The notes beneath the pieces were generated by a model that was given only the letters and a program-made list of their open reading frames with translations, was not told the origin of the DNA and ran no database searches. The translations under genes and the position numbers were made by a program. Source: Rhizobiales bacterium SYSU XM002 (lineage in GTDB: Bacteria > Pseudomonadota > Alphaproteobacteria > Rhizobiales > Beijerinckiaceae). From it: a stretch of 64,000 nucleotides of DNA. This document shows, piece after piece, positions 1 to 64,000 of this stretch; the stretch's first letter is position 1, and each line of letters starts with the position of its first letter. The DNA lies in NCBI GenBank assembly GCA_009846685.1, contig VWVY01000009.1, positions 1-64,000 on the forward strand, written 5' to 3'.

Positions 1-117
1 TGGACTGTGACAAAGTCTATTCAGCCGAGCTTGGATAGAGGCAATAGGGCAGTGAAAATAGCACAGCTTTTGTTCTTGACTCGTTCTCCCTTAGCGTTGG
101 TTAGCGAGAAATCAGCG

Positions 118-276
118 CTATGCCCTCCCCATGCCGCCAGCCTCCATGCAGGGGCAAACGACGAAGGCGCACCGGGCGTGCGCGCGACCTATCCGATGCC
201 AGGCGTCTTTACCGCATACCTGCGCGATCCGTGGGGCAACAAGATCGAACTGGTCCATGGCGGATTCAGCACCTGA
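118..276 (+). pseudogene. 3' remnant of a VOC/glyoxalase-family gene
   Basis: Only the C-terminal ~50 codons of a vicinal-oxygen-chelate (glyoxalase/bleomycin-resistance) protein can be read. The residues AYLRDPWGNKIELVH near the end match the usual family ending (a DPxGNKIE motif that carries the last metal-ligand Glu), and ANDEGAPGVR upstream matches the segment that precedes it. The family normally has 120-140 residues. Upstream of about position 120 the reading frame stays open but has no family resemblance, so the 5' two thirds are missing, apparently lost at a junction near the left edge. It overlaps the first codons of the following glycosylase gene. Almost certainly non-functional. 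The boundary is approximate. Confidence 0.65.
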
Positions 277-874
277 TCACGGCCCGGCCGAGATCGAAGG
301 GCTGCGCACGCAGGTCGCCGCCTGCACGGCATGCGCGGACCTGCCCCTCGGGCCGCGTCCAATCGTTCAGATCGGTGCAGGCGCGCGCATTCTGATCGCG
401 GGCCAAGCACCGGGACGGCGGACGCATCTTGCTGGGCGCCCTTTCGACGACGCTTCAGGGGCGCGGCTGCGACAGTGGCTCGGCCTCGACGAGGCCACCT
501 TTCGGGATCCTACGAAGGTTGCCATCCTGCCGATGGGTTTCTGCTATCCCGGAACCGGCCGATCGGGCGACCTGCCGCCACGCCCCGAATGCGCGTCGCG
601 ATGGCGCCAACGGGCTCTCGATCTGCTTGCTAACGTCCAGTTGACCGTCGTCATCGGACGCCATGCCCAGGCTTGGCACTTACCGGACACCGCAGGCCTG
701 GCGCTGTCGGAAGCAATGCGCGACTGGTGGGTGCGCTGGCTCGAGACCGTCCTCCTGCCGCATCCAAGCCCGCGCAACACAGGCTGGTTACGGCGCAACG
801 GATGGTTCGAAACCGAGCTGTTGCCAACTGTGAAGTCTCGGATAGAGGCAGTCCTCGGTGATTCAACGTTGTGA
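257..874 (+). CDS. uracil-DNA glycosylase family protein
   Basis: 205 residues from the ATG at 257, about the normal length for the short uracil-DNA glycosylase superfamily proteins of alphaproteobacteria. An N-terminal Cys pair (AACTACADLPLG) is followed by the motif GQAPGRRTHLAG, which corresponds to the active-site loop (GQAPG) of the superfamily, and a C-terminal HPSPRN motif corresponds to the second catalytic/DNA-intercalating loop. The family removes uracil or related damaged bases from DNA; the exact substrate here cannot be read. The start overlaps the end of the VOC remnant by 20 bp in another frame. A longer in-frame start at 131 would lie inside the remnant and adds residues without family resemblance, so it was rejected. 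Confidence 0.82.
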   Translation: MADSAPDHGPAEIEGLRTQVAACTACADLPLGPRPIVQIGAGARILIAGQAPGRRTHLAGRPFDDASGARLRQWLGLDEATFRDPTKVAILPMGFCYPGTGRSGDLPPRPECASRWRQRALDLLANVQLTVVIGRHAQAWHLPDTAGLALSEAMRDWWVRWLETVLLPHPSPRNTGWLRRNGWFETELLPTVKSRIEAVLGDSTL

Positions 875-1274
875 CGCACAGAATGGCCAATTCCCGTCCA
901 GCGAAAGCATCGGCGAAGACCACCAACCTAACGACAGGCTGCGAAAGCATGGTAAAGCCTTTTTTCCCGGCCCCGGCGCCAAGCGTGGGTGGATAGGGCT
1001 CATAGCGGATCGAAGCGCCAGTCTCGCCCCTAACTGCAATGGAACTGAGAACTTTTCCTAAGAAGGCAGAGTAAGTCCGGCGCTGGCCCATCCTCTCCGG
1101 CATGTGTTGTTTGTGGGTGCCGCAGACCGAGCCTTCCACAAAGCTGCCTGTGAAACCCTTTGCATCGGGTGTCCGCTTTGGCCCGGAAACGCCAGTGTGC
1201 TCTACGCGGGCGAACGTCTGATTTGCTCCGGTCGGCGTCCATAACCTGCCGGACCGGATACGGCCCCAGAGCTG
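875..1274. other. 400-bp stretch with no supportable gene
   Basis: This lies between the glycosylase stop and the repC stop. Short ORFs exist on both strands (for example 858-1061 plus and 1030-1278 minus) but none has a recognisable motif, a clear ribosome binding site or convincing codon use. No strong hairpin with a U tract was seen. Confidence 0.5.
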
Positions 1275-2564
1275 TCATAGCGGAATCCCCTTGCCGCCCC
1301 GCATGGCCTTCAGCTTGGTGCCGATCAGCGCCATGAGGATGGGCCCGACAGAGAATTGCCCCTCGCGCTTCTTCTCGGTCAGAGCGCGGAGATAGCCGCC
1401 GGGGAAGCGCACCTCATCGCCTTTCTGAAGGATCGCCGCGACAACGATCGAGGCATCGGCCTGCCCCATGGTTTCCACGGCATCGCGCCAGGCATCCGGC
1501 GAGATGCCGAGCATGGCCCTGACAAGCTCTGCAGCTTTCAGGAATTCGGCCCAGTTGGGCGGTGAAGCCCCCTGCCCTTCCTGTCCCGCGATATAATCGA
1601 GGATATCCGGGCAGGCCTCGATCACCATCGGCAGCGGCGTGCCAAGGCTCGGGCGGGATGCCTCGACCGCCTCCCCTTCCCTCACCAACTCAGCTTGAGC
1701 TGAACCATGGGTCGCAGGATCGGACTGGCGCTGGTCGCTCCTGTCTTTTTTGAAGGCAGGTTCAGATTCTGGAATGTCTGATTTTGAATTCTGTTTGTGG
1801 CGCTCGGAATGGGACTCATTGGCGCTTGTTTTAGTGGAATTTGTGAAGAGTTCCAGGTGCTTCAGGATCTCGGCGGAAAAGTCTTCGAGATCAGCCGCAA
1901 TCGCCTTCAGCTCGGCAAGGCTGGCGGAGCGTTTGAGACGCCCGATCAGCGCCAGATATTGTCCGTGAAGGCCCTGCCAGTCGCCCGGAAGCGCCTCCTC
2001 CATGCCGAGCAGGATCATCTTGGTGATGTCGCGACGCGCCAGCGTGATGCGCTCCCGCGCGAGCCTCAGCGCTCGGCGCTCGGCCTGAACCTCGGCCGCG
2101 AGTGCCTCGAACTCCTCGGCTCGCGCGACGAGCGGCGTCAGCTCGAAACCGAAAGCGAGGCTCACCTCGCCATCCATGCCGCGCCGGGCGTAGCGCTTGC
2201 CATTGGGGCTGTCGCGGCGAATGACGATGCCGGCCTCCACCAACGCCGCGAGATGCCGCCGAAGAGTCGCCGGCGCGATGCCATGAGCGCGACTGCAGAG
2301 CTTCTCGTTGGAGGGGAAGACGATCAGCGGATCACCCGCCGTCAGCGTCGTCTCCTGATGGAAGGACAACAATGCGTGAAGCACAGCAATGGCCCGATCC
2401 GGCAGGCCGAGCTTGTCCTTGGCCTCCGTAATGGCCTGAAAGATTTTCCACTTGTGGACGGTCTTTTCCGGTTCAACCGCCCTCGCCTGCTGCTGCGTGG
2501 CGATCAGGCCAAGCGACAGCGTTCGCCGCCCGAAGGGCGTCGTCACTAATCCCTGTTGCGTCAT
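1275..2564 (-). CDS. repC: plasmid replication initiator RepC
   Basis: 429 residues, standard length for RepC (about 400-440). The N-terminal region (residues 30-170) has the winged-helix arrangement of the family, with KWKIFQAITEAKDKLGLPDRAIAVLHALLSF-type sequence and the stretch NEKLCSRAHGIAPATLRRHL, in which the DNA-binding helix lies. A Ser/Asp/Glu-rich hydrophilic linker (about 255-300) separates it from the conserved C-terminal domain (PLPMVIEACPDILDY onward; ends in the GYLRALTEKKREGQFSVGP region). RepC starts replication, and in repABC plasmids the origin generally lies inside repC itself. Last gene of the repABC operon, separated from repB by 188 bp that hold the antisense RNA gene. 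The start MTQQGLVTTPFGRR is typical of the family. Confidence 0.97.
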   Translation of the reverse strand: MTQQGLVTTPFGRRTLSLGLIATQQQARAVEPEKTVHKWKIFQAITEAKDKLGLPDRAIAVLHALLSFHQETTLTAGDPLIVFPSNEKLCSRAHGIAPATLRRHLAALVEAGIVIRRDSPNGKRYARRGMDGEVSLAFGFELTPLVARAEEFEALAAEVQAERRALRLARERITLARRDITKMILLGMEEALPGDWQGLHGQYLALIGRLKRSASLAELKAIAADLEDFSAEILKHLELFTNSTKTSANESHSERHKQNSKSDIPESEPAFKKDRSDQRQSDPATHGSAQAELVREGEAVEASRPSLGTPLPMVIEACPDILDYIAGQEGQGASPPNWAEFLKAAELVRAMLGISPDAWRDAVETMGQADASIVVAAILQKGDEVRFPGGYLRALTEKKREGQFSVGPILMALIGTKLKAMRGGKGIPL

Positions 2565-2629
2565 AGTCCTTGCCTCAATCAGGCAAAAGAATTGAGCCCG
2601 CCGAAAAGGCAGTTGTCCGCTCGGGACTC

Positions 2630-2658
2630 TTGACAGCGATTCGCGGAAGTGGGATTCT
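2630..2658 (+). promoter_or_regulatory. candidate promoter of the counter-transcribed RNA
   Basis: A perfect TTGACA (2630-2635) is followed after 17 bp by GATTCT (2653-2658), which matches the -10 consensus at three of six positions including the final T. It points away from repABC, in the orientation expected for the incompatibility RNA of this plasmid class. Confidence 0.65.
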
Positions 2659-2662
2659 CAAG

Positions 2663-2715
2663 GTGCGAACAAGAGAGGGCTTCCGGTGGAAACGTCGGGG
2701 GCCTTTTTCTTTTGT
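2663..2715 (+). ncRNA. counter-transcribed RNA between repB and repC (incompatibility RNA)
   Basis: A short transcript starting about 7 bp after the candidate -10 would run antisense to the repC leader. It ends in a hairpin: AGG plus CTTCC on the left (2676-2684, with one bulged G) pairs with GGGGG plus CCT on the right (2697-2704), followed by a T-rich run (TTTTTCTTTT). In repABC plasmids such an RNA of about 50-60 nt, encoded in this gap on the opposite strand, represses RepC synthesis and causes incompatibility. The position, size, promoter and terminator agree; the ends are inferred. Confidence 0.72.
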
Positions 2716-2752
2716 CGAATTGTCCTTTCCTGGTTGGGTCAGTGGTTCGGGT

Positions 2753-3760
2753 TCACTGGCTCCGCTTCTCGTACTCCTCGAAAAGCGAGGCGAGGCGTGA
2801 GCCTAGAAAAGTCGCGAAGTCTTTCGGCACCGCTGGGTCGAACCGCAGGATGGTTCGACCGCTATCTTCGGCCAGGAAGGCAAGCCCCCTCCCCTCGCCG
2901 CTTGACCAGATTGGTTGCGGCTGAAGCGGTTTTTCCGGCTTTGAGATTGCAGCCAGAACCCTCAGGAACCGGGTATCTGAATCATGGCTGAGATCGGGAT
3001 CGGCAAGAACACGCTGAACCACGGCCAGCGCCTTTCCCTGTTTGAGACGATCCGAGAGATCCATCCAACGGCGTCGGCCCGCCTTTGGTGCAGGTCCGAT
3101 TGCTCGGGCAATCGGTTCAGGCACCGCCCTTGCGACGGAGATAAGCTTGGAGAGTTCCGTCTTGTCGGTCGACAATGCCGCCATGATCAACTGGCGATCA
3201 GTTCCTCGATCTTCGAGAGATTTCGCGAACATCGCCTTCTCGATGAAGGACAGATCTTTTCGCGCCGAGTTCTCCAATCCCTGGGCTAGGACAAGAGCCT
3301 CATCATCGAATGCGCGAATAACGGCCTTGAGCGACAGCCCCAGTTCCTTCGCAGCCCGCCAGCGGCGATGCCCGTAGGCAAGCTGAAAATATCCGTCGCG
3401 AACAGGATGCGGGCGCAGCAGGACCGGAACCTCCTGTCCGTGCTCCCGCAGGGACGCCTTGAGCTGTTCAAACGCCTCGTCATCCGCCTGGTCAAAGCGG
3501 TCCAGAACGAAGGACGGCTCGACCCGCGCAGGATCGATCTCGACGACGTTCTGTCCCTTCGCCAGAGCCTCTTTCAGGGCCCGCGCTTCATCTTCGATCT
3601 TGTCCAGCGTCAGCCCCATCGTTCGTACGGGCCCCGCCAGCGTTCGCTGCGGCGGCTGCGCGGGTGGAGCCTGTTCAACAGGAGCAGCCGCGGCGGGAGC
3701 AGAGTTGGCCGCGGCCAACTGTTCCTCGATCAGGGACTTAATGAGATTGCGGCGCGTCAT
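2753..3760 (-). CDS. repB: plasmid partitioning protein RepB (ParB family)
   Basis: 335 residues from MTRRNLIKSL. The ParB/sulfiredoxin-fold N-terminal domain is visible (IDPARVEPSFVLDR, then YGHRRWRAAKELG, the conserved ParB box), followed by a helix-turn-helix region (residues about 165-215, ELSKLISVARAVPEPIARAIG) and a C-terminal dimerisation part. RepB binds parS and works with the RepA ATPase in plasmid segregation. The start ATG overlaps the repA stop (ATGA), with a GGGGGAGAG ribosome binding site just upstream, so the two are translationally coupled; an upstream start at 3775 would lie inside repA. One parS palindrome lies inside its 5' coding region. Confidence 0.96.
   Translation of the reverse strand: MTRRNLIKSLIEEQLAAANSAPAAAAPVEQAPPAQPPQRTLAGPVRTMGLTLDKIEDEARALKEALAKGQNVVEIDPARVEPSFVLDRFDQADDEAFEQLKASLREHGQEVPVLLRPHPVRDGYFQLAYGHRRWRAAKELGLSLKAVIRAFDDEALVLAQGLENSARKDLSFIEKAMFAKSLEDRGTDRQLIMAALSTDKTELSKLISVARAVPEPIARAIGPAPKAGRRRWMDLSDRLKQGKALAVVQRVLADPDLSHDSDTRFLRVLAAISKPEKPLQPQPIWSSGEGRGLAFLAEDSGRTILRFDPAVPKDFATFLGSRLASLFEEYEKRSQ
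3704..3719. promoter_or_regulatory. parS centromere-like site 1 (inside repB)
   Basis: GTTGGCCGCGGCCAAC is a perfect 16-bp palindrome matching the repABC parS consensus GTTNNNNGCNNNNAAC. It lies in codons near the start of repB, encoding LAAAN. An identical copy occurs at 5108-5123. Confidence 0.88.
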
Positions 3761-4971
3761 GCATCTCTCCCCCACGCTTTGCGGATGAGCCCAAGAATCT
3801 CGCCATTCACTGCATCGAGCGATTCAATCGCACGATCATAAGTCGCACGCCCAACTGCGCCGCGATCAAGTTCATAGAGGGATTGTTTGGTGAGCCCAGC
3901 ATCAGCGATGGCAGTGGATTTCCATACCGTCGCTGCCAGCACATCATCTCCAAAGAGCCCGCGAAGCAGCGCCACGACCTGCGACTGCGGCCCATCATGA
4001 GGTTCATGCCGGGTGACAACGTAGCGAATGAAATCGTGGTGCAGATCACCGCCTGCATTGCGGACAACGGACATCAAGTCGGCCGTCATCAGCAGAAACT
4101 GCGACATCGAAGCGACGTCGACCATCTGCGGATGAATTGTCACGAGCAGCGAGGTCGCGGCACACAGCGCTCCGAGCGTCAGGTAGCCGAGCTGGGGCGG
4201 GCAATCGATGATTACCACGTCATAATCAGCCTCGACTTCGTTCAGCGCCTTGCCAACGCGCTGGAAGAACAATCCGCCAGCCGGACGACCACCTTCAAGG
4301 AGAGCTCGGGGTGTATCATGCTCAAACTCCATCAACTCGAGATTGCCGGGGATCAGATCGAGGCCGTCGAAATAGGTCTTGCGAATGCACGACTTTGCAG
4401 AACGACGGGCATCGTCGTAGCGGATAGCTCCGTAAAGCGTGTCCCCTTCCGCAAGATCGAATTCCGGCTGAAGCCCCAGCATGGCCGTCATCGAGGCCTG
4501 GGGATCAAGGTCCAGAGCCAAAACCCGATATCCGCTCAATGCAAGAAATTGTGCCAGATAAAGCGCCGTTGTTGTTTTGGCTGAGCCGCCTTTGAAGTTG
4601 ACGCAGGCGATTGTCTGAAGCCGCTCACCGGGCTTACGGTGAGGCAGAATAACGTCGGCATCACGAGGCTTGGCATTGGCGATGTAGCGCCTAAGCACGT
4701 TGATTTGTGCCAGCGTATAGGAGCGCCGGCCAGTCAGGGAAACCTCCGGCGTCGGCCCAATTCCGTCAATCGAAAGCTGGCGGAGATAACCGTCAGACAC
4801 ATTCAGCAGCCGCGCAGCCTCGCCGGAGGTAAACGACCTCAGAGATTTCCTGCTATCTGGTGGAAAGAGTCGCGACCCGAGCGACTGCAACTGCCCAGAG
4901 AGCAGCTTTGCATGCGCCGCAATTTTGGCGTCTGATGCGACCCGACCGGAACGAAGCGAAGCCGTGTCCAC
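3757..4971 (-). CDS. repA: plasmid partitioning ATPase RepA (ParA family)
   Basis: 404 residues, normal for RepA. A MerR-like helix-turn-helix sits at residues 46-95 (FTSGEAARLLNVSDGYLRQL). A deviant Walker A motif KGGSAKTTT (about 127-135) is preceded by ACVNF, and the Walker A' region reads LALDLDPQASMT. A VVIIDCPPQLG motif is typical of ParA ATPases. RepA segregates the plasmid with RepB and represses its own operon. First gene of repABC. It overlaps repB by 4 bp. The region upstream (4972-5107) carries an inverted repeat suited to autoregulation and the second parS. Confidence 0.97.
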   Translation of the reverse strand: MDTASLRSGRVASDAKIAAHAKLLSGQLQSLGSRLFPPDSRKSLRSFTSGEAARLLNVSDGYLRQLSIDGIGPTPEVSLTGRRSYTLAQINVLRRYIANAKPRDADVILPHRKPGERLQTIACVNFKGGSAKTTTALYLAQFLALSGYRVLALDLDPQASMTAMLGLQPEFDLAEGDTLYGAIRYDDARRSAKSCIRKTYFDGLDLIPGNLELMEFEHDTPRALLEGGRPAGGLFFQRVGKALNEVEADYDVVIIDCPPQLGYLTLGALCAATSLLVTIHPQMVDVASMSQFLLMTADLMSVVRNAGGDLHHDFIRYVVTRHEPHDGPQSQVVALLRGLFGDDVLAATVWKSTAIADAGLTKQSLYELDRGAVGRATYDRAIESLDAVNGEILGLIRKAWGRDA

Positions 4972-4980
4972 GAATTAATT

Positions 4981-5028
4981 CTCCGATACGGATTTCAGTG
5001 CGACGCACCAGAATTTCCGTATCAGGAG
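4981..5028. promoter_or_regulatory. inverted repeat upstream of repA, candidate RepA operator
   Basis: CTCCGATACGGA (4981-4992) is mirrored by TCCGTATCAGGAG (5016-5028): eight perfectly paired bases extended by four more after a single bulged base. It begins 10 bp upstream of the repA ATG, where RepA/RepB autorepression of repABC operons acts. The role is inferred. Confidence 0.6.
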
Positions 5029-5107
5029 AGACACGATTCCTTCGCACGAGCAAGAACTTTATCGTTAAGCCACGTTAACCCGATTCTAGAAATGGCCTGC
5101 TCAGAAA

Positions 5108-5123
5108 GTTGGCCGCGGCCAAC
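5108..5123. promoter_or_regulatory. parS centromere-like site 2 (upstream of repA)
   Basis: Identical 16-bp palindrome GTTGGCCGCGGCCAAC, 137 bp upstream of the repA start and 47 bp past the stop of the DUF736 gene. Two identical copies flanking repA support a genuine RepB binding site. Confidence 0.88.
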
Positions 5124-5170
5124 TCGAGAAGACCGCCCACCTTTCGGCGGGCGGCCCAATGCCCTCGCCC

Positions 5171-5500
5171 TCAGTGGCGAGAGCGCTTAGCGGTGCTGCG
5201 CGGGCGGTTCCAGAGGAGGTCGAAGCCACCGTCACGATTGACCACCAGGTTGGCGAAGATGGGCTTCGGGAGGCTGGGGTCATCGATACGGACCTGATGA
5301 TATTCGCGGCCACTCTCACGGGCGGTCTTGGGCCATGCGGCGCCGAGCTCGATATCGCCGGCGTAGAGGCGGAAGGAGGGTGCACCCTTGCTCTCGCTTT
5401 CGACCGGCTCGAAGGTCGCCTGTGTGTCGAGGGTCAGGGTCTTGATTGCGCCCTGGAGGAAGCCATCCTTGGCCAAAGAGAAGGTGCCGATCGTCGCCAT
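5171..5500 (-). CDS. DUF736 family protein
   Basis: 109 residues, the usual size of this small family of unknown function that is frequent on rhizobial plasmids and integrative elements. Recognisable by the start MATIGTFSLAKDGFLQG, the central YAGDIELGAAWPKT and the IANLV-type segment (PKPIFANLVVNRDGG) followed by LLWNRPR. The C-terminus is basic (RSTAKRSRH). It lies upstream of repABC on the same strand with parS between, and belongs to the backbone gene block that continues to 23.2 kb. No biochemical function is established. Confidence 0.9.
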   Translation of the reverse strand: MATIGTFSLAKDGFLQGAIKTLTLDTQATFEPVESESKGAPSFRLYAGDIELGAAWPKTARESGREYHQVRIDDPSLPKPIFANLVVNRDGGFDLLWNRPRSTAKRSRH

Positions 5501-6348
5501 ATGAATTCTCCATCTGTCTTGAGCTTCAGGCTCGCATCCATCGCGTTCCTGATGGCGATCGAAAGACCGGTGGCGAAGCGACCGGCACCCTGTGGGCCGA
5601 AACGAAGTGGAGGACGGGACAGACGGGGAAATTTGTTTCGCGATGCAAAGGCGGGTTACCCGCCGGCGGAAATTTCTTCGGAGGGCCCGTTGCCAGGTCG
5701 AAGCGAGGATGCGCAGCAGCCGGCCTCCGGTCAGATCCGCCCATCAGGGACGCGATGGACTGCGCCAGCATCTCGGGACAGGTGGTCAGACGACATGGCG
5801 CCTGAGGCTCGCCTTCCCTGCCAAGGATTTGAACTCTCCGAGTGCATTCCCCCCTGCTCTCAGGCCTCTGGGGTCGCTGTGGCGAAACGAAGAGGAAGCA
5901 GCGGCCCAACCAACCGACTGTGTGTCACGGCAGTGAGAATGCAAGCCTGAGCCATGATCCAGCGAGACGTCGGCAGATCCAGCTTCGGGGACCAACCCAT
6001 ACCAGCCACCCCTGCCCTGCCGGCCCCAATCAAACGTGGCATCCGCAAAGAGCCTTCGCCCTGGTCCGGGCCAATTCGCATCGTCAGCAGACCAGGACAT
6101 TGACCAGTGAGAGCCTACCCGCCGATCCTGGTGCGCGGGCTCATTTCGTTGGAATTTGAAGCTTCAGCATCGAACGCATCAAATCTTCGCTTCCATTTCC
6201 TCCCAGGATAGCGGTCATTTTGGGGAAAATGGCGACGGGCTGCACCACAGCTCAAACACACGCACATTGAATGACCGGAGCACACTCACGAGAGAGCGTC
6301 TCCGACCTCAATCAATGCGGCACACAGTAATCGAGAAGTCGGCAGCGC
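5501..6348. other. 850-bp stretch with no supportable gene
   Basis: Between the DUF736 start and the stop of the DUF2493 gene. Open frames occur on both strands (minus 5526-5909 and 5786-6100, plus 5159-5950), a usual effect of high GC, but none has motifs or a convincing ribosome binding site. It is long for an intergenic gap in this compact backbone, so it may hold decayed genes or regulatory DNA. No iterons or clear terminators were seen. Confidence 0.45.
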
Positions 6349-7290
6349 CTATGCGCCGCCTGCCCTACATTTCCAGACCGGGATACCGAGCTTGCGCGCC
6401 TTGTCCCCGAGGTTCTCGACGATACCCGAGCCCGGGAACAGGATCAGGCCGATCGGCATGGCCTCGAGCAACTGATCGTTCCGCTTGAAGGGCGCGGCAT
6501 TGCGGTGCTTCGCCCAGTCCGGCTTGAAGATCACCTGGGGCACTTTCCGGTTCTCGGCCCAGCATGCCGCGATCCGCTCGGCACCACGACTGCCACCACC
6601 GTGGAGCAGCACCATGTCTGCGTGCTTGGCGCGGGTCTTGTCGAGAATATCCCAGATCCTGCCGTGATCGTTGTAGTCGGTCCCGCCAGCAAAGCCGATC
6701 CGGTGGCCTGCAGGGACAAGGACTGTCGTCTCGGCCACCTTCCGGGCGTTGATGAAATCCCGGCTGTCGATCATGGCCGAGGTCAGGGCGCGATGATTGA
6801 CGATCGATCCGGTACGGGGGCGCCACGTCGAGCCCGTCTCAACGGCGAAGAGATTGGCCGCGCTGTCCCGGAAATACTCGAACGCGTTGCGGCGTTCGAT
6901 GAGCGAGAGACCGAGAGCCGTCAGGCGCTCCAGCTCCACCGAGCGAACCTCCGAGCCATCCTGCTGTCCTTGCGAATTTTTCTGGGCGATCTCGTTGTCA
7001 TCGAGCAGGCGGCCCATGCGATCGGTCTGGCGGTGGAAGAGATTGACGAGGCTCCAGAGGAGATCAGGCAGATCCGGTTCAAGGCGCGTTTCGGCAAAGA
7101 GACCGGTTGCTGCTTCAAAGATTGTCGCCAACGCGAGCTCGGCAGCCTCAGGCGAGGGGAGGGGGCTCGGATCGCCCTCTTCCTCCAGTGGCCGGTAGCC
7201 ATGGAGCTGAAGCTCATCGAGGAGGTATGCCGAGGGCGAAGCCATGGTGACATCTGCCCTCTCGTCCCTGAAGTCCTGATCATCCAACAT
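6349..7290 (-). CDS. DUF2493 (SLOG-fold, YspA/cpYpsA-related) protein
   Basis: 313 residues from MLDDQDFRDER. The C-terminal 120 residues carry the DUF2493 core: RIGFAGGTDYNDHGRIWDIL, then VLLHGGGSRGAERIAACWAE, then VPQVIFKPDW and LILFPGSGIVENL. The GGT and HGGGSRGAE loops are the nucleotide-sugar/nucleotide-derivative binding loops of the SLOG superfamily. The N-terminal ~190 residues are the plasmid-type extension, of unknown role. It is a common backbone gene on alphaproteobacterial plasmids and has no known reaction. An in-frame upstream extension to 7476 is Arg/Pro-rich and non-conserved, so the internal ATG after AAAGG was chosen. Confidence 0.88.
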   Translation of the reverse strand: MLDDQDFRDERADVTMASPSAYLLDELQLHGYRPLEEEGDPSPLPSPEAAELALATIFEAATGLFAETRLEPDLPDLLWSLVNLFHRQTDRMGRLLDDNEIAQKNSQGQQDGSEVRSVELERLTALGLSLIERRNAFEYFRDSAANLFAVETGSTWRPRTGSIVNHRALTSAMIDSRDFINARKVAETTVLVPAGHRIGFAGGTDYNDHGRIWDILDKTRAKHADMVLLHGGGSRGAERIAACWAENRKVPQVIFKPDWAKHRNAAPFKRNDQLLEAMPIGLILFPGSGIVENLGDKARKLGIPVWKCRAGGA

Positions 7291-7571
7291 CGTCGCGCCT
7301 TTCGTGAGATCGACCCCGCATCCGCGCAGGGCCTTGACGGGCGATAAACGGGCGCGAGGGGCGGGGCGGTGCATCCCAAGGGCCCTTGGGCCCCGCCAGG
7401 GACCGCAACGGAGAGAAGGACAGCGCCAGCTGTTGCACCGGCCTGAACCTTGTGGCCCGATCGACCGTCTCTCCAAGGCCCGGGATGCCGGGCTCTGACA
7501 CCGACAGGGTGAGCGGAGGGAAGAGGGATTCGGTTATCGCTGTAGGCAGAGGTTAACAACGCATTAACCCA

Positions 7572-8624
7572 TCACGCCGCCAGCCACTCTGGCCATTGCC
7601 TCCGGAGGTTGGCCACGAGCACGTCCCTGCCGAGGAGACGTAAGTCAGCGTTGAAGTCCTTCAGCACGGGCCGGAGGAGCGACACCCCGATCCCGCTCTC
7701 CACTGCACGGCTCGCGAGTTTCCGGGCTGCACGGAGGCCCGCCGGGTCATTGTCTCGGGCTATGAGCAAATATCTCACCCATCCCGGCAGGATGAACCCG
7801 GCGAGGTGCGAGGCCGAAAGGGCCGCGACCATTCCGGCCGAAGGCAAAATGGCGGCGAGCGAGAGAACGGTTTCGACACCCTCACCTATAAGGAGCGTCC
7901 TTGTCGGGCATGCTGGATCATCATGGCGAAGCCAGACACCATGGCCATGGATATGCCCCAGAGAGCGCCTGGGATCGTCAAGGACGGCCTTCCGGCCATT
8001 GGAGGCCAACCAACAGCGCTGGATGCCACTGAGGCCGCCTGAGGCGTCTATGACGGCTGCGAGCAGGGCAGGGTGGAAGGTAATCTCGTTAGTCTCGTGG
8101 TCGCGATATTCCAGCCTAGGGTGGAAGCGGAGATCTGCGGGGTAGGGCGGCTCGAGCTTGCGGGAGCGGAGATAGGTCTCAACCAACGTACCGGACAGCG
8201 ACCTGCCATCGGCCCAGATGCGTCTTGCGATCGCCGAGGTGTCCGTTCTCGCGACGAACTGAGTCCCACTGGCGTAGCCATCTTTGGCGGCCACGGCTGG
8301 ATTCCCAAGGAAGCGCCGCGCCTCGGCCAGTGTTTCGGCAAGACTGCGATGTCCCTCCCTTGCAGAAAGGAGATCCAGAAGATCACCGTGTTCGCCAGTC
8401 GCGGCGTCCTGCCATTTGCCCCGTGCGCCTTGGCCATGCGCCGGTCCGGTGAGCCTGACAAAGAGTGAACTGCCCTTCGTGTTTCCGGTATCGCCAACGA
8501 TCCAGTATCCCCCAGACCTGTGCCCATTCGAGAGGTAGGTTCGGCAGAAGGCCTCCACGCGTTCCGCCAATTGCATCGCGAGGTCGCGCGCCGGAGACCC
8601 GGCGCTGAAATGTTGTCGTGACAT
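7572..8624 (-). CDS. Toprim-domain protein (plasmid primase-like)
   Basis: 350 residues from MSRQHFSAGSP. The N-terminal half (RVEAFCRTYLSNGHRSGGYWIVGD) resembles the zinc-lacking primase/DUF7146-type region of plasmid-encoded proteins. The C-terminal half is a Toprim domain: LLIGEGVETVLS supplies the conserved Glu and ARDNDPAGLRAARKL the DxD motif that binds metal. Such proteins are thought to act in plasmid DNA replication or transfer. It ends 10 bp upstream of the helicase stop on the same strand and is probably co-transcribed with it. A longer frame to 8735 overlaps the helicase coding sequence and was not used. Confidence 0.86.
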   Translation of the reverse strand: MSRQHFSAGSPARDLAMQLAERVEAFCRTYLSNGHRSGGYWIVGDTGNTKGSSLFVRLTGPAHGQGARGKWQDAATGEHGDLLDLLSAREGHRSLAETLAEARRFLGNPAVAAKDGYASGTQFVARTDTSAIARRIWADGRSLSGTLVETYLRSRKLEPPYPADLRFHPRLEYRDHETNEITFHPALLAAVIDASGGLSGIQRCWLASNGRKAVLDDPRRSLGHIHGHGVWLRHDDPACPTRTLLIGEGVETVLSLAAILPSAGMVAALSASHLAGFILPGWVRYLLIARDNDPAGLRAARKLASRAVESGIGVSLLRPVLKDFNADLRLLGRDVLVANLRRQWPEWLAA

Positions 8625-8634
8625 CACATCCCCC

Positions 8635-11600
8635 TTAGGCCGCGTTGACACGCGCCGAAGGCACGATGCGGAGCAGGGGGTAAAGGTCGAAAAGGCGGCC
8701 GAGGATTTTGGCGGCATCATCACCAACAGGCACAAAGAGCCGCAGCTTCCAGGCGATGATCTCAGAGTTCAGACCAAGGGATTTCAGGCGCTGGACATCG
8801 AGATCCGAGAACCCCGCGAGCTCGATCCGATGACGTCCCATCACAAGGGAACGCTTGAGTGTCAGCCCGTCCCGCAAAACGAGGCCAGTATTGTCACGGA
8901 TGATCGTGTCCGCAGTCTCCGCTGCCGACAGGGCAGGGGCCTCCGACAGAAGCGTTTCCTTCAATGCTGCTGCGGTCGCGGGCGAGACGAGCCGGCCAAT
9001 CAGGCGCTGGCCGCAATCGGTTTGCAATCGATAGACCCGGGTGTTCTCTTCCGGAAACTGCTTCCAGACCGGAAGAAGCAAACCGACGACCATGTGAAAG
9101 CGTGTCTCGGTGAAGGGTGGGATCTCGCCGATTTCGGTTTCCCAAGCCGAGCGAAAGCTGTTCTCATCCATCTCCCGCCATTGGGATTTCTCAAGCGCCT
9201 CAACGGGTATGACATCTCGAGCATTGGGCCGGATCAGTCTGACGCGAGGCGTCACAGAGCCATCATCCTGCATCAGGCTCGTCGTCGGGATTACGAGCGC
9301 GGCCCGTTCGGATTGCCGGTTAAGCATCAGCCGCGCCTTCGGGTTGCCATCGCGCTGTGCGAAAACCTCCCCGGCCGTTGTAATCTCAGTCCGATCCTTG
9401 CGCAGAAGCGTCATCAGCGACGTCGTGGCGCCACTGGCGTGATGGGTCGCGATGACCTTCTCCTCCTGAACCATGAGGCTCTCGGCCCGCACGGTTTCGA
9501 CGCCGATATCGAATGTTCCGGATTGCATGGCTCCTTCGATCGCTGTCTCCATCAGGCTCTCGAAGACCTCGAAGAGCTGGTTCTGGAGCGCGATCGGCAA
9601 AGCGAGGATGCGATTGAGGAACGTCGTGATGGGCGGAAGCTCTTCCAGCAGGCTACCATCCCGATCTGTGAGATTGAGCCCCGTTGCAGCCTCGAATCGC
9701 GCAAGCGAGCACGCCTCGACCTTGCCGGCATAGATCAGCTGGTAAAGCTGGCGGAGCGCAAGGCGGCCATAGACGGATTCGAGATTGTCCTCGGCCCGGA
9801 ACATGCCCTGGCCGCCGGTCTGGCGCTGTCCCCGCGTGATCGCGCCAAGCGTATCGAGACGCCGGGCAATCGTGGACAGAAACCGCTTCTCACCCTTCAC
9901 ATCACTCGCTACGGGCCGGAAAAGTGGCGGCTGCAACTGGTTGGTCCGATTGGTGCGCCCCAACCCCTGAATCGCGTTGTCGGCCTTCCAGCCGGGCTCG
10001 AGGAGGTAATGGACGCGCAGGCGCTGGTTCTTCGCCGAACGCTCGGCGTGGTAGCTCCGGCCAGTGCCACCGGCATCAGAGAACACGAGGATCCGCTTCT
10101 GATCCCCCTGAAACGCACGGGTCTCACCGAGATTGGCCGATGCAGCGCGTGTTTCGACGCAAAGGCGCTGTGAACCATCCGGGTTGGCCTTGGCGACGAT
10201 CCGCCGCGAGCGCCCGGTCACCTCCGCGACCATATCCGTCCCGAAGCGCTGGATGATCTGATCAAGCGCACCCTGAACGGCAGGGAGAGACGCGAGGTGC
10301 TCGATCAACCTGTCCCGGCGATCGATCGCCTCGCGCGATTGGATGGGGTTGCCATCCTCATCGAGGGCAGGGCGGGACTGAAGGTTCCCATCCTCGTCGG
10401 AATAGACCTCGAAGAGTTGCGTCGGGAAGGAATGCGCAAGGTAATCGAGGACATATTCCCGAGGCGTGATATCGACCGAAAGATCGTTCCATTCCGCTGT
10501 CGGGATCTCGGCAAGGCGCCGTTCGAGCAGGGCCTCGTTGGTCGAGACGATCTGGACGACCGAGGCGTGCCCTGCCTCCAAATCCGCCATGATCGCCTGG
10601 ATCAGACTCGGCGCCTTCATCGCGGTGATGAGATGGGCAAAGAAACGCTGCTTGTTCGATTCGAACGCCGAGCGCGCAGCGGACTTCGCGTTCTTGTTGT
10701 AGGATTTGCCGCCTTCGCCGGTGATATTCGCGGCCTCAAGCGCGGCATTGAGGTTGTTATGGATGATCTCGAAGGCCGAGGCATAGGCATCATAGATGCG
10801 GATCTGCTCTGATGAGAGCGGATGCTCCAACATCTCGACCTCGACACCGGCATAGGAGAGGGCGCGGGCGGTGTAGAGCCCGAGGGCTTTCAGATCGCGC
10901 GCCAGCACTTCCATGGCCGCGATCCCACCGGCCTCCATCGCCTCGACAAAGGCCTCGCGGGTGGCAAACGGCATATCCGTGGAGCCCCAGAGCCCAAGGC
11001 GAGAGGCATAGGCGAGGTTCGAAACCGTCGTCGCACCCGTCGCCGAAACATAGAGCACGCGGGCCTGCGGCAGGGCGTTCTGGAGACGAACGCCGGCGCG
11101 GCCCTGCTGCGATGCCGCCTTGTCGCCTCGTTCGCCTTTCTCAGCCGCGGCATTGGCCATCGCATGCGCTTCATCGAAGACGATGACGCCATCGAAACCA
11201 GAGCCCAGCCAATCGATGATCTGCTTCAGGCGAGACGCCTTGATCGTGCCATCCGGGCCCTGGCGTTCGTCCGAGCGCAACGTGGCATAGGTGGTGAACA
11301 GGATCCCCTCGGGAAGAGTGATCGGTGTGCCCTGCTTGAACCGGGATAGTGGGACGATCTGCAGCTTCTCCTGTGCGAGGGCTGACCAATCGCGTTGGGC
11401 GTCCTCGAGAAGCTTGTCGGATTTCGAGATCCAGAGGGCCTTTCGCCGGCCCTTTATCCAATTGTCGAGAACAATGCCCGCCACCTGGCGTCCTTTGCCG
11501 GCCCCTGTCCCGTCGCCGAGATAGAACCCGCGCCGGAACTGGAAAGCCGCCGCATCACCTTCTGCAGCGGCTTCCAGCGCATCGAAGGTCTCGTTGACGC

Positions 11601-13281
11601 GCCAGAAGCCTCCAAGGTGCTGGCCATGCGCCTCGCCGGCAAAGATCACCGTCTCGAGCTGGGCATCCGAGAGCATCCCGTCGGAAATGACTGCTTCAGG
11701 CAGATACGGTCGGTAGGAGGGTTGAGGTAACGCCACTGACGCCATGGCAGCGGATTGCACCAGCACGGTCGGATGCGGCTTGGCGCCGTTGATCACAATC
11801 GATTGGACGGAGTAGGGCTCGTAAAGCCCTGTTGCTATCTCCGCCCCGGGCGAAGCCACCTCGTCGCGAGGGACATAGGCAAGTTCGGCGATCCCGGACG
11901 CAATAGCGGCGGTCTGCGGCCCCAAATCGCCCGATGACGATGATAGTGCAACCGCGGCCGAACGGGCCGCTTCAGCCGTGGGGATTGTGATACCAGCGCT
12001 TTCTACTTCAGTACTGTCTAATGGTTCTCGTGCTGATACCGCCAACAACCCCGGCACTGGAGGGGAACCACCTCCCGCCTCCTCTCTCGACGTCACCCGC
12101 TTCGCCGCTGGATCTTCGAGCGCCGACCGCCGGCTCCGGCCGAACCCGGAGAGGCGAGAGATGGAAGGTGTTGACGGCACCGCAATAGGCGAAGCGACAA
12201 CAGGGGCGCGAAGGGGGATTACCGGCGATTGAACCCGCGCGGGCACGTGCTCTTCCACGAGAGCGAGCAGGTCGCGAAGATTGGCGACCGGCGGCAGCGG
12301 CACCGGAAACTGCCCCGGATCCGCCGCGGGAACCTTGTCGATCACCGTCAACCGGCTCTCGACATCCGTGCCATGCCGCCGGAAGAACCCGCGCCGGAGG
12401 GCGAAAGTCGCCTGAACGGTAGAGGTTTGCTGCAGTTTTTCGAAAGCGCCGCGCCAGGTTCGACCGTAGGGAGAAAAACACTCGCCTGTGATCGCGACAA
12501 GACGACCATTGGGTTCCAGGCGCGCAAGGGCTGAGCGGATATGCTCGAACGTCGCCGACGCGTGCCTTCCGGCGATCAGCGGCGATGCCGAGAAGGGCGG
12601 GTTCATGAGAACCACGCTGGGACGCAGGGCGGGATCGAGCCGATCGTGGATCTGCACGCCATCGAGCCGACCGACCGGAACCTTCGGAAACAAGCCCTTC
12701 AGCAGAGCATGCCGATCCTCGGCCCATTCGTTGAGCAGAAGCTTCGCGCCTGAGATTTCTGCCTGAACCGCAAGCATCCCCGTTCCGGCCGAAGGCTCGA
12801 GCACCACGTCATCCGGAGAAAGCTTGGCAGCCAGCGCCGCAATGAACGCCAGCTCAACCGGCGTCGAAAACTGCTGGAGCGCCTGCGAGGCTTCCGAGCG
12901 GCGGGTTTCCGTCGGAAGGAGGGTAGCAAGACGCTCGAGGATGGAAAGGACCGAGTCAGAGGACCACCCATCTCCAAGAATCGACCTGCCGAACTGCCGG
13001 AGGAACAGGACCTGCGCCGACTCGACCGCCTCGTAGGCATCTTTCCAGGACCAGAGCCCTTCGGCATCGGATCCGCCGAAGGTTTCCTCCATCGCGCGAC
13101 GCATCACGCCGGCATCGATCTTGCCGCCCGTTGCCAAGGTGCTGAGCAAGGTGCGCGCGGCCGCCAACAGGGCCGCACCGCGATCGGAAAGGGGAAGGGC
13201 AGGAAAGGGAAGGGCAAGAGTGGCAAGGGAAGCAACGCCAAGGGGTGGCGCAGCATGCAGCACGGCAGCAGAAGGGGTCAT
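8635..13281 (-). CDS. strawberry-notch-type methyltransferase/helicase fusion
   Basis: 1548 residues. Residues 140-300 form an N6-adenine methyltransferase-like domain with LEPSAGTGML (about 161-170, SAM loop) and NPPF (227-230, catalytic). A Pro/Ser-rich linker follows (about 340-500). The second half is a superfamily 2 helicase of the strawberry-notch type, with GDGTGAGKGRQVAG as Walker A (about 590-605), VIVFDEAHAMAN as motif II (about 700) and a C-terminal helicase domain with FSDAGGTGRSYHA and the GLGRTNR motif. This very large protein is a hallmark of rhizobial plasmid backbones, always near Toprim and DUF2493 genes; its role is unproven, with anti-restriction or DNA maintenance proposed. 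Intact, no frameshift seen. Confidence 0.92.
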   Translation of the reverse strand: MTPSAAVLHAAPPLGVASLATLALPFPALPLSDRGAALLAAARTLLSTLATGGKIDAGVMRRAMEETFGGSDAEGLWSWKDAYEAVESAQVLFLRQFGRSILGDGWSSDSVLSILERLATLLPTETRRSEASQALQQFSTPVELAFIAALAAKLSPDDVVLEPSAGTGMLAVQAEISGAKLLLNEWAEDRHALLKGLFPKVPVGRLDGVQIHDRLDPALRPSVVLMNPPFSASPLIAGRHASATFEHIRSALARLEPNGRLVAITGECFSPYGRTWRGAFEKLQQTSTVQATFALRRGFFRRHGTDVESRLTVIDKVPAADPGQFPVPLPPVANLRDLLALVEEHVPARVQSPVIPLRAPVVASPIAVPSTPSISRLSGFGRSRRSALEDPAAKRVTSREEAGGGSPPVPGLLAVSAREPLDSTEVESAGITIPTAEAARSAAVALSSSSGDLGPQTAAIASGIAELAYVPRDEVASPGAEIATGLYEPYSVQSIVINGAKPHPTVLVQSAAMASVALPQPSYRPYLPEAVISDGMLSDAQLETVIFAGEAHGQHLGGFWRVNETFDALEAAAEGDAAAFQFRRGFYLGDGTGAGKGRQVAGIVLDNWIKGRRKALWISKSDKLLEDAQRDWSALAQEKLQIVPLSRFKQGTPITLPEGILFTTYATLRSDERQGPDGTIKASRLKQIIDWLGSGFDGVIVFDEAHAMANAAAEKGERGDKAASQQGRAGVRLQNALPQARVLYVSATGATTVSNLAYASRLGLWGSTDMPFATREAFVEAMEAGGIAAMEVLARDLKALGLYTARALSYAGVEVEMLEHPLSSEQIRIYDAYASAFEIIHNNLNAALEAANITGEGGKSYNKNAKSAARSAFESNKQRFFAHLITAMKAPSLIQAIMADLEAGHASVVQIVSTNEALLERRLAEIPTAEWNDLSVDITPREYVLDYLAHSFPTQLFEVYSDEDGNLQSRPALDEDGNPIQSREAIDRRDRLIEHLASLPAVQGALDQIIQRFGTDMVAEVTGRSRRIVAKANPDGSQRLCVETRAASANLGETRAFQGDQKRILVFSDAGGTGRSYHAERSAKNQRLRVHYLLEPGWKADNAIQGLGRTNRTNQLQPPLFRPVASDVKGEKRFLSTIARRLDTLGAITRGQRQTGGQGMFRAEDNLESVYGRLALRQLYQLIYAGKVEACSLARFEAATGLNLTDRDGSLLEELPPITTFLNRILALPIALQNQLFEVFESLMETAIEGAMQSGTFDIGVETVRAESLMVQEEKVIATHHASGATTSLMTLLRKDRTEITTAGEVFAQRDGNPKARLMLNRQSERAALVIPTTSLMQDDGSVTPRVRLIRPNARDVIPVEALEKSQWREMDENSFRSAWETEIGEIPPFTETRFHMVVGLLLPVWKQFPEENTRVYRLQTDCGQRLIGRLVSPATAAALKETLLSEAPALSAAETADTIIRDNTGLVLRDGLTLKRSLVMGRHRIELAGFSDLDVQRLKSLGLNSEIIAWKLRLFVPVGDDAAKILGRLFDLYPLLRIVPSARVNAA

Positions 13282-13415
13282 CGCAAGTCTCCGGATTGGC
13301 AGGAACCAGCCCGGAAAACTCTCTCTTCACCTCCCGGGCTTCATGCGCCCGAAACCACCCCAACCTCTCACGGCATCATACCGTCCCGATCCTCCCGGAA
13401 TGCGCAGAGCCGTCG

Positions 13416-14135
13416 CTAATACACGACAATCGGATCGAGATGGCGATCGGTTTCAAGGCGCATCGCTGAACGCCACAACGGCGTCTTGACATACGTCTGA
13501 TCAGCGCCGCGATACCCGTCCCCGATACGTTCCAGGAGACCAAGCCAGCACAGTGGTCGCAGCACCTGCCCCCAGAAACTGCTCATGATCTCGTCGTAGC
13601 CGGATGACCGGTCCGGTTCACCGAAGAGCGCGCAACGCAGTGCGAGACCTGTCGCGCCGGCGTCAACCTCGACATTGATGACATTGAGGTAGATGTCCCA
13701 ATGCCGCATCTGCATCTCATCGCCAAACCGGGAATACCGTCCGTGGTCGACCTCCAGAAGGTAGAACGGTGCCAACCTCGCGAAGAGCTGTCCGGGACGC
13801 CCGGCCAAGCCTTTACCCTCAGCCGTCAGACGGAACGTCCCCTTGAAATGGCGGGCGAGCTTCATGGCCAGCATGACATCGTGAAGCTCCACCAACGGAT
13901 AGAAGTCGAGTTCGTTGAGAACCTTGTTCACCGCGTAGAGATCGGCTGGTCGATAGTCCGGCCAATCGAAGGCTTCAGCCGCCCACTCGACGAAATGCCG
14001 CTTCAAGCCACCGGATTTGGTGAGGCCGATCGGGCCGTTTTCTGCGACATGGGCTAGCGTCTTTTCGATGCTCCGGATCATCGGCGAATGAACAAGCGTC
14101 GGCTCCGTGTCGGCGAGTTCCCGGAAATATCTCAT
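13416..14135 (-). CDS. conserved plasmid hypothetical protein
   Basis: 239 residues, not recognised as a named family. The sequence is well mixed and globular: an N-terminal helical part (MRYFRELADTEPTLVHSPMI), a GLTKSGGLKRHFVEWA segment resembling the start of a winged-helix unit, and a C-terminal stretch (FWGQVLRPLCWLGLLERIG) suited to a second winged helix. No signal peptide or membrane segment. It follows the same strand as the helicase gene (134-bp gap) and is the last backbone gene before the dab cassette. A DNA-binding role is only a guess. Confidence 0.6.
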   Translation of the reverse strand: MRYFRELADTEPTLVHSPMIRSIEKTLAHVAENGPIGLTKSGGLKRHFVEWAAEAFDWPDYRPADLYAVNKVLNELDFYPLVELHDVMLAMKLARHFKGTFRLTAEGKGLAGRPGQLFARLAPFYLLEVDHGRYSRFGDEMQMRHWDIYLNVINVEVDAGATGLALRCALFGEPDRSSGYDEIMSSFWGQVLRPLCWLGLLERIGDGYRGADQTYVKTPLWRSAMRLETDRHLDPIVVY

Positions 14136-14365
14136 CGCTGATTTCGAGCACGAGCTAGGCTATGCGGCAAGCCTCGCGACATGAGGTTCATGAGCAGTGG
14201 TGACGCCGGGTCGACCGTCTTCTTGGGGGCCGAAAGCGGAATGGTAGAAATTTGACAGACATAGCTTGGAGCAGACGGGCAGTTTTTGTCAATGCATCAC
14301 GAGGTGGCTGTCGTAGAGGCGCCGACATTATATGATCTTCGCACGGTAATATTATCTGGCTCTGA

Positions 14366-15238
14366 TCAAGACTTTAGGACAACGTCGATCAATGGATTTG
14401 GAAATCGGCGCGCCAACGTGACGGCACAGAACGTTTCGACGATGCCCTCAAACCGAGTTAATTCCACCAGTGTCCCCAGTTCGAGTTCATCACGAACGAC
14501 AATGGGAGGAATGATCGCCAAGCCGGCGTTGGCCCTCGCGAGAAGGCGGATCATAGCCATATCGTCCACCTCGGCAGCGATGGTTGGCGTTACGGCTAAG
14601 CGGGCGACAAGCGCGTCGAACGCCGCTCGCAAGGCGGTTTCCGGTGTCGGCAGGATCAGAGGTTCCGTCGCCAGCAAGTCTCGCAGTTGACGCCCGTGGC
14701 GACCGACACGATCCGGTGTGCCAATCAGGCCGATCGGCTGTTCGTCAAGCCGATGTACCAGCCACGAACTTGCGGCGTCGCGTGCCGGCGGAAGGTTGGT
14801 TAGCACCACATCCAGTGCAAGGCTCTCCAGACCACGCAACAAATGCGCCTGACTGCCCGACCGGAGCACGACTTCCACATCGCTCCGGCCGATCAGCGGG
14901 GCGAGAAACTGCATCTGAAAATTTCGGGACAAGGTGGCGAGGGCGCCGACACGAAGGGCACGGCGGGCACGGCCGGTTTCCTGCAATGTCGCAGTCAGAT
15001 CATCTGCGGTGCGGAAAATGGCCTCAGCATGATCCAGTGCAATGCGCCCCGCCTCTGTCAGCACAAGGCCACGGCCGCGACGCTCGAAAAGATCGTGACC
15101 TAGCGAGGCTTCAAGCGCCTTCAGCTGGGTGGAAAGCGCAGATTGCGACAGGTTGAGCCGGCGGGCCGCGCCCGTCAGCGTGCCATCACCGGCGACGGCG
15201 CGAAACAGGCGGAGGTGATGCAGGTTCAGTTGAGCCAT
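14366..15238 (-). CDS. LysR-family regulator, divergent from dabBA
   Basis: 290 residues from MAQLNLHHLRLFRAV. The N-terminal helix-turn-helix (residues 5-65; TGAARRLNLSQSALSTQLKALE) is classic LysR, and the segment LFERRGRGLVLTEAG is closer by eye to NhaR-type than to CbbR-type regulators. The effector domain follows (residues 90-290). It is transcribed away from dabB with a 112-bp AT-rich gap, the usual layout for a LysR regulator and its target. It probably controls the inorganic-carbon uptake genes; the signal is unknown. The open frame extends to 15604 but runs antisense into dabB, so the later ATG was chosen. Confidence 0.88.
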   Translation of the reverse strand: MAQLNLHHLRLFRAVAGDGTLTGAARRLNLSQSALSTQLKALEASLGHDLFERRGRGLVLTEAGRIALDHAEAIFRTADDLTATLQETGRARRALRVGALATLSRNFQMQFLAPLIGRSDVEVVLRSGSQAHLLRGLESLALDVVLTNLPPARDAASSWLVHRLDEQPIGLIGTPDRVGRHGRQLRDLLATEPLILPTPETALRAAFDALVARLAVTPTIAAEVDDMAMIRLLARANAGLAIIPPIVVRDELELGTLVELTRFEGIVETFCAVTLARRFPNPLIDVVLKS

Positions 15239-15350
15239 TGTTCTATTAAATCGAATTATTTTCTCTATTATATGTAATTTTCTGGAATTTCGGCAAGCGC
15301 TAGAAGCCCAATCACTCTTCAGATGGATTGACGCCGAGAGGAAAGCCGTC
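15239..15350. promoter_or_regulatory. divergent lysR-dabB promoter region
   Basis: 112 bp, markedly AT-rich in its first 50 bp. It holds TTA-N7-TTA (15246-15258), which fits the general LysR/CbbR T-N11-A pattern, and a second AT-rich segment TATTATATGTAATTTTC next to it. These sites would overlap the lysR promoter and lie upstream of dabB. Binding is inferred. Confidence 0.45.
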
Positions 15351-16913
15351 ATGACCAGTCCGCTGCTGTTCTCCGCCTTCCCCGTGACCTTGCTCGCGCC
15401 ACTGGTGCTGCTGGCCATGGCCGGTCTTTGCCTGTCGCGTCCCGGTCGGCGTCCCGGCCGACTTCCTGCCCTGGCGGAAGCCGCGACATTGGCGGCTGCC
15501 GGACTTGGCTTCGCCGGTATGGCCCGACTGTGGGTATCCGGCAAGGCGACCCTGCACATCGGCGGGCTGCCATTGTTCAGGCTCGACACGAACAGCCTGA
15601 CCATGGTGCTCCTCGTGGCTTTCGTCGGCTGGGTCGTGGTGCGCTACGCGCGGCGCTATCTGGACGGCGAGGCGCGGGAAGGCATGTTCCACGCGCTGAC
15701 GTTGGCCGGCATTGCGGTTGTGCTGTTGCTTGTTCAGGCTGCCAACCTCGCCATCCTTGCTGCGGCCTTTGTGGCCATCGGCATCGTGCTGCGGCAATTG
15801 CTGCTCTTCTATCCCGACCGCGCGGAGGCCAGGCGAGCTGCCGCCAAGTTCAGCCGAGTCTGGGGTGCGGGCGATGCCGCGCTAATCATCGCGACAGCCC
15901 TTCTCTGGAACGCCTTCGGCACGCTGGACATCGCGACGATCAACCAGAGGGCCGCCGTCGGCCTCTCGATGGGCGGCCAGATTGCGGTAGCCTTTTTGGT
16001 CTTGTCCGCAGCGTTGAAGACAGCCTCGTTTCCGCTCCACGGTTGGCTGACCGAGGTGATGGAAGCCCCCACGCCGGTCTCTGCACTTCTCCATGCTGGC
16101 ATCATCAATTCCGGCGGCGTTCTCCTGATCACGCTGGCCGGTCTGGTGCAGCAGAGCCCCGGCGCGATGGCTGCGCTGGTGATGGTCGGCGGCCTTACGG
16201 CGCTGTTCGGTGGTGTGGTTATGCTGACGCAGAGCGCGGTCAAGACAGCGCTTGCCTGGTCAACCGTGGCGCAGATGGGCTTCATGCTGCTGCAATGTGG
16301 CCTCGGGCTGTGGCCGCTGGCTCTGCTCCACATCGTTGCGCATTCGCTCTACAAGGCCCAAGCCTTCCTGGGTTCGGGCAGTGCGGTGATGGCCGTGAAT
16401 GCCATCCGCAAGCCGGGGCTCGTTGCCGTGCCGGGGCTTGGTGCGGTGGCCAAGTCCTTCGCGCTGGCGCTGGCGCTCTACGGCGTCGTAGCGCTTGCCT
16501 TCTCGTTTGTCATTGCCCCGAAATCACCACAGGCCGTGGCGCTCGGCACAATGCTGATCTTCGGCGTGTCCTATCTGATCGCGCAGGGGATGGCCGATGC
16601 CGCGCCGGGGGCGCTGACAGTGCGGACCGTCCGGGCCTCGCTGGCTGCCGCCCTCGCCTATTTCGGCTTCCAGGTGGTGGCACAGGCGATCTGGGGCCCG
16701 ACCCTGCCACCCGCCCCGGCACCCGGGCCGCTGGAATGGGCGCTGATTGTCCTCGCTGTGCTGTCCTTCGGTCTCGTCGCGGGTGCCCAGGCGCTGTTCC
16801 CGCTCTGGGCGCACCATCCGGCAACAGCGGGCCTGCGGGTCCACCTTGCCAACGGTCTTTACCTCAATGCCGTCCTCGATCGGATGATCGGCGGCTTCCG
16901 CACCTCGCCCTGA
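15351..16913 (+). CDS. dabB: DabB, NuoL-like proton-conducting subunit of a CO2 uptake complex
   Basis: 520 residues, mostly hydrophobic with about 13-14 predicted membrane segments. The proton-transporter core of NuoL/MrpA-type proteins is visible: ASFPLHGWLTEVMEAPTPVS, then ALLHAGIINSGGVLL, then KTALAWSTVAQMGFMLLQ. DabB is thought to use the proton or cation gradient to drive the carbonic-anhydrase-like DabA partner. The identification as DabB rather than a respiratory subunit rests on the immediately following dabA (22-bp gap) and the absence of any other NADH dehydrogenase gene. A GAGAGGAAA ribosome binding site precedes the ATG. Confidence 0.93.
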   Translation: MTSPLLFSAFPVTLLAPLVLLAMAGLCLSRPGRRPGRLPALAEAATLAAAGLGFAGMARLWVSGKATLHIGGLPLFRLDTNSLTMVLLVAFVGWVVVRYARRYLDGEAREGMFHALTLAGIAVVLLLVQAANLAILAAAFVAIGIVLRQLLLFYPDRAEARRAAAKFSRVWGAGDAALIIATALLWNAFGTLDIATINQRAAVGLSMGGQIAVAFLVLSAALKTASFPLHGWLTEVMEAPTPVSALLHAGIINSGGVLLITLAGLVQQSPGAMAALVMVGGLTALFGGVVMLTQSAVKTALAWSTVAQMGFMLLQCGLGLWPLALLHIVAHSLYKAQAFLGSGSAVMAVNAIRKPGLVAVPGLGAVAKSFALALALYGVVALAFSFVIAPKSPQAVALGTMLIFGVSYLIAQGMADAAPGALTVRTVRASLAAALAYFGFQVVAQAIWGPTLPPAPAPGPLEWALIVLAVLSFGLVAGAQALFPLWAHHPATAGLRVHLANGLYLNAVLDRMIGGFRTSP

Positions 16914-16935
16914 TCCCCACCGGAAGGAGCTTCCC

Positions 16936-19302
16936 ATGTTCGCGACCTCAATGCAGATTGCCCCGAACCGGATCAACCAGATCATCTATGCAGCGGAAAC
17001 GGCCGGGCGTGCCATTCCCCCCGCCTTCCCATTGGATGCCACGGTGGCGGTGAACCCCTTCCTTGGCCAGATCGGCGAAGACCTGGCCCATGCCTCGGCC
17101 AGATTGAGCCGGGTTGCAGGAATTCGGCTGACCAGAGCGCGGAAGGAATATGCGCAGCTTATCGATGCCGGCGACATCACGGATACCGATCTTGCGGATG
17201 CGTTAGCCGCCTGCACCTCGCCGCTGGCCCCGCCGACGATGGAATTTCTGAAATCAAGCATGGGGCAACCCGGGCGGCTCTCCCAGCCCTTGCCGAGCGT
17301 GGCCGATCTCGCCGCCAAAATGACAGGAACCGATTGGCCTGCCGTGGTCAGCCGCAGCTTCGGCCTGTGGGCGGCAGGCCATTTCGACCGCGGCCAGGCC
17401 TTGTGGACACCCAGGCCCGGTCATGGTGCCTATGCGGCCTGGCGGGAATGGGCAACGCATGATCTTACACCTGAAATTGCCGGGCTTGCCGGCTTCTGTG
17501 CGCATGTCGTCGAAGCCCCTGATACGCCGGATCGGGCTATCCTGCGGGCAGCGGAGACTCTCAACCTGACAGCGGAAGCGGCTGAAACCGTATTCCACCG
17601 GCTTCTCATCGATCTGGGCGGCTGGGCCCAGCATGCGCGCTGGATGCTATGGAAAGCCGAACTGGCCGGGGGTGGCGACACGACGTTGACCGATCTTCTG
17701 GCCATCCGGCTGATCTGGGAAGAAGCGCTGCTGGCACATGCGCCCTCGATCAGCGCGACATGGCAGAAGGCGGTTGATGCCCATGCCGAGCCAATCCGGC
17801 CTGATGCCGACCAGGTGATCGACGCAATCTTGCAGGATGCCGCTGAGCGTGCCCATCAGCGGAAGCTGGCGGCGGCCTTGTCTGGCCCCGTCACCCGGAC
17901 CACGAGGCCCAACTTGCAGGCGGTCTTCTGCATCGATGTCCGGTCCGAAGTGTTCCGGCGGGCCCTCGAAAGCCAGGACGCCGGCATCGAAACCGCAGGT
18001 TTTGCCGGGTTTTTCGGACTGCCGCTCGGCCATCGGCCGCAAGGTACCGATGAAGTGACCGCCCATCTTCCTGCCCTTCTCAAACCGGCACTGGTGGCGA
18101 CGAGCCATGTCGATCAGACCACCGAAGCGGCGACCCGGATCCGGGCACGGGCAAGCCGCGCTTGGGGCCGGTTCCGGCAAGCGGCCGTCTCGTCTTTCGC
18201 TTTCGTCGAGGCCGCCGGTCCAGCCTATGGCGCCAAACTGGTCTGCGATTCGCTCGGCGTGGGTGGCAACGGCATGGCGGCCGAACCCTTGCCGCGTATC
18301 GAAGGGCGGTTCACGGCGGAACAAAAAGCCCAGACCGCTGCAACTATCCTCCGGGCCATGAGCATGACGACCGGGCATGGGAGGCTCGTGCTGCTGATCG
18401 GCCACGGTGCCCAGCTGCGGAACAACCCGCACCAGAGCGCCTATCATTGCGGGGCCTGCTGCGGCCAGACCGGCGAGGTTTCGTCGCGGCTGCTCGCCGC
18501 GCTCCTCAATGATCCCGAAACCCGAGCAGGGCTGCCGGCGCATGGCATCATCCTGCCGGCAGACACCCACTTCATGGCAGGTTTGCATGATACAGTGACT
18601 GACACTGTCACGCTTTATGCTGATACCTCCGCGCCGGATCATGTTACCGACATAGCGCGGGCGAAGACATGGCTTGCCAAGGCCGGCGCCCAAGCGCGAG
18701 CCGAGCGGGCGCCGAAACTGCCTGGCGCAGCGGCAGCCAGCCTCTTGCGCCGGGCAACCGATTGGGCGGAAGTCCGGCCGGAATGGGGCCTAGCTGGCTG
18801 TGCCGCCTTTATCGCCGCACCGCGGGACGCCACGGCCGGCCGTGACCTTTCAGGCCGCGCCTTCCTGCACAATTATGACTGGAAGGCAGACAGGGACTTT
18901 GCGACACTGGAACTGATCCTCACCGCGCCCGTCGTGGTGGCCAGCTGGATCAGTTTGCAATATTACGGCTCGACCATTGCCCCGGAGCTTTTTGGCGGGG
19001 GCAACAAGCTGATCCACAACGTGGTCGGCGGGATCGGCGTGGTGGAAGGCAACGGGGGCACACTGCGCCCCGGGCTGCCCTGGCAGAGTGTCCATGACGG
19101 TGCGAAAGCGGCACATGATGCGCTGCGGTTGTCGGTGATGGTTGAGGCACCGACAGAGGCAATCATTGCGGTCCTGCGTGAGCACGAAACGGTTCGCCAA
19201 CTTTTTGACAATGGCTGGCTTCATCTTTTTGCTTTGGAAGGAGGCCGGGTGAAAACGAGGTATCGGACTGGCTTGCGCTGGGAGGACCAGAACGTCATAT
19301 GA
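16936..19302 (+). CDS. dabA: DabA (DUF2309), zinc-dependent CO2-hydrating subunit
   Basis: 788 residues, typical of DUF2309. DabA proteins have a beta-carbonic-anhydrase-like zinc site formed by Cys, Asp, His and Cys; the matching residues here are C332 and D334 in FCIDVRSE, H490 in LIGHGAQL and C505 in YHCGACC. With DabB it forms an energy-coupled complex that hydrates CO2 to bicarbonate in the cytoplasm in one direction, supplying carbon for carboxylases (described in Halothiobacillus; related MpsAB in Staphylococcus). The start at 16936 follows an AAGGAG site. All key residues are intact, so it should be active. Confidence 0.94.
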   Translation: MFATSMQIAPNRINQIIYAAETAGRAIPPAFPLDATVAVNPFLGQIGEDLAHASARLSRVAGIRLTRARKEYAQLIDAGDITDTDLADALAACTSPLAPPTMEFLKSSMGQPGRLSQPLPSVADLAAKMTGTDWPAVVSRSFGLWAAGHFDRGQALWTPRPGHGAYAAWREWATHDLTPEIAGLAGFCAHVVEAPDTPDRAILRAAETLNLTAEAAETVFHRLLIDLGGWAQHARWMLWKAELAGGGDTTLTDLLAIRLIWEEALLAHAPSISATWQKAVDAHAEPIRPDADQVIDAILQDAAERAHQRKLAAALSGPVTRTTRPNLQAVFCIDVRSEVFRRALESQDAGIETAGFAGFFGLPLGHRPQGTDEVTAHLPALLKPALVATSHVDQTTEAATRIRARASRAWGRFRQAAVSSFAFVEAAGPAYGAKLVCDSLGVGGNGMAAEPLPRIEGRFTAEQKAQTAATILRAMSMTTGHGRLVLLIGHGAQLRNNPHQSAYHCGACCGQTGEVSSRLLAALLNDPETRAGLPAHGIILPADTHFMAGLHDTVTDTVTLYADTSAPDHVTDIARAKTWLAKAGAQARAERAPKLPGAAAASLLRRATDWAEVRPEWGLAGCAAFIAAPRDATAGRDLSGRAFLHNYDWKADRDFATLELILTAPVVVASWISLQYYGSTIAPELFGGGNKLIHNVVGGIGVVEGNGGTLRPGLPWQSVHDGAKAAHDALRLSVMVEAPTEAIIAVLREHETVRQLFDNGWLHLFALEGGRVKTRYRTGLRWEDQNVI

Positions 19303-19455
19303 TCGCAGCATGAAGTTGGCTGATGGTGTCCCACTGTGCCCGAAGCACGGTACCTCTTTGGTCATTCGCCAGCACTGTCAGGCTCCTCGGAACGTTCGGT
19401 TCCGGTCCACTACCGTGCAGCCTTGGACGACCGCAATGGGGGCGCGAAGCTGCCG
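19303..19455. other. dab cassette right junction, no gene seen
   Basis: 153 bp between the dabA stop and the stop of the next minus-strand backbone gene. Two 10-20 bp GC-rich partial dyads (around GGAACGTTCGGTTCC at 19390-19404) are present, but no clear transposon end or tRNA remnant was recognised. Confidence 0.4.
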
Positions 19456-20100
19456 TTAGCCAAATCTGGCTCCCGCCCCGGTAAAGGTATACCCGTTGGC
19501 CATGACGCCCTCGTCCACGGCATCGTCCGATATCTGGTACTCGTATTCCCGCTCGAGTTGCCGGTATAGCCACCGCGCGAGATCGCGCAGGGCTTCGGAA
19601 ACGGTCGCCTCGGCATTGGGTGTCGGCGGCTGATATCGGTCACCGCTCCGCTCAATCGAAATCTCCATCGAATGCTCGTGGTAGTACCGCCCCCGATGGG
19701 TGGCCCGGGCTTCGAGGGCATAGAGGTTCCTGCGCTGGATCATCTGGAGTTGATCCGCGATGGTAGCGAGGCGTTCGTCCTTGGGTGCATAGGCGCGGAT
19801 TTCGCGCGCCGCACCCTTGCGATAGCTGTACCTGCCTTCGAAGCACGCCCCATCGCCCTGGCTCGAAAAGCCCGAGAACCAGATGCAGGGCTTCTGGCGG
19901 ATACCCCCGCCGTAGAGGCGGACGGGTCGGGTTGCGAGATGCACACCGAGGATTTCGCAGATCTGCTCGAAATCCTCGAAGATGAACTCGTGCCAGTCAT
20001 CATGGGGTAGGCCTTCGCGATACCAGTTGCGAGCGCGCTCCCTGGCGCGCTCGTCGAGTTCGTCGAAGGTGTACACAGTGGTTTCGATCACCTCAGGCAT
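19456..20100 (-). CDS. conserved plasmid hypothetical protein
   Basis: 214 residues from MPEVIETTVYTFDELDERAR. The N-terminus (VYTFDELDERARERARNWYRE) is highly charged and recurs in a family found on phages and plasmids of unknown function. Residues 25-60 contain DDWHEFIFEDFEQICEILGV, then IWFSGFSSQGDGACFEGRYSY, all conserved-looking aromatic and acidic positions. No membrane segment. It overlaps the upstream gene by 8 bp (20093-20100), so the two are co-translated. It begins the second half of the backbone after the dab cassette. Confidence 0.72.
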   Translation of the reverse strand: MPEVIETTVYTFDELDERARERARNWYREGLPHDDWHEFIFEDFEQICEILGVHLATRPVRLYGGGIRQKPCIWFSGFSSQGDGACFEGRYSYRKGAAREIRAYAPKDERLATIADQLQMIQRRNLYALEARATHRGRYYHEHSMEISIERSGDRYQPPTPNAEATVSEALRDLARWLYRQLEREYEYQISDDAVDEGVMANGYTFTGAGARFG

Positions 20101-20470
20101 GGGGGAGCTCCCGGATCGGGGAATGGGGATCAAGGTCCACTTCTATCTTTTGCGTCCGCCCCATCCAGGGCGCCGGCTGAATGGCCCGGACCCAGTCGGC
20201 AAAGCTCGGGATGAAGCCGAGATCCTCGGTGACATGCTGTTCGCCCACCCAGCGCGTCGGGATGATGCGGCCCGATGAAAGCGTGATCGTCATGCCGAAG
20301 ATCGTCTCGGCCATGAAGATGCCCTCGGCATGATGGCGAAGCGCCCGGTGGCGAAAATCCGCGATGATCTCCTTGGAGGCATCGAACCAGGCGTGGATAG
20401 CGAGATAATCCTCGACGCGGCCGCCCCATTTCTTCTGTGAGGAGAGAGCGTGGTGATAGGGATGAGCCAT
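20093..20470 (-). CDS. DUF6915-like plasmid protein
   Basis: 125 residues from MAHPYHHALSSQKKWGG. This small protein, seen on many bacterial plasmids and phages, has the pattern PYHHALSS.KKWGG, then FRHRALRHHAEGIF, then GEQHVTEDLG. The family name is from memory and has no known function. His-rich positions (HH, HR.LRHH) suggest metal or nucleotide contacts, but this is speculation. A GGAGG site lies 7 bp before the ATG. Co-translated with the 19456-20100 gene. Confidence 0.75.
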   Translation of the reverse strand: MAHPYHHALSSQKKWGGRVEDYLAIHAWFDASKEIIADFRHRALRHHAEGIFMAETIFGMTITLSSGRIIPTRWVGEQHVTEDLGFIPSFADWVRAIQPAPWMGRTQKIEVDLDPHSPIRELPHA

Positions 20471-20482
20471 GGCCACCTCCGC

Positions 20483-20986
20483 TCAGAACGTGTGGGAATA
20501 AAATTCGGAGGCGGTGATCCGTTCGTTGTAGTCGAGCCGGATCTCGAGGGCGGGGGCATCAAAGACGAACTCACCATAGGCGCCCTCGTTGTTCTCCCAG
20601 CCACCATGGGTTTCGCTCAGGGCGTCGTATACGAGATGTTCGATCGCCTCGGTCACGGTCATCGAGCGGGGTTCCGGTTCGGGCCTGCCCCAAACAATGG
20701 CAACGATGGCGATGGTCTCTGGCGGGAGGGACACCTCGGCACCGGAGGCCGCTCGGGCGGCGATGCTCTCGATCTGGCCGCTGTCGCCATAGCCGTCGAA
20801 CGAGACGGTAACCGTCGAAATCCCAGCGCCGGCAAGCGCCGCAAAGACGGCGGCCTTGTTGGCAGGGCGAAAGCTCGCCCGGGCGGCATTCTCCGTGGCG
20901 ATTTGGGTCATGATGTCGGCCATGGTGACGGGCAACACGACGAGAGGTTTGTTGTCGGGGTCGGGATTGGTCGGCTGATTAGACAT
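20483..20986 (-). CDS. DUF6878-like plasmid protein
   Basis: 167 residues. The central part (NKAAVFAALAGAGISTVTVSFDGYGDSGQIESI) and the C-terminal GGWENNEGAYGEFVFDAP segment are typical of a family found in rhizobial plasmid backbones, which I recall as DUF6878. Function unknown. The preceding ~20 residues are Pro/Asn/Asp-rich and probably disordered. It sits 12 bp upstream of the DUF6915-like gene on the same strand, in one operon with it and probably with the large parB. Confidence 0.75.
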   Translation of the reverse strand: MSNQPTNPDPDNKPLVVLPVTMADIMTQIATENAARASFRPANKAAVFAALAGAGISTVTVSFDGYGDSGQIESIAARAASGAEVSLPPETIAIVAIVWGRPEPEPRSMTVTEAIEHLVYDALSETHGGWENNEGAYGEFVFDAPALEIRLDYNERITASEFYSHTF

Positions 20987-21060
20987 TTGAGGTCTCCTGA
21001 ACGGGAATAGCCCGGCGCGAGCTTGTCTCGGCCGGGCAGGGAAGGGGATTCGGCTGGTGG

Positions 21061-23190
21061 TTATTCCGCGGCGACAGCGTGAGCAGCGGATTGGGGCAGT
21101 GCCTCGCGCAGGAATGCCGGGAGTTCGACGGGATGATCATCCTCTTCCGAGGCTACCCGATCGCTCTTTGTGGGCGGCAGCACGTCTGTCGCCAGCGTCA
21201 TCTGCGGAGGCGCCGTATCCAGTGAGGATCGCAAGGGCTCGGGCAGCCAGTTCGCGCCGGCGACGAGCCGTTCGGCCTCGATCGCCATATCGGACTTCTT
21301 GAGATGATCGATCATCTGAGCATGCGCGTCACCCTTCACCTCTCGAACCGTCGAGAGGATCTGCGCCTTCGTCACCTTCCCGAAATAGCTCTTCGCGGTC
21401 GCGGACCAATGCCGGCGCATGTCGAGCCCGAGGTGATCGGCGAGGTGATCGGCATGCGCGAGTTCCCGCGTCCGGCGCACATGCGGAAGACGGAGCGCGT
21501 TGAGACCCGTCGAGACACACCAGGCAAAGAGCGCCGCCAGAGAATCCGGGTCAAAGCCGACGAGCGTAGCCCAGAGATCTCCAGGGTCCTTCGGCAGCAT
21601 CCCCGCCCAGCGCGTCTGTCGCGCCTCCATCCGTGCGGCGATCTCGCTTTGGCCGAGATCGGGCGCCTGCGTGTCGAGCGTCGTCGGACGAAGATCGATC
21701 TCGAGACAGGTGTCGGCGCCGGCAAAGCGATAGAAGGTCTTGAGTGCCAGCGCATGGGTGAGGGCAAGAAGTGCGGTATCCGGGTCGTCGGCCAGTGCCT
21801 CACGCAAGGCGATGGTCCGATAGGCCGTGAGTTCTGCAACGAGACGATCAGACAACCGAGTATGGGATTCCACGCCCTCGGCATCCTCCTCCGATCCGGG
21901 CCCAAGTTGATTGTCCGTGGCAGCGCTCGACATCGCACTCTCGCCTTGCCTCGCCGCGCCGTCAGCAGAATTTGGTGGCAGGGACGTCCGATCCTCCGGC
22001 CGGATGAAACCGCGTTCGATGCGCAGGCGCCCGTCATCCTCGATGCTCAAGAAGACACCGGCGTGTCCGATCTCGTCCGTGAGAAAGGTTTCGGGGCGTT
22101 CATCGATGCTGGCCATGATCGCTTCGAGATCCGCCATCCGCTCGTCGATCTCGTAGGGGAGTTCTTCAACGCCCTCGTATTCTTCGGAGAGGGTGTCGTA
22201 CGCCGCAAGCGCCGCGTCGTAGCGCGCCTGCTCCTCGTCCGTGACCTCAGCTGGGGTGGAGGAGAGCCGCGTCAATCCGTTGAGATGTCCGTAGGGGAAC
22301 TGCAGCGCGGTCTCGACCCATTTCCAGCCCTCGGCGCGGATTTCCATTGCGGCTCCCGCGAGCTTCTCGGTGGCCAGTCGCTCAAGAAGGATGACATCCT
22401 GATACCAACCGCCGCCATCCTCCGAGAAGAGATCGCGCAGGATGATGCCGCCGGCGGCTTCATAGGCCTCGGCACCGACGAAGAGGACGCGGCGGTCATT
22501 GCCCTTGACCGCACCTTCCGTGAGAAGACGGCGGATCGTGTAGGGCTCCCTGGAATAGCCATGCCGGATCTGCTCCCAGATCGCTTCCTGACGCGCGTGA
22601 TCGCAGGTGACGCAGAAGGCCATAAGCTGATCGAGCGTCATCTCGTTCTCAGCATAGGCTGCGAGCAGCACGAGGCTTGCCGAGGCGAGCTTGAGGCGCT
22701 GGCGCACAATCTGAGGGGTGACAAAGAACCGCGCCGCGATGTCCTCGACGGACAGACCCTCGTCATCCGCCAGTGCCTTGAACGCACGAAACTGGTCGAG
22801 CGGATGCAGCCCCGCGCGCATCATGTTCTCCGCGAGCGAATCCTCGACCTCAATGCCCGACGCTTTGACCAGGCAGGGGATGGGATGATCCGGCGCAATC
22901 CGACCTTCGACGCTGAGTTTCTGGAGCGCCGCCAGACGTCGCCCCCCAGCCTGAACCGCGAATTGACCGGTCTCCTGACCGGCCTCATCGGTCACGGGAC
23001 GGACGGAAAGGGACTGGAGAAGGCCACGCCGCGCGATATCCTCGGCCAATTCGCTGATACTCGCGCCCGATCCAATCCGCCGGACATTGGCGCCAGAGGC
23101 TAAAAGCTGACACAGCGGGATTTCCAGAGGCGAGGCCAGCGCGCTGATCGCAGAAGGTGTTTCAGGGGTACACGGGGTCGTTTCGGTCAT
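21061..23190 (-). CDS. large ParB/Srx-domain plasmid protein
   Basis: 709 residues from MTETTPCTPETPSA. Residues 25-130 form a ParB/sulfiredoxin fold (QLLASGANVRRIG, GGRRLAALQKLS), and residues 130-220 a ParB helix-turn-helix part (LSVEDIAARFFVTPQIVRQRLKLA). The long C-terminal half, unlike canonical ParB, has no recognised domain but is conserved in plasmid proteins of this class. A distinct repB already serves the repABC partition system, so this protein probably has another role, for example in gene regulation or DNA organisation. Alternative starts at 23205 and 23196 are possible. Confidence 0.88.
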   Translation of the reverse strand: MTETTPCTPETPSAISALASPLEIPLCQLLASGANVRRIGSGASISELAEDIARRGLLQSLSVRPVTDEAGQETGQFAVQAGGRRLAALQKLSVEGRIAPDHPIPCLVKASGIEVEDSLAENMMRAGLHPLDQFRAFKALADDEGLSVEDIAARFFVTPQIVRQRLKLASASLVLLAAYAENEMTLDQLMAFCVTCDHARQEAIWEQIRHGYSREPYTIRRLLTEGAVKGNDRRVLFVGAEAYEAAGGIILRDLFSEDGGGWYQDVILLERLATEKLAGAAMEIRAEGWKWVETALQFPYGHLNGLTRLSSTPAEVTDEEQARYDAALAAYDTLSEEYEGVEELPYEIDERMADLEAIMASIDERPETFLTDEIGHAGVFLSIEDDGRLRIERGFIRPEDRTSLPPNSADGAARQGESAMSSAATDNQLGPGSEEDAEGVESHTRLSDRLVAELTAYRTIALREALADDPDTALLALTHALALKTFYRFAGADTCLEIDLRPTTLDTQAPDLGQSEIAARMEARQTRWAGMLPKDPGDLWATLVGFDPDSLAALFAWCVSTGLNALRLPHVRRTRELAHADHLADHLGLDMRRHWSATAKSYFGKVTKAQILSTVREVKGDAHAQMIDHLKKSDMAIEAERLVAGANWLPEPLRSSLDTAPPQMTLATDVLPPTKSDRVASEEDDHPVELPAFLREALPQSAAHAVAAE

Positions 23191-23316
23191 CACCGTCATC
23201 TCCACGACGGCCGGGGAAAACCTCTCTCTTCCCCTTCCAAACCGTCACAGAACCCCGCCCACTCTCTCCCTCCGGCCATACGTCAGGTGACGCACGCCCA
23301 AGTGAAAAGGTTCACA

Positions 23317-23342
23317 CACAATCTAATATATTGCAGATTGTA
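23317..23342. promoter_or_regulatory. operator-like inverted repeat upstream of the small unknown gene
   Basis: CACAATCT (23317-23324) faces TTGCAGATTGTA (23331-23342). The right half-site, read on the minus strand as TACAATCTGCAA, recurs at 23714 and 23745, upstream of the XRE regulator gene. Confidence 0.6.
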
Positions 23343-23407
23343 TTATTCTTGCGGCTCTGCCATCCCTCGCGGCTTCCACAGCAGGGCATGCGAATCGGGG
23401 GAGAAGA

Positions 23408-23668
23408 ATGCCGGACCAATCGCTGGAGGACGCCGTCCCGGAGCGGGCGTCGATCGGATTTATCGTCGCCTACCTGAAGACTCGACCCAACGAGAACGTG
23501 AAGGACCTTATCGGTCGACGGATTGCAACAGGCGTCTTCCGCGGCGATACGGATGAAGTGGTCTACTGGGCGGCCGTTCACCACGCGTATCGGGGAAAGG
23601 CGCTCGAAAACAACCTCAGACAGGAAGTTCTCGCCTGCCTTTGTGATCCTGCTGCCAACGATGCTTGA
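23408..23668 (+). CDS. small unknown protein
   Basis: 86 residues, not recognised. It is acidic in the N-terminal part (MPDQSLEDAVPERAS) with a helical middle (IGFIVAYLKTRPNENVKDLIGRRIA) and a second helix (EVVYWAAVHHAYRGKALENNL). No signal peptide. A strong ribosome binding site (GGGGAGAAG) precedes the ATG. The shared operator suggests co-regulation with the XRE gene that follows. It could be a partner of that regulator, but nothing in the sequence proves this. Confidence 0.6.
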   Translation: MPDQSLEDAVPERASIGFIVAYLKTRPNENVKDLIGRRIATGVFRGDTDEVVYWAAVHHAYRGKALENNLRQEVLACLCDPAANDA

Positions 23669-23713
23669 AGAGGGTCACCCCGCTTCTGGTGGCATCGCCG
23701 CCTGTATGCAATC

Positions 23714-23756
23714 CACAATCTGCAATTCGTTATACACTATTCAGTTGCGGATTGTG
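23714..23756. promoter_or_regulatory. operator-like inverted repeat upstream of the XRE gene
   Basis: CACAATCTGCAA (23714-23725) is mirrored by TTGCGGATTGTG (23745-23756), 11 of 12 bases pairing, with a 19-bp AT-rich spacer that contains TATACACT. Same half-site as at 23331, so a likely autoregulation site. Confidence 0.65.
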
Positions 23757-23810
23757 CAATTTGCATGCGACCCTTGATCGTCTCTCAATCGATCAACTTC
23801 AGGCAGGGCA

Positions 23811-24215
23811 ATGGCTCCCAAAGCCGGGCGCGGCAGGACGGCAGAAAAGACACTCGCATCCGTTCTCGGAATCCGGCTCGAGCAGATCGCTGCCGAGCAT
23901 GATGACTTGTCTGCGTTCCTCGCCCGGGTCGGAATCTCACCGGGGACCTACTACCTTCTCGTCAAGGGTGACGCGAACCCGACCCTTGATACACTCGAAC
24001 TGATCGCCAAGGGTCTCGGCCTCTCGGTCTGGGAACTCCTCGGGCTCAACGATGGCGACGTCAAGAAGGCGCTCGACGCTCGCGACATCGATCTCGAGGC
24101 CATTCGGGCAGCCAGCCGTGCCCGAGTCGAGGCCCTGACGCAGCTTGAAAGCCAGCGGGTGGAGTTTCGGAAAAAGTCTGCAGGGCAATCGGGAAAGTCG
24201 ACACACAAGGGCTAA
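23811..24215 (+). CDS. XRE-family transcriptional regulator
   Basis: 134 residues. A lambda-repressor-like helix-turn-helix lies at residues 17-75: LASVLGIRLEQIAAEHDDLSAFLARVGISPG followed by NPTLDTLELIAKGLGLSVWELLG. The C-terminal tail (95-134) is a charged helix rich in Arg, Glu and Lys. Probably binds the repeated YACAATCYGCAA sites found 55-97 bp upstream and upstream of the neighbouring small gene. A GCAGG site precedes the ATG at 23811. It converges on the vapC gene downstream. Confidence 0.85.
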   Translation: MAPKAGRGRTAEKTLASVLGIRLEQIAAEHDDLSAFLARVGISPGTYYLLVKGDANPTLDTLELIAKGLGLSVWELLGLNDGDVKKALDARDIDLEAIRAASRARVEALTQLESQRVEFRKKSAGQSGKSTHKG

Positions 24216-24222
24216 GGCAGCC

Positions 24223-24252
24223 ATGTTCAACAAAGTTTTCTTTGTTGGACAT
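24223..24252. repeat. inverted repeat between XRE gene and vapC
   Basis: ATGTTCAACAAAG (24223-24235) pairs with CTTTGTTGGACAT (24240-24252) with one mismatch and a 4-bp spacer. It lacks the GC-rich stem of an ordinary terminator. The core ATGTTCAACAA is the same as the repeats at 26197-26243, two kb away. Confidence 0.6.
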
Positions 24253-24269
24253 GCGGCGCACCGCACTGT

Positions 24270-24686
24270 TCATGCTCTCGGCAAGACTTCGACGCTCGCG
24301 GCTTCGCCGGCCATGATCAGCGCTCTATCCAGTGTCACCAGGGGCAGTCTCTTGCGCTGTGCCAATTCCAGATAGGCAGCATCATACACCGTGAGCCCAT
24401 GGCGATCAGCAAGCTGCAAGGTCGCCTTCCAAGCGTGCTGCTCCGTTTCTGGGTCAATAGTGATACCGAGAAGGCCAAGGTCGGCAAGCGCGTCATCCCG
24501 CTGCTTGATCGTTATCCTCTCCCGGCGCACCGCCACTCTCAGGATATTGGCGACTTCGAGCAGCCATAGTCCAGGAACGATGGCACCCTGCTCGGCGACA
24601 TGATCGAAAATGCTCTCGATAGCAGGCGTTGTTTCGTCATCGAAAACCCAAGCCAGCGTTGCCGAACTGTCGAGCACAAAACTCAT
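24270..24686 (-). CDS. vapC: VapC-family PIN-domain toxin
   Basis: 138 residues from MSFVLDSSATLAWVFDD. The PIN fold has the expected acidic residues: D6 in VLDSSA, E in LLEVANIL (about 44), D in TVYDAAYLELA (about 98) and D in LVTLDRAL (about 117). VapC toxins are ribonucleases that cleave tRNA or rRNA. The start overlaps the stop of the antitoxin gene by 4 bp (ATGA). It forms a complete toxin-antitoxin pair that could stabilise the plasmid. Confidence 0.9.
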   Translation of the reverse strand: MSFVLDSSATLAWVFDDETTPAIESIFDHVAEQGAIVPGLWLLEVANILRVAVRRERITIKQRDDALADLGLLGITIDPETEQHAWKATLQLADRHGLTVYDAAYLELAQRKRLPLVTLDRALIMAGEAASVEVLPRA

Positions 24687-24934
24687 CGACGACCTTCGGA
24701 CTTGAAAGCAACCCATTCTTCTGCGGTCGGCATGGACTTGGCCCGATCGGATCGTCGCGCCCTGATGCGGGCAACAGCTTCCCGGGCAGCGCTCCGGTCG
24801 CGCGCCTCGATCTCGGGAATAAGACGCGCAATGGGCTTGCCATGACGTGTGATCACGACTTCCTCGCCTCTCTGAACGCGATCCAGCAATGTGCCGAGCG
24901 TGTTCTTTGCTTCAAAGGCGCCGATCTCGCGCAT
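24683..24934 (-). CDS. vapB: VapB/Phd-type antitoxin
   Basis: 83 residues from MREIGAFEAKNTLGTLLDRV. The N-terminal Phd/YefM-like domain (residues 1-45, EVVITRHGKPIARLIP) binds the operator, and the C-terminal tail (RRSDRAKSMPTAEEWVAFKSEGRR) should wrap around and neutralise VapC. A TTTGGAG ribosome binding site lies 6-12 bp before the ATG. First gene of the vapBC operon, overlapping vapC by 4 bp. The pair is probably self-repressed; no certain operator was identified. Confidence 0.9.
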   Translation of the reverse strand: MREIGAFEAKNTLGTLLDRVQRGEEVVITRHGKPIARLIPEIEARDRSAAREAVARIRARRSDRAKSMPTAEEWVAFKSEGRR

Positions 24935-25139
24935 ATTGATCTCCAAACCAGCTTATCTAGCTTAAAATAGCCTTCCGATGCTGTTCGTTCAAGCGAATAC
25001 ATTTCAGAAGGCGGACACGAATCCCGTTGGCAATTGCCCCCATGCTTTCCCATTTTCGGAGCGGGGAAGAGTGTTCACCATCGCTAACATGCACTTATTG
25101 TTGCCAAACCTAATGAAGGATTGGGGCGAGCCTTGCCGG

Positions 25140-26171
25140 TCAGTCAAACTTGGCCCCGGCATCACCCAAACGTTTTTTTGTTGCCGGCATACGCTGCAAA
25201 GTCGCCTGCATACGTTTCTGCCAGCTCGCGCCGCGGGATGACGCATCCTCAATGGCTTCGAGCAAATCATCCGGTCGCAACTCGGCCAGAATATCGATCA
25301 GATAGTGAGCTTGCGCTCGATCCTTCATCGCTTTCAGGCTCTCCGATCCCTCCCGGCGACGATCCGCGACGATCAGCTTGTGGATTGCAAACCGTTCGGG
25401 CCGAGGAACCTGTACCAGCACGCCGGATCGGTAGACGACAGCAACCTTGATCGGGTATGCGAGCAGATAGTTCAGATAGTGGAGCGACTGGGCATGGACC
25501 CCCAGCGCCGCCAAAGGCCTGATATCCTCAGCCGCCTCGAAGGACGGGGTCAGGAATTCCAGCAGCAATTCGCTTCGGCTTTGCTTCCAGCACCAGACCT
25601 TGTCGCGTTCCAGGGAAGGCACCGCGTCAAACTGGAACTCGGCAAGAACCTGGGTAAGCGGCTCCGAGACAATGTCATCGAGGGCGAGCGACAACCGCTC
25701 GAAACTCGCGATATCGATGTCATTGGTCTGGGCGGCCTGATCAAACGCATACTGCACACCCAGTTCACCTTCATATAGGCGGAACGCCTGCGTCCCGACG
25801 ATCGTGCCGCCGAGCCTGAACACGCCTGCCTTGCTCATGGCATTCAGGAGTGAGCCCGTTGCCGCATCGACACTGCTGAAGCCTTCAGCGCGGAGGATTC
25901 GGATCAAACGCGATCGATGTCGGCGGCTCTGCTCTCGCTCAGCAGCAATCTCGGCACTCCGCTGGAGACGATGCTGAAGTTCCGGGGAATCTTCCCCGAT
26001 GTAGGTCTTGCGAACATCGGTGCCGACCCGATAGCTATCATACCAGTAGGATCTGCCGCTCCGCTCAACGCGGGTCGGCGAACCACGGATTTCTGAAACC
26101 ACTTCGTCCTTCAAGGAGCGCAGGAGATCCTGATAGGCTGCGTGGGCAATCGGGGTGAGAAGACGGCGCAT
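25140..26171 (-). CDS. GSU2403-family nucleotidyltransferase-fold protein
   Basis: 343 residues. The middle part has the NTP_transf_8 signature: GGTIVGTQAFRLYEGELGV followed by QTNDIDIASF, the DxD-type metal site of the fold, and the C-terminal part (ERFAIHKLIVADRR) is typical of AbiEii-like nucleotidyltransferases. The N-terminal 90 residues are helical and charged. Related proteins occur in phage-defence or toxin-antitoxin contexts (AbiE/MenT-like), but no partner antitoxin lies beside it; the next gene is vapB, in the same direction but 205 bp away. Function therefore uncertain. Inverted repeats lie just upstream. Confidence 0.82.
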   Translation of the reverse strand: MRRLLTPIAHAAYQDLLRSLKDEVVSEIRGSPTRVERSGRSYWYDSYRVGTDVRKTYIGEDSPELQHRLQRSAEIAAEREQSRRHRSRLIRILRAEGFSSVDAATGSLLNAMSKAGVFRLGGTIVGTQAFRLYEGELGVQYAFDQAAQTNDIDIASFERLSLALDDIVSEPLTQVLAEFQFDAVPSLERDKVWCWKQSRSELLLEFLTPSFEAAEDIRPLAALGVHAQSLHYLNYLLAYPIKVAVVYRSGVLVQVPRPERFAIHKLIVADRRREGSESLKAMKDRAQAHYLIDILAELRPDDLLEAIEDASSRGASWQKRMQATLQRMPATKKRLGDAGAKFD

Positions 26172-26196
26172 CGATGATATTCAACATTTATGGAGT

Positions 26197-26243
26197 TTGT
26201 TGAACATAGCAGATGTTCAACAATTTTCAAGTTTGTTGAACAT
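26197..26243. repeat. inverted-repeat cluster upstream of the nucleotidyltransferase gene
   Basis: TTGTTGAACAT (26197-26207) and ATGTTCAACAA (26213-26223) form a perfect 11-bp inverted repeat with a 5-bp spacer, and a third identical unit TTGTTGAACAT lies at 26233-26243. An imperfect fourth, ATTCAACA, occurs at about 26179. They begin 25 bp upstream of the gene start, so they are candidate operator sites, or ends of a module with the pair at 24223-24252. Confidence 0.7.
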
Positions 26244-26261
26244 CGGATTGCGTCGACCTAC

Positions 26262-26485
26262 ACCTCCCCCGCTCGGACGACGATATCGGTCTACGCCGGC
26301 GCGGGCGGCAGTGCAGCAACAGGGCATCCCGGCTGAAAATCTCCCGGCCCCTGCTCGAAAGCCGGTGTGTTGGGATTGTTCTGACATTTCGGCGCGGTGT
26401 TGTCTTTGGCGGCTTGCGCCATATCGCAGATCGTCGTTCCGTTGGGATCAGCGAAGCCGGAACAACGCCCGGAATTGACCATGGT
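26262..26485 (-). pseudogene. duplicated 3' fragment of the virB1-like gene
   Basis: These 224 bp align without gaps to 27360-27583, the last third of the intact virB1-like gene, and encode the same tail (TMVNSGRCSGFADPNGTTICD, GPGDF.PG.PVAALPPAPA). It differs at scattered positions and a G-to-T change (plus strand) makes a premature TAG after PAPA. The copy has no 5' part: before TMVNSGRC the sequence is unrelated. It is a relic and lies on the far side of the second vapBC pair. Confidence 0.85.
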
Positions 26486-26627
26486 ATACGCCACGGATGG
26501 GGCGACGGGACAGCTGCAACGGGCTGCGCTGTCGGAGATCCTGCCGGCCAAGCCGAACTTTCGCAATTTACCTTTCCATCAGCAAATGATATATATTCTT
26601 GGTGATACCTTTGAAGGGGAAAGTTTT

Positions 26628-26897
26628 ATGTCCGTCGCGCACAAAGACCCCACGGGGAAAGTTTTTATGCATGGCCGGAGCCAAGCTGTGCGCCTTCCGA
26701 AGGAATTTCGGATCTCCGGAAAAGAGGTTCGGATCAGTCGACTTGGCCACAAGCTTGTCCTCGAACCAATCGAAAACCCAAAGTTCGATGTTGCCACATG
26801 GCGCGCGAAGCTTCGTGCTCAAGGCGCATCCGACTTCTTACCCGAGGGGCGGCCCGACCAGCCACCGATGCCGAGCGATGAGCCATCGTTCGATTAA
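26628..26897 (+). CDS. vapB: VapB-type antitoxin (AbrB/MazE fold)
   Basis: 89 residues from MSVAHKDPTGKVFMHGRSQA. A SpoVT/AbrB domain is visible: GRSQAVRLPKEFRISGKEVRISRLG, followed by the usual linker and a toxin-wrapping tail ending PSDEPSFD. The ribosome binding site GAAGGGGA lies 8 bp before the ATG; a shorter start at the Met of MHGRSQ cannot be excluded. It is 12 bp upstream of vapC, in one operon. Confidence 0.88.
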   Translation: MSVAHKDPTGKVFMHGRSQAVRLPKEFRISGKEVRISRLGHKLVLEPIENPKFDVATWRAKLRAQGASDFLPEGRPDQPPMPSDEPSFD

Positions 26898-26909
26898 ACG
26901 GTTACATCA

Positions 26910-27320
26910 ATGTTTCTGCTCGACACTAATGCGATCATCGCTGTTTTGACCGAACGCGTGCCCTCCGTCGCGAGACGACTGGAAACGGAGGTGAGTTTGG
27001 GAACACCTCTGCTGCTCTCAACCATTGTTCTCCATGAACTCCGATATGGCATTGCCAAGAGCAGTAAACGGGTACAAAGCGAAGCGCTGCTGGAGGCCTT
27101 CCTCGAATTACCGATCGAGTTCACGGAATTCGGATCGGAAGATGCCGAGCATGCTGGCGACATACGTGCCTACCTCGCCGCGCAAGGCACGCCGATCGGA
27201 CCCTATGACGTGCTTATAGCTGCTCAGGCGCGTTGTAGGAACGCTGTCCTCGTTTCGGCAAATCGATGCGAATTTGATCGCGTCCCCGGCTTGATCGTCA
27301 CCGATTGGGCCACCGCATAA
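26910..27320 (+). CDS. vapC: VapC-family PIN-domain toxin
   Basis: 136 residues, of the VapC type that accompanies AbrB-fold VapB (as in plasmid-borne mvpAT/vapBC). MFLLDTNAIIAVL gives the first Asp, LHELRYGI the Glu, PIGPYDVLIAAQA the third acidic site, and LVSANRCEFDRVPGL matches the usual LVTxNxREF motif. In MvpT-like homologues this cleaves initiator tRNA. Complete and probably functional. Together with the upstream antitoxin gene it lies between the virB1 fragment and the intact virB1-like gene. Confidence 0.92.
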   Translation: MFLLDTNAIIAVLTERVPSVARRLETEVSLGTPLLLSTIVLHELRYGIAKSSKRVQSEALLEAFLELPIEFTEFGSEDAEHAGDIRAYLAAQGTPIGPYDVLIAAQARCRNAVLVSANRCEFDRVPGLIVTDWATA

Positions 27321-27355
27321 CGAACGATCTTTTTGTGAATTGCGCCGATTTCGCC

Positions 27356-28072
27356 TCAAACCTCCCCCGATCGGACGAGGATATCGGTCGACGCCGGCGC
27401 GGGCGGCAGTGCAGCAACTGGGAGTCCCGGTGGAAAATCTCCGGGCCCCTGCTCGCAAGCCGGCGTGTTGGGATTGTTCTTACAGTTGGGCGCGGTGTTG
27501 TCCTTTGCGGCTTGGGCCATATCGCAGATCGTCGTTCCGTTGGGATCAGCGAAGCCAGAACAACGCCCGGAGTTGACCATGGTCTCGCAGTTCCCGATCC
27601 CCAGTTGAATGCAGGATGCGATGAAGCTCGCGTCGACCCGGCGGCCGTCGAACACACCGGCTCGCATAAGACGTCTCACTACGGCGCTGTTGTAGCCGTC
27701 ATTGGTCAGCCGTGCCCAGGCATCGACCTGTTCCTGCAAGCTCATGCACCCAAACCCCTCACGATCCGTGCGGGCGTAACGCCAGACGTTGGCATTGTTG
27801 AGCTGGAAGATGCCGGTGCAGCAGCTTCCGTTGTAGACACCTTTGTTGCCGCCCGACTCGAACCGCCCAAGACCGCCCAAAGAGCAGGATGTCGCTTTCA
27901 GCTCGTCGCGCAACGGTGAGGCGTTCACAGCGTCAGTGATCTGCTGCGCGGTATAGTTCGTGCGCTCGCAGTACTGCTGACGTTGCGCCACGGCCGACAC
28001 AGACCAAAGCGACATGATCAAGAGGCTCGCGGCTCCAGGCAGGAGAAGTCGGGTCATAGTCTGCACTCGCAC
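27356..28072 (-). CDS. VirB1-like exported lytic transglycosylase
   Basis: 238 residues from a GTG at 28072 that directly follows the stop of the preceding gene; an ATG at 28057 gives 233. A signal peptide (LLLPGAASLLIMSLWSVSAVAQ) is followed by a lysozyme-like domain: FESGG carries the likely catalytic Glu, GSCCTGIFQLN is the GxxQ-type segment, and the Cys residues suggest disulfides. It should open the peptidoglycan for the secretion apparatus. Last gene of the minus arm of the T4SS cluster. The last third is duplicated at 26262-26485. Confidence 0.7.
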   Translation of the reverse strand: MRVQTMTRLLLPGAASLLIMSLWSVSAVAQRQQYCERTNYTAQQITDAVNASPLRDELKATSCSLGGLGRFESGGNKGVYNGSCCTGIFQLNNANVWRYARTDREGFGCMSLQEQVDAWARLTNDGYNSAVVRRLMRAGVFDGRRVDASFIASCIQLGIGNCETMVNSGRCSGFADPNGTTICDMAQAAKDNTAPNCKNNPNTPACEQGPGDFPPGLPVAALPPAPASTDILVRSGEV

Positions 28073-28636
28073 TCAGGGAATCGGAAACATGCGGGTGCAC
28101 GCTGCTATCCAGTTGCCGCCGATGTTGGCGCGCAACCGGAACACTCTTCGCACGGGATCGAATTGAGCTTGTGCACCGTCGAGACGATGCGCTGGAGGCG
28201 CTGTTCCATCCTGAGGTTCGACGAAGCACCCTTTCCCTGAAACCAAGGTTTTCCAGCCAGATGGTTCCTTCATCGAGATCCTGAGAGGGCACAGTGAGGG
28301 CTCTGCGCTGGATGCCGCATTGTTCGCACCGGTCTCGCATCCGAGCGAGAGCACAGTCGAAACAAGATAGCTTCGGCCATCGACGTCGAAAGTGGCGAAC
28401 TCTACCCGCAGGGAGTTGCCACCTTCCGGCAGATAGCGTTTCAGAACATCCCGCAGGTAGGCATTCTCCTCGGCTGAAACATCCGGCCATATTTCGGGCG
28501 CGAGCCACGACATCGGCCCGGGGCGCGAGAGATCGACATGGATCATTGTCTTCCACTCAGTGCTCTTTGCGAGCGCTGCGGCACCCGGCAGAACCAGCAA
28601 ACAGACGGACAGGAGGACGCGACGGTAAACGCTCAT
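28073..28636 (-). CDS. exported protein of unknown function, paralogue of the next gene
   Basis: 187 residues from MSVYRRVLLSVCLLVLPGAA, which is a signal peptide cleaved near AALA. The mature part begins STEWKTMIHVDLSRPGP and shows four Cys (LSLGCET, LCPLRIS, GKGCFV, AACTR). The same layout, W-(K/R)-x-M, DL..PGP, IW, CP.R, G.GCF and a final C, is found in the neighbour 28636-29214, so the two arose by duplication. No known family. It is co-translated with it (1-bp overlap) and belongs to the minus arm of the T4SS cluster; probably periplasmic or outer-membrane accessory proteins. Confidence 0.75.
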   Translation of the reverse strand: MSVYRRVLLSVCLLVLPGAAALAKSTEWKTMIHVDLSRPGPMSWLAPEIWPDVSAEENAYLRDVLKRYLPEGGNSLRVEFATFDVDGRSYLVSTVLSLGCETGANNAASSAEPSLCPLRISMKEPSGWKTLVSGKGCFVEPQDGTAPPAHRLDGAQAQFDPVRRVFRLRANIGGNWIAACTRMFPIP

Positions 28637-29214
28637 CACTGGCTCTCTTTCACAGACACGGATTGCGAACACCCTTCCACAGCCTCTCCTCGGGCGATGA
28701 CGCCGAGGCGGATCACGTGGGTTGTCGAGTCATAGGAAGCATAGGCAACGGGATCGACGGATCCCGGTTTGCCTGCGGCAAAGCAGCCCCGCCCCTCGCG
28801 GATCGTCGTGGTGCCCTTCTCGAAACGGACAAGGCGCATCGGGCAGCGGAAGACGTTGCTTGTTGACCCAATATCGTCGCAGGCGCCGCGCGCTTCGAAG
28901 AGGCTCAGCTGCACGACAACATCGGCGCTGCGCACGACAACGCTTGCTGCCCGGGCAGGCGCGTTAGCCGGCAGAACGGTCGCCTTCGGCGCTTGACCTA
29001 CCATCGGCAGGCGTCCCACCCGTTGGTTGTTTGCTGCAATTCGGTCGGCCCAGATGCCGACAAGGCTCGCCTGTTGCGGGCCGGGCAAGGTCAAATCACT
29101 GATCAACATCGGACGCCAAGCCTTGGGATCTTCCCCCGCCCGAGCGGAGATTATCGGTGTACACAGAAGGCTCACGGCTCCGGACACGACGACCCCTCGA
29201 AGAATGCTGGTCAT
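28636..29214 (-). CDS. exported protein of unknown function, paralogue of the previous gene
   Basis: 192 residues with a signal peptide (MTSILRGVVVSGAVSLLCTPIISARA). The mature protein starts GEDPKAWRPMLISDLTLPGP and has the same spaced Cys and GRGCF motif as the protein encoded at 28073-28636, with low overall identity. Not a recognised family. It overlaps the nuclease-like gene upstream by 4 bp and its paralogue by 1 bp, so all three are translated together. Confidence 0.75.
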   Translation of the reverse strand: MTSILRGVVVSGAVSLLCTPIISARAGEDPKAWRPMLISDLTLPGPQQASLVGIWADRIAANNQRVGRLPMVGQAPKATVLPANAPARAASVVVRSADVVVQLSLFEARGACDDIGSTSNVFRCPMRLVRFEKGTTTIREGRGCFAAGKPGSVDPVAYASYDSTTHVIRLGVIARGEAVEGCSQSVSVKESQ

Positions 29215-29852
29215 GGCCTCGCCTCGGTACGGTTCGAAGATGCTGCCTGATCACGCAATGCCTTGAGGATGATCGGTCCGGGTTCCGGAAGGTCGGCAAA
29301 CGCCCAGAGACCGGCTTTAGCGCGTTTGGCGTCCATTTCCGCGACAAAATACGGCATGTGCACGGGTTTTCCGTCGCGTTGGAGCGCGGCGAAGGCATAC
29401 CCCGAGGCGATCAGCGCGGTGCCAAGATCGATCCGCGATCCCGCGGCCTTTCCGGATCTCGGGGATGCCAGGCAGGTGACATAGCGGATGCCCTTCACGG
29501 CGCCGCCGAGCACCGGGGCGCAGAGGGGAGTCAAGTCCCGCACAAGGCTTGCGAGCATCGCAAGGCTCGCTTCGCCGCAGTCCCGCTTCAGACCTCTGGC
29601 ATTGGTGAGGAGTGTTCCCCGCAAGCATGCCTGCACGCCATAGAGCCGGAAGCGCTGCCCATCGGCCTGCCAGCTGTCGCCGGTCTCAAAAATCACGCGA
29701 TCGGAGATGGCAAACCAAGGCGAGGTCTGGCCGAGGCAGGGCGCTGAAGCGAGGCCAAGCAACAAGGCGGTGAGGGACCGTCCCCATGAAGACCGTCCCC
29801 ATGAGGAACGCGCGGATTTCCACCGATCCTGGCAGCTCCACACCGAGGTCAT
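29211..29852 (-). CDS. exported staphylococcal-nuclease-fold protein
   Basis: 213 residues. After an N-terminal signal-like segment (SLTALLLGLASAPCLGQ) the nuclease-fold pattern appears: RFRLYGVQACLRG, then GIRYVTCLA, then DLGTALIASGYAFAALQRDGKP, then AKRAKAGLWAF. The usual catalytic Arg/Glu set cannot be confirmed, so activity is uncertain. Such thermonuclease-like genes are frequent in conjugative clusters. The N-terminus contains a 15-bp tandem duplication (29776-29805) giving SSWGRSSWGR, so the true start is unclear; a later start is possible. Part of the minus-arm operon. Confidence 0.75.
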   Translation of the reverse strand: MTSVWSCQDRWKSARSSWGRSSWGRSLTALLLGLASAPCLGQTSPWFAISDRVIFETGDSWQADGQRFRLYGVQACLRGTLLTNARGLKRDCGEASLAMLASLVRDLTPLCAPVLGGAVKGIRYVTCLASPRSGKAAGSRIDLGTALIASGYAFAALQRDGKPVHMPYFVAEMDAKRAKAGLWAFADLPEPGPIILKALRDQAASSNRTEARP

Positions 29853-29855
29853 CGC

Positions 29856-30410
29856 TCAATAGCCCCGTAGCGAGAAGTAGAACCGCATCGTTGATCCGCC
29901 CGTGGTGATATCGACAAAGTGCGGTTCCGTGCGCTGCGGGCGGGGAACGGGCAGATCGGCCGGATCGCACACAGGACCATTGTCGCCGCCGCCCGGGCAG
30001 GAACGGTTGATCCGGGCGGGATCCGCGCATTGATCCCCGCTGGGATCGGGTCGCAACGGCTCGTAGCCACTGTCGCCCGTCCCCGAACGCCCGCCGGAAT
30101 AAGCGATCATCGGGGCGGGGCAGGGAAGATAGGGATCATAGCCAAGGCCACTGGCATTGCCTTCCGAACAGATGGGCCAGGGCCGCCCACGCGCGAGCAT
30201 CCGGAAGAGCTGGGTCATCACCGGCACGCAATAGGGAATCCCTGACCACGAGGGGTTTGAAGCCGCCGCACAGAGAAGAACCTTGCACCCAAAGGAAGCG
30301 TCCTGCGCCAAGCCTGCCGCGGGCGCCCCTCCTGCGATACCGGCGAAGACCACGGACACGAGCGTATGGCGGCGCGATGTCCGAAGCTGGATCAGTCGAA
30401 GCAGGAGCAT
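29856..30410 (-). CDS. exported Cys-rich protein of the T4SS cluster
   Basis: 184 residues from MLLLRLIQLRTSRRHTLVSV, a signal peptide with a twin-Arg-like but probably Sec-type start, cleaved near GLAQDA. The mature part has at least eight Cys (FGCKVLLC, IPYCVP, WPICSEG, LPCP, QCAD, SCPGG, VCDP). The motif LLCAAASNPSWSGIPYCVP recurs in small exported proteins encoded next to VirB genes on alphaproteobacterial plasmids; no function is known. First gene of the minus arm; divergent from the plus-strand operon. Confidence 0.7.
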   Translation of the reverse strand: MLLLRLIQLRTSRRHTLVSVVFAGIAGGAPAAGLAQDASFGCKVLLCAAASNPSWSGIPYCVPVMTQLFRMLARGRPWPICSEGNASGLGYDPYLPCPAPMIAYSGGRSGTGDSGYEPLRPDPSGDQCADPARINRSCPGGGDNGPVCDPADLPVPRPQRTEPHFVDITTGGSTMRFYFSLRGY

Positions 30411-30431
30411 GGGGATTTCCGGGTGAACCAA

Positions 30432-30518
30432 AAAGGAGCATCTGTTGCATTGACTTTAATACATTGTTTATTGCATATCGCGTGAAAGAGGTCACCGCAA
30501 CCCCGGAACGGTGATCAC
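30432..30518. promoter_or_regulatory. divergent promoter region of the two T4SS arms
   Basis: 87 bp, AT-rich in the middle. On the plus strand TTGACT (30450-30455), 17 bp, then GCATAT (30473-30478) gives a weak promoter for the virB arm. TTGCAT occurs twice (30445-30450 and 30471-30476) around it, a possible regulator site. The minus-arm promoter must lie in the same interval. Confidence 0.45.
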
Positions 30519-31325
30519 ATGATTCGGAAATTCAAGATCCGCAGCGCAGCCCTGGGCCTCGCCCTCACGCTGGTCGGATCAGGAGTGGTGATGGCGCAGA
30601 ACGCGACGAACCCTGACGGGCGACAGGCCGTACCGGCAGCGAAGGTGGAAACCCGCCTCGCGCCCATGCGCGTCGCGTCGCGCGAGACTGCACCCCCGCC
30701 GGCAAACGCGATGTTGGATCGGGACGGCCGCGTCGTTCCGATGCCGGCTGCCCGCATGAACAGCGAAGAAACGGCGAAGCCCTGCCGGGAGGGCGAACGT
30801 CTCCGACCCGCTGAAATTTCACAGATTGCAGTGACCGAAGCCGAGGCGATCGGGCTCCCGAACGAAATTCTGAAGGCGGTCCTGCGCGCGGAATACCTTG
30901 CCGCACCTCGCCTCAAATCTCCGGACCTCGATACACATTCGGGTCGGCTCTCCGGAGGTCTGGCCGGCGCAGAGTGCAGCGTGGCAAGCGCGTCCATCCG
31001 GAAGGCCGTCACTGAACTCGCCCGCTTGCGGCAGCTCTATCCCACGCCGGTTCATTATCTCGCGGCGTTTCGGGACGGCGAGGAAGCATTCCTTGCAAGC
31101 GGTGGCGTTTCCGATCGTGCCGAGACCCTGCGCTTCATCGTCACCGTCCTCAACGAAATGGCAGGTCCGCCCTCCGAGCTCGGGGCACTCAACCGTCCTG
31201 CCGCTCAGGTCCATGCCCCGGCAACGCAATGCAGCGCTTCCCGACGCGAACCCTTGCCGCGCGCTGCGCCACCTTCATCCCCGGACCCGCGCTGGGCCTC
31301 GGGTTTTGTTCTCAACCTCGAGTAG
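30519..31325 (+). CDS. exported VirB1-like protein, degenerate transglycosylase fold
   Basis: 268 residues with a signal peptide (residues 1-26, ending VVMAQ). A Pro/Ala-rich segment (30-85) precedes a lysozyme-like domain: AEAIGLPNEILKAVLRAE resembles the helix with the catalytic Glu, and SASIRKAVTELARLRQLYP, then AAFRDGEEAFLASGGV and AETLRFIVTVL match the end of an SLT domain. The central GxMQ motif is absent. So it is probably a VirB1 relative with uncertain catalysis. First gene of the plus-strand virB operon, 5 bp before virB2. Confidence 0.55.
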   Translation: MIRKFKIRSAALGLALTLVGSGVVMAQNATNPDGRQAVPAAKVETRLAPMRVASRETAPPPANAMLDRDGRVVPMPAARMNSEETAKPCREGERLRPAEISQIAVTEAEAIGLPNEILKAVLRAEYLAAPRLKSPDLDTHSGRLSGGLAGAECSVASASIRKAVTELARLRQLYPTPVHYLAAFRDGEEAFLASGGVSDRAETLRFIVTVLNEMAGPPSELGALNRPAAQVHAPATQCSASRREPLPRAAPPSSPDPRWASGFVLNLE

Positions 31326-31330
31326 CGATC

Positions 31331-31660
31331 ATGCAGCCTGAGTTCCCGCGCGGGGTTCCCCGCACCAGTACCTTCTTCTCGCGGTTTGTTTCCGTCGGGA
31401 CCGCACTTCTCTTCTTTGCCGGAGATGCTTTCGCGCAAGGCACGCTCCAGCCGGTGCAATCGACCCTCCAGACCCTCGTTCAGACCCTGACCGGCCCGAT
31501 CGCAACCTCGCTCGCAATCCTCGCTGTGATTGCCTGCGGGTTCCTCGCGTGGAGCGGACGGCTCACCTGGGGCATCGCCGGTTCGGTCATCTTCGGCATC
31601 GTGCTGGTTTTCGGCTCCGCCCAGATCGTTCAGTTCTTCCAGTCGGCCGTGGGACGATGA
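31331..31660 (+). CDS. virB2: VirB2-type pilin
   Basis: 109 residues. A long signal segment (MQPEFPRGVPRTSTFFSRFVSVGTALLFFAGDAFAQG) ends in a clear signal-peptidase site; the mature part has two hydrophobic helices (TSLAILAVIACGFLAWSG and GSVIFGIVLVFGSAQIV) separated by the short basic loop RLTWG, as in VirB2/TrbC pilins. Forms the conjugative pilus. The start at 31331 was preferred to 31229 because it precedes the signal peptide and follows the previous stop. Overlaps virB3 by 4 bp. Confidence 0.92.
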   Translation: MQPEFPRGVPRTSTFFSRFVSVGTALLFFAGDAFAQGTLQPVQSTLQTLVQTLTGPIATSLAILAVIACGFLAWSGRLTWGIAGSVIFGIVLVFGSAQIVQFFQSAVGR

Positions 31661-31953
31661 CCGAGAACGATCTCGAAAAGCCGTTGATCGTGCCGCTCGT
31701 GCGGGCTCTGACGCGCGCGCCGACACTAATGGGCGTTCCCTACATGTATTTCATGTTCAACGGCGTCGTGACCGCGGTTGTGTTTCTGGCGAGCCACAAC
31801 CTTGCCATGCTGCTGGTCGCGATCCCGCTCCATCTTTTCGGGTTCGTGATGACCTTGCGGGATGAGCGGATCTTCGAAATCCTCTTCGTCCGTTCCGCCA
31901 AATGCCCGCCCCGCTCCCGCGCTTTCTGGGGCGCGGATAGCTATCCGGCGTAA
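31657..31953 (+). CDS. virB3: VirB3-type inner-membrane protein
   Basis: 98 residues from MTENDLEKPLIVPLVRALTR. The family hallmarks are a conserved N-terminal segment (PLVRALTRAPTLMGVPY) followed by two membrane helices (MYFMFNGVVTAVVFLA and LAMLLVAIPLHLFGFVM). VirB3 assists VirB4 at the inner-membrane complex. The start overlaps the virB2 stop (ATGA); a start at 31549 would be antisense or out-of-frame to pilin and was rejected. Ends 5 bp before virB4. Confidence 0.92.
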   Translation: MTENDLEKPLIVPLVRALTRAPTLMGVPYMYFMFNGVVTAVVFLASHNLAMLLVAIPLHLFGFVMTLRDERIFEILFVRSAKCPPRSRAFWGADSYPA

Positions 31954-31958
31954 AATCC

Positions 31959-34388
31959 ATGGTCGCGCGGGCCCTTCTTTCCGAAATGCGCTTCGGGGCG
32001 ATCGCGAGTCGTGAGCGACCGCTCTCGGCGCACATTCCTTATGCGCGCCATATCGACGACCGGACCATCCGCACGAAAACCGGCCTTCTCCTCACGACCC
32101 TCAAGCTCGAAGGCTATTGCTTCGAGACCGCCGACATGAGCGAAATCAACGCGCGGATGATGGCGCGCAACGATCTCGTGCGCATGCTCGGGAATTCCCG
32201 CTTTGCGCTTTACCAGCACATCATCCGCCGCGAAGTCGAACCCGGCATCCCGTCAACCTTCGACAACGCATTTTGCGCCGAGCTCGACCGTCGCTACCAC
32301 GAGACACTCGGTAAACGCCGGATGTTCGTCAACGACATCTACCTCACGATCCTGCGCCGCCCTCTCCAGGGACAAGCCGGGAATTTCGAAGGGATGCTCG
32401 CGGGGCTCCTCGGCAAACGCACCGCCCATGGTCAATCCGCCGTCGAGGCCGAGGCCTTGCGCGAACTCACCGATGTCGCGACGGCCATTCGCGAGAGCCT
32501 CGGCGCTTATGGTGCGCAGCCGCTTCAGGTCGTTGAACGCAATCATCTCTGGCATTCCGAACCGCTTGAGTTCCTGCTTCAACTCGTCAATGGCGCGGTT
32601 GCCCGCCCCATGCCCTTGCCGCGCATGCCGCTCGATGAAGCGCTTTCACAAAAGCGCATCTTTTTCGGTCGTAACGCCATCGAAATCCGGGGTGCCTCCG
32701 ATGCCGAAACCCGCTTCGGAGCGATGCTCTCGATCCGGGAATACCCTTCCTTCTCCGGTCCCGGTTCCCTCGACCTGCTCCTCAAGGTCCCGCATGAATT
32801 CATCCTCACTCAGAGTTTTGCGATCATCGATCGTCCTGAGGCCGCCAAGCAAATCGATCGCGTGACGCGCCAGGTCGACATGTCGGATGAAGCCGACTCC
32901 GTCGTCGCTGATCATCTCGCGATCGCGAGGGACGAACTTCTCGCGTCAGAAGCCAACTATGGCGAACATCATTTCTCGGTGATGCCGCTCGGGCGCAATC
33001 TCAATGAGGTCAATGCCGCGATCACCGCACTTGGCGCAGCGCTCACCGATCGTTCCGTCATCTGGGTGCGGGAGGACTTGAATTGCGAGCCCGCCTTCTG
33101 GGCGCAGCTCCCCGGCAACTTCGCGTATATCGCTCGGAAAGCCACGCTCTCCTCGAAGAATTTTTCCGGCTTCGCTTCACTCCACAATTACCCCTCGGGA
33201 CAAGCCAGGGGGAACCATTGGGGACCCGCACTCTCGGTCTTCGAGACGAGTTCGCAGACGGCCTATTACTTCAACGCGCATATTCGCGATCTCGGAAATT
33301 TCACCGTCGTCGGTCCCTCAGGTTCGGGCAAGACGGTCTTTCTCTCGTTTCTCTCGGCTCAGGCGCAGCGGATTGTCCCGCGCCCTAAGCTCCTCTTTGT
33401 CGACAAGGACCGGGGCGCTGAGATCTTCATCCGCGCCATGGGCGGGCAATATGAAGTGCTCTCACCCGGGGAACCCACGGGCTTCAACCCGCTCGCTTTG
33501 CCGCACAATGGCGAAAACCGCGAGTTCCTGTTCCAGCTCTTTGCCTACATGCTGAAACCAGCGGATGGCCAGCTGATGTCGGCTTCCGAAGAGCAGGTGA
33601 TCCGCAATGCGATCGCCGCAGTGCTCACCGGCCCCGTCGAAGGCAAAACGCTTCCCGCCTTCGCCACGCTCCTGCGCGGGCGCATTCGGGCGGGGGAGGG
33701 CGATCTCCTCGGACGCCTCGAGACCTGGCTCAAGCCGGATCAACGCGGCTGGCTCTTCAACAATGAGACAGACAAGTTCTCGCTTCAGTCGATCTACGGT
33801 TTCGACATGACCCGCGTGCTGGATGACCCGGCCATTCGTACCGCGGCGCTGATGTATATTTTTCACCGGACGAACGAGCTCTTGACCGGCGATCCCGTCA
33901 TGATCTTCCTCGATGAGGGCTGGCGTCTTCTCGATGATGAGGTCTTCGCTTCCTTTATCAAGGACAAGCTCAAGACGATCCGGAAGCAGAACGGGATCAT
34001 CGGCTTCGGTACCCAATCCGCAGCCGATATCGTCCGCTCGAAATCCGCGAATACGTTGATCGAGCAGACCGCGACCAATATCTTTTTCCCCAATCCCAAG
34101 GCGGATGATGAGAGCTACCGCAAGGCCTTCCGGCTCTCGGCGCGTGAGGTCGAATGGATCCGGACGTCGGTACCGGAGCAGCGCTCGTTCCTGATCAAGC
34201 ATGGTCAGGACAGCGTCATCGCCAAGCTCAACCTTTCGGGGATGGGCGATCTCATCAAAGTCCTCTCGGGCCGGACGGAAACGGTCGCCGAGCTCGAACT
34301 CCTGATGGAGGCGGTCGGAACCGACCCCGCAATCTGGCTCCCGATATTCATGGGCCGGGCACCCACACCCGGGAATGTGCCGTCATGA
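31959..34388 (+). CDS. virB4: VirB4 ATPase of the type IV secretion system
   Basis: 809 residues, normal length. The N-terminal CagE/TrbE/VirB domain (residues 20-250) leads to the C-terminal P-loop ATPase with Walker A GPSGSGKT (about 452-459), then LLFVDKDRGAEIF, and Walker B VMIFLDEGW; the end carries the T4SS-specific RSFLIKHGQDS. VirB4 energises assembly of the pilus and substrate transfer at the inner membrane. Overlaps the following gene by 4 bp. Intact, so the machine's main motor should be functional. Confidence 0.97.
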   Translation: MVARALLSEMRFGAIASRERPLSAHIPYARHIDDRTIRTKTGLLLTTLKLEGYCFETADMSEINARMMARNDLVRMLGNSRFALYQHIIRREVEPGIPSTFDNAFCAELDRRYHETLGKRRMFVNDIYLTILRRPLQGQAGNFEGMLAGLLGKRTAHGQSAVEAEALRELTDVATAIRESLGAYGAQPLQVVERNHLWHSEPLEFLLQLVNGAVARPMPLPRMPLDEALSQKRIFFGRNAIEIRGASDAETRFGAMLSIREYPSFSGPGSLDLLLKVPHEFILTQSFAIIDRPEAAKQIDRVTRQVDMSDEADSVVADHLAIARDELLASEANYGEHHFSVMPLGRNLNEVNAAITALGAALTDRSVIWVREDLNCEPAFWAQLPGNFAYIARKATLSSKNFSGFASLHNYPSGQARGNHWGPALSVFETSSQTAYYFNAHIRDLGNFTVVGPSGSGKTVFLSFLSAQAQRIVPRPKLLFVDKDRGAEIFIRAMGGQYEVLSPGEPTGFNPLALPHNGENREFLFQLFAYMLKPADGQLMSASEEQVIRNAIAAVLTGPVEGKTLPAFATLLRGRIRAGEGDLLGRLETWLKPDQRGWLFNNETDKFSLQSIYGFDMTRVLDDPAIRTAALMYIFHRTNELLTGDPVMIFLDEGWRLLDDEVFASFIKDKLKTIRKQNGIIGFGTQSAADIVRSKSANTLIEQTATNIFFPNPKADDESYRKAFRLSAREVEWIRTSVPEQRSFLIKHGQDSVIAKLNLSGMGDLIKVLSGRTETVAELELLMEAVGTDPAIWLPIFMGRAPTPGNVPS

Positions 34389-35296
34389 CCCGGCTGTTTC
34401 TCATCCTCACATCGGCGCTTGTTCTCGGAAGCCATGCACTTGCAGCGGTTCCCACCCGCGATGCCGCGATCCTCGAGAGACGGGCGCAGGAAAGCGGGCA
34501 CAAGACCGAGCTGAAAACCATCCTGCTCGACCACAAGAGAAAACGTGAGGGGATCAACTGCGCCGTGACCAAGGGGCGACGCGGCAATGTCCAGAATCCC
34601 GAGAGCCCGGGCAATCCTGCCACGGGGTCGAATGCCGTTCAGCGTTATGCACCCGGCACCCCCGCAGCACCGCTGCCCGGCGCGACAGGCGGCACACTTA
34701 GCGAACAGCAACTCGGATCAGAAACCGGGAAGGTCATCTCCGGCGTCGAGGTGGCGCAAGGCACGGTGCAGGCCACAACGGAGGCCTATCGTGCTCGCTC
34801 CGGCGAGGTCGGGTCCGCGAAGACGGTCATGGAAGCCTTCGACCAGAACAGTTCCATCCGCATTCAGAACGGGATGAGCTGGAACCAGACCATCGCGACG
34901 GCAAACCTCCTGGTGCAGGCGCTCAACGCCCTAAATCTCGCGAACCAGAGTGATGCGAGCCAAGGCGCGAGGGTGCTTGTTGGCCCAAGACCTCCACTTC
35001 TTCCGGGGCGCACCTGTCCTATAGGAATGACGGGCACCGGAACAGCGGCGGATCCCTGCCGTCTCTCGCAATGCTCGACCACGCCATCCGGCACCCCCGC
35101 TGATCCCGGCTGCATCGTCAGACGCTATGTCGATAGCGATGGCAATGTCCGGACCTATCTCGAGATCGCCTCCCGACGCGTGCCCGACACGCCGGTGGCC
35201 GCATCCAATCGCCGGGGCAATGCGCCGGCCATCACCGAAGCCGATCTTCTCGAAGCCCTTGCTGCCAGCCGCGCGCGTGCAGCCGGTCAGAACTGA
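34385..35296 (+). CDS. exported T4SS-associated protein of unknown function
   Basis: 303 residues from MTRLFLILTSALVLGSHALA, a signal peptide. Mature sequence starts AVPTRDAAILERRAQESGHKT. The middle (TLSEQQLGSETGKVISGVEVAQGTVQAT) is helical and Gln/Thr-rich in a VirB5-like manner, and the C-terminal part has three or four Cys (RTCPIG, PCRLSQC, GCIVRR). It lies between virB4 and virB5, overlapping virB4 by 4 bp; I do not recognise it as a named VirB component. It may be a second pilus-tip or periplasmic component. Upstream start 34154 lies inside virB4 and was rejected. Confidence 0.75.
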   Translation: MTRLFLILTSALVLGSHALAAVPTRDAAILERRAQESGHKTELKTILLDHKRKREGINCAVTKGRRGNVQNPESPGNPATGSNAVQRYAPGTPAAPLPGATGGTLSEQQLGSETGKVISGVEVAQGTVQATTEAYRARSGEVGSAKTVMEAFDQNSSIRIQNGMSWNQTIATANLLVQALNALNLANQSDASQGARVLVGPRPPLLPGRTCPIGMTGTGTAADPCRLSQCSTTPSGTPADPGCIVRRYVDSDGNVRTYLEIASRRVPDTPVAASNRRGNAPAITEADLLEALAASRARAAGQN

Positions 35297-35306
35297 AGGA
35301 AATCCC

Positions 35307-36062
35307 ATGCGTCATTCGAGCATTTCCATGTGCCTTGCTGGCCTCCTCCATTGCCTCGGTTGCGAAACCGCCCTGGCTCAGGTGCCGGTCAATGACGCCG
35401 CCAATCTCGCCAAAGCGCAGGAGATCGCCTCCTCCACACGGCAGATCCTCGAGACCGATCGCGAGATCCTGACGAACACCCAGCGGACCTTGCAGGCGAT
35501 TACCGGGGATCGTTCTTCGGTTGCTCAAGGATCACTCGCCCAGATGGCGCTTGGGGGCGGCTTCACGATGGCCAGCGCGCCCTCCCTCGGGTCTGTGATC
35601 TCCGGTGGCACCCTTGCATTCGGCGGCATGGGTTCGGATGCGCAAGGCATTGTCTCGAACCTCATCAACGGGCTTCAGCTCGTTCGCTCGATCACGGGTC
35701 TCATCAATGGTTCGTCGCGCCCGACGGATCAGGCCTACCAGAACTCGGTCAATGTCGCGGCGACCATCACCGGTCTCGTCTCGGCAACGCAAGGGGCGGT
35801 TCAGCAGAGAAGCTCGGCCTTTATGCAGGGCGGCAACCAGATCGGCTCGGCTCCGGATCTCAAGGGTTCGATCGACCAGAATACCCAAGTGCAGATCCAG
35901 ACCGGGCAGACCGTCAACGAGCTGACCGGCGTCGTGAACACGGCGGTCACCGCAACAAATCAGGCCAATCTCGACCGTCTCGCAGCGGCTTCTGCCGCCG
36001 CCAACGCCATGACCTATCGCCCGTTCAATGCGACCAACACCCCGGATGGGGCCGCACGATGA
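35307..36062 (+). CDS. virB5: VirB5-type minor pilin
   Basis: 251 residues with a signal peptide (MRHSSISMCLAGLLHCLGCETALAQ). The N-terminal pattern VPVNDAANLAKAQEIASSTRQIL then LQAITGDRSS is typical of VirB5/TrwJ/TraC-like pilus tip proteins, followed by long helices of Asn/Gln/Ser/Thr-rich sequence. VirB5 is found at the pilus tip. A GAAGGAAA ribosome binding site precedes the ATG at 35307. Overlaps the small lipoprotein by 4 bp. Confidence 0.87.
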   Translation: MRHSSISMCLAGLLHCLGCETALAQVPVNDAANLAKAQEIASSTRQILETDREILTNTQRTLQAITGDRSSVAQGSLAQMALGGGFTMASAPSLGSVISGGTLAFGGMGSDAQGIVSNLINGLQLVRSITGLINGSSRPTDQAYQNSVNVAATITGLVSATQGAVQQRSSAFMQGGNQIGSAPDLKGSIDQNTQVQIQTGQTVNELTGVVNTAVTATNQANLDRLAAASAAANAMTYRPFNATNTPDGAAR

Positions 36063-36250
36063 TCGGAAGGCTGGCCCTGGCGATCGGTGTTGTGGTGTTT
36101 CTCGGGGCTTGTGGACACAGGCCCCTCAAGGCGCCCTGCGAACCGGGGGATGCCCAACCTCTCTCGGTCCTGATCGTCTCGATACTGCCAGAGACGCTCG
36201 GAGCGCTGATCCCGCACGGAACTGAATGCGGTCCGTTGCGCCCGCTCTGA
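36059..36250 (+). CDS. small VirB7-like lipoprotein
   Basis: 63 residues. The signal peptide ends in the lipobox LGAC (MIGRLALAIGVVVFLGAC), after which two Cys (PCEPGD and ECGPL) could form disulfides. In VirB operons a small outer-membrane lipoprotein (VirB7) anchors VirB9, and this gene has the right size, but it lies between virB5 and virB6 rather than after virB6. Assignment rests on size and lipobox. The 4-bp overlap with virB5 supports real translation. Confidence 0.75.
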   Translation: MIGRLALAIGVVVFLGACGHRPLKAPCEPGDAQPLSVLIVSILPETLGALIPHGTECGPLRPL

Positions 36251-36278
36251 TTGGTCCTGTCGCCAGAAAGCTCGCCCA

Positions 36279-37361
36279 ATGTCGCTTGTTACCGATCTCC
36301 TCAGCAACGTGGACCGTGCAGGGAACACCTATGTCGCCAATGCCTATGGCGCGCTGGCGCAATCCCTGACCGAAGGCGGACCGGTCTCGGTCGGCAGCCT
36401 CATGCTCACGCTCTATGTCATCTTCTGGGGGATCGGCATCTGGCAGGGAACAGCGAGCGGGGGGCCAAGCGACCACGCCTTCCGGCTCTTTCGGGCGTTC
36501 CTGATCTACGCTCTCGCTACGGAATGGGGCAGTTTCCAGAGCCTCGTCTACACCGCGATGAATGATGGGCCCGCCGCGATCGGCAACTCGCTCCTCAACA
36601 CCGTCGGGTCCATGAACAATACGGGGCTCTCGATCAACCTGACCTCGGTCAACGCGGTCCAGACCGCCCTTCAGAACCTCTGGGACACCACGGGAAATGC
36701 GGTTGCGGCATTCGTGAAGAATGCGGGCATCACCAATCCCGGTCCCTACGTGATCGCAGCCATTCTCCTCATCGCCATGGCTATCCTGATCGGATTCGGG
36801 CTTTTCCTGATCATCCTCTCGAAGGTCTTCATGTGGCTGCTCCTGGGTCTCGCGCCGATTTTCATCGTGCTGCTGCTCTTCGGGGTGACCTCCCGCTTCT
36901 TCTCGGGCTGGCTCGCGACACTCGTGCAGTATTTTATTGTGCAGGTCATAGTCTATGCCTTCATCGCTTTCTATGTCGGCCTGACCCATCAGTTTTTCGA
37001 TCGTCTCAACACGGCGAATAACAGCTACACAACGACGTTTGCGGATATTGCCCCGATCATCCTCGTCGCAATCATCGGCGTTCTGCTTCTCCATCAGCTC
37101 AACGCGGTCGCAGCCTCGATCGCGGGCGGGATCCCCATGGGCTACACCCGCCTCGGGCGCTTCTTTAACGCCGCAGGCAATGCCCGTATCCCGGGCACTC
37201 CAACGCTCTCGGCCAATGAGCGGATCGCCGCGCGGCGGATGGCTAGAATGCAGAACGCCGTCGCGGGATATCGCGAGAGTGCGACGCCAGCTTTGCCACC
37301 CCCGCGCCGTGATAACCCCGATCAGAACCGTCTCGCCAACCAGCTGAGGCAACCGATCTGA
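36279..37361 (+). CDS. virB6: VirB6-type polytopic membrane protein
   Basis: 360 residues. At least five or six predicted membrane segments (for example MLTLYVIFWGIGIWQG, VIAAILLIAMAILIGFGLFLI, WLLLGLAPIFIVLLLFG) and the conserved TrbL/VirB6 pattern FLIILSKVFMWLLLGLAPIF. It forms the inner-membrane channel of the T4SS. The cytoplasmic C-terminal tail is Arg/Pro-rich (RRMARMQNAVAGYRES). Followed by a 56-bp gap, then virB8. Confidence 0.93.
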   Translation: MSLVTDLLSNVDRAGNTYVANAYGALAQSLTEGGPVSVGSLMLTLYVIFWGIGIWQGTASGGPSDHAFRLFRAFLIYALATEWGSFQSLVYTAMNDGPAAIGNSLLNTVGSMNNTGLSINLTSVNAVQTALQNLWDTTGNAVAAFVKNAGITNPGPYVIAAILLIAMAILIGFGLFLIILSKVFMWLLLGLAPIFIVLLLFGVTSRFFSGWLATLVQYFIVQVIVYAFIAFYVGLTHQFFDRLNTANNSYTTTFADIAPIILVAIIGVLLLHQLNAVAASIAGGIPMGYTRLGRFFNAAGNARIPGTPTLSANERIAARRMARMQNAVAGYRESATPALPPPRRDNPDQNRLANQLRQPI

Positions 37362-37417
37362 CGGCCCAAACAATCAATGCGCCTCCGCTCCCCGACCGAA
37401 TTTTCAGAGATCTTGAT

Positions 37418-38167
37418 ATGACCATCCCCAATGCGGTTCAGGCGCCGCCAGCACAAAGCAACGAGTCGCCGCCACCCCTGTCAGCGTCCCGCTACTATGA
37501 TGAGGCACGGACCTGGGAACATGATATCGCTCGACGCAACCGAAACAGCCGGGCCATCGCCTGGATCATCGCGAGCGTCATGACGATCCTCGCGGGCCTG
37601 GCGCTTCTCGCGCTCGTCCTACTCGTGCCGCTCAAATCTTACGAGCCCTATATGGTCGTCGTCGACAAGGCGACGGGCTTCGTCGAGGTCAAACGCCCAA
37701 TGGCCGAGGGCGTCCTCAATCAGGATGAGGCGGTCACGACCTTCAACGTCGTCCGCTACATCCGGATGCGCGAGACCTATGACCCCAAGGCGCTGAAAGA
37801 GAATTTCGAGATCGCGCAGCTCCTTGCGACAGGCGATGCCGCGCGCGAACTGACGGAGATCTATTCGCCGGCGAACCCCAACAACCCGATCAAGGTCCTC
37901 GGCCTCAATACGGTTGTCGCTGTCACCATCAAATCCGTGACCTTCCCCAATAGCCGTACCGCTCTCGTGCGCTTCTCCACGGAAGAGAAAAGCCAGACCA
38001 ACATCGTGACCCGCCATTGGGTTTCGCTCGTGCGCTTTCGCTACACCTCGACGCCGATCCGCAACGAATACCGCTTCGAGAACCCCCTCGGGTTTCAGGT
38101 GACGGAATATCGCCGCGATCAGGAAACCGTGCCGTCGCCAGGAACCGCTTCCGGAGCAAAGCCATGA
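37418..38167 (+). CDS. virB8: VirB8 inner-membrane protein
   Basis: 249 residues. A short cytoplasmic N-terminus (WEHDIARRNRNSRAIAW), one membrane helix (WIIASVMTILAGLALLALVL) and a periplasmic domain with the VirB8 pattern VPLKSYEPYMVVVDKATGFVEV then NVVRYIRMRETYD and a C-terminal WVSLVRFRYTS...NPLGFQVTEYR. It scaffolds the T4SS. Overlaps virB9 by 4 bp (ATGA). Confidence 0.95.
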   Translation: MTIPNAVQAPPAQSNESPPPLSASRYYDEARTWEHDIARRNRNSRAIAWIIASVMTILAGLALLALVLLVPLKSYEPYMVVVDKATGFVEVKRPMAEGVLNQDEAVTTFNVVRYIRMRETYDPKALKENFEIAQLLATGDAARELTEIYSPANPNNPIKVLGLNTVVAVTIKSVTFPNSRTALVRFSTEEKSQTNIVTRHWVSLVRFRYTSTPIRNEYRFENPLGFQVTEYRRDQETVPSPGTASGAKP

Positions 38168-38988
38168 CGCTCCAGACGATCATCCGTGCTCTTCTTGCCG
38201 CTGCGATGATGCTTGCGGTTCCAACTCTGTCGCATGCCGAATCCTCACCGCGCGCCGGCCAGCTCGATCCGCGCGTCCGCGATGTCGTCTACCACAAGGA
38301 CAATGTGGTCGGTGTCGATGCGAGCTACGGCGTCTCGACCATGATCATTCTCGGCGAGGACGAGAAAATCGAGACGCTTGCCCTAGGCGATTCCATCGCC
38401 TGGAAGGTCGAGCCCAATCGGCGCGGCAACATCATCTTCATCAAGCCGGTCGACAAGGACGCGCATTCGAACCTGAATGTCGTCACGAACAAGCGGCTCT
38501 ATTCCTTTATCCTGCGCTCGGCCTTTCGCGATCCGAAGCGCCAGATTTTCAAGATCCGCTTTCGCTATCCCGAAGATGATCTCGATCAGCGCCTTCTCGC
38601 CAAGGCGAAGGAGCGGGCAGCAATGCCCAACATGCGCGATTTCAACCGGGCCAACGGCAATACCGAATATGGCTTCAAGGGTTCAACCCGGATCAAGCCG
38701 GTTCTCGCCTTCGATGATGGCGTGAAGACCTGGATTGAGTTCCGTCCCGAAACCGAGACACCGGCGATCTTCCTCGTCGACAAGGACAGGAACGAGAGCC
38801 TGGTCAATTTTCGTCGGGAGGGGAATTTCCTCGTCATCGACAAGGTCAATTTCCAGTGGACCTTGCGGCATGGCGAGGAGGTCACATGCCTCTTCAATCT
38901 CCGTCTCGACCCGGACAATCAGCCCGTTGCGTCTCCCGCCCTTCAGCGTATCGGCTTTGATGCCAAGGCAAATCCGGAGGCGCGCTGA
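38164..38988 (+). CDS. virB9: VirB9 outer-membrane complex protein
   Basis: 274 residues. A signal peptide (MTLQTIIRALLAAAMMLAVPTLSHA) precedes the VirB9/TrbG/CagX family domain: PRVRDVVYHKDNVVGVDASYGVSTMI, then GDSIAWKVEPNRRGNIIFIKP and NLNVVTNKRLYSFIL. With VirB7 and VirB10 it forms the outer-membrane core. The ATG at 38164 overlaps the virB8 stop; the upstream in-frame start at 38017 is inside virB8 and was rejected. Overlaps virB10 by 1 bp. Confidence 0.96.
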   Translation: MTLQTIIRALLAAAMMLAVPTLSHAESSPRAGQLDPRVRDVVYHKDNVVGVDASYGVSTMIILGEDEKIETLALGDSIAWKVEPNRRGNIIFIKPVDKDAHSNLNVVTNKRLYSFILRSAFRDPKRQIFKIRFRYPEDDLDQRLLAKAKERAAMPNMRDFNRANGNTEYGFKGSTRIKPVLAFDDGVKTWIEFRPETETPAIFLVDKDRNESLVNFRREGNFLVIDKVNFQWTLRHGEEVTCLFNLRLDPDNQPVASPALQRIGFDAKANPEAR

Positions 38989-40358
38989 TGCCGAGCCCTC
39001 AGGACTACCGTAATCTCGAACTCGATCATGCCGCAGCGACATCCGTCGCACGCGGCACCACAACCTTTGGCGCGTTCCTGAAAGTCGGCGTGCCACTCGG
39101 TGCCGTGGGCCTCGCCGCCTTCATGATCTACCAGAGCCTTTATGGACCGAAGGGCCCGACGACGAACCCGGATCGAGAGGAGTTCCGAACAACGCAATAC
39201 CCGGGACCCCATCTCGAAGCACCCCGGGCGCAAGTCGATACCGGACGCTTCACGGTGCCGCCTCCGGAACCTGCCCCACCTCCACCGCCGCCGCCCCCGA
39301 TCGCTCCGCCGGTTGCAAGCCTGGCGCCTCCCTTCGCGCCACCCGATGACGGGGAGGCGCGGCGATTGGCTGAACTCGAAAGGCAGCGCCGCGAGGAAGA
39401 AGAGCGCCGGAAATGGGAGCGCCTGCGCGCGCCTCAGGTCGTTGCGGACAATGCGGATGCCTCAATGCCCGGCAGGGCAGGGGGAGACAATGCGAACGCC
39501 CCCCGTGGGCCGGCCGAGCGTGAAGACGATCCCAATCGCCGCTTCCTCGCGAGCGCGGGAAGTGCCGGCGTTGAGATTTCGACCGCCACGAAGAACAACC
39601 GCATCGATGCCCTGATCGCGCAGGGCACCTTTATCCGTGGCATTCTCGAAACCGCTGTTCAGTCCGATCTGCCGGGCATGGTCCGCGCCGTGACAACCGA
39701 GAATGTCTGGTCTTTCGATGGTCGGCGCGTGCTCATCCCCGCTGGCTCCCGTCTTATCGGCGAATACAAATCCGGCATCGCCCAAGGGCAAACGCGCGTC
39801 TTCGTCGTCTGGACCCGGCTTCTTCGGAGCGACGGGATTTCGGTCCAGTTGGCATCAATCGGGACCGATAGTCTCGGGCGCGCGGGCAGTTCAGGATATG
39901 TCGATAACCATTATCTCGAGCGCTACGGCTCGGCGGTGCTCCTGAGCCTCGTCGGCGGGGTCTCCCAGTTTATTGCCGGCCTCGGTCAATCGAGCCAGAG
40001 CCAGCAGGGACGCACGATAACCGTGACCGATCCAGTCACAGGGCAGACCTCGACGACGACAATTCAACCCGATGGCATGCTCGGCAATGCCAGGCAGATC
40101 GGCGCGCAGCAGGTCTCGCAAACCCTGACTAACCTCGCGAACGAGGCCCTGAAGAACTCCATCAACATTCCGCCGACGATCCACATCAATCAGGGCACGC
40201 CCATCACGGTCTTCGTCCGGCGTGATCTCGATTTTTCGCTGTTCTATCCCGACCCGGTCCGCGAAGCCCTTCAAGAGATCAAGGCCGAGATGAAGCGCGG
40301 GCCTATTCCTGCAACACCAGCGCCAGCGTCTGTTTCGAGCGGCCGGATCGTCAAATGA
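38988..40358 (+). CDS. virB10: VirB10 core-complex protein
   Basis: 456 residues. N-terminal cytoplasmic tail, one membrane segment (residues about 27-50, GAFLKVGVPLGAVGLAAFMIY), a Pro-rich stretch (PPPEPAPPPPPPPPIAPP, about 92-110), an acidic/basic helix (RRLAELERQRREEEERRKWE) and the C-terminal TrbI/VirB10 domain (ALIAQGTFIRGILETAVQSDLPGMVRA, then RVLIPAGSRLIGEYKSG). It couples energy from the inner-membrane ATPases to the outer-membrane channel. Overlaps virB11 by 4 bp. Confidence 0.96.
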   Translation: MPSPQDYRNLELDHAAATSVARGTTTFGAFLKVGVPLGAVGLAAFMIYQSLYGPKGPTTNPDREEFRTTQYPGPHLEAPRAQVDTGRFTVPPPEPAPPPPPPPPIAPPVASLAPPFAPPDDGEARRLAELERQRREEEERRKWERLRAPQVVADNADASMPGRAGGDNANAPRGPAEREDDPNRRFLASAGSAGVEISTATKNNRIDALIAQGTFIRGILETAVQSDLPGMVRAVTTENVWSFDGRRVLIPAGSRLIGEYKSGIAQGQTRVFVVWTRLLRSDGISVQLASIGTDSLGRAGSSGYVDNHYLERYGSAVLLSLVGGVSQFIAGLGQSSQSQQGRTITVTDPVTGQTSTTTIQPDGMLGNARQIGAQQVSQTLTNLANEALKNSINIPPTIHINQGTPITVFVRRDLDFSLFYPDPVREALQEIKAEMKRGPIPATPAPASVSSGRIVK

Positions 40359-41452
40359 GCATTCGCCCGCTCGCCAAAGCCGGGGCTCCGCACGAGACGG
40401 TTTTCATTGAGACCGCGCTCCAGCCGCTCCGGCCATGGCTCGACAATCCCGATGTCGTTGAGATCTGCGCCAATCGCCCGGGTGAAATCTGGGTCGAGGT
40501 CATCGGTGCTCCCGCGATGGTTCGGCATGAGCTGCCCGCCCTGACAGTCGGGGCCCTCCGCCATATCGCGGAGAGGGTTGCTGGCCACACCGGACAGTCG
40601 GTCAATGAAGAACACCCGCTCCTATCGGCCGTCCTTCCCTCGGGAGAGCGGTTTCAGGGGGTGCTGCCGCCGGCGACAACCGAAGGTGGCGCCTTCGCAA
40701 TCCGCAAGCAGGTCATCAAGGAGATGCGCCTTGAGGATTACCGGCGCATGGGTTCCTTTGATCGCGTCAAGGCAAGCGGGGCAGTGGAACTGACTGATCT
40801 CGACCGCGAGCTCTGCACTCTTCTTGAGGCGAACGAGATCGAGGCCTTCATCCGGCTCGCGGCCCAAAGCCGGATCTCAATGCTTGTTTCCGGCGGCACC
40901 TCCTCGGGCAAGACGACCTTCCTGAATGCCGTCCTGAAGGAGGTGCCCGTCGAGGAGCGCATCCTCTCGATCGAGGACACGCGGGAGCTGAAGCCCCACC
41001 AGCCGAACTACCTCCCGCTTGTCGCCTCCAAAGGCGATCAGGGCCAGGCGCGTGTCACGGTCGATAGCCTCCTTCAGGCGTCGCTGCGTCTCCGACCCGA
41101 TCGCATCTTCCTCGGGGAAATCCGCGGCGCTGAAGCCTATTCCTTCCTCCGCGCGATCAACACGGGGCATCCGGGATCGATCACCACGGTTCACGCCGAT
41201 AGCCCTGCCGGTGCCTTCGAGCAGCTCGCACTGATGGTCATGCAATCCGGCCTTGGCCTTAGGAAGGATGAGATCATCGCCTATATCCGCGCTGTCCTCC
41301 CCATCGTCATCCAGCAGAAAAAGATCGGCGGCTGGCGCGGGACAGCCGAGATCTACTTTTCCAAGATGGCGGAGTGGTGCGCCGAGAAGGGCAGGGGGGC
41401 AAAGGCGAGGGGAGCGTCGCAGACAGTCAAACCTCGATCTCCCAAGGCCTGA
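40355..41452 (+). CDS. virB11: VirB11 ATPase
   Basis: 365 residues, a traffic ATPase of the VirB11/PulE class. Walker A GGTSSGKT (about 180-187), the Asp box (LSIEDTRELKP), Walker B-like RIFLGEIRGAEA and the His box (TTVHADSPAGAFEQL) are all present. Forms a hexamer powering pilus assembly and transfer. The C-terminal 30 residues (AKARGASQTVKPRSPKA) are a variable extension. Six bp before virD4. Confidence 0.97.
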   Translation: MSIRPLAKAGAPHETVFIETALQPLRPWLDNPDVVEICANRPGEIWVEVIGAPAMVRHELPALTVGALRHIAERVAGHTGQSVNEEHPLLSAVLPSGERFQGVLPPATTEGGAFAIRKQVIKEMRLEDYRRMGSFDRVKASGAVELTDLDRELCTLLEANEIEAFIRLAAQSRISMLVSGGTSSGKTTFLNAVLKEVPVEERILSIEDTRELKPHQPNYLPLVASKGDQGQARVTVDSLLQASLRLRPDRIFLGEIRGAEAYSFLRAINTGHPGSITTVHADSPAGAFEQLALMVMQSGLGLRKDEIIAYIRAVLPIVIQQKKIGGWRGTAEIYFSKMAEWCAEKGRGAKARGASQTVKPRSPKA

Positions 41453-41458
41453 TCGATC

Positions 41459-43129
41459 ATGGCCCGCCTCGCTGGCTCTCTCTTCATCGGGATTTTTATC
41501 GTCGTGTCGGTCGCTCTGGCCTGGGTCATTCCCTATGCGGCCATCACCGGCCTGCGCTCGGGGCATGCCGACCGCACCAGGAAATGGGAGCTGCTGGTTC
41601 GGGTCTCAACCGAGAACCCGAAATGGGACTTTACAAACACCCCGCCCATCTCGATGCGCCACGGGTTTCCACTGGCCTATTGGCACGCCTGGACTTACGT
41701 GCAGGACCCTCGATACCGCCAGCGCATCCTCGAGAATGCCGGGCTCGCCTTTGGCGTTCTTGTGCTCCTCGGCGGCGGAATCGTTATTCTGTTTCTCGCC
41801 AATCGCCCTTCAACCCTTCACGGCGAAGCGCGGTTCGGGACGATCCGCGATGCCCGGAAAGCCTGCCTTCTCGGCAAATCAGGCCTGATCCTCGGCAAGC
41901 TTGGCGGGCACGTCCTCCGGTCGAATGATCCTGGCCACATTCTCGTCGTCGGCCCGACGCGTTCGGGGAAAGGCGTCTCCTTCGTCATCCCCAATGGCCA
42001 CGCCTGGCGAGGATCCATGGTCGTGCTCGACATCAAGATGGAGAACCACGACGCCTTTGCCAACGCACGGAAGGCAGCCGGGAATGCGATCTTCGTCTTC
42101 GCGCCAGGTTCGATAAAGACCCATCGCTATAACCCTTTGGATTTCGTGCGTTCGGGCCCTCAGATGGCGACGGATTGCCAGAACATCGCTGGATTTCTGA
42201 CCGCTGTTCAGAATGAGAACGAATGGTCGCTCGCAGCACGGAAACTCGTCGCGGCACTGCTGGGGTATGTTCTGACCAGCCCGCTCCATGAGAAAGCGCG
42301 CACCATCCGCACCGCCGTCACCGTCATATCGACCGGCAACGATATCGCCGACGTCCTCAAAGTTCTGGTCGCGACCGAACATCAGTTCCTCCCGCAATGG
42401 GTGGTCGACGATTTCAATCAGTTCATCGTGATTCCCGAGCGCACACGTGGCTCGGTGTTGTTCAACGTCGCCAACGCATTTGCGCCATGGTCATCGGAAC
42501 TGATTGCGGAGGCGACATCGGCGAGCGACTTCGACATCCGGGAACTCCGGCGCTCGCGGATGGCCATCTTTATCGGCACACCCCTGGCGGATCTCGAGAG
42601 CTATCGCCCCCTGATCCGGATCCTCTTCCAGCAGATCCATGATGTCCTGATGCGCAACCTGCCGGGTAAGGACGAGCCCCATCAGGTGCTTCTCATGCTC
42701 GACGAGTTCTTCGCGTTGGGACGGATGACGTCACTTGCCTCGAAAATCGCGGTCTCGGCGGGGTATGGGTTCCGGATGGCAATCATCCTGCAAAACCTGT
42801 CTCAGCTCGACGAGCTCTATGGGAAGGCGACGAGAGAAACACTGATCGCAGGATGCGCAACAAAGCTCTTCGTCGCGATCAACGATAACGCCACAGCACA
42901 ATATGTCTCCGAGGCACTCGGGAACTACACGGCCGACAATCGCACAAAGATCGTCGGCACGGGGATCACTCAATCAGCGAGAGTGTCTGTCACAAAGATC
43001 GGCGTGCCGCTGATGCGACCTGAAGCGCTTGTGAAAATGCGACGAGAGAACTCAGTGCTGCTAGTTTCGAATTCGTACCCCATGAAAATTGAGAAGACGA
43101 CAGAGTTCTCTGTTAAATCTCGAACGTAA
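41459..43129 (+). CDS. virD4: VirD4-type coupling protein
   Basis: 556 residues. Two N-terminal membrane helices (LFIGIFIVVSVALAWVIPYA and AGLAFGVLVLLGGGIVILFLA), then a TraG/VirD4 ATPase with Walker A GPTRSGKG (about 165-172) and Walker B VLLMLDEFFALG. It delivers relaxase-bound DNA or effectors to the channel. The family usually runs to about 600-670 residues; this one ends shortly after LMRPEALVKMRRENSVLLVSN, so the C-terminal tail may be shortened at the junction with the next block. Last gene of the virB operon. Confidence 0.94.
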   Translation: MARLAGSLFIGIFIVVSVALAWVIPYAAITGLRSGHADRTRKWELLVRVSTENPKWDFTNTPPISMRHGFPLAYWHAWTYVQDPRYRQRILENAGLAFGVLVLLGGGIVILFLANRPSTLHGEARFGTIRDARKACLLGKSGLILGKLGGHVLRSNDPGHILVVGPTRSGKGVSFVIPNGHAWRGSMVVLDIKMENHDAFANARKAAGNAIFVFAPGSIKTHRYNPLDFVRSGPQMATDCQNIAGFLTAVQNENEWSLAARKLVAALLGYVLTSPLHEKARTIRTAVTVISTGNDIADVLKVLVATEHQFLPQWVVDDFNQFIVIPERTRGSVLFNVANAFAPWSSELIAEATSASDFDIRELRRSRMAIFIGTPLADLESYRPLIRILFQQIHDVLMRNLPGKDEPHQVLLMLDEFFALGRMTSLASKIAVSAGYGFRMAIILQNLSQLDELYGKATRETLIAGCATKLFVAINDNATAQYVSEALGNYTADNRTKIVGTGITQSARVSVTKIGVPLMRPEALVKMRRENSVLLVSNSYPMKIEKTTEFSVKSRT

Positions 43130-43149
43130 CTCCACCGCTTCAGGCGGAG
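43130..43149. terminator. hairpin between convergent virD4 and aapP
   Basis: CTCCACC (43130-43136) and GGCGGAG (43143-43149) pair over seven bases with one mismatch, loop GCTTCA. It fills the 21 bp between the two convergent stops, where a bidirectional terminator is expected, though it lacks a strong U tract. Confidence 0.5.
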
Positions 43150-43150
43150 T

Positions 43151-43924
43151 TCAATGCAGGATCTGGCTGAGGAATTCCTTGGTGCGCTCATGCTGCGGGT
43201 TCTTGAAGAACTCGTTCGGCGTGTTGATTTCCACAACCTGCCCCTGGTCCATGAAGATCACGCGATCCGCCACCTGCCGCGCGAAGCCCATCTCGTGGGT
43301 CACGCAGAGCATGGTCATGCCCTCTTCCGCGAGGCTCACCATGGTATCGAGCACTTCCTTGACCATTTCGGGGTCAAGCGCCGAAGTCGGCTCGTCGAAC
43401 AGCATGATCTTCGGGCTCATGCAGAGCGAGCGGGCGATCGCCACGCGCTGCTGCTGACCGCCCGAGAGCTGGCCGGGGAACTTGTTCGCCTGCTCCGGGA
43501 TTTTCACGCGGGTGAGGTAGTGCATGGCCACCTCTTCCGCATCCTTCTTCGCCATCTTCTTCACCCAGATCGGGGCGAGCGTGCAGTTCTCGAGAATGGT
43601 GAGATGCGGGAACAGATTGAAGTGCTGGAACACCATCCCGACGTCGCGGCGGATCTCATCGATCTTCTTGACGTCATTCGTGAGCTCCACACCATCCACG
43701 ATGATCTGCCCGCGCTGGTGTTCTTCCAGGCGGTTGATACAGCGGATCATCGTCGATTTGCCGGAGCCCGAGGGGCCGCAGATCACGAGGCGTTCGCCGC
43801 GTTTCACCGTGAGGTTGACGTCTTTCAGCACGTGGAATTCGCCATACCATTTATGGACATCGACCATTTTCACGGCCGTTTCGGTCTTCAGCATGGTGGG
43901 CTTGAGGCTCAGGGGAACATTCAT
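43151..43924 (-). CDS. aapP: amino-acid ABC transporter ATP-binding protein
   Basis: 257 residues from [15 protein letters not shown]. Walker [11 protein letters not shown]-loop region [14 protein letters not shown], signature [15 protein letters not shown], Walker [15 protein letters not shown] and the H-loop THEMGF are all intact. It is the ATPase of a general L-amino-acid (AapJQMP-type) importer. The start has a GAGGT site and lies 10 bp after the aapM stop. Last gene of the minus-strand metC-like/aap operon. Confidence 0.95.
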
Positions 43925-43934
43925 TTTTGATACC

Positions 43935-45035
43935 TCAACGATTGACCGGACCGCGATGCTCAAGAAAATCTGCGAAGCGGGCGAAAGCGAAGGCGAGCGC
44001 GAAGTAGATCGCCCCTATGAAGAGGTAGGTCTCCGCGGATGGCGATGGCCATAGCGGATCGGCGAGCGCTGCCTTACCCGAACTGATCAGGTCGAAAATA
44101 CCCACCACGAGAACGAGACTGGTGTTCTTCACCATCACGATGATCGTGTTGGCGAGCGCTGGAATGACGATGCGGATCGCCTGCGGTAGCACGACAAGGC
44201 GCTGCATGCTCCAGTAGCTGAGGCCGAGCGACTTCGCGCCATCGTGCTGGCCGTTGGGGATCGCCTGAAGGCCTCCGCGGATGACCTCTGCCAGATAAGC
44301 TGATGCGAACATAGTCAGTGCGACCAGCGCTCTCACGAACTTGTCGGGGAGCAAAGCCTCCGGAACGAACAGCGGCAGCATGATCGAGGCGACGAACAGG
44401 ATCGACAGCAGCGGCAAGCCACGGATCGTCTCGATGAACAGCACGCACATCACGCTGACGACCGGCATATCCGAGCGACGGCCCAGTGCGAGGAAGATCG
44501 CTGCCGGGAATGCGATCCCGATCGCGATAACGGTCAGGATGAGGGTCACCGGCAGGCCGCCCCACGAGGATGTCGGCACTGGCGTGAGACCAACGCCGCC
44601 ACCCATCAACCAGACGACAGCGGCAAGCGAGATCAGCCAAACCAGCCCGAGCCGCGCGTTCCAGCTCTTCGGCTGGACTGACCAGCCTAGCAGCCCAAGG
44701 ATCAGCATACAGACTATCGCCGGGCGCCAACGCTCGTCCGGTGGATAAATGCCGAACAGTATCTGGCTCGACTTGGCAATCACGAAGCTCCAGCAGGCGC
44801 CATTCGTGGCCTGGCAGGTCTGGGGCTCTGCCGGCAGGAAGGCGGCGTCGAGAACGAGCCAACGGATAAGTCCTGGCGCGATCCAGGCAATAACGGCGAG
44901 CAGAACCAATGTTAGGGCGGCGTTCAGCGGGGTGTTGAACATCTTGGCGATCAGCCCCGGCGTCCGCATCGGAGGACGCTCGACGGTAGATTTCGCGATT
45001 GGCAGCGTTTCGTTGTGGGTTGCGACAATCGCCAT
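43935..45035 (-). CDS. aapM: amino-acid ABC transporter permease AapM
   Basis: 366 residues, about eight predicted membrane helices. The inner-membrane permease signature is [33 protein letters not shown] (EAA motif), followed by [31 protein letters not shown]. It carries the long HEAAPM-type N-terminal and periplasmic region that is peculiar to AapM/YhdY. Two bp before the aapQ stop, hence co-transcribed. Confidence 0.93.
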
Positions 45036-45036
45036 A

Positions 45037-46176
45037 TCAGCGCTCCACGATGGCCATGCGCCGGTTCACAACGTTTAGAACGCCCGACAGGAGCAGGTTG
45101 AGAAAAAGGAACACGCCGAGGATGATGGCGATGCCTTCGATGGCGTGGCTCGTTTTGTTGATGATCGTGCCAACGATGGTCATGAAATCCTGGTAGCCGA
45201 CCGCGATGGCCAGCGTGGAGTTCTTCACGACGTTGACGTACTGACTCGTCAATGGCGGTAGGATCACGCGCAAGGTCTGCGGCACGATCACAAGGCGAAG
45301 TATCTTGGCCTCGGTGAGACCGATCGCGCGTCCCGCTTCCCACTGCCCCTTGCCGACGGCAAGAATTCCGCCACGAACGATCTCGGCGATGAAGCCGGTC
45401 GTGTAGATCGACAGCCCGACAAGGATCGTGGTCAGTTCCGGCGTGAGCTGGAATCCGCCTTCGAAATTCGCGCGGCCTCGCACCGCCCACTCGATCTCGG
45501 GCGATAGACCTGACGCGATGGCCATCGTCACCATGATCACAAACGATACCAGCGCCGTGAACAGGGCGTAGGGAGGACGGTTGCCAGTTTTGTTCTGATA
45601 CCGCGTTGCAAGCCCATGCGCGGCGACGGTGATAACCAACGCCGCCAGCGGCATCAGCCATGCGGCAAGCGACAGATCGACGCTCACTTTCGGCATGACC
45701 AGGCCACGCAGCGAAATGTAGACGCCAGGGAGCGGGTTGGCCGCGTCGCGGAAGGGCGGCAGGATCTTCCACCACATCGAATAAATGAAGATGAGCAGAA
45801 TGATGACCGGAGTGTTCCGCGCAACCTCTACCCAGACGCGGGTCGCACCGCTGAGCAGCGGGTTGCCGCTCAGCCGCCCGATACCGACCAGCAGTCCCAT
45901 AGCTGACGAGAGCATGATAACGACCGCTGAGACGAACAGCGTGTTGACGATGCCGACGACGATCGCCCACCAGTTGGGATCGCGCGGACTGAAGGGCAGT
46001 AGGGTCTCAGAGATCGTGAAGTTTGACGGCCTGAACAGGAAATCGAAGCCGAGCGGGATACCACGCGCCTTCAGATTGGCCGCGGTCGCCGTAACTAGTA
46101 TATAGGCTGCGCCCACCACCGCTGCGATTAGCAGAGCCTGGAAGGCGACGGCTCTATGGCGGGCATTGTTCAACAT
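45037..46176 (-). CDS. aapQ: amino-acid ABC transporter permease AapQ
   Basis: 379 residues from MLNNARHRAVAFQALLIAA. The EAA motif region FIAEIVRGGILAVGKGQWEAGRAIGLTEAKILRLVIVPQTLRVILPPL and a following KNSTLAIAVGYQDF are characteristic of AapQ/YhdX. An upstream in-frame start (46224) adds a basic stretch MPSRQRPSLCSGNKAS and overlaps the stem-loop after aapJ; the later start is preferred. Forms the permease heterodimer with AapM. Confidence 0.93.
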   Translation of the reverse strand: MLNNARHRAVAFQALLIAAVVGAAYILVTATAANLKARGIPLGFDFLFRPSNFTISETLLPFSPRDPNWWAIVVGIVNTLFVSAVVIMLSSAMGLLVGIGRLSGNPLLSGATRVWVEVARNTPVIILLIFIYSMWWKILPPFRDAANPLPGVYISLRGLVMPKVSVDLSLAAWLMPLAALVITVAAHGLATRYQNKTGNRPPYALFTALVSFVIMVTMAIASGLSPEIEWAVRGRANFEGGFQLTPELTTILVGLSIYTTGFIAEIVRGGILAVGKGQWEAGRAIGLTEAKILRLVIVPQTLRVILPPLTSQYVNVVKNSTLAIAVGYQDFMTIVGTIINKTSHAIEGIAIILGVFLFLNLLLSGVLNVVNRRMAIVER

Positions 46177-46204
46177 TGAAGCTTTGTTTCCACTGCACAA
46201 AGAA

Positions 46205-46229
46205 GGGCGCTGCCGCGAAGGCAACGCCC
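46205..46229 (-). terminator. stem-loop between aapJ and aapQ (attenuating terminator)
   Basis: On the minus strand GGGCGTTGCC (46229-46220) pairs with GGCAGCGCCC (46214-46205) over ten bases including one G-T, loop TTCGC, followed by TTCTTT. Such hairpins after a binding-protein gene reduce transcription into permease genes and stabilise the upstream mRNA, giving excess binding protein. Confidence 0.8.
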
Positions 46230-46245
46230 CGGTTTGGGAGATTCG

Positions 46246-47280
46246 TCAGTTCATCGGTATCGCAGAGAACAGCCCGCCGTCGCGCGCAAGGCTGTTGTGC
46301 TTTCTTGCGGCTTTGAGTGGGCTCTTGTCGCCGAGGTTCACCTCATAGATATCGCGATAACTGCCGAGCTGTTTGATGATGTTATAGGCCCATTTGTCAT
46401 CGAGCCCGATGATCTTGCCCCAACCGGGCTCTGCGCCCAACACGCGCTTGACGTCTTTTGGACCGTTCGCCAGACGCTCGTCGACGTTGGCCTTCGTGAC
46501 GCCGTGCTCTTCCGCCCAAACGAGCACGTTGATGGAGTAGCGGACGATGTCGAACCACTTGTCGTCGCCGCGAGGCACGGAGACAGCGTTCGGTTCGATT
46601 TTGTGGCCGACATAGACGATTTCATGCTCATCCGGGTTCTTTGCGGCCGACGCTCGCTGGCCTGCAGCCGCCAATCCATCGGTCACGTAAGAGTCGCACC
46701 GTTCTGCGAAGTAGGCATCGCGGGCCTGGATCGTCGAGTCGAAATAAACCCGCTTGATCTTGATCTTGTGTTCCTCCTCCGCGCCGTCGAGCGCCTGCTC
46801 CGTCAAGCTGCCTCCGCCCTGCAGGCAGACCGTTATGCCACCAAGGTCCTTCGGCGACTTCACGTTGAGGCTCTTGCGCACCATCACAGCATCACTGTCA
46901 TAGAGGGTGGTCGTGACAAAGCGCACAGCCATATCGCGGGAAAAGGTCCATGTCGTCGTGCGTGACAAGACGTCGATCTCGCCGGTCTGGACCGCAGGCA
47001 AGCGCTGAGCCGCATTGAGCGGCACAAAACGGGCCTTGTCCTTGTCGCCGAACATCGCAACCGCGACAGCACGGCAGACATCCGAGTCGAAGCCCAGCCA
47101 CACGCCTTTCTCATCGGGCCGCGACAGGCCGGGCACGCCTTGGCTTGCGCCGCAGCTTACGTAGCCACGCTGCCTAACCTTATCGACGATGGATTGCGCC
47201 GAAGCCGTCTCTGGCGTCGCCAGCGCCAGAATGGCGGCGGCGGCACCGCCCGCCACCATCTTGATCATGGTCCTGTTCAT
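46246..47280 (-). CDS. aapJ: amino-acid ABC transporter substrate-binding protein AapJ
   Basis: 344 residues from MNRTMIKMVAGGAAAAILA, with a signal peptide ending at TASAQ. The mature protein begins SIVDKVRQRGYVSCGASQGVPGLS and has the AapJ/BztA pattern GFDSDVCRAVAVAMFGDKDKARFVPLNAAQRLPAVQTGEIDVLSRTTTWT. It collects amino acids in the periplasm for AapQMP. An AGGAGAAG site precedes the chosen ATG; an ATG at 47313 overlapping the lyase stop (ATGA) is a possible alternative start for translational coupling. Confidence 0.95.
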   Translation of the reverse strand: MNRTMIKMVAGGAAAAILALATPETASAQSIVDKVRQRGYVSCGASQGVPGLSRPDEKGVWLGFDSDVCRAVAVAMFGDKDKARFVPLNAAQRLPAVQTGEIDVLSRTTTWTFSRDMAVRFVTTTLYDSDAVMVRKSLNVKSPKDLGGITVCLQGGGSLTEQALDGAEEEHKIKIKRVYFDSTIQARDAYFAERCDSYVTDGLAAAGQRASAAKNPDEHEIVYVGHKIEPNAVSVPRGDDKWFDIVRYSINVLVWAEEHGVTKANVDERLANGPKDVKRVLGAEPGWGKIIGLDDKWAYNIIKQLGSYRDIYEVNLGDKSPLKAARKHNSLARDGGLFSAIPMN

Positions 47281-47309
47281 TGTCGCTTCTCCTCTGTTGC
47301 GTTCGTATT

Positions 47310-48527
47310 TCATTCCGCGGCATGGCCGAGTTGATTGCTTGTCTGCCGCGGCGCGTGGGCGACGAGCGCAGAGAACGCCTTCGCAAGATCGGCGATGATG
47401 TCGGCGCTGTCCTCAAGGCCGATCGACAACCGCCAATAGGGCCCATCAGGCAGCCAGTCGCAGAACTGTCGGCCCTTGCGCGGATCGCTTGGTGCAACGA
47501 GACTATGGACGCCGCCCCAGCTCGCGCCGATCTGGATGACATGAAGAGCAGAAAGAGCGGCAGACTGGGCATCGCGACCACAGGGCTTTAAAACGACGCC
47601 GAAGACTCCAGCTGCGCCTTTGAAGTCCCGTTCCCATACTTTGTGTCCAGGATGATCCGGCTCTGCCGGGTGCAGCACCCGAGCGACCTGCGGCTGTTCC
47701 TTGAGCCAGATAATAACTTCAGCCGCCGTGGCTGCCGACTGACGCATTCGCACGGGCATCGTCTTGAGGCCCCGTTCGCACAGCGCACAATCGTCTGGCG
47801 AAACGCCGTAACCCAGCAATCGCGCCTTGTCCTTCAGACGCCGGAACAGCGCTTCGTCGCGCACCGCTAGCGATCCCATCAAGAGGTCGCCATGCCCGCT
47901 CGCATGCTTCGAAAGTGCCTGCATCGCAATATCGACGCCATGGTCCAGCGGCCGGTAGAGGAGGTGCGAGGCCCAGGTGTTGTCGGCGGCGACCGGAATG
48001 CCCTTCGCCTTGGCGACCGCGACGATCGCTGAGATATCCTGCACCTCAAGCGTCGCCGATCCTGGAGATTCGACCCAGATCAACGTCGTCCGCGGCGTGA
48101 TGTGGCTCTCGATCGCGGCATCGAGCCGCGGATCGTAGACGACGACTTCGACGCCAAACGGCGCGAGAATCTGGTGTGCCATGTCTTTCGCTGGCCCGTA
48201 AAGCGTATCCGGCAGAAGGACGCGGTCGCCGGCGGTGGCACAGGCCATTGTCGCCACAACGATCGCCGAAAGGCCAGATGGCGTGACGAGCGCCCGCGTT
48301 CCGCCCTCCAGCAAAGCAATGTGATCCTCGAGCGCACGGCTGGTCGGCGTTCCGTAGAGGCCATAGCTGAAACCGTCATAGAGACGCTCGCTGCGCTGCT
48401 CGAACGCTTCCAGATCATCGAACACAACGGTCGATGCCCGTTCGATTGCAACGCCTAGTGACCGGAAAGGAGATGTGCTCCGCGCGGGCTGGCGAATGTG
48501 GTTGGTGTCGGTCTTGAACACTGTCAT
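47310..48527 (-). CDS. metC: MetC-like PLP-dependent cystathionine beta-lyase
   Basis: 405 residues from MTVFKTDTNHIRQPARS. A Cys/Met-metabolism PLP enzyme: SFYGLYGTPTSRALE is the N-terminal region (YGLYGTPT), WVESPGSATLEVQDI the substrate-pocket segment, and ALSKHASGHGD contains the PLP-binding Lys (SKHASGH). It would cleave cystathionine to homocysteine, pyruvate and ammonia, or act on a related sulfur amino acid. In Rhizobium leguminosarum metC likewise precedes the aap operon. First gene of this operon, with a LysR gene divergent from it. Confidence 0.88.
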   Translation of the reverse strand: MTVFKTDTNHIRQPARSTSPFRSLGVAIERASTVVFDDLEAFEQRSERLYDGFSYGLYGTPTSRALEDHIALLEGGTRALVTPSGLSAIVVATMACATAGDRVLLPDTLYGPAKDMAHQILAPFGVEVVVYDPRLDAAIESHITPRTTLIWVESPGSATLEVQDISAIVAVAKAKGIPVAADNTWASHLLYRPLDHGVDIAMQALSKHASGHGDLLMGSLAVRDEALFRRLKDKARLLGYGVSPDDCALCERGLKTMPVRMRQSAATAAEVIIWLKEQPQVARVLHPAEPDHPGHKVWERDFKGAAGVFGVVLKPCGRDAQSAALSALHVIQIGASWGGVHSLVAPSDPRKGRQFCDWLPDGPYWRLSIGLEDSADIIADLAKAFSALVAHAPRQTSNQLGHAAE

Positions 48528-48608
48528 GACGAGGATGCTACGGCGAAAATTCATATCAGCCTATGTCTGCGACTTACCAAGGCTATCCATTTTTGTTATG
48601 GGATAGCC

Positions 48609-49508
48609 ATGAACCTCCGTGACATCGATGTTTTCCGCGCGATCATGCAGTCAGGCGGCGCCAGCAATGCCGCCGAGCTTCTCGGGATTTCACAACCTGC
48701 CGTAAGCCGCTCGCTCGCTGCGTTGGAGCATGACGTCGGTTTTCGCCTTTTCGATCGCATCAAAGGCCGGCTGACTCCAACCCGGGAAGGCCAGCTCTTT
48801 CACCAGGACGTCAGGGCGAGCTTCGCAGGGCTGGACCGGTTGAAGCAGCGCGCAGCACAGATCAGGGAAGTGGGCGAAGGCACCTTGAACATCGCAAGCC
48901 TGTCGGCACTCGGTCACGGGGTCGTGCCACGCGCCATTGCAGCCTTCGCCAAGAAACACCCGGATGTCCGTGTCGGGTACCAGGTTCGCACCTCCAACAT
49001 CGTCCGTGATCTCGTGGCGTCTGGGCGGGCGGACATCGGTCTGGCCGCCGACGAAATCGACACATCCGGCGTATTGCACAGTGTCTTCACGACGCCGCGT
49101 GCGGTCTGTGTCATGCCAAAGGCGCATCCGCTCGCGCGGCTTAAGACGATCGCACCGTCGGATCTGCGCGATGTGCCACTACTGACGCTCGCGCCTGACG
49201 ATACAGTTCGCGTCGCCATGAACAAGGCTTTCTCCGATGCCGGGGTTTATCCCCGTGTTGTAGTCGAAACGCCCTACTCGCTGTCTATAGCGATACTCGC
49301 GGCTCAAGGTGTCGGCGTTGGGCTCTGCAATCCGATGACGGTCGCGGACAACATGGTACCCGGACTGGCGGTCAGGCCCTTCGAACCCGCCATCTATTTT
49401 CGAACACTTATTCTTCGACCGGCAGAGAGCGCAAGCTCTGTCATGTTGAGCGATTTCCTGGGCGAATTGTATCAAGCCCGAAATGCGCTTTCACTTCGCA
49501 CGACGTGA
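48609..49508 (+). CDS. LysR-family regulator, divergent from metC-aapJQMP
   Basis: 299 residues from MNLRDIDVFRAIMQSGGASN. The helix-turn-helix (ASNAAELLGISQPAVSRSLAALE) and the effector-binding domain (residues 90-295, INTFQVRTSNIVRDLVASGRADIG pattern) are standard LysR. Divergent from metC across an 81-bp gap, so it most likely controls the lyase and transporter genes. The upstream start at 48498 overlaps the metC 5' end and was rejected. Its last 37 bp overlap the 3' end of the convergent Crp-like gene. Confidence 0.9.
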   Translation: MNLRDIDVFRAIMQSGGASNAAELLGISQPAVSRSLAALEHDVGFRLFDRIKGRLTPTREGQLFHQDVRASFAGLDRLKQRAAQIREVGEGTLNIASLSALGHGVVPRAIAAFAKKHPDVRVGYQVRTSNIVRDLVASGRADIGLAADEIDTSGVLHSVFTTPRAVCVMPKAHPLARLKTIAPSDLRDVPLLTLAPDDTVRVAMNKAFSDAGVYPRVVVETPYSLSIAILAAQGVGVGLCNPMTVADNMVPGLAVRPFEPAIYFRTLILRPAESASSVMLSDFLGELYQARNALSLRTT

Positions 49509-50053
49509 GATTTCTTCCTGCGCTTCCCCAATTCTCGGTACAGCGCTTCAGGGGTAACCCCGAGTTCATGCGCGAGTGTCAGCCAGCGACCCTTGTCGGG
49601 CAACACGCTATCGTGAAAGAGAAGCCAAGCATCAAGTTTATCGCTGAGCCTATGCAGCGACAGGATCTCCGCCCGGATGCGGGTTTGCTGGAGTCCCTTC
49701 GCAAGATGTTGTGCAAACATTGCCACCAGTCCGGAATTGGAACGAAAAACGACCTCGAGACGAGCGCGCGGAATACTTGCAACCTCCGACTTTGCTTCTG
49801 ATCGAGCGTCACAATGGTGGCTTCGGGCAAAACATGAAGCTTCTGCTACGATATCGCCAGCCTTCGCTCTTTGCAGGATCAGGCGACTTCCACTGACAGA
49901 CATACGTTCCAAGACGATCTCGCCAGTTAGTACAAGATACAGCCGTTCGACAGAGTCGCCCGCGCGGAAAAGCGGTTCTCCAAGCGCGAGTGGCCGTCTT
50001 GCTGTTGCCAAGTCTCGGAGGCAGAGGAAGAGTTCAGACATGATCATAATCAT
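49472..50053 (-). CDS. Crp/Fnr-family regulator
   Basis: About 193 residues from the ATG at 50053 (alternative ATGs at 50047 and 50041). The N-terminal part is a cyclic-nucleotide-binding-like beta barrel (ATARRPLALGEPLFRAGDSVERLYLVLTGEIVLER) and the C-terminal part a winged helix with WLTLAHELGVTPEALYRELGKRRKK. No N-terminal Cys cluster for a 4Fe-4S, so not an oxygen-sensing Fnr. Divergent from the CpxP/Spy-like gene of the copper island, 54 bp away, hence a possible regulator of it. The end overlaps the LysR gene by 37 bp. Confidence 0.8.
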   Translation of the reverse strand: MIMIMSELFLCLRDLATARRPLALGEPLFRAGDSVERLYLVLTGEIVLERMSVSGSRLILQRAKAGDIVAEASCFARSHHCDARSEAKSEVASIPRARLEVVFRSNSGLVAMFAQHLAKGLQQTRIRAEILSLHRLSDKLDAWLLFHDSVLPDKGRWLTLAHELGVTPEALYRELGKRRKKSHVVRSESAFRA

Positions 50054-50107
50054 GTGCTCTGCCAAGCGATCATGCAATTGAGATCGCCACAGAATCTGGA
50101 GATCTCT

Positions 50108-50662
50108 ATGAAAAAGTCAGTTTGTTCGGCCCGAGGAGCGCTGGCCCTTGGCTGGCTGGTGCTGACAACACATGCATTCGCGCAGCATGCGGGCCACCAT
50201 CCTCCAACCGCTTCTTCGCCGTATTCCGGATTAGAAACCCGCGCCATCAAGGCGCTGTCGGATAGCCAGATCGCTGATCTGAAAGCGGGGCGCGGCATGG
50301 GACTGGCTCTTGCCGCCGAACTCAACGGCTATCCCGGCCCGATGCACGTACTTGAGCTGGCGGACGAGCTCGTGCTGTCTGTCGAACAGCGAACCCAGAT
50401 GCAGGGTTTCATCCATGCGATGAAACAGGAAACCATCGCCATCGGCGAAGAGGTTATCGCAGCGGAAACCGCGCTCGACCGGTTGTTTGAAGATAAGCAG
50501 GTTGACTTGGATTCGCTCGCGAAGGCAACGATGACCGTGGCGGAAGCGCAAGGGCGCCTTCGGACGGCGCACCTGCGCTACCATCTGGACACGCGGGCAG
50601 CCCTCAGCACGGCGCAGACCGAACACTACGTCCGGCTGAGGGGCTATGCGGCCCAGCCCTGA
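50108..50662 (+). CDS. periplasmic Spy/CpxP-like metal-sensing protein
   Basis: 184 residues with a signal peptide (MKKSVCSARGALALGWLVLTTHAFA) and a His-rich mature start QHAGHHPP. A helical domain follows with the Spy/CpxP/CnrX-type pattern LTxxQ: LSDSQIADLKAGRGMGLA, LELADELVLSVEQRTQMQGFI and EALDRLF. Proteins of this group sit in the periplasm of metal-resistance loci as heavy-metal chaperones or sensors. Divergent from the Crp-like gene and convergent with copA (3-bp gap). Confidence 0.83.
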   Translation: MKKSVCSARGALALGWLVLTTHAFAQHAGHHPPTASSPYSGLETRAIKALSDSQIADLKAGRGMGLALAAELNGYPGPMHVLELADELVLSVEQRTQMQGFIHAMKQETIAIGEEVIAAETALDRLFEDKQVDLDSLAKATMTVAEAQGRLRTAHLRYHLDTRAALSTAQTEHYVRLRGYAAQP

Positions 50663-50665
50663 AGC

Positions 50666-53089
50666 TCAGAGTTTCAAGGCCCGGAGGCGGAGCGCATTCC
50701 CGATCACGCTGACCGAGGAGAGCGCCATCGCTGCCGCGGCTATGATCGGCGAGACCAAAATCCCGAATGCGGGATAAAGAATACCAGCCGCGACCGGTAC
50801 ACCGGCGGCATTGTAAAAGAACGCGAAGAACAGGTTCTGCCGGATATTGTTCATGGTTGCAGCGGAAAGATGCCGTGCCCGAACGATGCCGCCGAGATCC
50901 CCCTTGAGCAGCGCGACCGACGCGCTTTCCAGAGCGACATCGGTACCGTTGCCCATAGCGATGCCGACATCTGCCGCCGCGAGTGCGGGCGCATCGTTCA
51001 CGCCGTCGCCCGCCATCGCGGCGACCCGACCTTCGGCGCGAAGGCCTGCCACCACCTGCTGCTTCCGTTCGGGCGTGACCTCCGCCTCGAAGCGGGCGAT
51101 GCCGAGGCGACCGGCAATCGCTGCCGCCGTTCCTTTCGCGTCGCCCGTGAGCATCATGATCTCGATGCCGGCCTCCCGCAGCGCCTGAAGCGCCGGCACG
51201 GTCGACGTTTTGATCGGGTCCTCAATGCGGATGATGCCTTCGAAGCGACCGTCCACCGCAACGAAAACCGCTGTCGCACCTTCCGCTCGCATAGTGGAAG
51301 CGCTGTCCGGAGGCACCGCGATCCCGAGTTCACCGAGGAAGCGTTCCTGACCGATAGCAACCAAGCGGCCTCCGACGAGGCCGCGCACACCCTTGCCAAC
51401 GGGTGAATCGAATTCCCCGACCTGCTCAAGTGTGATCCCGCGCTTTTTTGCTTCCACTACTACGGCATGTGCCAGGGGATGCTCGCTGAGCGCTTCTACC
51501 GAGGCCGCCAAGCGGAGAAGATCGCGATCTTCGAGCGTGCCACGCACCTCGATCCCCGTCACGCTCGGGCGCCCTTCCGTGAGGGTGCCGGTCTTGTCGA
51601 CAACGAGAATATCCACCTTCTCCATCCGTTCGAGCGCCTCGGCGCTCTTGACGAGCACACCGGCCCGCGCGCCCGCGCCGACGCCCACCATAATCGACAT
51701 AGGCGTTGCCAGGCCGAGCGCGCAGGGGCAGGCGATGATCAACACAGCGACCGCCGCGACAAGCGCGTAAGAGAATTGCGGCGCAGGGCCCAAAACATAC
51801 CAGGCAGCGAAGGCTAGGGCAGAGACCAGCATCACCGCTGGGACGAACCAGCCCGATACGGTATCCGCCAGACGCTGGATCGGTGCGCGCGAGCGTTGCG
51901 CCTGCGCGACAAGCTGGACGATGCGCGCGAGCACGGTATCGCTGCCGATGGCAGTCGCCTCGATGACCAGCGCGCCGGTCGTGTTGATCGTACCACCGAT
52001 TACACGGTCGCCTGCTTGCTTGGGCAGTGGGATCGGCTCGCCCGTCACCATGGCTTCATCGACATTGGATCGTCCCTCGGCAACAACAGCGTCGACGGGA
52101 ATTTTCTCGCCGGGGCGAACACGCAGGCGATCGCCAAGGTGGACATGCTCAAGCGGAACATCGCTCTCGACGCCATCCTTGCTGATACGCCGCGCGGTCT
52201 TGGGCGCAAGACCGAGAAGCGCCTTGATGGCGCCGGAGGTTTGCTCGCGTGCCCGCAGCTCCAGCACCTGCCCAAGCAACACCAGAACCGTGATCACCGC
52301 CGCCGCCTCGAAATAGACGGCAACAGAGCCGTCAGAGCCGCGGAAGGCTGGGGGGAAAAGCTGTGGCGCGAATGTCGCGACGATGCTGAACAACCAGGCG
52401 GCGCCGGTGCCGAGCGCGATCAGCGTGAACATGTTGAAATTGCGCGTGCGGAGTGAAGCCCAGCCGCGCTCAAAAAAGGGCGCGCCGGCCCAGAGCACGA
52501 CCGGAGTTGCGAGCACGAGCTGCACCCAGTTGGAAACCTTCGGCGCCATCAGCGCGTGGAACTCGAAGAGATGCGCGCCCATTTCAAGGAAGAATACCGG
52601 AAGCGTGAGCGCAAGGCCGATCCAGAACCGGCGGGTCATATCCGCGAGTTCGGGATTGGGGGCATCCTCGAGGCTGACCATTTCCGGTTCAAGCGCCATG
52701 CCGCAGATCGGGCAGGAACCCGGGCCTTCCTGCCGCACTTCCGGGTGCATCGGGCAGGTATAGATCGTGCCCTCCGGCGCCGCGACGGCAGGCGTCGCGG
52801 CTTTCGGCACGAGGTAGCGCTCGGGATCGCCGATGAACTTGGTGCGGCAGCCAGCGGAGCAGAAATAGTAGTTCCGACCGGCATGTTTCGTCTGATGCTT
52901 CGCGGTCGCCGGATCTACATCCATGCCGCAGACCGGGTCTTTCAAGCTGCCATGGGCATGCCCCTCATGGTCATGCTTGTGGCCGTGGCCACCGCAACAG
53001 GCGCCGGGCTTCGGCGGTTGCGTGTGCTGATGACCGCCGCAGCAGCTTCCGGCAGGTGTATGTTTATGCTCAGGTTCCATGTTGCTCAT
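50666..53089 (-). CDS. copA: P1B-type copper-exporting ATPase with Cys/His-rich N-terminus
   Basis: 807 residues from [17 protein letters not shown]. The N-terminus is unusual: a His/Cys-rich tail (residues 1-48) then a YHS domain ([25 protein letters not shown]) and a HMBD-type module ([24 protein letters not shown]), with no classic HMA domain. The catalytic core has CPC ([13 protein letters not shown]), the phosphorylation motif DKTGTLTEG, and SEHPLAHAV and [10 protein letters not shown]. Exports Cu(I) from the cytoplasm. Divergent from cueR; the CueR operator lies between. The start follows GGAGG. Confidence 0.95.
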
Positions 53090-53109
53090 GCAAGCCTCCA
53101 GATGACTGT

Positions 53110-53148
53110 TTGAATGGGGCCTGCACCTTCCTATAATTGGAAGGTCAA
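53110..53148. promoter_or_regulatory. CueR-type operator and promoters between copA and cueR
   Basis: ACCTTCC (53125-53131), 7 bp, GGAAGGT (53139-53145) is the perfect MerR/CueR dyad. On the minus strand TTGACC (53148-53143) is the copA -35 with the typical 19-bp over-long spacer through the dyad. On the plus strand TTGAAT (53110-53115), 16 bp, TATAAT (53132-53137) is the cueR promoter, whose -10 lies inside the dyad, so CueR should repress itself. Confidence 0.85.
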
Positions 53149-53168
53149 GCGGTTTGAGGAGCATTCCC

Positions 53169-53606
53169 ATGCAGATCGGAACGGCAGCGAATACGAGCGG
53201 TGTTTCCGCCAAGATGATCCGCCACTACGAGGCGATTGGACTGATCGCGAATGGTGCTCGCCGAGACAATGGCTATCGCGACTATGACGAGCGCGATGTC
53301 CACGAACTGCGTTTCATCCGCTCCGCCCGCGATCTCGGATTCTCGCTGGAGGAAATCCGCGCATTGCTCGATCTCTGGCGCGACAGGGCGCGCTCCAGCA
53401 GAGATGTGCACGCTCTTGCCGCCCGGCATCTCCATGAGATCGAGACCAAAATCGCCGAGCTTCAGGCGATGGCCCGAACGCTCCGGCAACTCCTGGGCGC
53501 TTACCACGGCGATGCCCGACCAGAATGCCCGATCCTTGACGGTCTCGGCGGCACGACGACGCGCGTCGCCCCAGGCTATCGAGGCAGTGAAAACCCGCTC
53601 GGGTAG
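53169..53606 (+). CDS. cueR: CueR/HmrR-type MerR-family copper regulator
   Basis: 145 residues from [26 protein letters not shown]. The winged helix and [16 protein letters not shown] are typical of CueR, and the dimerisation helix follows (residues 78-110). CueR and HmrR bind Cu(I) with two Cys in the loop after that helix, C..(8)..C; here the loop reads [14 protein letters not shown], so the second Cys is present but the first position is Tyr (codon TAC, one base from TGC). Metal sensing may therefore be altered. Divergent from copA; the 3' end overlaps the DUF411 gene by 31 bp. Confidence 0.88.
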
Positions 53607-54043
53607 TCGAGAAACACTTCCTGATTGCCGCCCTTGGCAAAGGACATGACCTTGAACGGATCCGGTTTCGCCCCGAGAACCTCCATGCCGGGAGAGCCGC
53701 CCGGCATGTCTGGCACGGCGATCCCAAGAATGGGTGGCTTCGACAGCAGCATTTTCTCGATGGCCTCGATTGGCACATGACCCTCCACGACATAGCCGTC
53801 GATAAAAGCTGTGTGGCAGGATTGCAGGCGTTCCGGTACGCCGGCGCGCAGCTTCACCGGAGCGAGATCATCTTCGGCAATGATGGTCACCGGAAAGCCC
53901 CCACGGCGCAGATAATTGGCCCACGCACCGCAGCAGCCGCAACTCGGCGAGCGGTGAACGACAACCGTGGGGCGCGTATTTGCCTTGAGCGGCTTGGCGA
54001 CGACAAAGGCAAGAAGCCCGAGGGTCAGGCGGCGGCTGATCAT
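53576..54043 (-). CDS. DUF411 (CopG-like) periplasmic copper protein
   Basis: 155 residues. A signal peptide (MISRRLTLGLLAFVVAKPLKA) then VVVHRSPSCGCCGAWANYL, whose CGCC is the copper-binding CxCC motif of CopG proteins, and further HTAFIDGYVVEGHVPIEAI and LGIAVPDMPGGSPGME are family hallmarks. Related CopG proteins bind Cu(I) clusters. The gene is downstream of the small membrane protein (ATGA overlap) and of a multicopper oxidase, on the minus strand, forming one copper-handling operon. Confidence 0.9.
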   Translation of the reverse strand: MISRRLTLGLLAFVVAKPLKANTRPTVVVHRSPSCGCCGAWANYLRRGGFPVTIIAEDDLAPVKLRAGVPERLQSCHTAFIDGYVVEGHVPIEAIEKMLLSKPPILGIAVPDMPGGSPGMEVLGAKPDPFKVMSFAKGGNQEVFLDYPSGFSLPR

Positions 54044-54282
54044 GAGCCCATCTCCGATTTGTCATTCGTTGAACTCGTCAAGGCGAGAATCCAGAGCGCG
54101 ATGAGGTTGACCCCCGGCACAAGCGCCAACACCGACCAGAACGGCGAGAACCCGAGCCGCTTAAGTATCAGGCCGATGGGGTAGAGAATCACTGCAGCCA
54201 TCACGGCGAACATCAGCCAATGACCGATGCCCCAACCGGCTCCCATCATCCAGCCATACCCGTTATTTCCCATAGAGATCAT
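54040..54282 (-). CDS. small membrane protein of the copper cluster
   Basis: 80 residues. After a short Gly/Met-rich start (MISMGNNGYGWMMGAGWGIGHWL) there are two membrane helices (LMFAVMAAVILYPIGLILKRLG and FWSVLALVPGVNLIALWILALTSS), a pattern seen in uncharacterised small proteins of Rhizobiales metal-resistance loci. A strong AAGGAG site precedes the ATG. It overlaps the DUF411 gene by 4 bp and lies 24 bp downstream of the oxidase, so it is made with them. Function unknown. Confidence 0.75.
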   Translation of the reverse strand: MISMGNNGYGWMMGAGWGIGHWLMFAVMAAVILYPIGLILKRLGFSPFWSVLALVPGVNLIALWILALTSSTNDKSEMGS

Positions 54283-54306
54283 GGTTGTTCTCCTTAATGC
54301 CGAGCG

Positions 54307-55785
54307 TCAAGCAACGGACAACTCTGTCATCATGCCGGTCGCCATGTGATAGAGGTGATGGCAATGCAGATACCAGCGACCTGCCTTGTCTGCATCGAAG
54401 GCGACCATCACGGGAGTATGCGGCGGAACGATCACGGTATCGCGGACAGGCCCTGCGAACTGGCCAGCACGCGATCCGACCACCTGAAAATGGTGCCCGT
54501 GAAGGTGCATGGGATGCATCATGGAGGTCGGGTTCATGAACATGATTGCGATCCGCTCTCCACGCCGTGCTTCGAGCGGCTGATGTTCGCCATGCACCTT
54601 GCCATTGATGGTCCAGCGATATCCGGCTTCCTCCCCGAGCATCAGGTGGAAAGTCCTGTCCGGCTTGCGTTGAGATAGGGGATCAAGTGCCCGGAGACGT
54701 TCGTCGAGCGCAAGCGTCGCATTGGTTGCGGCCTCGCGCGCATTCTCCCCGATTCTTGTGATTGTCGCGCCAGCCGTGGCAAGAATAACGCCGGTCTGCC
54801 GCGTATCGGCTTCGACTTGTGCGAGAATAGGGAAAGCCCCGCCGTCGCCGGGAAGCGCAAGCAGGAGATCCAAGCGCTGCCCCTGGGCTAGCGGAAAACG
54901 CCGCCCCTTGAGCGGCTGGCAGGGCGACCCATCGACGGCGATGCAGGTCGCCTCCACCAAACCCGTATCGAGAAAGAAAGCCGTCGCGGTGGCGGCATTG
55001 ATCACGCGAAGCCGAATACGACCACCTTTTTCGACCCGAACCACCTCCGGGTCGTCCAATGTTCGGTCGTTCGCGAGATAGGCATCATAAGCTACATCAT
55101 TGGCATGTATCTTCATGCCTTGGCCCATCCCCGGCATCATGCCCATGCCGGGCATCATCCCGGAGGAGCCAGGACCATGGTTCATCCCGCCATGGTTCAT
55201 GCCACTCGGGCCGGATGCCCGCGGCGCGGAAGCTGGTGCCCCTGCATGCCCCCCATGAGCAGTTGAACCACCGAGACCCGCGAGGATCTCGGCAGGTGAG
55301 CGGAATGCGAAATCATGCAGCATCAGCACGACATCTTGCACGTCGCCAGCATTGCGTTCCCGCGTGATCATCGGCGCAGCGAGCAACTGCTGTTCGGTGA
55401 GCTGGTGCGAATGCATCCAGTGCGTTCCCGGCGTGAGCATGAAATCGTGAGTGTCGTGCCTCCCTGCGGCGAGTGCGCCGCCGTCGGGTCGAGAGCGGTC
55501 CTGTTCAGCAGCCGCATGAACCTGCCCGTGCCAATGCATGATCAAGGGCTCGCTGGTACCGTTGTGAATGGCACCGGAAAAGCGGTCGCCTTCGCTCGCC
55601 AAAATTCCCTGTCTGCCGTTCGCTCCGGCAATGCCGAAAACCTTTGCTGCCTTGCCCTTCACGTCAAGCGTGCGGCTGGCAACGGTGAGCAGCGGAGCTT
55701 CCGCTCGCAAGATGTTGCTTGTCCAGGGGGTCACAAGGGCGGCTGCGCCGGAGCTTGCAAGGAAAGAGCGGCGGGAAATTGACAT
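54307..55785 (-). CDS. multicopper oxidase with Met/Gly/His-rich insert
   Basis: 492 residues with a Tat-like signal (SRRSFLASSGAA). The four copper-ligand motifs are present: HWHG, HSH, HPMHLHGH and HCHHLYHM. Between the first two domains lies a Met/Gly/His-rich insert (about residues 195-240) with repeated MNHGGMNHG and MMPGMGMMPGMG segments, similar in composition to the Cu(I)-binding inserts of CueO/CopA. Probably oxidises toxic Cu(I) in the periplasm. First gene of its operon; a palindromic box lies about 80 bp upstream. Confidence 0.93.
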   Translation of the reverse strand: MSISRRSFLASSGAAALVTPWTSNILRAEAPLLTVASRTLDVKGKAAKVFGIAGANGRQGILASEGDRFSGAIHNGTSEPLIMHWHGQVHAAAEQDRSRPDGGALAAGRHDTHDFMLTPGTHWMHSHQLTEQQLLAAPMITRERNAGDVQDVVLMLHDFAFRSPAEILAGLGGSTAHGGHAGAPASAPRASGPSGMNHGGMNHGPGSSGMMPGMGMMPGMGQGMKIHANDVAYDAYLANDRTLDDPEVVRVEKGGRIRLRVINAATATAFFLDTGLVEATCIAVDGSPCQPLKGRRFPLAQGQRLDLLLALPGDGGAFPILAQVEADTRQTGVILATAGATITRIGENAREAATNATLALDERLRALDPLSQRKPDRTFHLMLGEEAGYRWTINGKVHGEHQPLEARRGERIAIMFMNPTSMMHPMHLHGHHFQVVGSRAGQFAGPVRDTVIVPPHTPVMVAFDADKAGRWYLHCHHLYHMATGMMTELSVA

Positions 55786-55865
55786 GGAGGCCTCCGTATC
55801 TAGCTGTCTGACTGGAGATCACAATAATGTCGCTACCGAGGCCCTGTTCTTGATCCAGCGCACTG

Positions 55866-55885
55866 AATTTGTGACAAATTATTTC
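55866..55885. promoter_or_regulatory. candidate copper-regulator box upstream of the first oxidase operon
   Basis: AATTTGTGACAAATT (55866-55880) is a 7-bp-arm palindrome. The 15-mer GTGACAAATTATTTC (55871-55885) recurs as GTTACAAATTATTGC at 61489-61503, upstream of the second copper operon, in the same orientation to the genes. Confidence 0.65.
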
Positions 55886-55900
55886 ATGGGCAGGCAGAAT

Positions 55901-56395
55901 TCAGCGCTGGAAAGGCAGCTTGACGCCCATACGGGCCAACAATCCATCCCGCCACAGAACAACGTGAATAACAACTCCGATCAAGTGAATAATGAGTAAT
56001 GCATAGAGCGCTCTTGTAAGCAGAACGTGAATCGGGCCAGCGGAAGAGACAATGTACATTTTTAACAATCCAGTAATCGGCAGAAGGATCAGCGTCGAAT
56101 AAAGTGCGACATGCACCATCTTCGACAAAGCGGCGAACATTGGGTGCCGAAAAGTCGGCGGCGTGATCGGATATCGATACCGAATCCAGAGCCGCAACAG
56201 CGCAAAAAGCAGGATCATCCCACCGGCGATTGCATGGATGTTATGCAGCAGAAGATCAAATGGGTCGATGGGCACTCCGTAATGCGGAGCATGGTGTGTG
56301 CGACCAATCGCGGGGTAGGTCCAGAGTTGTACCAGAAAGAGAGCAACGGTGGCCCAGTGGAGGAATTGGTGCACCCTGGAATATGTCTGCCGCAT
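55901..56395 (-). CDS. cytochrome b561-type membrane protein
   Basis: 164 residues from MRQTYSRVHQFLHWATVAL. Four membrane helices (ATVALFLVQLWTYP, HAIAGGMILLFALLRLW, MVHVALYSTLILLPITGLL and LLIIHLIGVVIHVVLW) carry the His residues that bind heme b in the YceI/b561 family (H9 and H13, H in NIHAIAGG, HLIGVVIHV). May pass electrons to a periplasmic copper or respiratory partner. The start TGATG overlaps the stop of the acyltransferase gene with a GGAGG site upstream, so it is translationally coupled. Confidence 0.85.
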   Translation of the reverse strand: MRQTYSRVHQFLHWATVALFLVQLWTYPAIGRTHHAPHYGVPIDPFDLLLHNIHAIAGGMILLFALLRLWIRYRYPITPPTFRHPMFAALSKMVHVALYSTLILLPITGLLKMYIVSSAGPIHVLLTRALYALLIIHLIGVVIHVVLWRDGLLARMGVKLPFQR

Positions 56396-57468
56396 CAGAT
56401 TTCCTCCTTTGTGATGAACGCTCTCGCCCAAGCTGGCCGCGAGAAAAGAAAACCAAGCCGTCTGCCTCTCGCCGCACGCTCGAGAACGAGGGGAACAAGA
56501 AGTGCGATAAAAAGGACGATGATCATCATAAGATCAGGGTAATTTGCAAAATCTGTCCGCGCCAGAAGTTCGCGACTTGCCGCCATCGGAATGACGAAAG
56601 CCAAATAAATCGGCAGCGAATACCGCCCGCAATAAGCGAGCCAACCAAAGCCGTTGGCCCGATTGAGCAGCAGAGCCAGAAGCGCGACCGCAAGGCCACC
56701 CAGCAACCCAAAAAGAATGGTGAGGCCAGGAACGCCAGCTATGCCCAAGTGCAAGAAGTAGGAATGCAGGCCGACCCAGACTACCAGCGTCACAACCGAG
56801 AGGAATGGCCGACGTCCCGCCATTGTCAGCAAAGCATCAATCGAGTGACGCCCGAGGTATCCGGCGATAAAGAAAACAAAAAACAGCGCAAAGCTATTGA
56901 TGGCCGTCGACGTTGTCGCTTGCGAGATCATAGCGTAGGCGCCGCCGAAGGGGTACGCTGCAGCCCAGAGATGCAGGAGGATAGCGCCGACCCCGATAAG
57001 ATAAGCGCCCCTTCCTTCGGCCAGTTTCGCCGCCAGCATGAAAAACGGCAGAATGTAGATGAACCAAAGAGAAGCAAACGGTTCGATTAACCCAAACGCG
57101 AAGGAAACGATAAGATTGGCAAGCCCCGAATGGGGGGTCGTGCCGGCTTTCAGAGTTGTCAAGATCGCCAGCCAGAGCACGTAAAAATATACATAGCGCA
57201 GCACCTTGCGATCAACGAAGCTGCGCCAATGCAAGGATCCAATCCCTGCTGCAAGATAACCAGACAGTAGGAAAAAATCGGGCATCCTGAAGGGTTTAGT
57301 CCAAGCGACGATCGCATGGAGAAACCCAGTCTGCCCGATCTCTTTCTCAACGCCGAGCGTGGTGTGCATCATCACGACAAGGATGATGCAGAGGCCCTTC
57401 GCATGGTCGATCCAACCTCGTCTCGGGGAGGCCGGAGGAGGCGCCTCGATCAGCGTCTGTTCGTTCAA
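56395..57468 (-). CDS. acyltransferase-3-type membrane protein
   Basis: 357 residues with about ten membrane helices. Starts with a cytoplasmic Pro-rich tail, then WIDHAKGLCIILVVMMHTT, the first helix with the conserved His of the acyltransferase_3 (OafA/NolL) family, followed by MPDFFLLSGYLA. Such enzymes O-acetylate or succinylate surface glycans. It is unexpected in a copper operon; it lies between the cytochrome gene and cusF, so perhaps modifies envelope polysaccharide to change metal binding. That is only a guess. Confidence 0.8.
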   Translation of the reverse strand: MNEQTLIEAPPPASPRRGWIDHAKGLCIILVVMMHTTLGVEKEIGQTGFLHAIVAWTKPFRMPDFFLLSGYLAAGIGSLHWRSFVDRKVLRYVYFYVLWLAILTTLKAGTTPHSGLANLIVSFAFGLIEPFASLWFIYILPFFMLAAKLAEGRGAYLIGVGAILLHLWAAAYPFGGAYAMISQATTSTAINSFALFFVFFIAGYLGRHSIDALLTMAGRRPFLSVVTLVVWVGLHSYFLHLGIAGVPGLTILFGLLGGLAVALLALLLNRANGFGWLAYCGRYSLPIYLAFVIPMAASRELLARTDFANYPDLMMIIVLFIALLVPLVLERAARGRRLGFLFSRPAWARAFITKEEI

Positions 57469-57475
57469 AGCGCAA

Positions 57476-57760
57476 TCACTTAGATTTTTGGAGCTTGGTT
57501 ACTGTGATTTGGCCGTTGACGCGGTCAGCGTCGAACTTGATCTTGTCGCCAGCCTTTAGTCCCTTGAGCATTGCCGGATCGCTAGCGCGGAATACCATCG
57601 TCATCGAATCCATGTCGAGATTTTTGATCGGACCGTGGTCGATCGTCAGCTTGCCTTGCTCGGCGTCGATCTTTTTCACGGTGCCATTGATGGATTGCGC
57701 CTCAGCGGCGGAAACCAGCATTACAAGCGCGGTTGCGCCGAAAAGAGTATGCATTTTCAT
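57476..57760 (-). CDS. cusF: CusF-type periplasmic copper chaperone
   Basis: 94 residues with a signal peptide (MKMHTLFGATALVMLVSAAEA). The mature protein has the OB-fold CusF pattern: GTVKKIDAEQGKLTIDHGPIKNLDMDSMTMVFRASDPAMLKGLKAGDKIKF in split form; H in IDHGP, and the two Met of SMTM are the copper ligands known from E. coli CusF. The fourth element, the Trp that caps the Cu(I) in E. coli, is Met here (LDMDSM). It probably carries Cu(I) to an exporter or oxidase. Eight bp before the acyltransferase. Confidence 0.88.
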   Translation of the reverse strand: MKMHTLFGATALVMLVSAAEAQSINGTVKKIDAEQGKLTIDHGPIKNLDMDSMTMVFRASDPAMLKGLKAGDKIKFDADRVNGQITVTKLQKSK

Positions 57761-57806
57761 GGATTTCACTTTCACAGGTTTCAGCAGCTGAACGGTTGGG
57801 GGCCTG

Positions 57807-58286
57807 TCATTTCACAATGATCTTGCCAGTCATGCCCGCTTCCCGATGGCCGGGAATTAGGCACGAAAAATCGAACTCCCCGGCTTTGGTGAAGTGCCAC
57901 ACGATGTCACCGGTTTTCTTGGGAGCGAGACGCTTCGCGTTCGGGTCATCATGTTCCATGTCCGGATTTTTCTGCATCTCAATGGCGTGCTTGAGATTTT
58001 CCTCAAGCGTCGCAATCACCAGCTCATGATCGAGTTCGCCGCCGTTCAGCAACTTGAATCGAACCTGCTCACCCCTTTTTATTTCAACGATAGGAGGCGA
58101 AAAAAACATTTTGCCGTCGCCCTCACCCATCCGGATGTTGACAATCCTGGCCGGTTTTTTGGGATCGCCCGGCTTGCCATATGCGGTTTCTTCCGCGTGA
58201 CCGTGGCCAGCCTGCCCTGGTCCCGCCATTGCTGGGTATAGACCGAGCGCGAAAACAGCCAGCGCGACGAGAGCTGATTTTTTCAT
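57807..58286 (-). CDS. cupredoxin (plastocyanin-like) copper protein
   Basis: 159 residues from MKKSALVALAVFALGLYPAMA, a signal peptide. Type 1 copper ligands are visible: H in LDHELVIA, and C, H and M in FSCLIPGHREAGMTG. An extension with PEMEHDDPNAKRLAP-like and EMQKNPDMEHDD acidic Met-rich sequence lies before the C-terminal strand. Likely transports electrons or stores copper in the periplasm. The frame extends upstream to 58370 but lies inside the neighbouring gene, so the signal-peptide start was chosen. Confidence 0.9.
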   Translation of the reverse strand: MKKSALVALAVFALGLYPAMAGPGQAGHGHAEETAYGKPGDPKKPARIVNIRMGEGDGKMFFSPPIVEIKRGEQVRFKLLNGGELDHELVIATLEENLKHAIEMQKNPDMEHDDPNAKRLAPKKTGDIVWHFTKAGEFDFSCLIPGHREAGMTGKIIVK

Positions 58287-58311
58287 CGTTTTCTTCCTTT
58301 CCGAAGTGAAG

Positions 58312-59739
58312 CTAGTGGTTCGAATGCCCGCCGCCTTTCGGCGCGGGAAGCGGATTGCCATCCGGACCAAGGACGGGCTTGCGGGGGTCCTTCACCCGCC
58401 AGTCTGCGGACTGCGGCCCAGGTGATATAGATGGTGTGACTGCGGCGAGCTTGCCTTTGTATTCGTAGGCAACCGTACCTTCCGGATGCTTGAACCAGCC
58501 GGGATCCTTGTAGTCGTTCTTGGCGAGACCTTCGCGAACCTTCACCACTGAAAACATGCCGCCCATTTCGACGGGGCCGAACTGTGCGAAGCCGGTCATC
58601 ATGGGGAGCGTATTGTCGGGCAGGGGCATCTCCATGGAACCCATCTCGCCCATGCCGTTCGAGCCCATCGGCATATAGCCAGGCGCGATCTTGCGGATGC
58701 GCTCCGCCAGATCCTTCTTGTTAACGCCGATGTAGGTCTTCACAGAATGTCCCATCGCATTCATCGTGTGATGTGATTTGTGGCAATGAATGGCCCAATC
58801 CCCGAGCTCATCCGCGACAAAATCAAAGGCTCGCATCTGACCAACGGCACAATCGATCGAGACTTCATCCCAGGCGGACGCCGGATCGACCCAGCCACCG
58901 TCCGTGCAGGACACTTTGAATTCGTAGCCATGCATATGGATCGGGTGGTTCGTCATCGTCAGGTTGCCAAAGCGGATTCTGACCTTGTCATTCTTGCCGA
59001 CGACGAAGGGATCGATCCCCGGGAACGCCCGCGAATTCCAGCACCACATGTTGAAATCGAGCATGGTGTTGACCTTCGGCACGTAGGAGCCTGGCTCGAT
59101 GTCAAAGGCGTTCAGAAGAAAGACGAAATCGCGGTCAACGCGGCGAAATGCCGGGTCCTTTGGATGCACAACGAAGAAGCCCATCATGCCCATCGCCATC
59201 TGGACCATTTCGTCCGAATGCGGGTGGTACATGTAAGTTCCGGAGCGGCGGAGCAGGAACTCGTAGACGAAGGTCTTGCCTGGCGGGATGTGCGGCTGAT
59301 TGAGGCCACCGACGCCGTCCATTCCGTTCGGCAAACGCTGACCATGCCAGTGGACAGCAGTGTGCTCGGGCAGTTTATTGGTGACGTAAATGCGCACCTT
59401 GTCGCCTTCGACCGCTTCAATGGTCGGGCCAGGTGATTGGCCGTTGTATCCCCAGAGATAGGCATTCATCCCTGGCGCAATTTCTCGCACCACGGGTTCA
59501 GCTACGAGATGGAATTCCTTCCAGTCGCCATTCATCCGCCAAGGGAGCGTCCAACCATTCAACGTCGCCACAGGTTGATAATCCGGTCCCGTTGTCGGGA
59601 GGAGCGGAGCCTGCGTCTTTGGGCTTTTTGTTGTCGGCGCCTCCGGAACGGCAGCGAAAGCCGAGCGCCCAGATACCATCCCAGCACCTGCGAGAACGAG
59701 GCTCGATGCACCGACAAAACTTCGACGAGAGACGTCCAT
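58312..59739 (-). CDS. CopA-type multicopper oxidase
   Basis: 475 residues from MDVSRRSFVGASSLVLAG, a Tat signal. Copper-binding motifs HWHG (VHWHGQRLPNG), HPHSDEM, HPIHMHGYEF and HCHKSHHTM are present; the His-Ser-His variant HPHS is typical of copper-resistance oxidases. The C-terminal part has Met-rich MGEMGSMEMPLPDNT. Oxidises Cu(I) in the periplasm. The ATG at 59739 follows an AGGAGAA site; the upstream ATG (59754) overlaps the TolC-like stop. Second gene after the outer-membrane efflux protein. Confidence 0.93.
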   Translation of the reverse strand: MDVSRRSFVGASSLVLAGAGMVSGRSAFAAVPEAPTTKSPKTQAPLLPTTGPDYQPVATLNGWTLPWRMNGDWKEFHLVAEPVVREIAPGMNAYLWGYNGQSPGPTIEAVEGDKVRIYVTNKLPEHTAVHWHGQRLPNGMDGVGGLNQPHIPPGKTFVYEFLLRRSGTYMYHPHSDEMVQMAMGMMGFFVVHPKDPAFRRVDRDFVFLLNAFDIEPGSYVPKVNTMLDFNMWCWNSRAFPGIDPFVVGKNDKVRIRFGNLTMTNHPIHMHGYEFKVSCTDGGWVDPASAWDEVSIDCAVGQMRAFDFVADELGDWAIHCHKSHHTMNAMGHSVKTYIGVNKKDLAERIRKIAPGYMPMGSNGMGEMGSMEMPLPDNTLPMMTGFAQFGPVEMGGMFSVVKVREGLAKNDYKDPGWFKHPEGTVAYEYKGKLAAVTPSISPGPQSADWRVKDPRKPVLGPDGNPLPAPKGGGHSNH

Positions 59740-59750
59740 GCTATTTCTCC

Positions 59751-61223
59751 TCAATGACCCGGCTCGCCGCCGCCCTGCGGTGCAGCACCTGCGCTTGCTG
59801 CTGCGCCCGACACACCGCCGCCAATGAGCGCGTGCTTGAAATCGACATCAGCGATGAAGAAATCACGCTTTGCATTGACAGCTGCGACTTGTGACATCAT
59901 CCGACCACGGGCGTCAGCAATGAGCTGCGTCACGTCGATCAGCATGCCATTGTATTGAAGCAAGCTCTCTTCTTGGATAATTTTGCGCAACGGAAGAACT
60001 TGGCTCTGGTAAAGGCGAGAAACATCATAGGTTCCTCTCCATACCTGATAGGCCTCGCGGGCTTCAGAACGGATATTTATTGCCTTTTCTGCAAGCTTGT
60101 TTGCAGCTTGCATGTATGTTTCTTCAGCCAGCGCAGCCCTTGCTTGTCCAAAATCGAAGAGCGGGATTTCGATTTCGAGTTCCAGCGTACGCCTGATTGT
60201 GCGTTCGCGATCACCATCAGCCTTGAAGGCTCGGTCGTAGGTCCGCCGACCCAGAAGGTCGATATCGGCGACGAAACGCGTGGCTTGCGTGAGCCCAAGA
60301 GACTTCGCCAGCGCATCAAGGTCTGCACGCGCCATCTGGAGGTCGACGCGGCGCTTCAACGCCTCGGCCTCAATCTCTCGAGAGGTAGCAAGACGAGGCA
60401 TCGCTGGGAGAGCGCCGGGCAATTTGAGTGCGGAGAGATCTTCGCCCCACAGCCCCATCAGGCGGATCAGTTTCTCGCGCTCCACCCGCTGTTGAATACG
60501 AGCTTGGGCAAGTTGAGCTCCGGTTTCCGCGTAAAAGACGAAATCGCGGGCCTGATTGAGCTTGTTGACACCGCCTGATTCGCCCAGGCGCTTGAAGAGC
60601 TCTGCCGTTGCCTCTGCCGTCGATTTTGCCTGGACCAGAGCAGCAACCTGCTGGTTCGCTGCAACAGCCCGGTAGTACTGCCTGCGCGTGTCCGCTGCGA
60701 GTTTCAGCATGTTTTCCAATGTGCGCAATTGCGCAACTCGAAATCTGTCGTTCGCAATCTCGACGCGGGCTGGCAGTGTTACGAGCGCAAGGATCGATCC
60801 AGATATCTGCCGCTCAATTTCAAGAGCAAGCGGGGCTGTCGTCCGCGCGATTGCGATACGAGGGTTGGGCGGCAAACTCGCCTGCATCCTTTGGGCATCA
60901 GCGATCCCAAGCTCATTAAATGCAGCTTGAAGTCCGCGATTGTTCCAGAATGCGATCTGAACCGCCGCATCTGCACTCAAGGGCTTCTTCAACAGCGAAT
61001 CGACACGCGATTTTGCGGTGCCAGCCTCTTCTTCCGACCTGATTTTCTCAACTTGTTTGCCAAGATCGGCAGTGGCGCTCGCTTGGAGCATGCCGAGCCC
61101 ATTGTCAGGTTGCGTGGAAACACAGCCAGCCAAAACCAACGCTACCCCCGCGAGCAAACCGGCTCGAAGAGAGAGACCCCGAAGGCTGCGGCCATCAAAA
61201 CTGAGGTTCGAATACAGATTCAT
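59751..61223 (-). CDS. TolC-family outer-membrane efflux lipoprotein
   Basis: 490 residues from MNLYSNLSFDGRSLRGLSLR. The signal ends in a lipobox (LVLAGCVS). Two outer-membrane efflux repeats follow, the first with AFNELGIADAQRMQASLPPNPRI and the second with KRRVDLQMARADLDALAKSLG, each rich in long helices. No RND pump or adaptor gene is in the window, so its partner is unknown; in this cluster it may serve copper export. The long upstream ORF extension to 61469 overlaps the lipoprotein gene and was rejected; the ATG at 61223 overlaps its stop. Confidence 0.87.
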   Translation of the reverse strand: MNLYSNLSFDGRSLRGLSLRAGLLAGVALVLAGCVSTQPDNGLGMLQASATADLGKQVEKIRSEEEAGTAKSRVDSLLKKPLSADAAVQIAFWNNRGLQAAFNELGIADAQRMQASLPPNPRIAIARTTAPLALEIERQISGSILALVTLPARVEIANDRFRVAQLRTLENMLKLAADTRRQYYRAVAANQQVAALVQAKSTAEATAELFKRLGESGGVNKLNQARDFVFYAETGAQLAQARIQQRVEREKLIRLMGLWGEDLSALKLPGALPAMPRLATSREIEAEALKRRVDLQMARADLDALAKSLGLTQATRFVADIDLLGRRTYDRAFKADGDRERTIRRTLELEIEIPLFDFGQARAALAEETYMQAANKLAEKAINIRSEAREAYQVWRGTYDVSRLYQSQVLPLRKIIQEESLLQYNGMLIDVTQLIADARGRMMSQVAAVNAKRDFFIADVDFKHALIGGGVSGAAASAGAAPQGGGEPGH

Positions 61224-61426
61224 GATCTTGGCGCCACACGACGGTTGAGCTCTTCCCAACCCTTTGGCCCAACGGGACGATAGGTCTTCGTCTCGGCGGC
61301 CACGGGGCTGTACTTTACGGGTTTTGTCTTCACCGACGGATCTGATGGTCGATCCAGATAATTTGGTACGGAGGCGCATGCAGCCAACGTCGATGAGAGG
61401 AATGTAATCAGTAATAATCGACGCAT
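61220..61426 (-). CDS. small lipoprotein, first gene of the copper operon
   Basis: 68 residues from MRRLLLITFLSSTLAACAS. The lipobox LAAC at residue 17 gives a Cys-anchored lipoprotein, then a Pro/Lys-rich segment (VPNYLDRPSDPSVKTKPVKYSPV) and KGWEELNRRVAP. Not a named family; homologues appear upstream of TolC-like genes in similar copper loci. ATGA overlap with the outer-membrane protein gene shows coupled translation. A candidate copper-regulator box lies 63-77 bp upstream. Confidence 0.78.
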   Translation of the reverse strand: MRRLLLITFLSSTLAACASVPNYLDRPSDPSVKTKPVKYSPVAAETKTYRPVGPKGWEELNRRVAPRS

Positions 61427-61488
61427 TGGCCTGTCCCGAAGCACCCTGTTTGTGGAAGCTGGGTAGCAAAAGGTCGCGCAGTCCGTCT

Positions 61489-61503
61489 GTTACAAATTAT
61501 TGC
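61489..61503. promoter_or_regulatory. candidate copper-regulator box upstream of the second copper operon
   Basis: GTTACAAATTATTGC matches the motif at 55871-55885 at 13 of 15 positions. It lies 63 bp upstream of the lipoprotein start, in the divergent gap with the gene at 61652. Confidence 0.65.
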
Positions 61504-61525
61504 GATCCGGCTTCCGTGAATGTTG

Positions 61526-61537
61526 CGAAATATTTCG
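61526..61537. promoter_or_regulatory. 12-bp palindrome in the same divergent gap
   Basis: CGAAATATTTCG is a perfect palindrome, extended on each side with one mismatch. Between the copper lipoprotein operon and the small exported gene. Possibly part of a regulator site. Confidence 0.4.
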
Positions 61538-61651
61538 AAAAATCATTGAAATTAATGGGTTACAGAATGTGTTCATCCTCTTCGAAGGTGGCGATAAGGC
61601 CTCCGGAAGAGGGATCGCCGCTGATGGCGATTGACATGAAGGAAAAGCAAG

Positions 61652-61894
61652 ATGAACAAACTCTTGGGTATGGTGGTGGTGACATTGGTTTTCGGTACCG
61701 GAGTCGCTTCCGCCAACAACGGCATCCTTTTCGACAACCCGAACGACCCGTATTTCACCACGCCGGCTGAATTCATCGCTCTCGGGCAACAGCTGAAAGG
61801 GAAGATCGAGTTGGAGCGCCGCAGCGTCACGATCGTCCCGGCTCAGAATAGCACTTCGACAGATCCGGCACGGTCAGGGCAATCTGGCAAATAA
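61652..61894 (+). CDS. small exported protein upstream of the two-component system
   Basis: 80 residues with a signal peptide (MNKLLGMVVVTLVFGTGVASA) and a mature part NNGILFDNPNDPYFTTPAEFIALGQQLKGKIELERRSVTIVPAQ. The C-terminal 20 residues are Ser/Thr/Gln-rich. A GGAAAAGC site precedes the ATG. Its position directly upstream of the response-regulator gene suggests it is part of the same sensing operon, perhaps a periplasmic input to the kinase; this is inference, and the protein is not recognised. Confidence 0.65.
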   Translation: MNKLLGMVVVTLVFGTGVASANNGILFDNPNDPYFTTPAEFIALGQQLKGKIELERRSVTIVPAQNSTSTDPARSGQSGK

Positions 61895-61900
61895 ACCAAA

Positions 61901-61941
61901 CCGCCCTGCCGATTGAAGCAAGGCTCCATTCGGCAGGGTGG
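61901..61941. terminator. long hairpin between small exported gene and response regulator
   Basis: CCGCCCTGCCGATT (61901-61914) pairs with ATTCGGCAGGGTGG (61928-61941), 12 of 14 bases, loop of 13. No U tract follows, so it is an attenuator or mRNA-stability element rather than a plain terminator. Confidence 0.6.
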
Positions 61942-61957
61942 TGCATTCGGTGTACTT

Positions 61958-62701
61958 ATGGAAAAAGCCGCGACAGCATCACCAAGTGATCACGGAAACA
62001 TTCTGGTTGTCGATGATGACTCGGAAATTCGGCTGCTGATTACGAAATTTCTCCAGCGCCATGGGTACCACGTTCATTCGAGCGGGGATGCTCTCGGCGT
62101 CCTGGAATCCCTTAGACGATTTACGATTGATGCCATCATCCTTGATGTCATGCTACCCGGCACCACTGGAATCGAAGCCTGTCGCCAAATTCGAGAGGCT
62201 TCCCCTGTGCCCGTCATCTTGCTCACGGCGCGTTCTGAGGAGGACATTCGGGTTTCTGGACTTGAGGGCGGAGCAGACGACTACATAACCAAGCCGTTTT
62301 CACCGCGAGAGCTGTTGGCCCGGCTTCGATCTGTACTCCGACGGTCACGTGGAGCAGGCCAAACGATTGAAATAGTTTCAAAAGGCCGCATTCTGTTTGA
62401 CGGTTGGAACCTTGACACCCTGCGTCGGGAACTCACTACGCCCGAGGGCGTTTTGATCGATCTCTCTACAGGAGAATACAACCTGCTTGTCGCGTTCCTG
62501 GAACATGCCAATCGCGTCCTCTCCCGCGAAATGTTGATGGAACTCGCAAAGACAAGAACCAGCGATCCTTTTGATCGAACGATCGACGTGCAAATAAGCC
62601 GCCTGCGGCGAAAGCTCGAGACATCGGAAACAACCGGTCAAATCATCAAGACCATTCGTGGCGCCGGTTACATTTTCGTCCCCAAGGTAACGTTTGGATG
62701 A
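61958..62701 (+). CDS. OmpR-family response regulator
   Basis: 247 residues from MEKAATASPSDHGNILVVDDD. Receiver domain: acidic pocket VVDDD (18-21), phosphorylation site D63 in ILDVMLPG, and K112 in DDYITKPFSP. Winged-helix output domain (residues about 145-245): RTIDVQISRLRRKLE and IKTIRGAGYIF. Genes of this type in copper islands are CopR/CusR-like. It overlaps the sensor gene by 4 bp and probably binds the shared motif upstream of the two multicopper-oxidase operons. Confidence 0.93.
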   Translation: MEKAATASPSDHGNILVVDDDSEIRLLITKFLQRHGYHVHSSGDALGVLESLRRFTIDAIILDVMLPGTTGIEACRQIREASPVPVILLTARSEEDIRVSGLEGGADDYITKPFSPRELLARLRSVLRRSRGAGQTIEIVSKGRILFDGWNLDTLRRELTTPEGVLIDLSTGEYNLLVAFLEHANRVLSREMLMELAKTRTSDPFDRTIDVQISRLRRKLETSETTGQIIKTIRGAGYIFVPKVTFG

Positions 62702-64000
62702 AGACGCAACCGTTACGTTTGCTGCCCGACACCATCGTCATGCGGGCCGTCATGATCCTGATTGGCGCCCTGGTTGCCATGAGCCTTGTCGGCTACTGGG
62801 TCTATCGGGTCGGTGCGGAAGGCCTCGCAACGACGGCCCGCGACAAGGGACTCGCTGAACGAATTGTCTCAATCAAGAGAGCAGTCAGTGCCATTCCTGA
62901 TGAAATCGAGCGCGATAGAGCGGCCCACGCTCTGGCGACGGCCTCTTTGGAAGTTCACTGGAGCAAGGTCAGCCTTGTGCTGGGCAATGCGCCCGTCACC
63001 GAAAGATCACGCGCGATGGAGGTCCGACTGAGGGAACTCGTGCCCGAGTTTGGAACGGAATCTTTCCGGGTCGGCTATGCGGATGATGGAGCACTCAATG
63101 CCGGTGAAGGAGATGCTTACAAGCACATGCTGCTAGTGTCTGTGAAGCTCGATGACGGAACTTGGCTGAACTTTGCTTCGCCCACCTTTGGCACAGCCCA
63201 TCACATGGCTGGGAATATCCTCGCCATCGCTGCGATTGTTGGCTCACTTATTATTTTGATCGCAATCCTGTTGCTCCGGTGGGTAACGCGACCCCTACGC
63301 GATCTCGCGATTGCCGCGGAACGGTTTAGTCTCGACGAGGCCCGCGAACCGGTTTCAGAACTTGGCCCAGCTGAGGTGCGACGGGCGGCAAAGGCCTTTA
63401 ACACGATGGGCGATCGCGTACGGCGTCTTGTCTCCGAACGCACAATGGCGCTCGCCGCCGTCAGCCACGATCTCAGAACACCCATCACACGGCTACGGCT
63501 TCGCTCGGAGATGCTCGACGACGAATCGACTCGCAACCTCATCGATGATGATCTCTCCGAAATGGAGATGATGATCAACTCCACCCTCGAATATCTCAGC
63601 GTGGGCGTAGCCAAGGAACCCCCGAAGGCCTTCGATCTCGCGACCATGCTCAGAACAATCGTGGATGGAGAGGCGGATCGCGGGCAGCCGATCACCCTGA
63701 AAGGAATCGAGCACGCGCCGGTGCTGGGAAAACCTGTCGCCATGAAGCGGGCGATGTGGAATATCATCGGCAATGCCCTGAAGTACGGAAACACGGCCAC
63801 GGTTCATATCAAGCCTGATGGAGCACAGGTTCTCGTCGAGGTACTCGACGACGGGCCGGGCATCCCTGATGCTGAATTCGAACGGGTCTTCGAACCGTTC
63901 TACCGCATCGAGAATTCGAGAAGCCGACAGACGGGTGGCACCGGTCTCGGACTGACAATCGCCAAATCCATCATTGTCGAGCATGGCGGAACGATATCGC
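62698..64000 (+). CDS. sensor histidine kinase, truncated by the window edge
   Basis: 434 codons are visible from the ATG at 62698 (overlapping the regulator stop, ATGA) and the frame is still open at the edge. Two membrane helices (residues about 15-40 and 170-192) enclose a periplasmic sensor domain of about 130 residues. HAMP follows, then HisKA with VSHDLRTP (H257), and the ATPase domain with NIIGNALKYG, DDGPGIPD and GGTGLGL. The context of copper genes suggests a CusS/CopS-type sensor, but no metal-binding motif was identified in the periplasmic domain. Only a few C-terminal residues should be missing. Confidence 0.93.
   Translation, partial: MKTQPLRLLPDTIVMRAVMILIGALVAMSLVGYWVYRVGAEGLATTARDKGLAERIVSIKRAVSAIPDEIERDRAAHALATASLEVHWSKVSLVLGNAPVTERSRAMEVRLRELVPEFGTESFRVGYADDGALNAGEGDAYKHMLLVSVKLDDGTWLNFASPTFGTAHHMAGNILAIAAIVGSLIILIAILLLRWVTRPLRDLAIAAERFSLDEAREPVSELGPAEVRRAAKAFNTMGDRVRRLVSERTMALAAVSHDLRTPITRLRLRSEMLDDESTRNLIDDDLSEMEMMINSTLEYLSVGVAKEPPKAFDLATMLRTIVDGEADRGQPITLKGIEHAPVLGKPVAMKRAMWNIIGNALKYGNTATVHIKPDGAQVLVEVLDDGPGIPDAEFERVFEPFYRIENSRSRQTGGTGLGLTIAKSIIVEHGGTIS

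Follow-up and report, generated by a model that had tools for sequence, protein, structure and literature searches.

The window, the whole stretch of 64,000 nucleotides analysed here, holds a group of three genes at one locus. A LysR-type regulator of 290 aa (14366..15238, minus strand; PF00126/PF03466) is divergent from dabB (15351..16913, plus strand), which encodes a NuoL-like, putatively proton-conducting membrane subunit of 520 aa. Next to it lies dabA (16936..19302, plus strand), encoding a beta-carbonic-anhydrase-like zinc subunit of 788 aa that was identified by PF10070 and residue alignment. The PF10070 match (819 bits) spans positions 2-747 of the 747-position profile, its full length, and a Pfam search of DabB returned PF00361 and PF00662. 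The nearest solved structure to DabB by sequence is DabB2 in 9rd0. With both genes intact and neighbouring, these matches bear out the initial annotation of a complete DabAB pair.

Both proteins were aligned to DAB2 (DabA2-DabB2) of Halothiobacillus neapolitanus (PDB 9rd0/9rd8/9rd9), which likewise consists of two subunits from these families, and compared at residues named in PMC13144422. With the solved DAB2 complex as reference, 11 of 11 checked residues are kept in DabA and 9 of 11 in DabB. C332, D334, H490 and C505 of DabA pair with C351, D353, H524 and C539 of DAB2. All four had been put forward as zinc ligands. The residues were correctly picked, but in DAB2 the ligands are C351, H524 and C539, and D353, the partner of D334, is part of an Asp-Arg dyad (PMC13144422). 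DabA thus carries the Cys2His zinc site and the dyad (C332, D334, R336, H490, C505), together with the "finger" glutamate (E425, equivalent to DAB2 E444). In DabB, the proton-path residues S244, H248, K298, S304, H327, H331 and K335 are retained, as are D175 and K223. With zinc site, dyad, finger glutamate and an adjacent DabB all present, we assign the pair by sequence to the DabA/DabB inorganic-carbon complex (DAB/DAC).

The two deviations in DabB are Gly at position 182 and Val at position 151. In DAB2, R182A lowered the yield and I151E halved it (PMC13144422), and the two deviations count against the pump reading. The window pair also differs from DAB2 in being plasmid-borne and in belonging to a host genome without a match to carboxysome shell proteins.

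A related possibility is that the pair resembles MpsAB, acting as a sodium/bicarbonate symporter or mainly in sodium/pH homeostasis and not as a proton-driven CO2 hydrase. DabB does fall in NuoL/Mrp-like families, and the homologue MpsAB is argued to use sodium (PMC13144422). According to the same source, however, DAB2 needed no sodium and failed to rescue a sodium-transporter mutant, and the window DabA retains the zinc, Asp-Arg and E444-equivalent residues. We consider a sodium-based role very improbable.

The divergent LysR gene had been recognized correctly in presence and orientation, but its start had been set at 15604, which over-extends it. Coding score, homologue alignments and the position of the HTH domain all point to ATG 15238, which we therefore took as the start, so that LysR and dabB do not overlap. 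The resulting 112-bp gap contains two conserved elements. The near-palindrome TTCTATTAAATCGAA (15241..15255) is a candidate LysR operator with the pattern TTC-N9-GAA, found in 29 of 37 LysR-dabB gaps (200 shuffles: mean 1.01, max 4). A stricter 15-mer form of this pattern recurs at four further window positions and is not unique. The second element, TATATGTAATTTT (15269..15281, plus strand), follows TGTA[AT]TTTT, which also occurs in 29 of 37 gaps (shuffles: mean 0.07, max 2). It has a single match within the window, allowing up to 1 mismatch, and is absent from the gap alignment rows of the congener copies L079-L082. The term LysR is absent from the main text of two papers, and regulation is not treated in the consulted sections of PMC13144422.

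The cassette lies on a plasmid. The contig that holds the window (C15) has an exact 127-base end overlap and is probably a 102.5-kb circle. The replication/partition module of repC, repB and repA (1275..4971, minus strand) was confirmed. A VirB-type type IV secretion block with a VirD4/TraG coupling protein occupies 31959..43129 on the plus strand (VirB4, VirB5-like, VirB6, VirB8, VirB10, VirB11 and VirD4 families); VirB1, B2, B3, B7 and B9 had no match or lay outside the scan. Beyond the window, a VirD2-like relaxase is encoded at C15:84724-86742 (PF03432, 34 bits against a cut-off of 24.6). The replicon thereby has the gene set of a conjugative plasmid, namely repABC, secretion ATPases with channel parts, a coupling protein and a relaxase. 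Judged from its genes, the description of it as conjugative-type holds, and the plasmid is probably self-transmissible. The accompanying claim that all backbone genes are on the minus strand applies beside the cassette (repABC, toprim, sbn, the 214-aa, 125-aa, DUF6878 and ParB-like genes) but not to the VirB block at ~31-43 kb, which is on the plus strand.

Comparison with related plasmids delimited a 6.1-kb non-backbone segment (13343..19434) between two backbone genes. DNA similarity to the backbone of congener G016 ends at 13342 and restarts at 19435, and similarity to contig 4 of congener G006 ends at 13343 and restarts at 19476. The left flank is the strawberry-notch gene sbn (8635..13281, minus strand; PF13872/PF13871), matched in 657 plasmid records, 406 of which cover at least 80% of it. 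The right flank begins with a 214-aa backbone protein without a Pfam family (19456..20100, minus strand; 105 plasmid records) and continues with genes for a 125-aa protein, DUF6878 and a ParB-like protein (20093..23199, minus strand). Besides LysR-dabB-dabA, the segment includes an ORF for a 239-aa plasmid protein (13416..14135, minus strand) that is matched in 226 plasmid records. This protein had no family match in Pfam, NCBIfam or PADLOC and no tblastn match among the 12 backbone loci compared.

Among the plasmids compared, seven, including the window's, showed both flanks, and they hold six different slot contents. The other six contain toxin-antitoxin, defence-like or other cargo; dab occurs solely in the window. 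DabA is without a match in G016 and in G006, and the remaining four have no annotated dab in the slot. Celeribacter indicus pP73C, Ponticoccus alexandrii p-SCP2 and Roseovarius indicus pRIdsm_01 (typed conjugative) share the flank order sbn, cargo, 214-aa, 125-aa and DUF6878, but their cargo is a RES/Xre or AbiEii/DUF6088 pair. Six plasmids were named both among the best 40 of the 657 sbn records and among the best 30 of the 105 records for the 214-aa protein, and four of these were examined. In Rhodobacter xanthinilyticus NZ_CP017782 and Sphingopyxis indica NZ_CP076395, sbn and the best 214-aa match are widely separated. The lysR-dabB-dabA genes sit in a variable cargo slot of the plasmid backbone.

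We also considered candidate empty slots. G003, G007 and three Methylocystis plasmids have parB near sbn, but the 214-aa gene is absent from the fetched stretch, and these are therefore not empty versions of the slot. A fully empty version was not found among the sbn plasmids compared. Within the fetched stretch, contig 17 of G006 shows the left flank alone. Entry by a recognizable mobile element was rejected as well. No direct or inverted repeat of at least 10 bases was found between 13250-14400 and 19290-19520, and the Tn3-type transposase and resolvase of this plasmid are encoded away from the cassette (C15:96170-99855).

The order LysR-dabB-dabA is the usual arrangement of such loci. Of 37 loci examined elsewhere than in the window, 36 show it, and the exception (L016) is truncated 60 bases ahead of dabA. 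All 8 annotated plasmid loci show it too (of 10 fetched, four of which belong to the 37). The closest DabA relatives are Rhodobacterales proteins of up to 74% identity; congener copies share 55-57%. In a tree of 36 DabA rows, which omits L035 and L082 because their matches are incomplete, the window copy falls within a 20-row clade of Rhodobacterales and one Devosia (100/99), with support of 89/62 at its own fork. Congeners G008, G010 and G011 form a separate group with one Geminicoccaceae row (100/100). Rhodobacterales loci (Tabrizicola, Rhodobacter, Gemmobacter and others) with DabA ~71-74% identical share the divergent three-gene order and the gap elements with the window copy, whose plasmid carries VirB genes and a relaxase gene. 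Since the window DabA groups with Rhodobacterales and not with the congeners, it was probably acquired.

The cassette could instead have been in this plasmid lineage for a long time and have been lost by relatives, with no recent insertion. The lack of detected terminal repeats is compatible with long residence, as is the window DabA's own branch (0.41 against a median end branch of 0.22). Such a history appears unlikely given that none of the six other same-flank plasmids has dab, and that the window DabA stands apart from congener copies in the tree. The earlier impression of an inserted cassette agrees with these comparisons and with the lack of a DabA match in the four congeners that carry sbn (G003, G006, G007 and G016).

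The supposed rarity of plasmid-borne DAB is unsupported. It is common, with DabA matches in 123 of 72,556 plasmid records, among which 3 are typed conjugative. DabA is likewise plasmid-borne in Fuscovulum ytuae unnamed2, Paracoccus marcusii, Phaeobacter and Ensifer adhaerens E-60 p-2, the last being the one of the three conjugative records that was examined. The placement differs, as 0 of 267 matching records span 80% of positions 13240-20600 (slot and flank edges). Plasmid-borne dab was the topic of none of the titles listed, in a coverage that leaves out most subscription journals.

The absence of carboxylase genes had led to the suggestion that the benefit might not be autotrophy. That absence was stated because 64 kb alone was in view. 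A search of the host genome located a cbb operon on contig C14 that includes the gene for the large subunit of RuBisCO. C14 also carries cbbF, cbbP, transketolase, aldolase, cbbX, ribulose-phosphate epimerase and a CbbR-like gene, and soxB is present in the genome. Searches for hydrogenase and a photosynthetic reaction centre gave no match. Carboxysome shell proteins (PF00936), expected for a carboxysomal CO2-concentrating mechanism, had 0 matches across the host genome. The genome encodes three beta-carbonic anhydrases, which could dissipate a bicarbonate pool and in that respect count against a pump.

These cbb genes raise the possibility that in this host the cassette mainly serves to supply RuBisCO with CO2, perhaps under shared regulation with the cbb operon. 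C14 (117,860 b) has 51 TTC-N9-GAA sites, just two of which reach a self-complementarity of 12/15 or more. One of the two is found where the CbbR-like gene starts, in the intergenic stretch preceding cbbF, paralleling the dab site at the LysR start. It may, however, be the cbb regulator's own site, and the two regulators are 28% identical. The missing shell match and the three beta-carbonic anhydrases also weigh against a RuBisCO role, as do congeners G006 and G016, with strong RuBisCO and no DabA, and G008, G010 and G011, with the reverse. Family-wide coupling was not found: DabA and strong RuBisCO occurred together in 6 genomes against 5.7 expected (397 family genomes; counts by eye), no association beyond chance. 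The two surveys were taken as the same 397 genomes from their equal numbers and handles. The RuBisCO count was limited to matches at E <= 1e-89 (54 genomes), a threshold that drops shorter matches and RuBisCO-like proteins, including a weak one in DabA genome G223. DabA was counted above the Pfam cut-off (42 genomes), which drops G012. As 36 of the 42 DabA genomes lack a strong RuBisCO match, DAB is no marker of autotrophy in this sample. A primary role in RuBisCO supply is therefore doubtful, though a less remote prospect than the alternatives above, and bicarbonate supply outside autotrophy, as originally suggested, is still a fair reading.

We favour, at a probability of about 0.8, the reading that DabAB was acquired as a ready-made lysR-dabB-dabA cassette in a RepABC plasmid slot, and that it would act as a vectorial CO2 hydrase that is powered by the PMF and provides bicarbonate when CO2 is low. 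By homology to DAB2, DabB would pass protons down the membrane gradient and DabA would use this flow for the one-way hydration of CO2 to bicarbonate, so that the cytoplasmic bicarbonate level rises under CO2 scarcity. The divergent LysR probably binds the candidate TTC-N9-GAA site and would turn dabBA on at low inorganic carbon. Bicarbonate would then go to bicarbonate-dependent carboxylases. In a host with a Calvin cycle, three beta-carbonic anhydrases and no shell genes, it may also aid CO2 fixation indirectly.

The pump itself is of a known kind; its placement and the conserved control site are mildly new. With that site, the regulation of alphaproteobacterial DAB systems can be tested directly. 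More speculatively, and we think improbably, a conjugative RepABC family took up a self-regulated CO2 pump in a slot often given to toxin-antitoxin or defence genes, low-CO2 fitness moves as a plasmid trait between autotrophic and heterotrophic alphaproteobacteria, and the plasmid regulator could act on a host Calvin-cycle promoter via an operator type common to both. Should the cassette be functional and the plasmid undergo transfer, a single mating could confer growth at air-level CO2, and the slot would be an example of a metabolic gene set swapped for toxin-antitoxin or defence genes.

The stretch between sbn, a strawberry-notch backbone gene on the left, and a 214-aa gene on the right is a cargo slot, because seven plasmids with both flanks, the window included, hold six different contents. 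Among these seven, dab genes occurred in the window only. The initial annotation had read the cassette as inserted, and comparison with relatives lacking dabAB bore this out, as backbone similarity breaks at both ends of the slot and slot content differs from plasmid to plasmid. DNA similarity to congener G016 ends at 13342 and restarts at 19435, and that to contig 4 of congener G006 ends at 13343 and restarts at 19476. The 6.1-kb window slot contains a 239-aa plasmid protein and LysR-dabBA. The slots of the other plasmids hold about 11 kb in G016 (including a CAP12/Pycsar-type TIR protein, a patatin-like protein, and an M78 peptidase), about 9.8 kb in G006 contig 4 (alpha/beta hydrolase and TPR protein), a shared RES/Xre pair in Celeribacter pP73C and Roseovarius pRIdsm_01, an AbiEii/DUF6088 pair in Ponticoccus p-SCP2, and antitoxin genes in Sulfitobacter pontiacus unnamed06. 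The G016 cargo (contig 24, fetched stretches L054 from 15037 to L056 3638) is defence-like, with the M78 peptidase resembling capP and a further protein weakly matching RTasMBL and LmuA.

The sbn gene itself is 86% identical in G016, present as two copies at 79% in G006, and lower in G003 and G007; no DabA match was found in any of these four sbn-carrying congener genomes. The stretch fetched from G006 contig 17 had the left flank only. In five more plasmids (three Methylocystis, G003, and G007) parB lies near sbn, and the stretch fetched was without the 214-aa gene. No empty version of the slot was found among the plasmids compared, and a search for direct and inverted repeats of at least 10 b revealed no terminal repeats at the slot ends. 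The 239-aa protein gene (13416-14135) has no family match and has matches in 226 plasmid records; in two records examined, it sits beside SIR2 and integrase genes and beside toxin-antitoxin and copper genes, respectively.

The cassette is real and intact, as initially annotated: DabA (16936-19302, plus strand, 788 aa) gives a full-length match to PF10070 (819 bits), and DabB (15351-16913, plus strand, 520 aa) matches proton-conducting families. A longer LysR form reaching into dabB was not upheld; domains, coding score, and homologues instead all begin at an inner ATG, giving a 290-aa protein (14366-15238, minus strand). Both subunits resemble the solved DabA2-DabB2 complex of Halothiobacillus neapolitanus (DAB2, PDB 9rd0), with E values of 3.9e-147 for DabA and 2.4e-64 for DabB. 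Using residue positions from PMC13144422, DabA was identical to DAB2 at all 11 positions checked (C351, D353, R355, S356, A376, E444, H524, C539, H585, D590, and L658), and DabB at nine of 11, the exceptions being Gly at 182 and Val at 151. Activity would still be expected, because single changes to the ion pairs around 151/182 in DAB2 lowered yield by 30 to 60% while still permitting rescue, according to that paper.

The window makes up the first 64,000 b of a 102,624-b contig, and the exact 127-b overlap of the contig ends suggests a circle of about 102.5 kb. The contig has repABC and matches to the VirB4, VirB5-like, VirB6, VirB8, VirB10, VirB11, and VirD4 families of type IV secretion, with a VirD2-like relaxase beyond the window. 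From these genes the replicon is predicted to be conjugative, several small VirB parts being without a match or outside the scan. The contig (C15) also bears a copper/heavy-metal-like block (50666-61469 and C15:66524-74650) of two P-type ATPases, multicopper oxidases, a cupredoxin, an outer-membrane efflux protein, and an RND pump. Also present are amino-acid-type ABC transporter genes accompanied by a Cys/Met PLP enzyme and by a LysR gene running divergently (43151-49508), and a Tn3-family transposase with a divergent resolvase (C15:96170-99855).

Gene order was conserved. Of 37 loci outside the window, comprising 29 from an exact-peptide-pattern scan, four of the 123 plasmids with a DabA match, and four congener stretches, 36 have divergent LysR, dabB, and dabA in the window's order; at the exception, L016, the contig starts 60 b ahead of dabA. 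All eight annotated plasmid loci agreed (10 fetched, two without annotation). Two elements, TTC-N9-GAA and TGTA[AT]TTTT, each occurred in 29 of 37 LysR-dabB gaps, the window included; 200 shuffles gave means of 1.01 (maximum 4) and 0.07 (maximum 2), respectively, which overstate significance because the gap sequences are related. The four distant congener gaps all retained the first element and none the second. The window site is TTCTATTAAATCGAA (15241-15255). A stricter form of the pattern recurs at four further places in the window, and the motif by itself is not specific. Downstream, a DUF6671 gene follows dabA in Fuscovulum and Aminobacter (loci L008, L092, and L095, counting Mesorhizobium terrae); the order in M. 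terrae is dabA, cysD, DUF6671 gene, and the window's dabA has the 214-aa gene as the next gene call.

DabA matches were present in five of 17 genomes of the genus, including the window's own; the others comprised three full copies, 55-57% identical to the window DabA, and one partial copy at a contig end. In a 36-row tree, whose named rows were collected by searching with exact peptide patterns taken from the query, a scan that favours close relatives, the window DabA fell inside a 20-row clade (100/99) made up of Rhodobacterales and one Devosia, its exact position within the clade being unsettled. Congeners G008, G010, and G011 formed a separate 100/100 group with a Geminicoccaceae MAG, a separation independent of the scan bias. 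The dab system itself is of a known kind: DabA matched 123 of 72,556 plasmid records (107 covering at least 80% of the protein), typed as 110 non-mobilizable, 10 mobilizable, and three conjugative, among the last Ensifer adhaerens E-60 p-2. The slot, donor signal, and conserved gap site are modest additions.

The lack of carboxylase genes noted for the window does not extend to the whole genome. Another of its contigs, C14, encodes cbbF, cbbP, transketolase, class II aldolase, RuBisCO large subunit, cbbX, and ribulose-phosphate epimerase above cut-off, and a CbbR-like gene below it (332 bits; cut-off 450); a RuBisCO small subunit was not identified among these cbb genes. Near-palindromes make up two of 51 TTC-N9-GAA sites on C14. 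One, TTCAAAAATTTTGAA (C14:78496-78510), sits where the CbbR-like gene starts, matches the dab site in form and placement, and may belong to that regulator itself. C14 also has, at 97648-116566, two very long reading frames side by side on the minus strand (2447 and 3863 codons). The genome encodes SoxB (845 bits; cut-off 550) and three beta-carbonic anhydrases, with no match to NiFe hydrogenase, photosynthetic reaction centre, or BMC shell protein, and we infer a thiosulfate-oxidising facultative autotroph.

Calvin cycle support is a rival, or second, role for the cassette. Across 397 genomes of the family, counted by eye, DabA (above cut-off) occurred in 42 and RuBisCO (E <= 1e-89) in 54, with both in six versus 5.7 expected (Fisher p 0.81). 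Among the congeners, DabA is present and a RuBisCO match absent in G008, G010, and G011; G006 and G016 show the opposite pattern. PMC10880623 states that CO2-dependent autotrophs still require bicarbonate to make oxaloacetate and pyrimidines, and that combining transporters with cytoplasmic carbonic anhydrase is problematic unless expression is separated or moderate. Because of these counts, the congener pattern, and these statements, we prefer bicarbonate supply at low CO2 as the role of the cassette.
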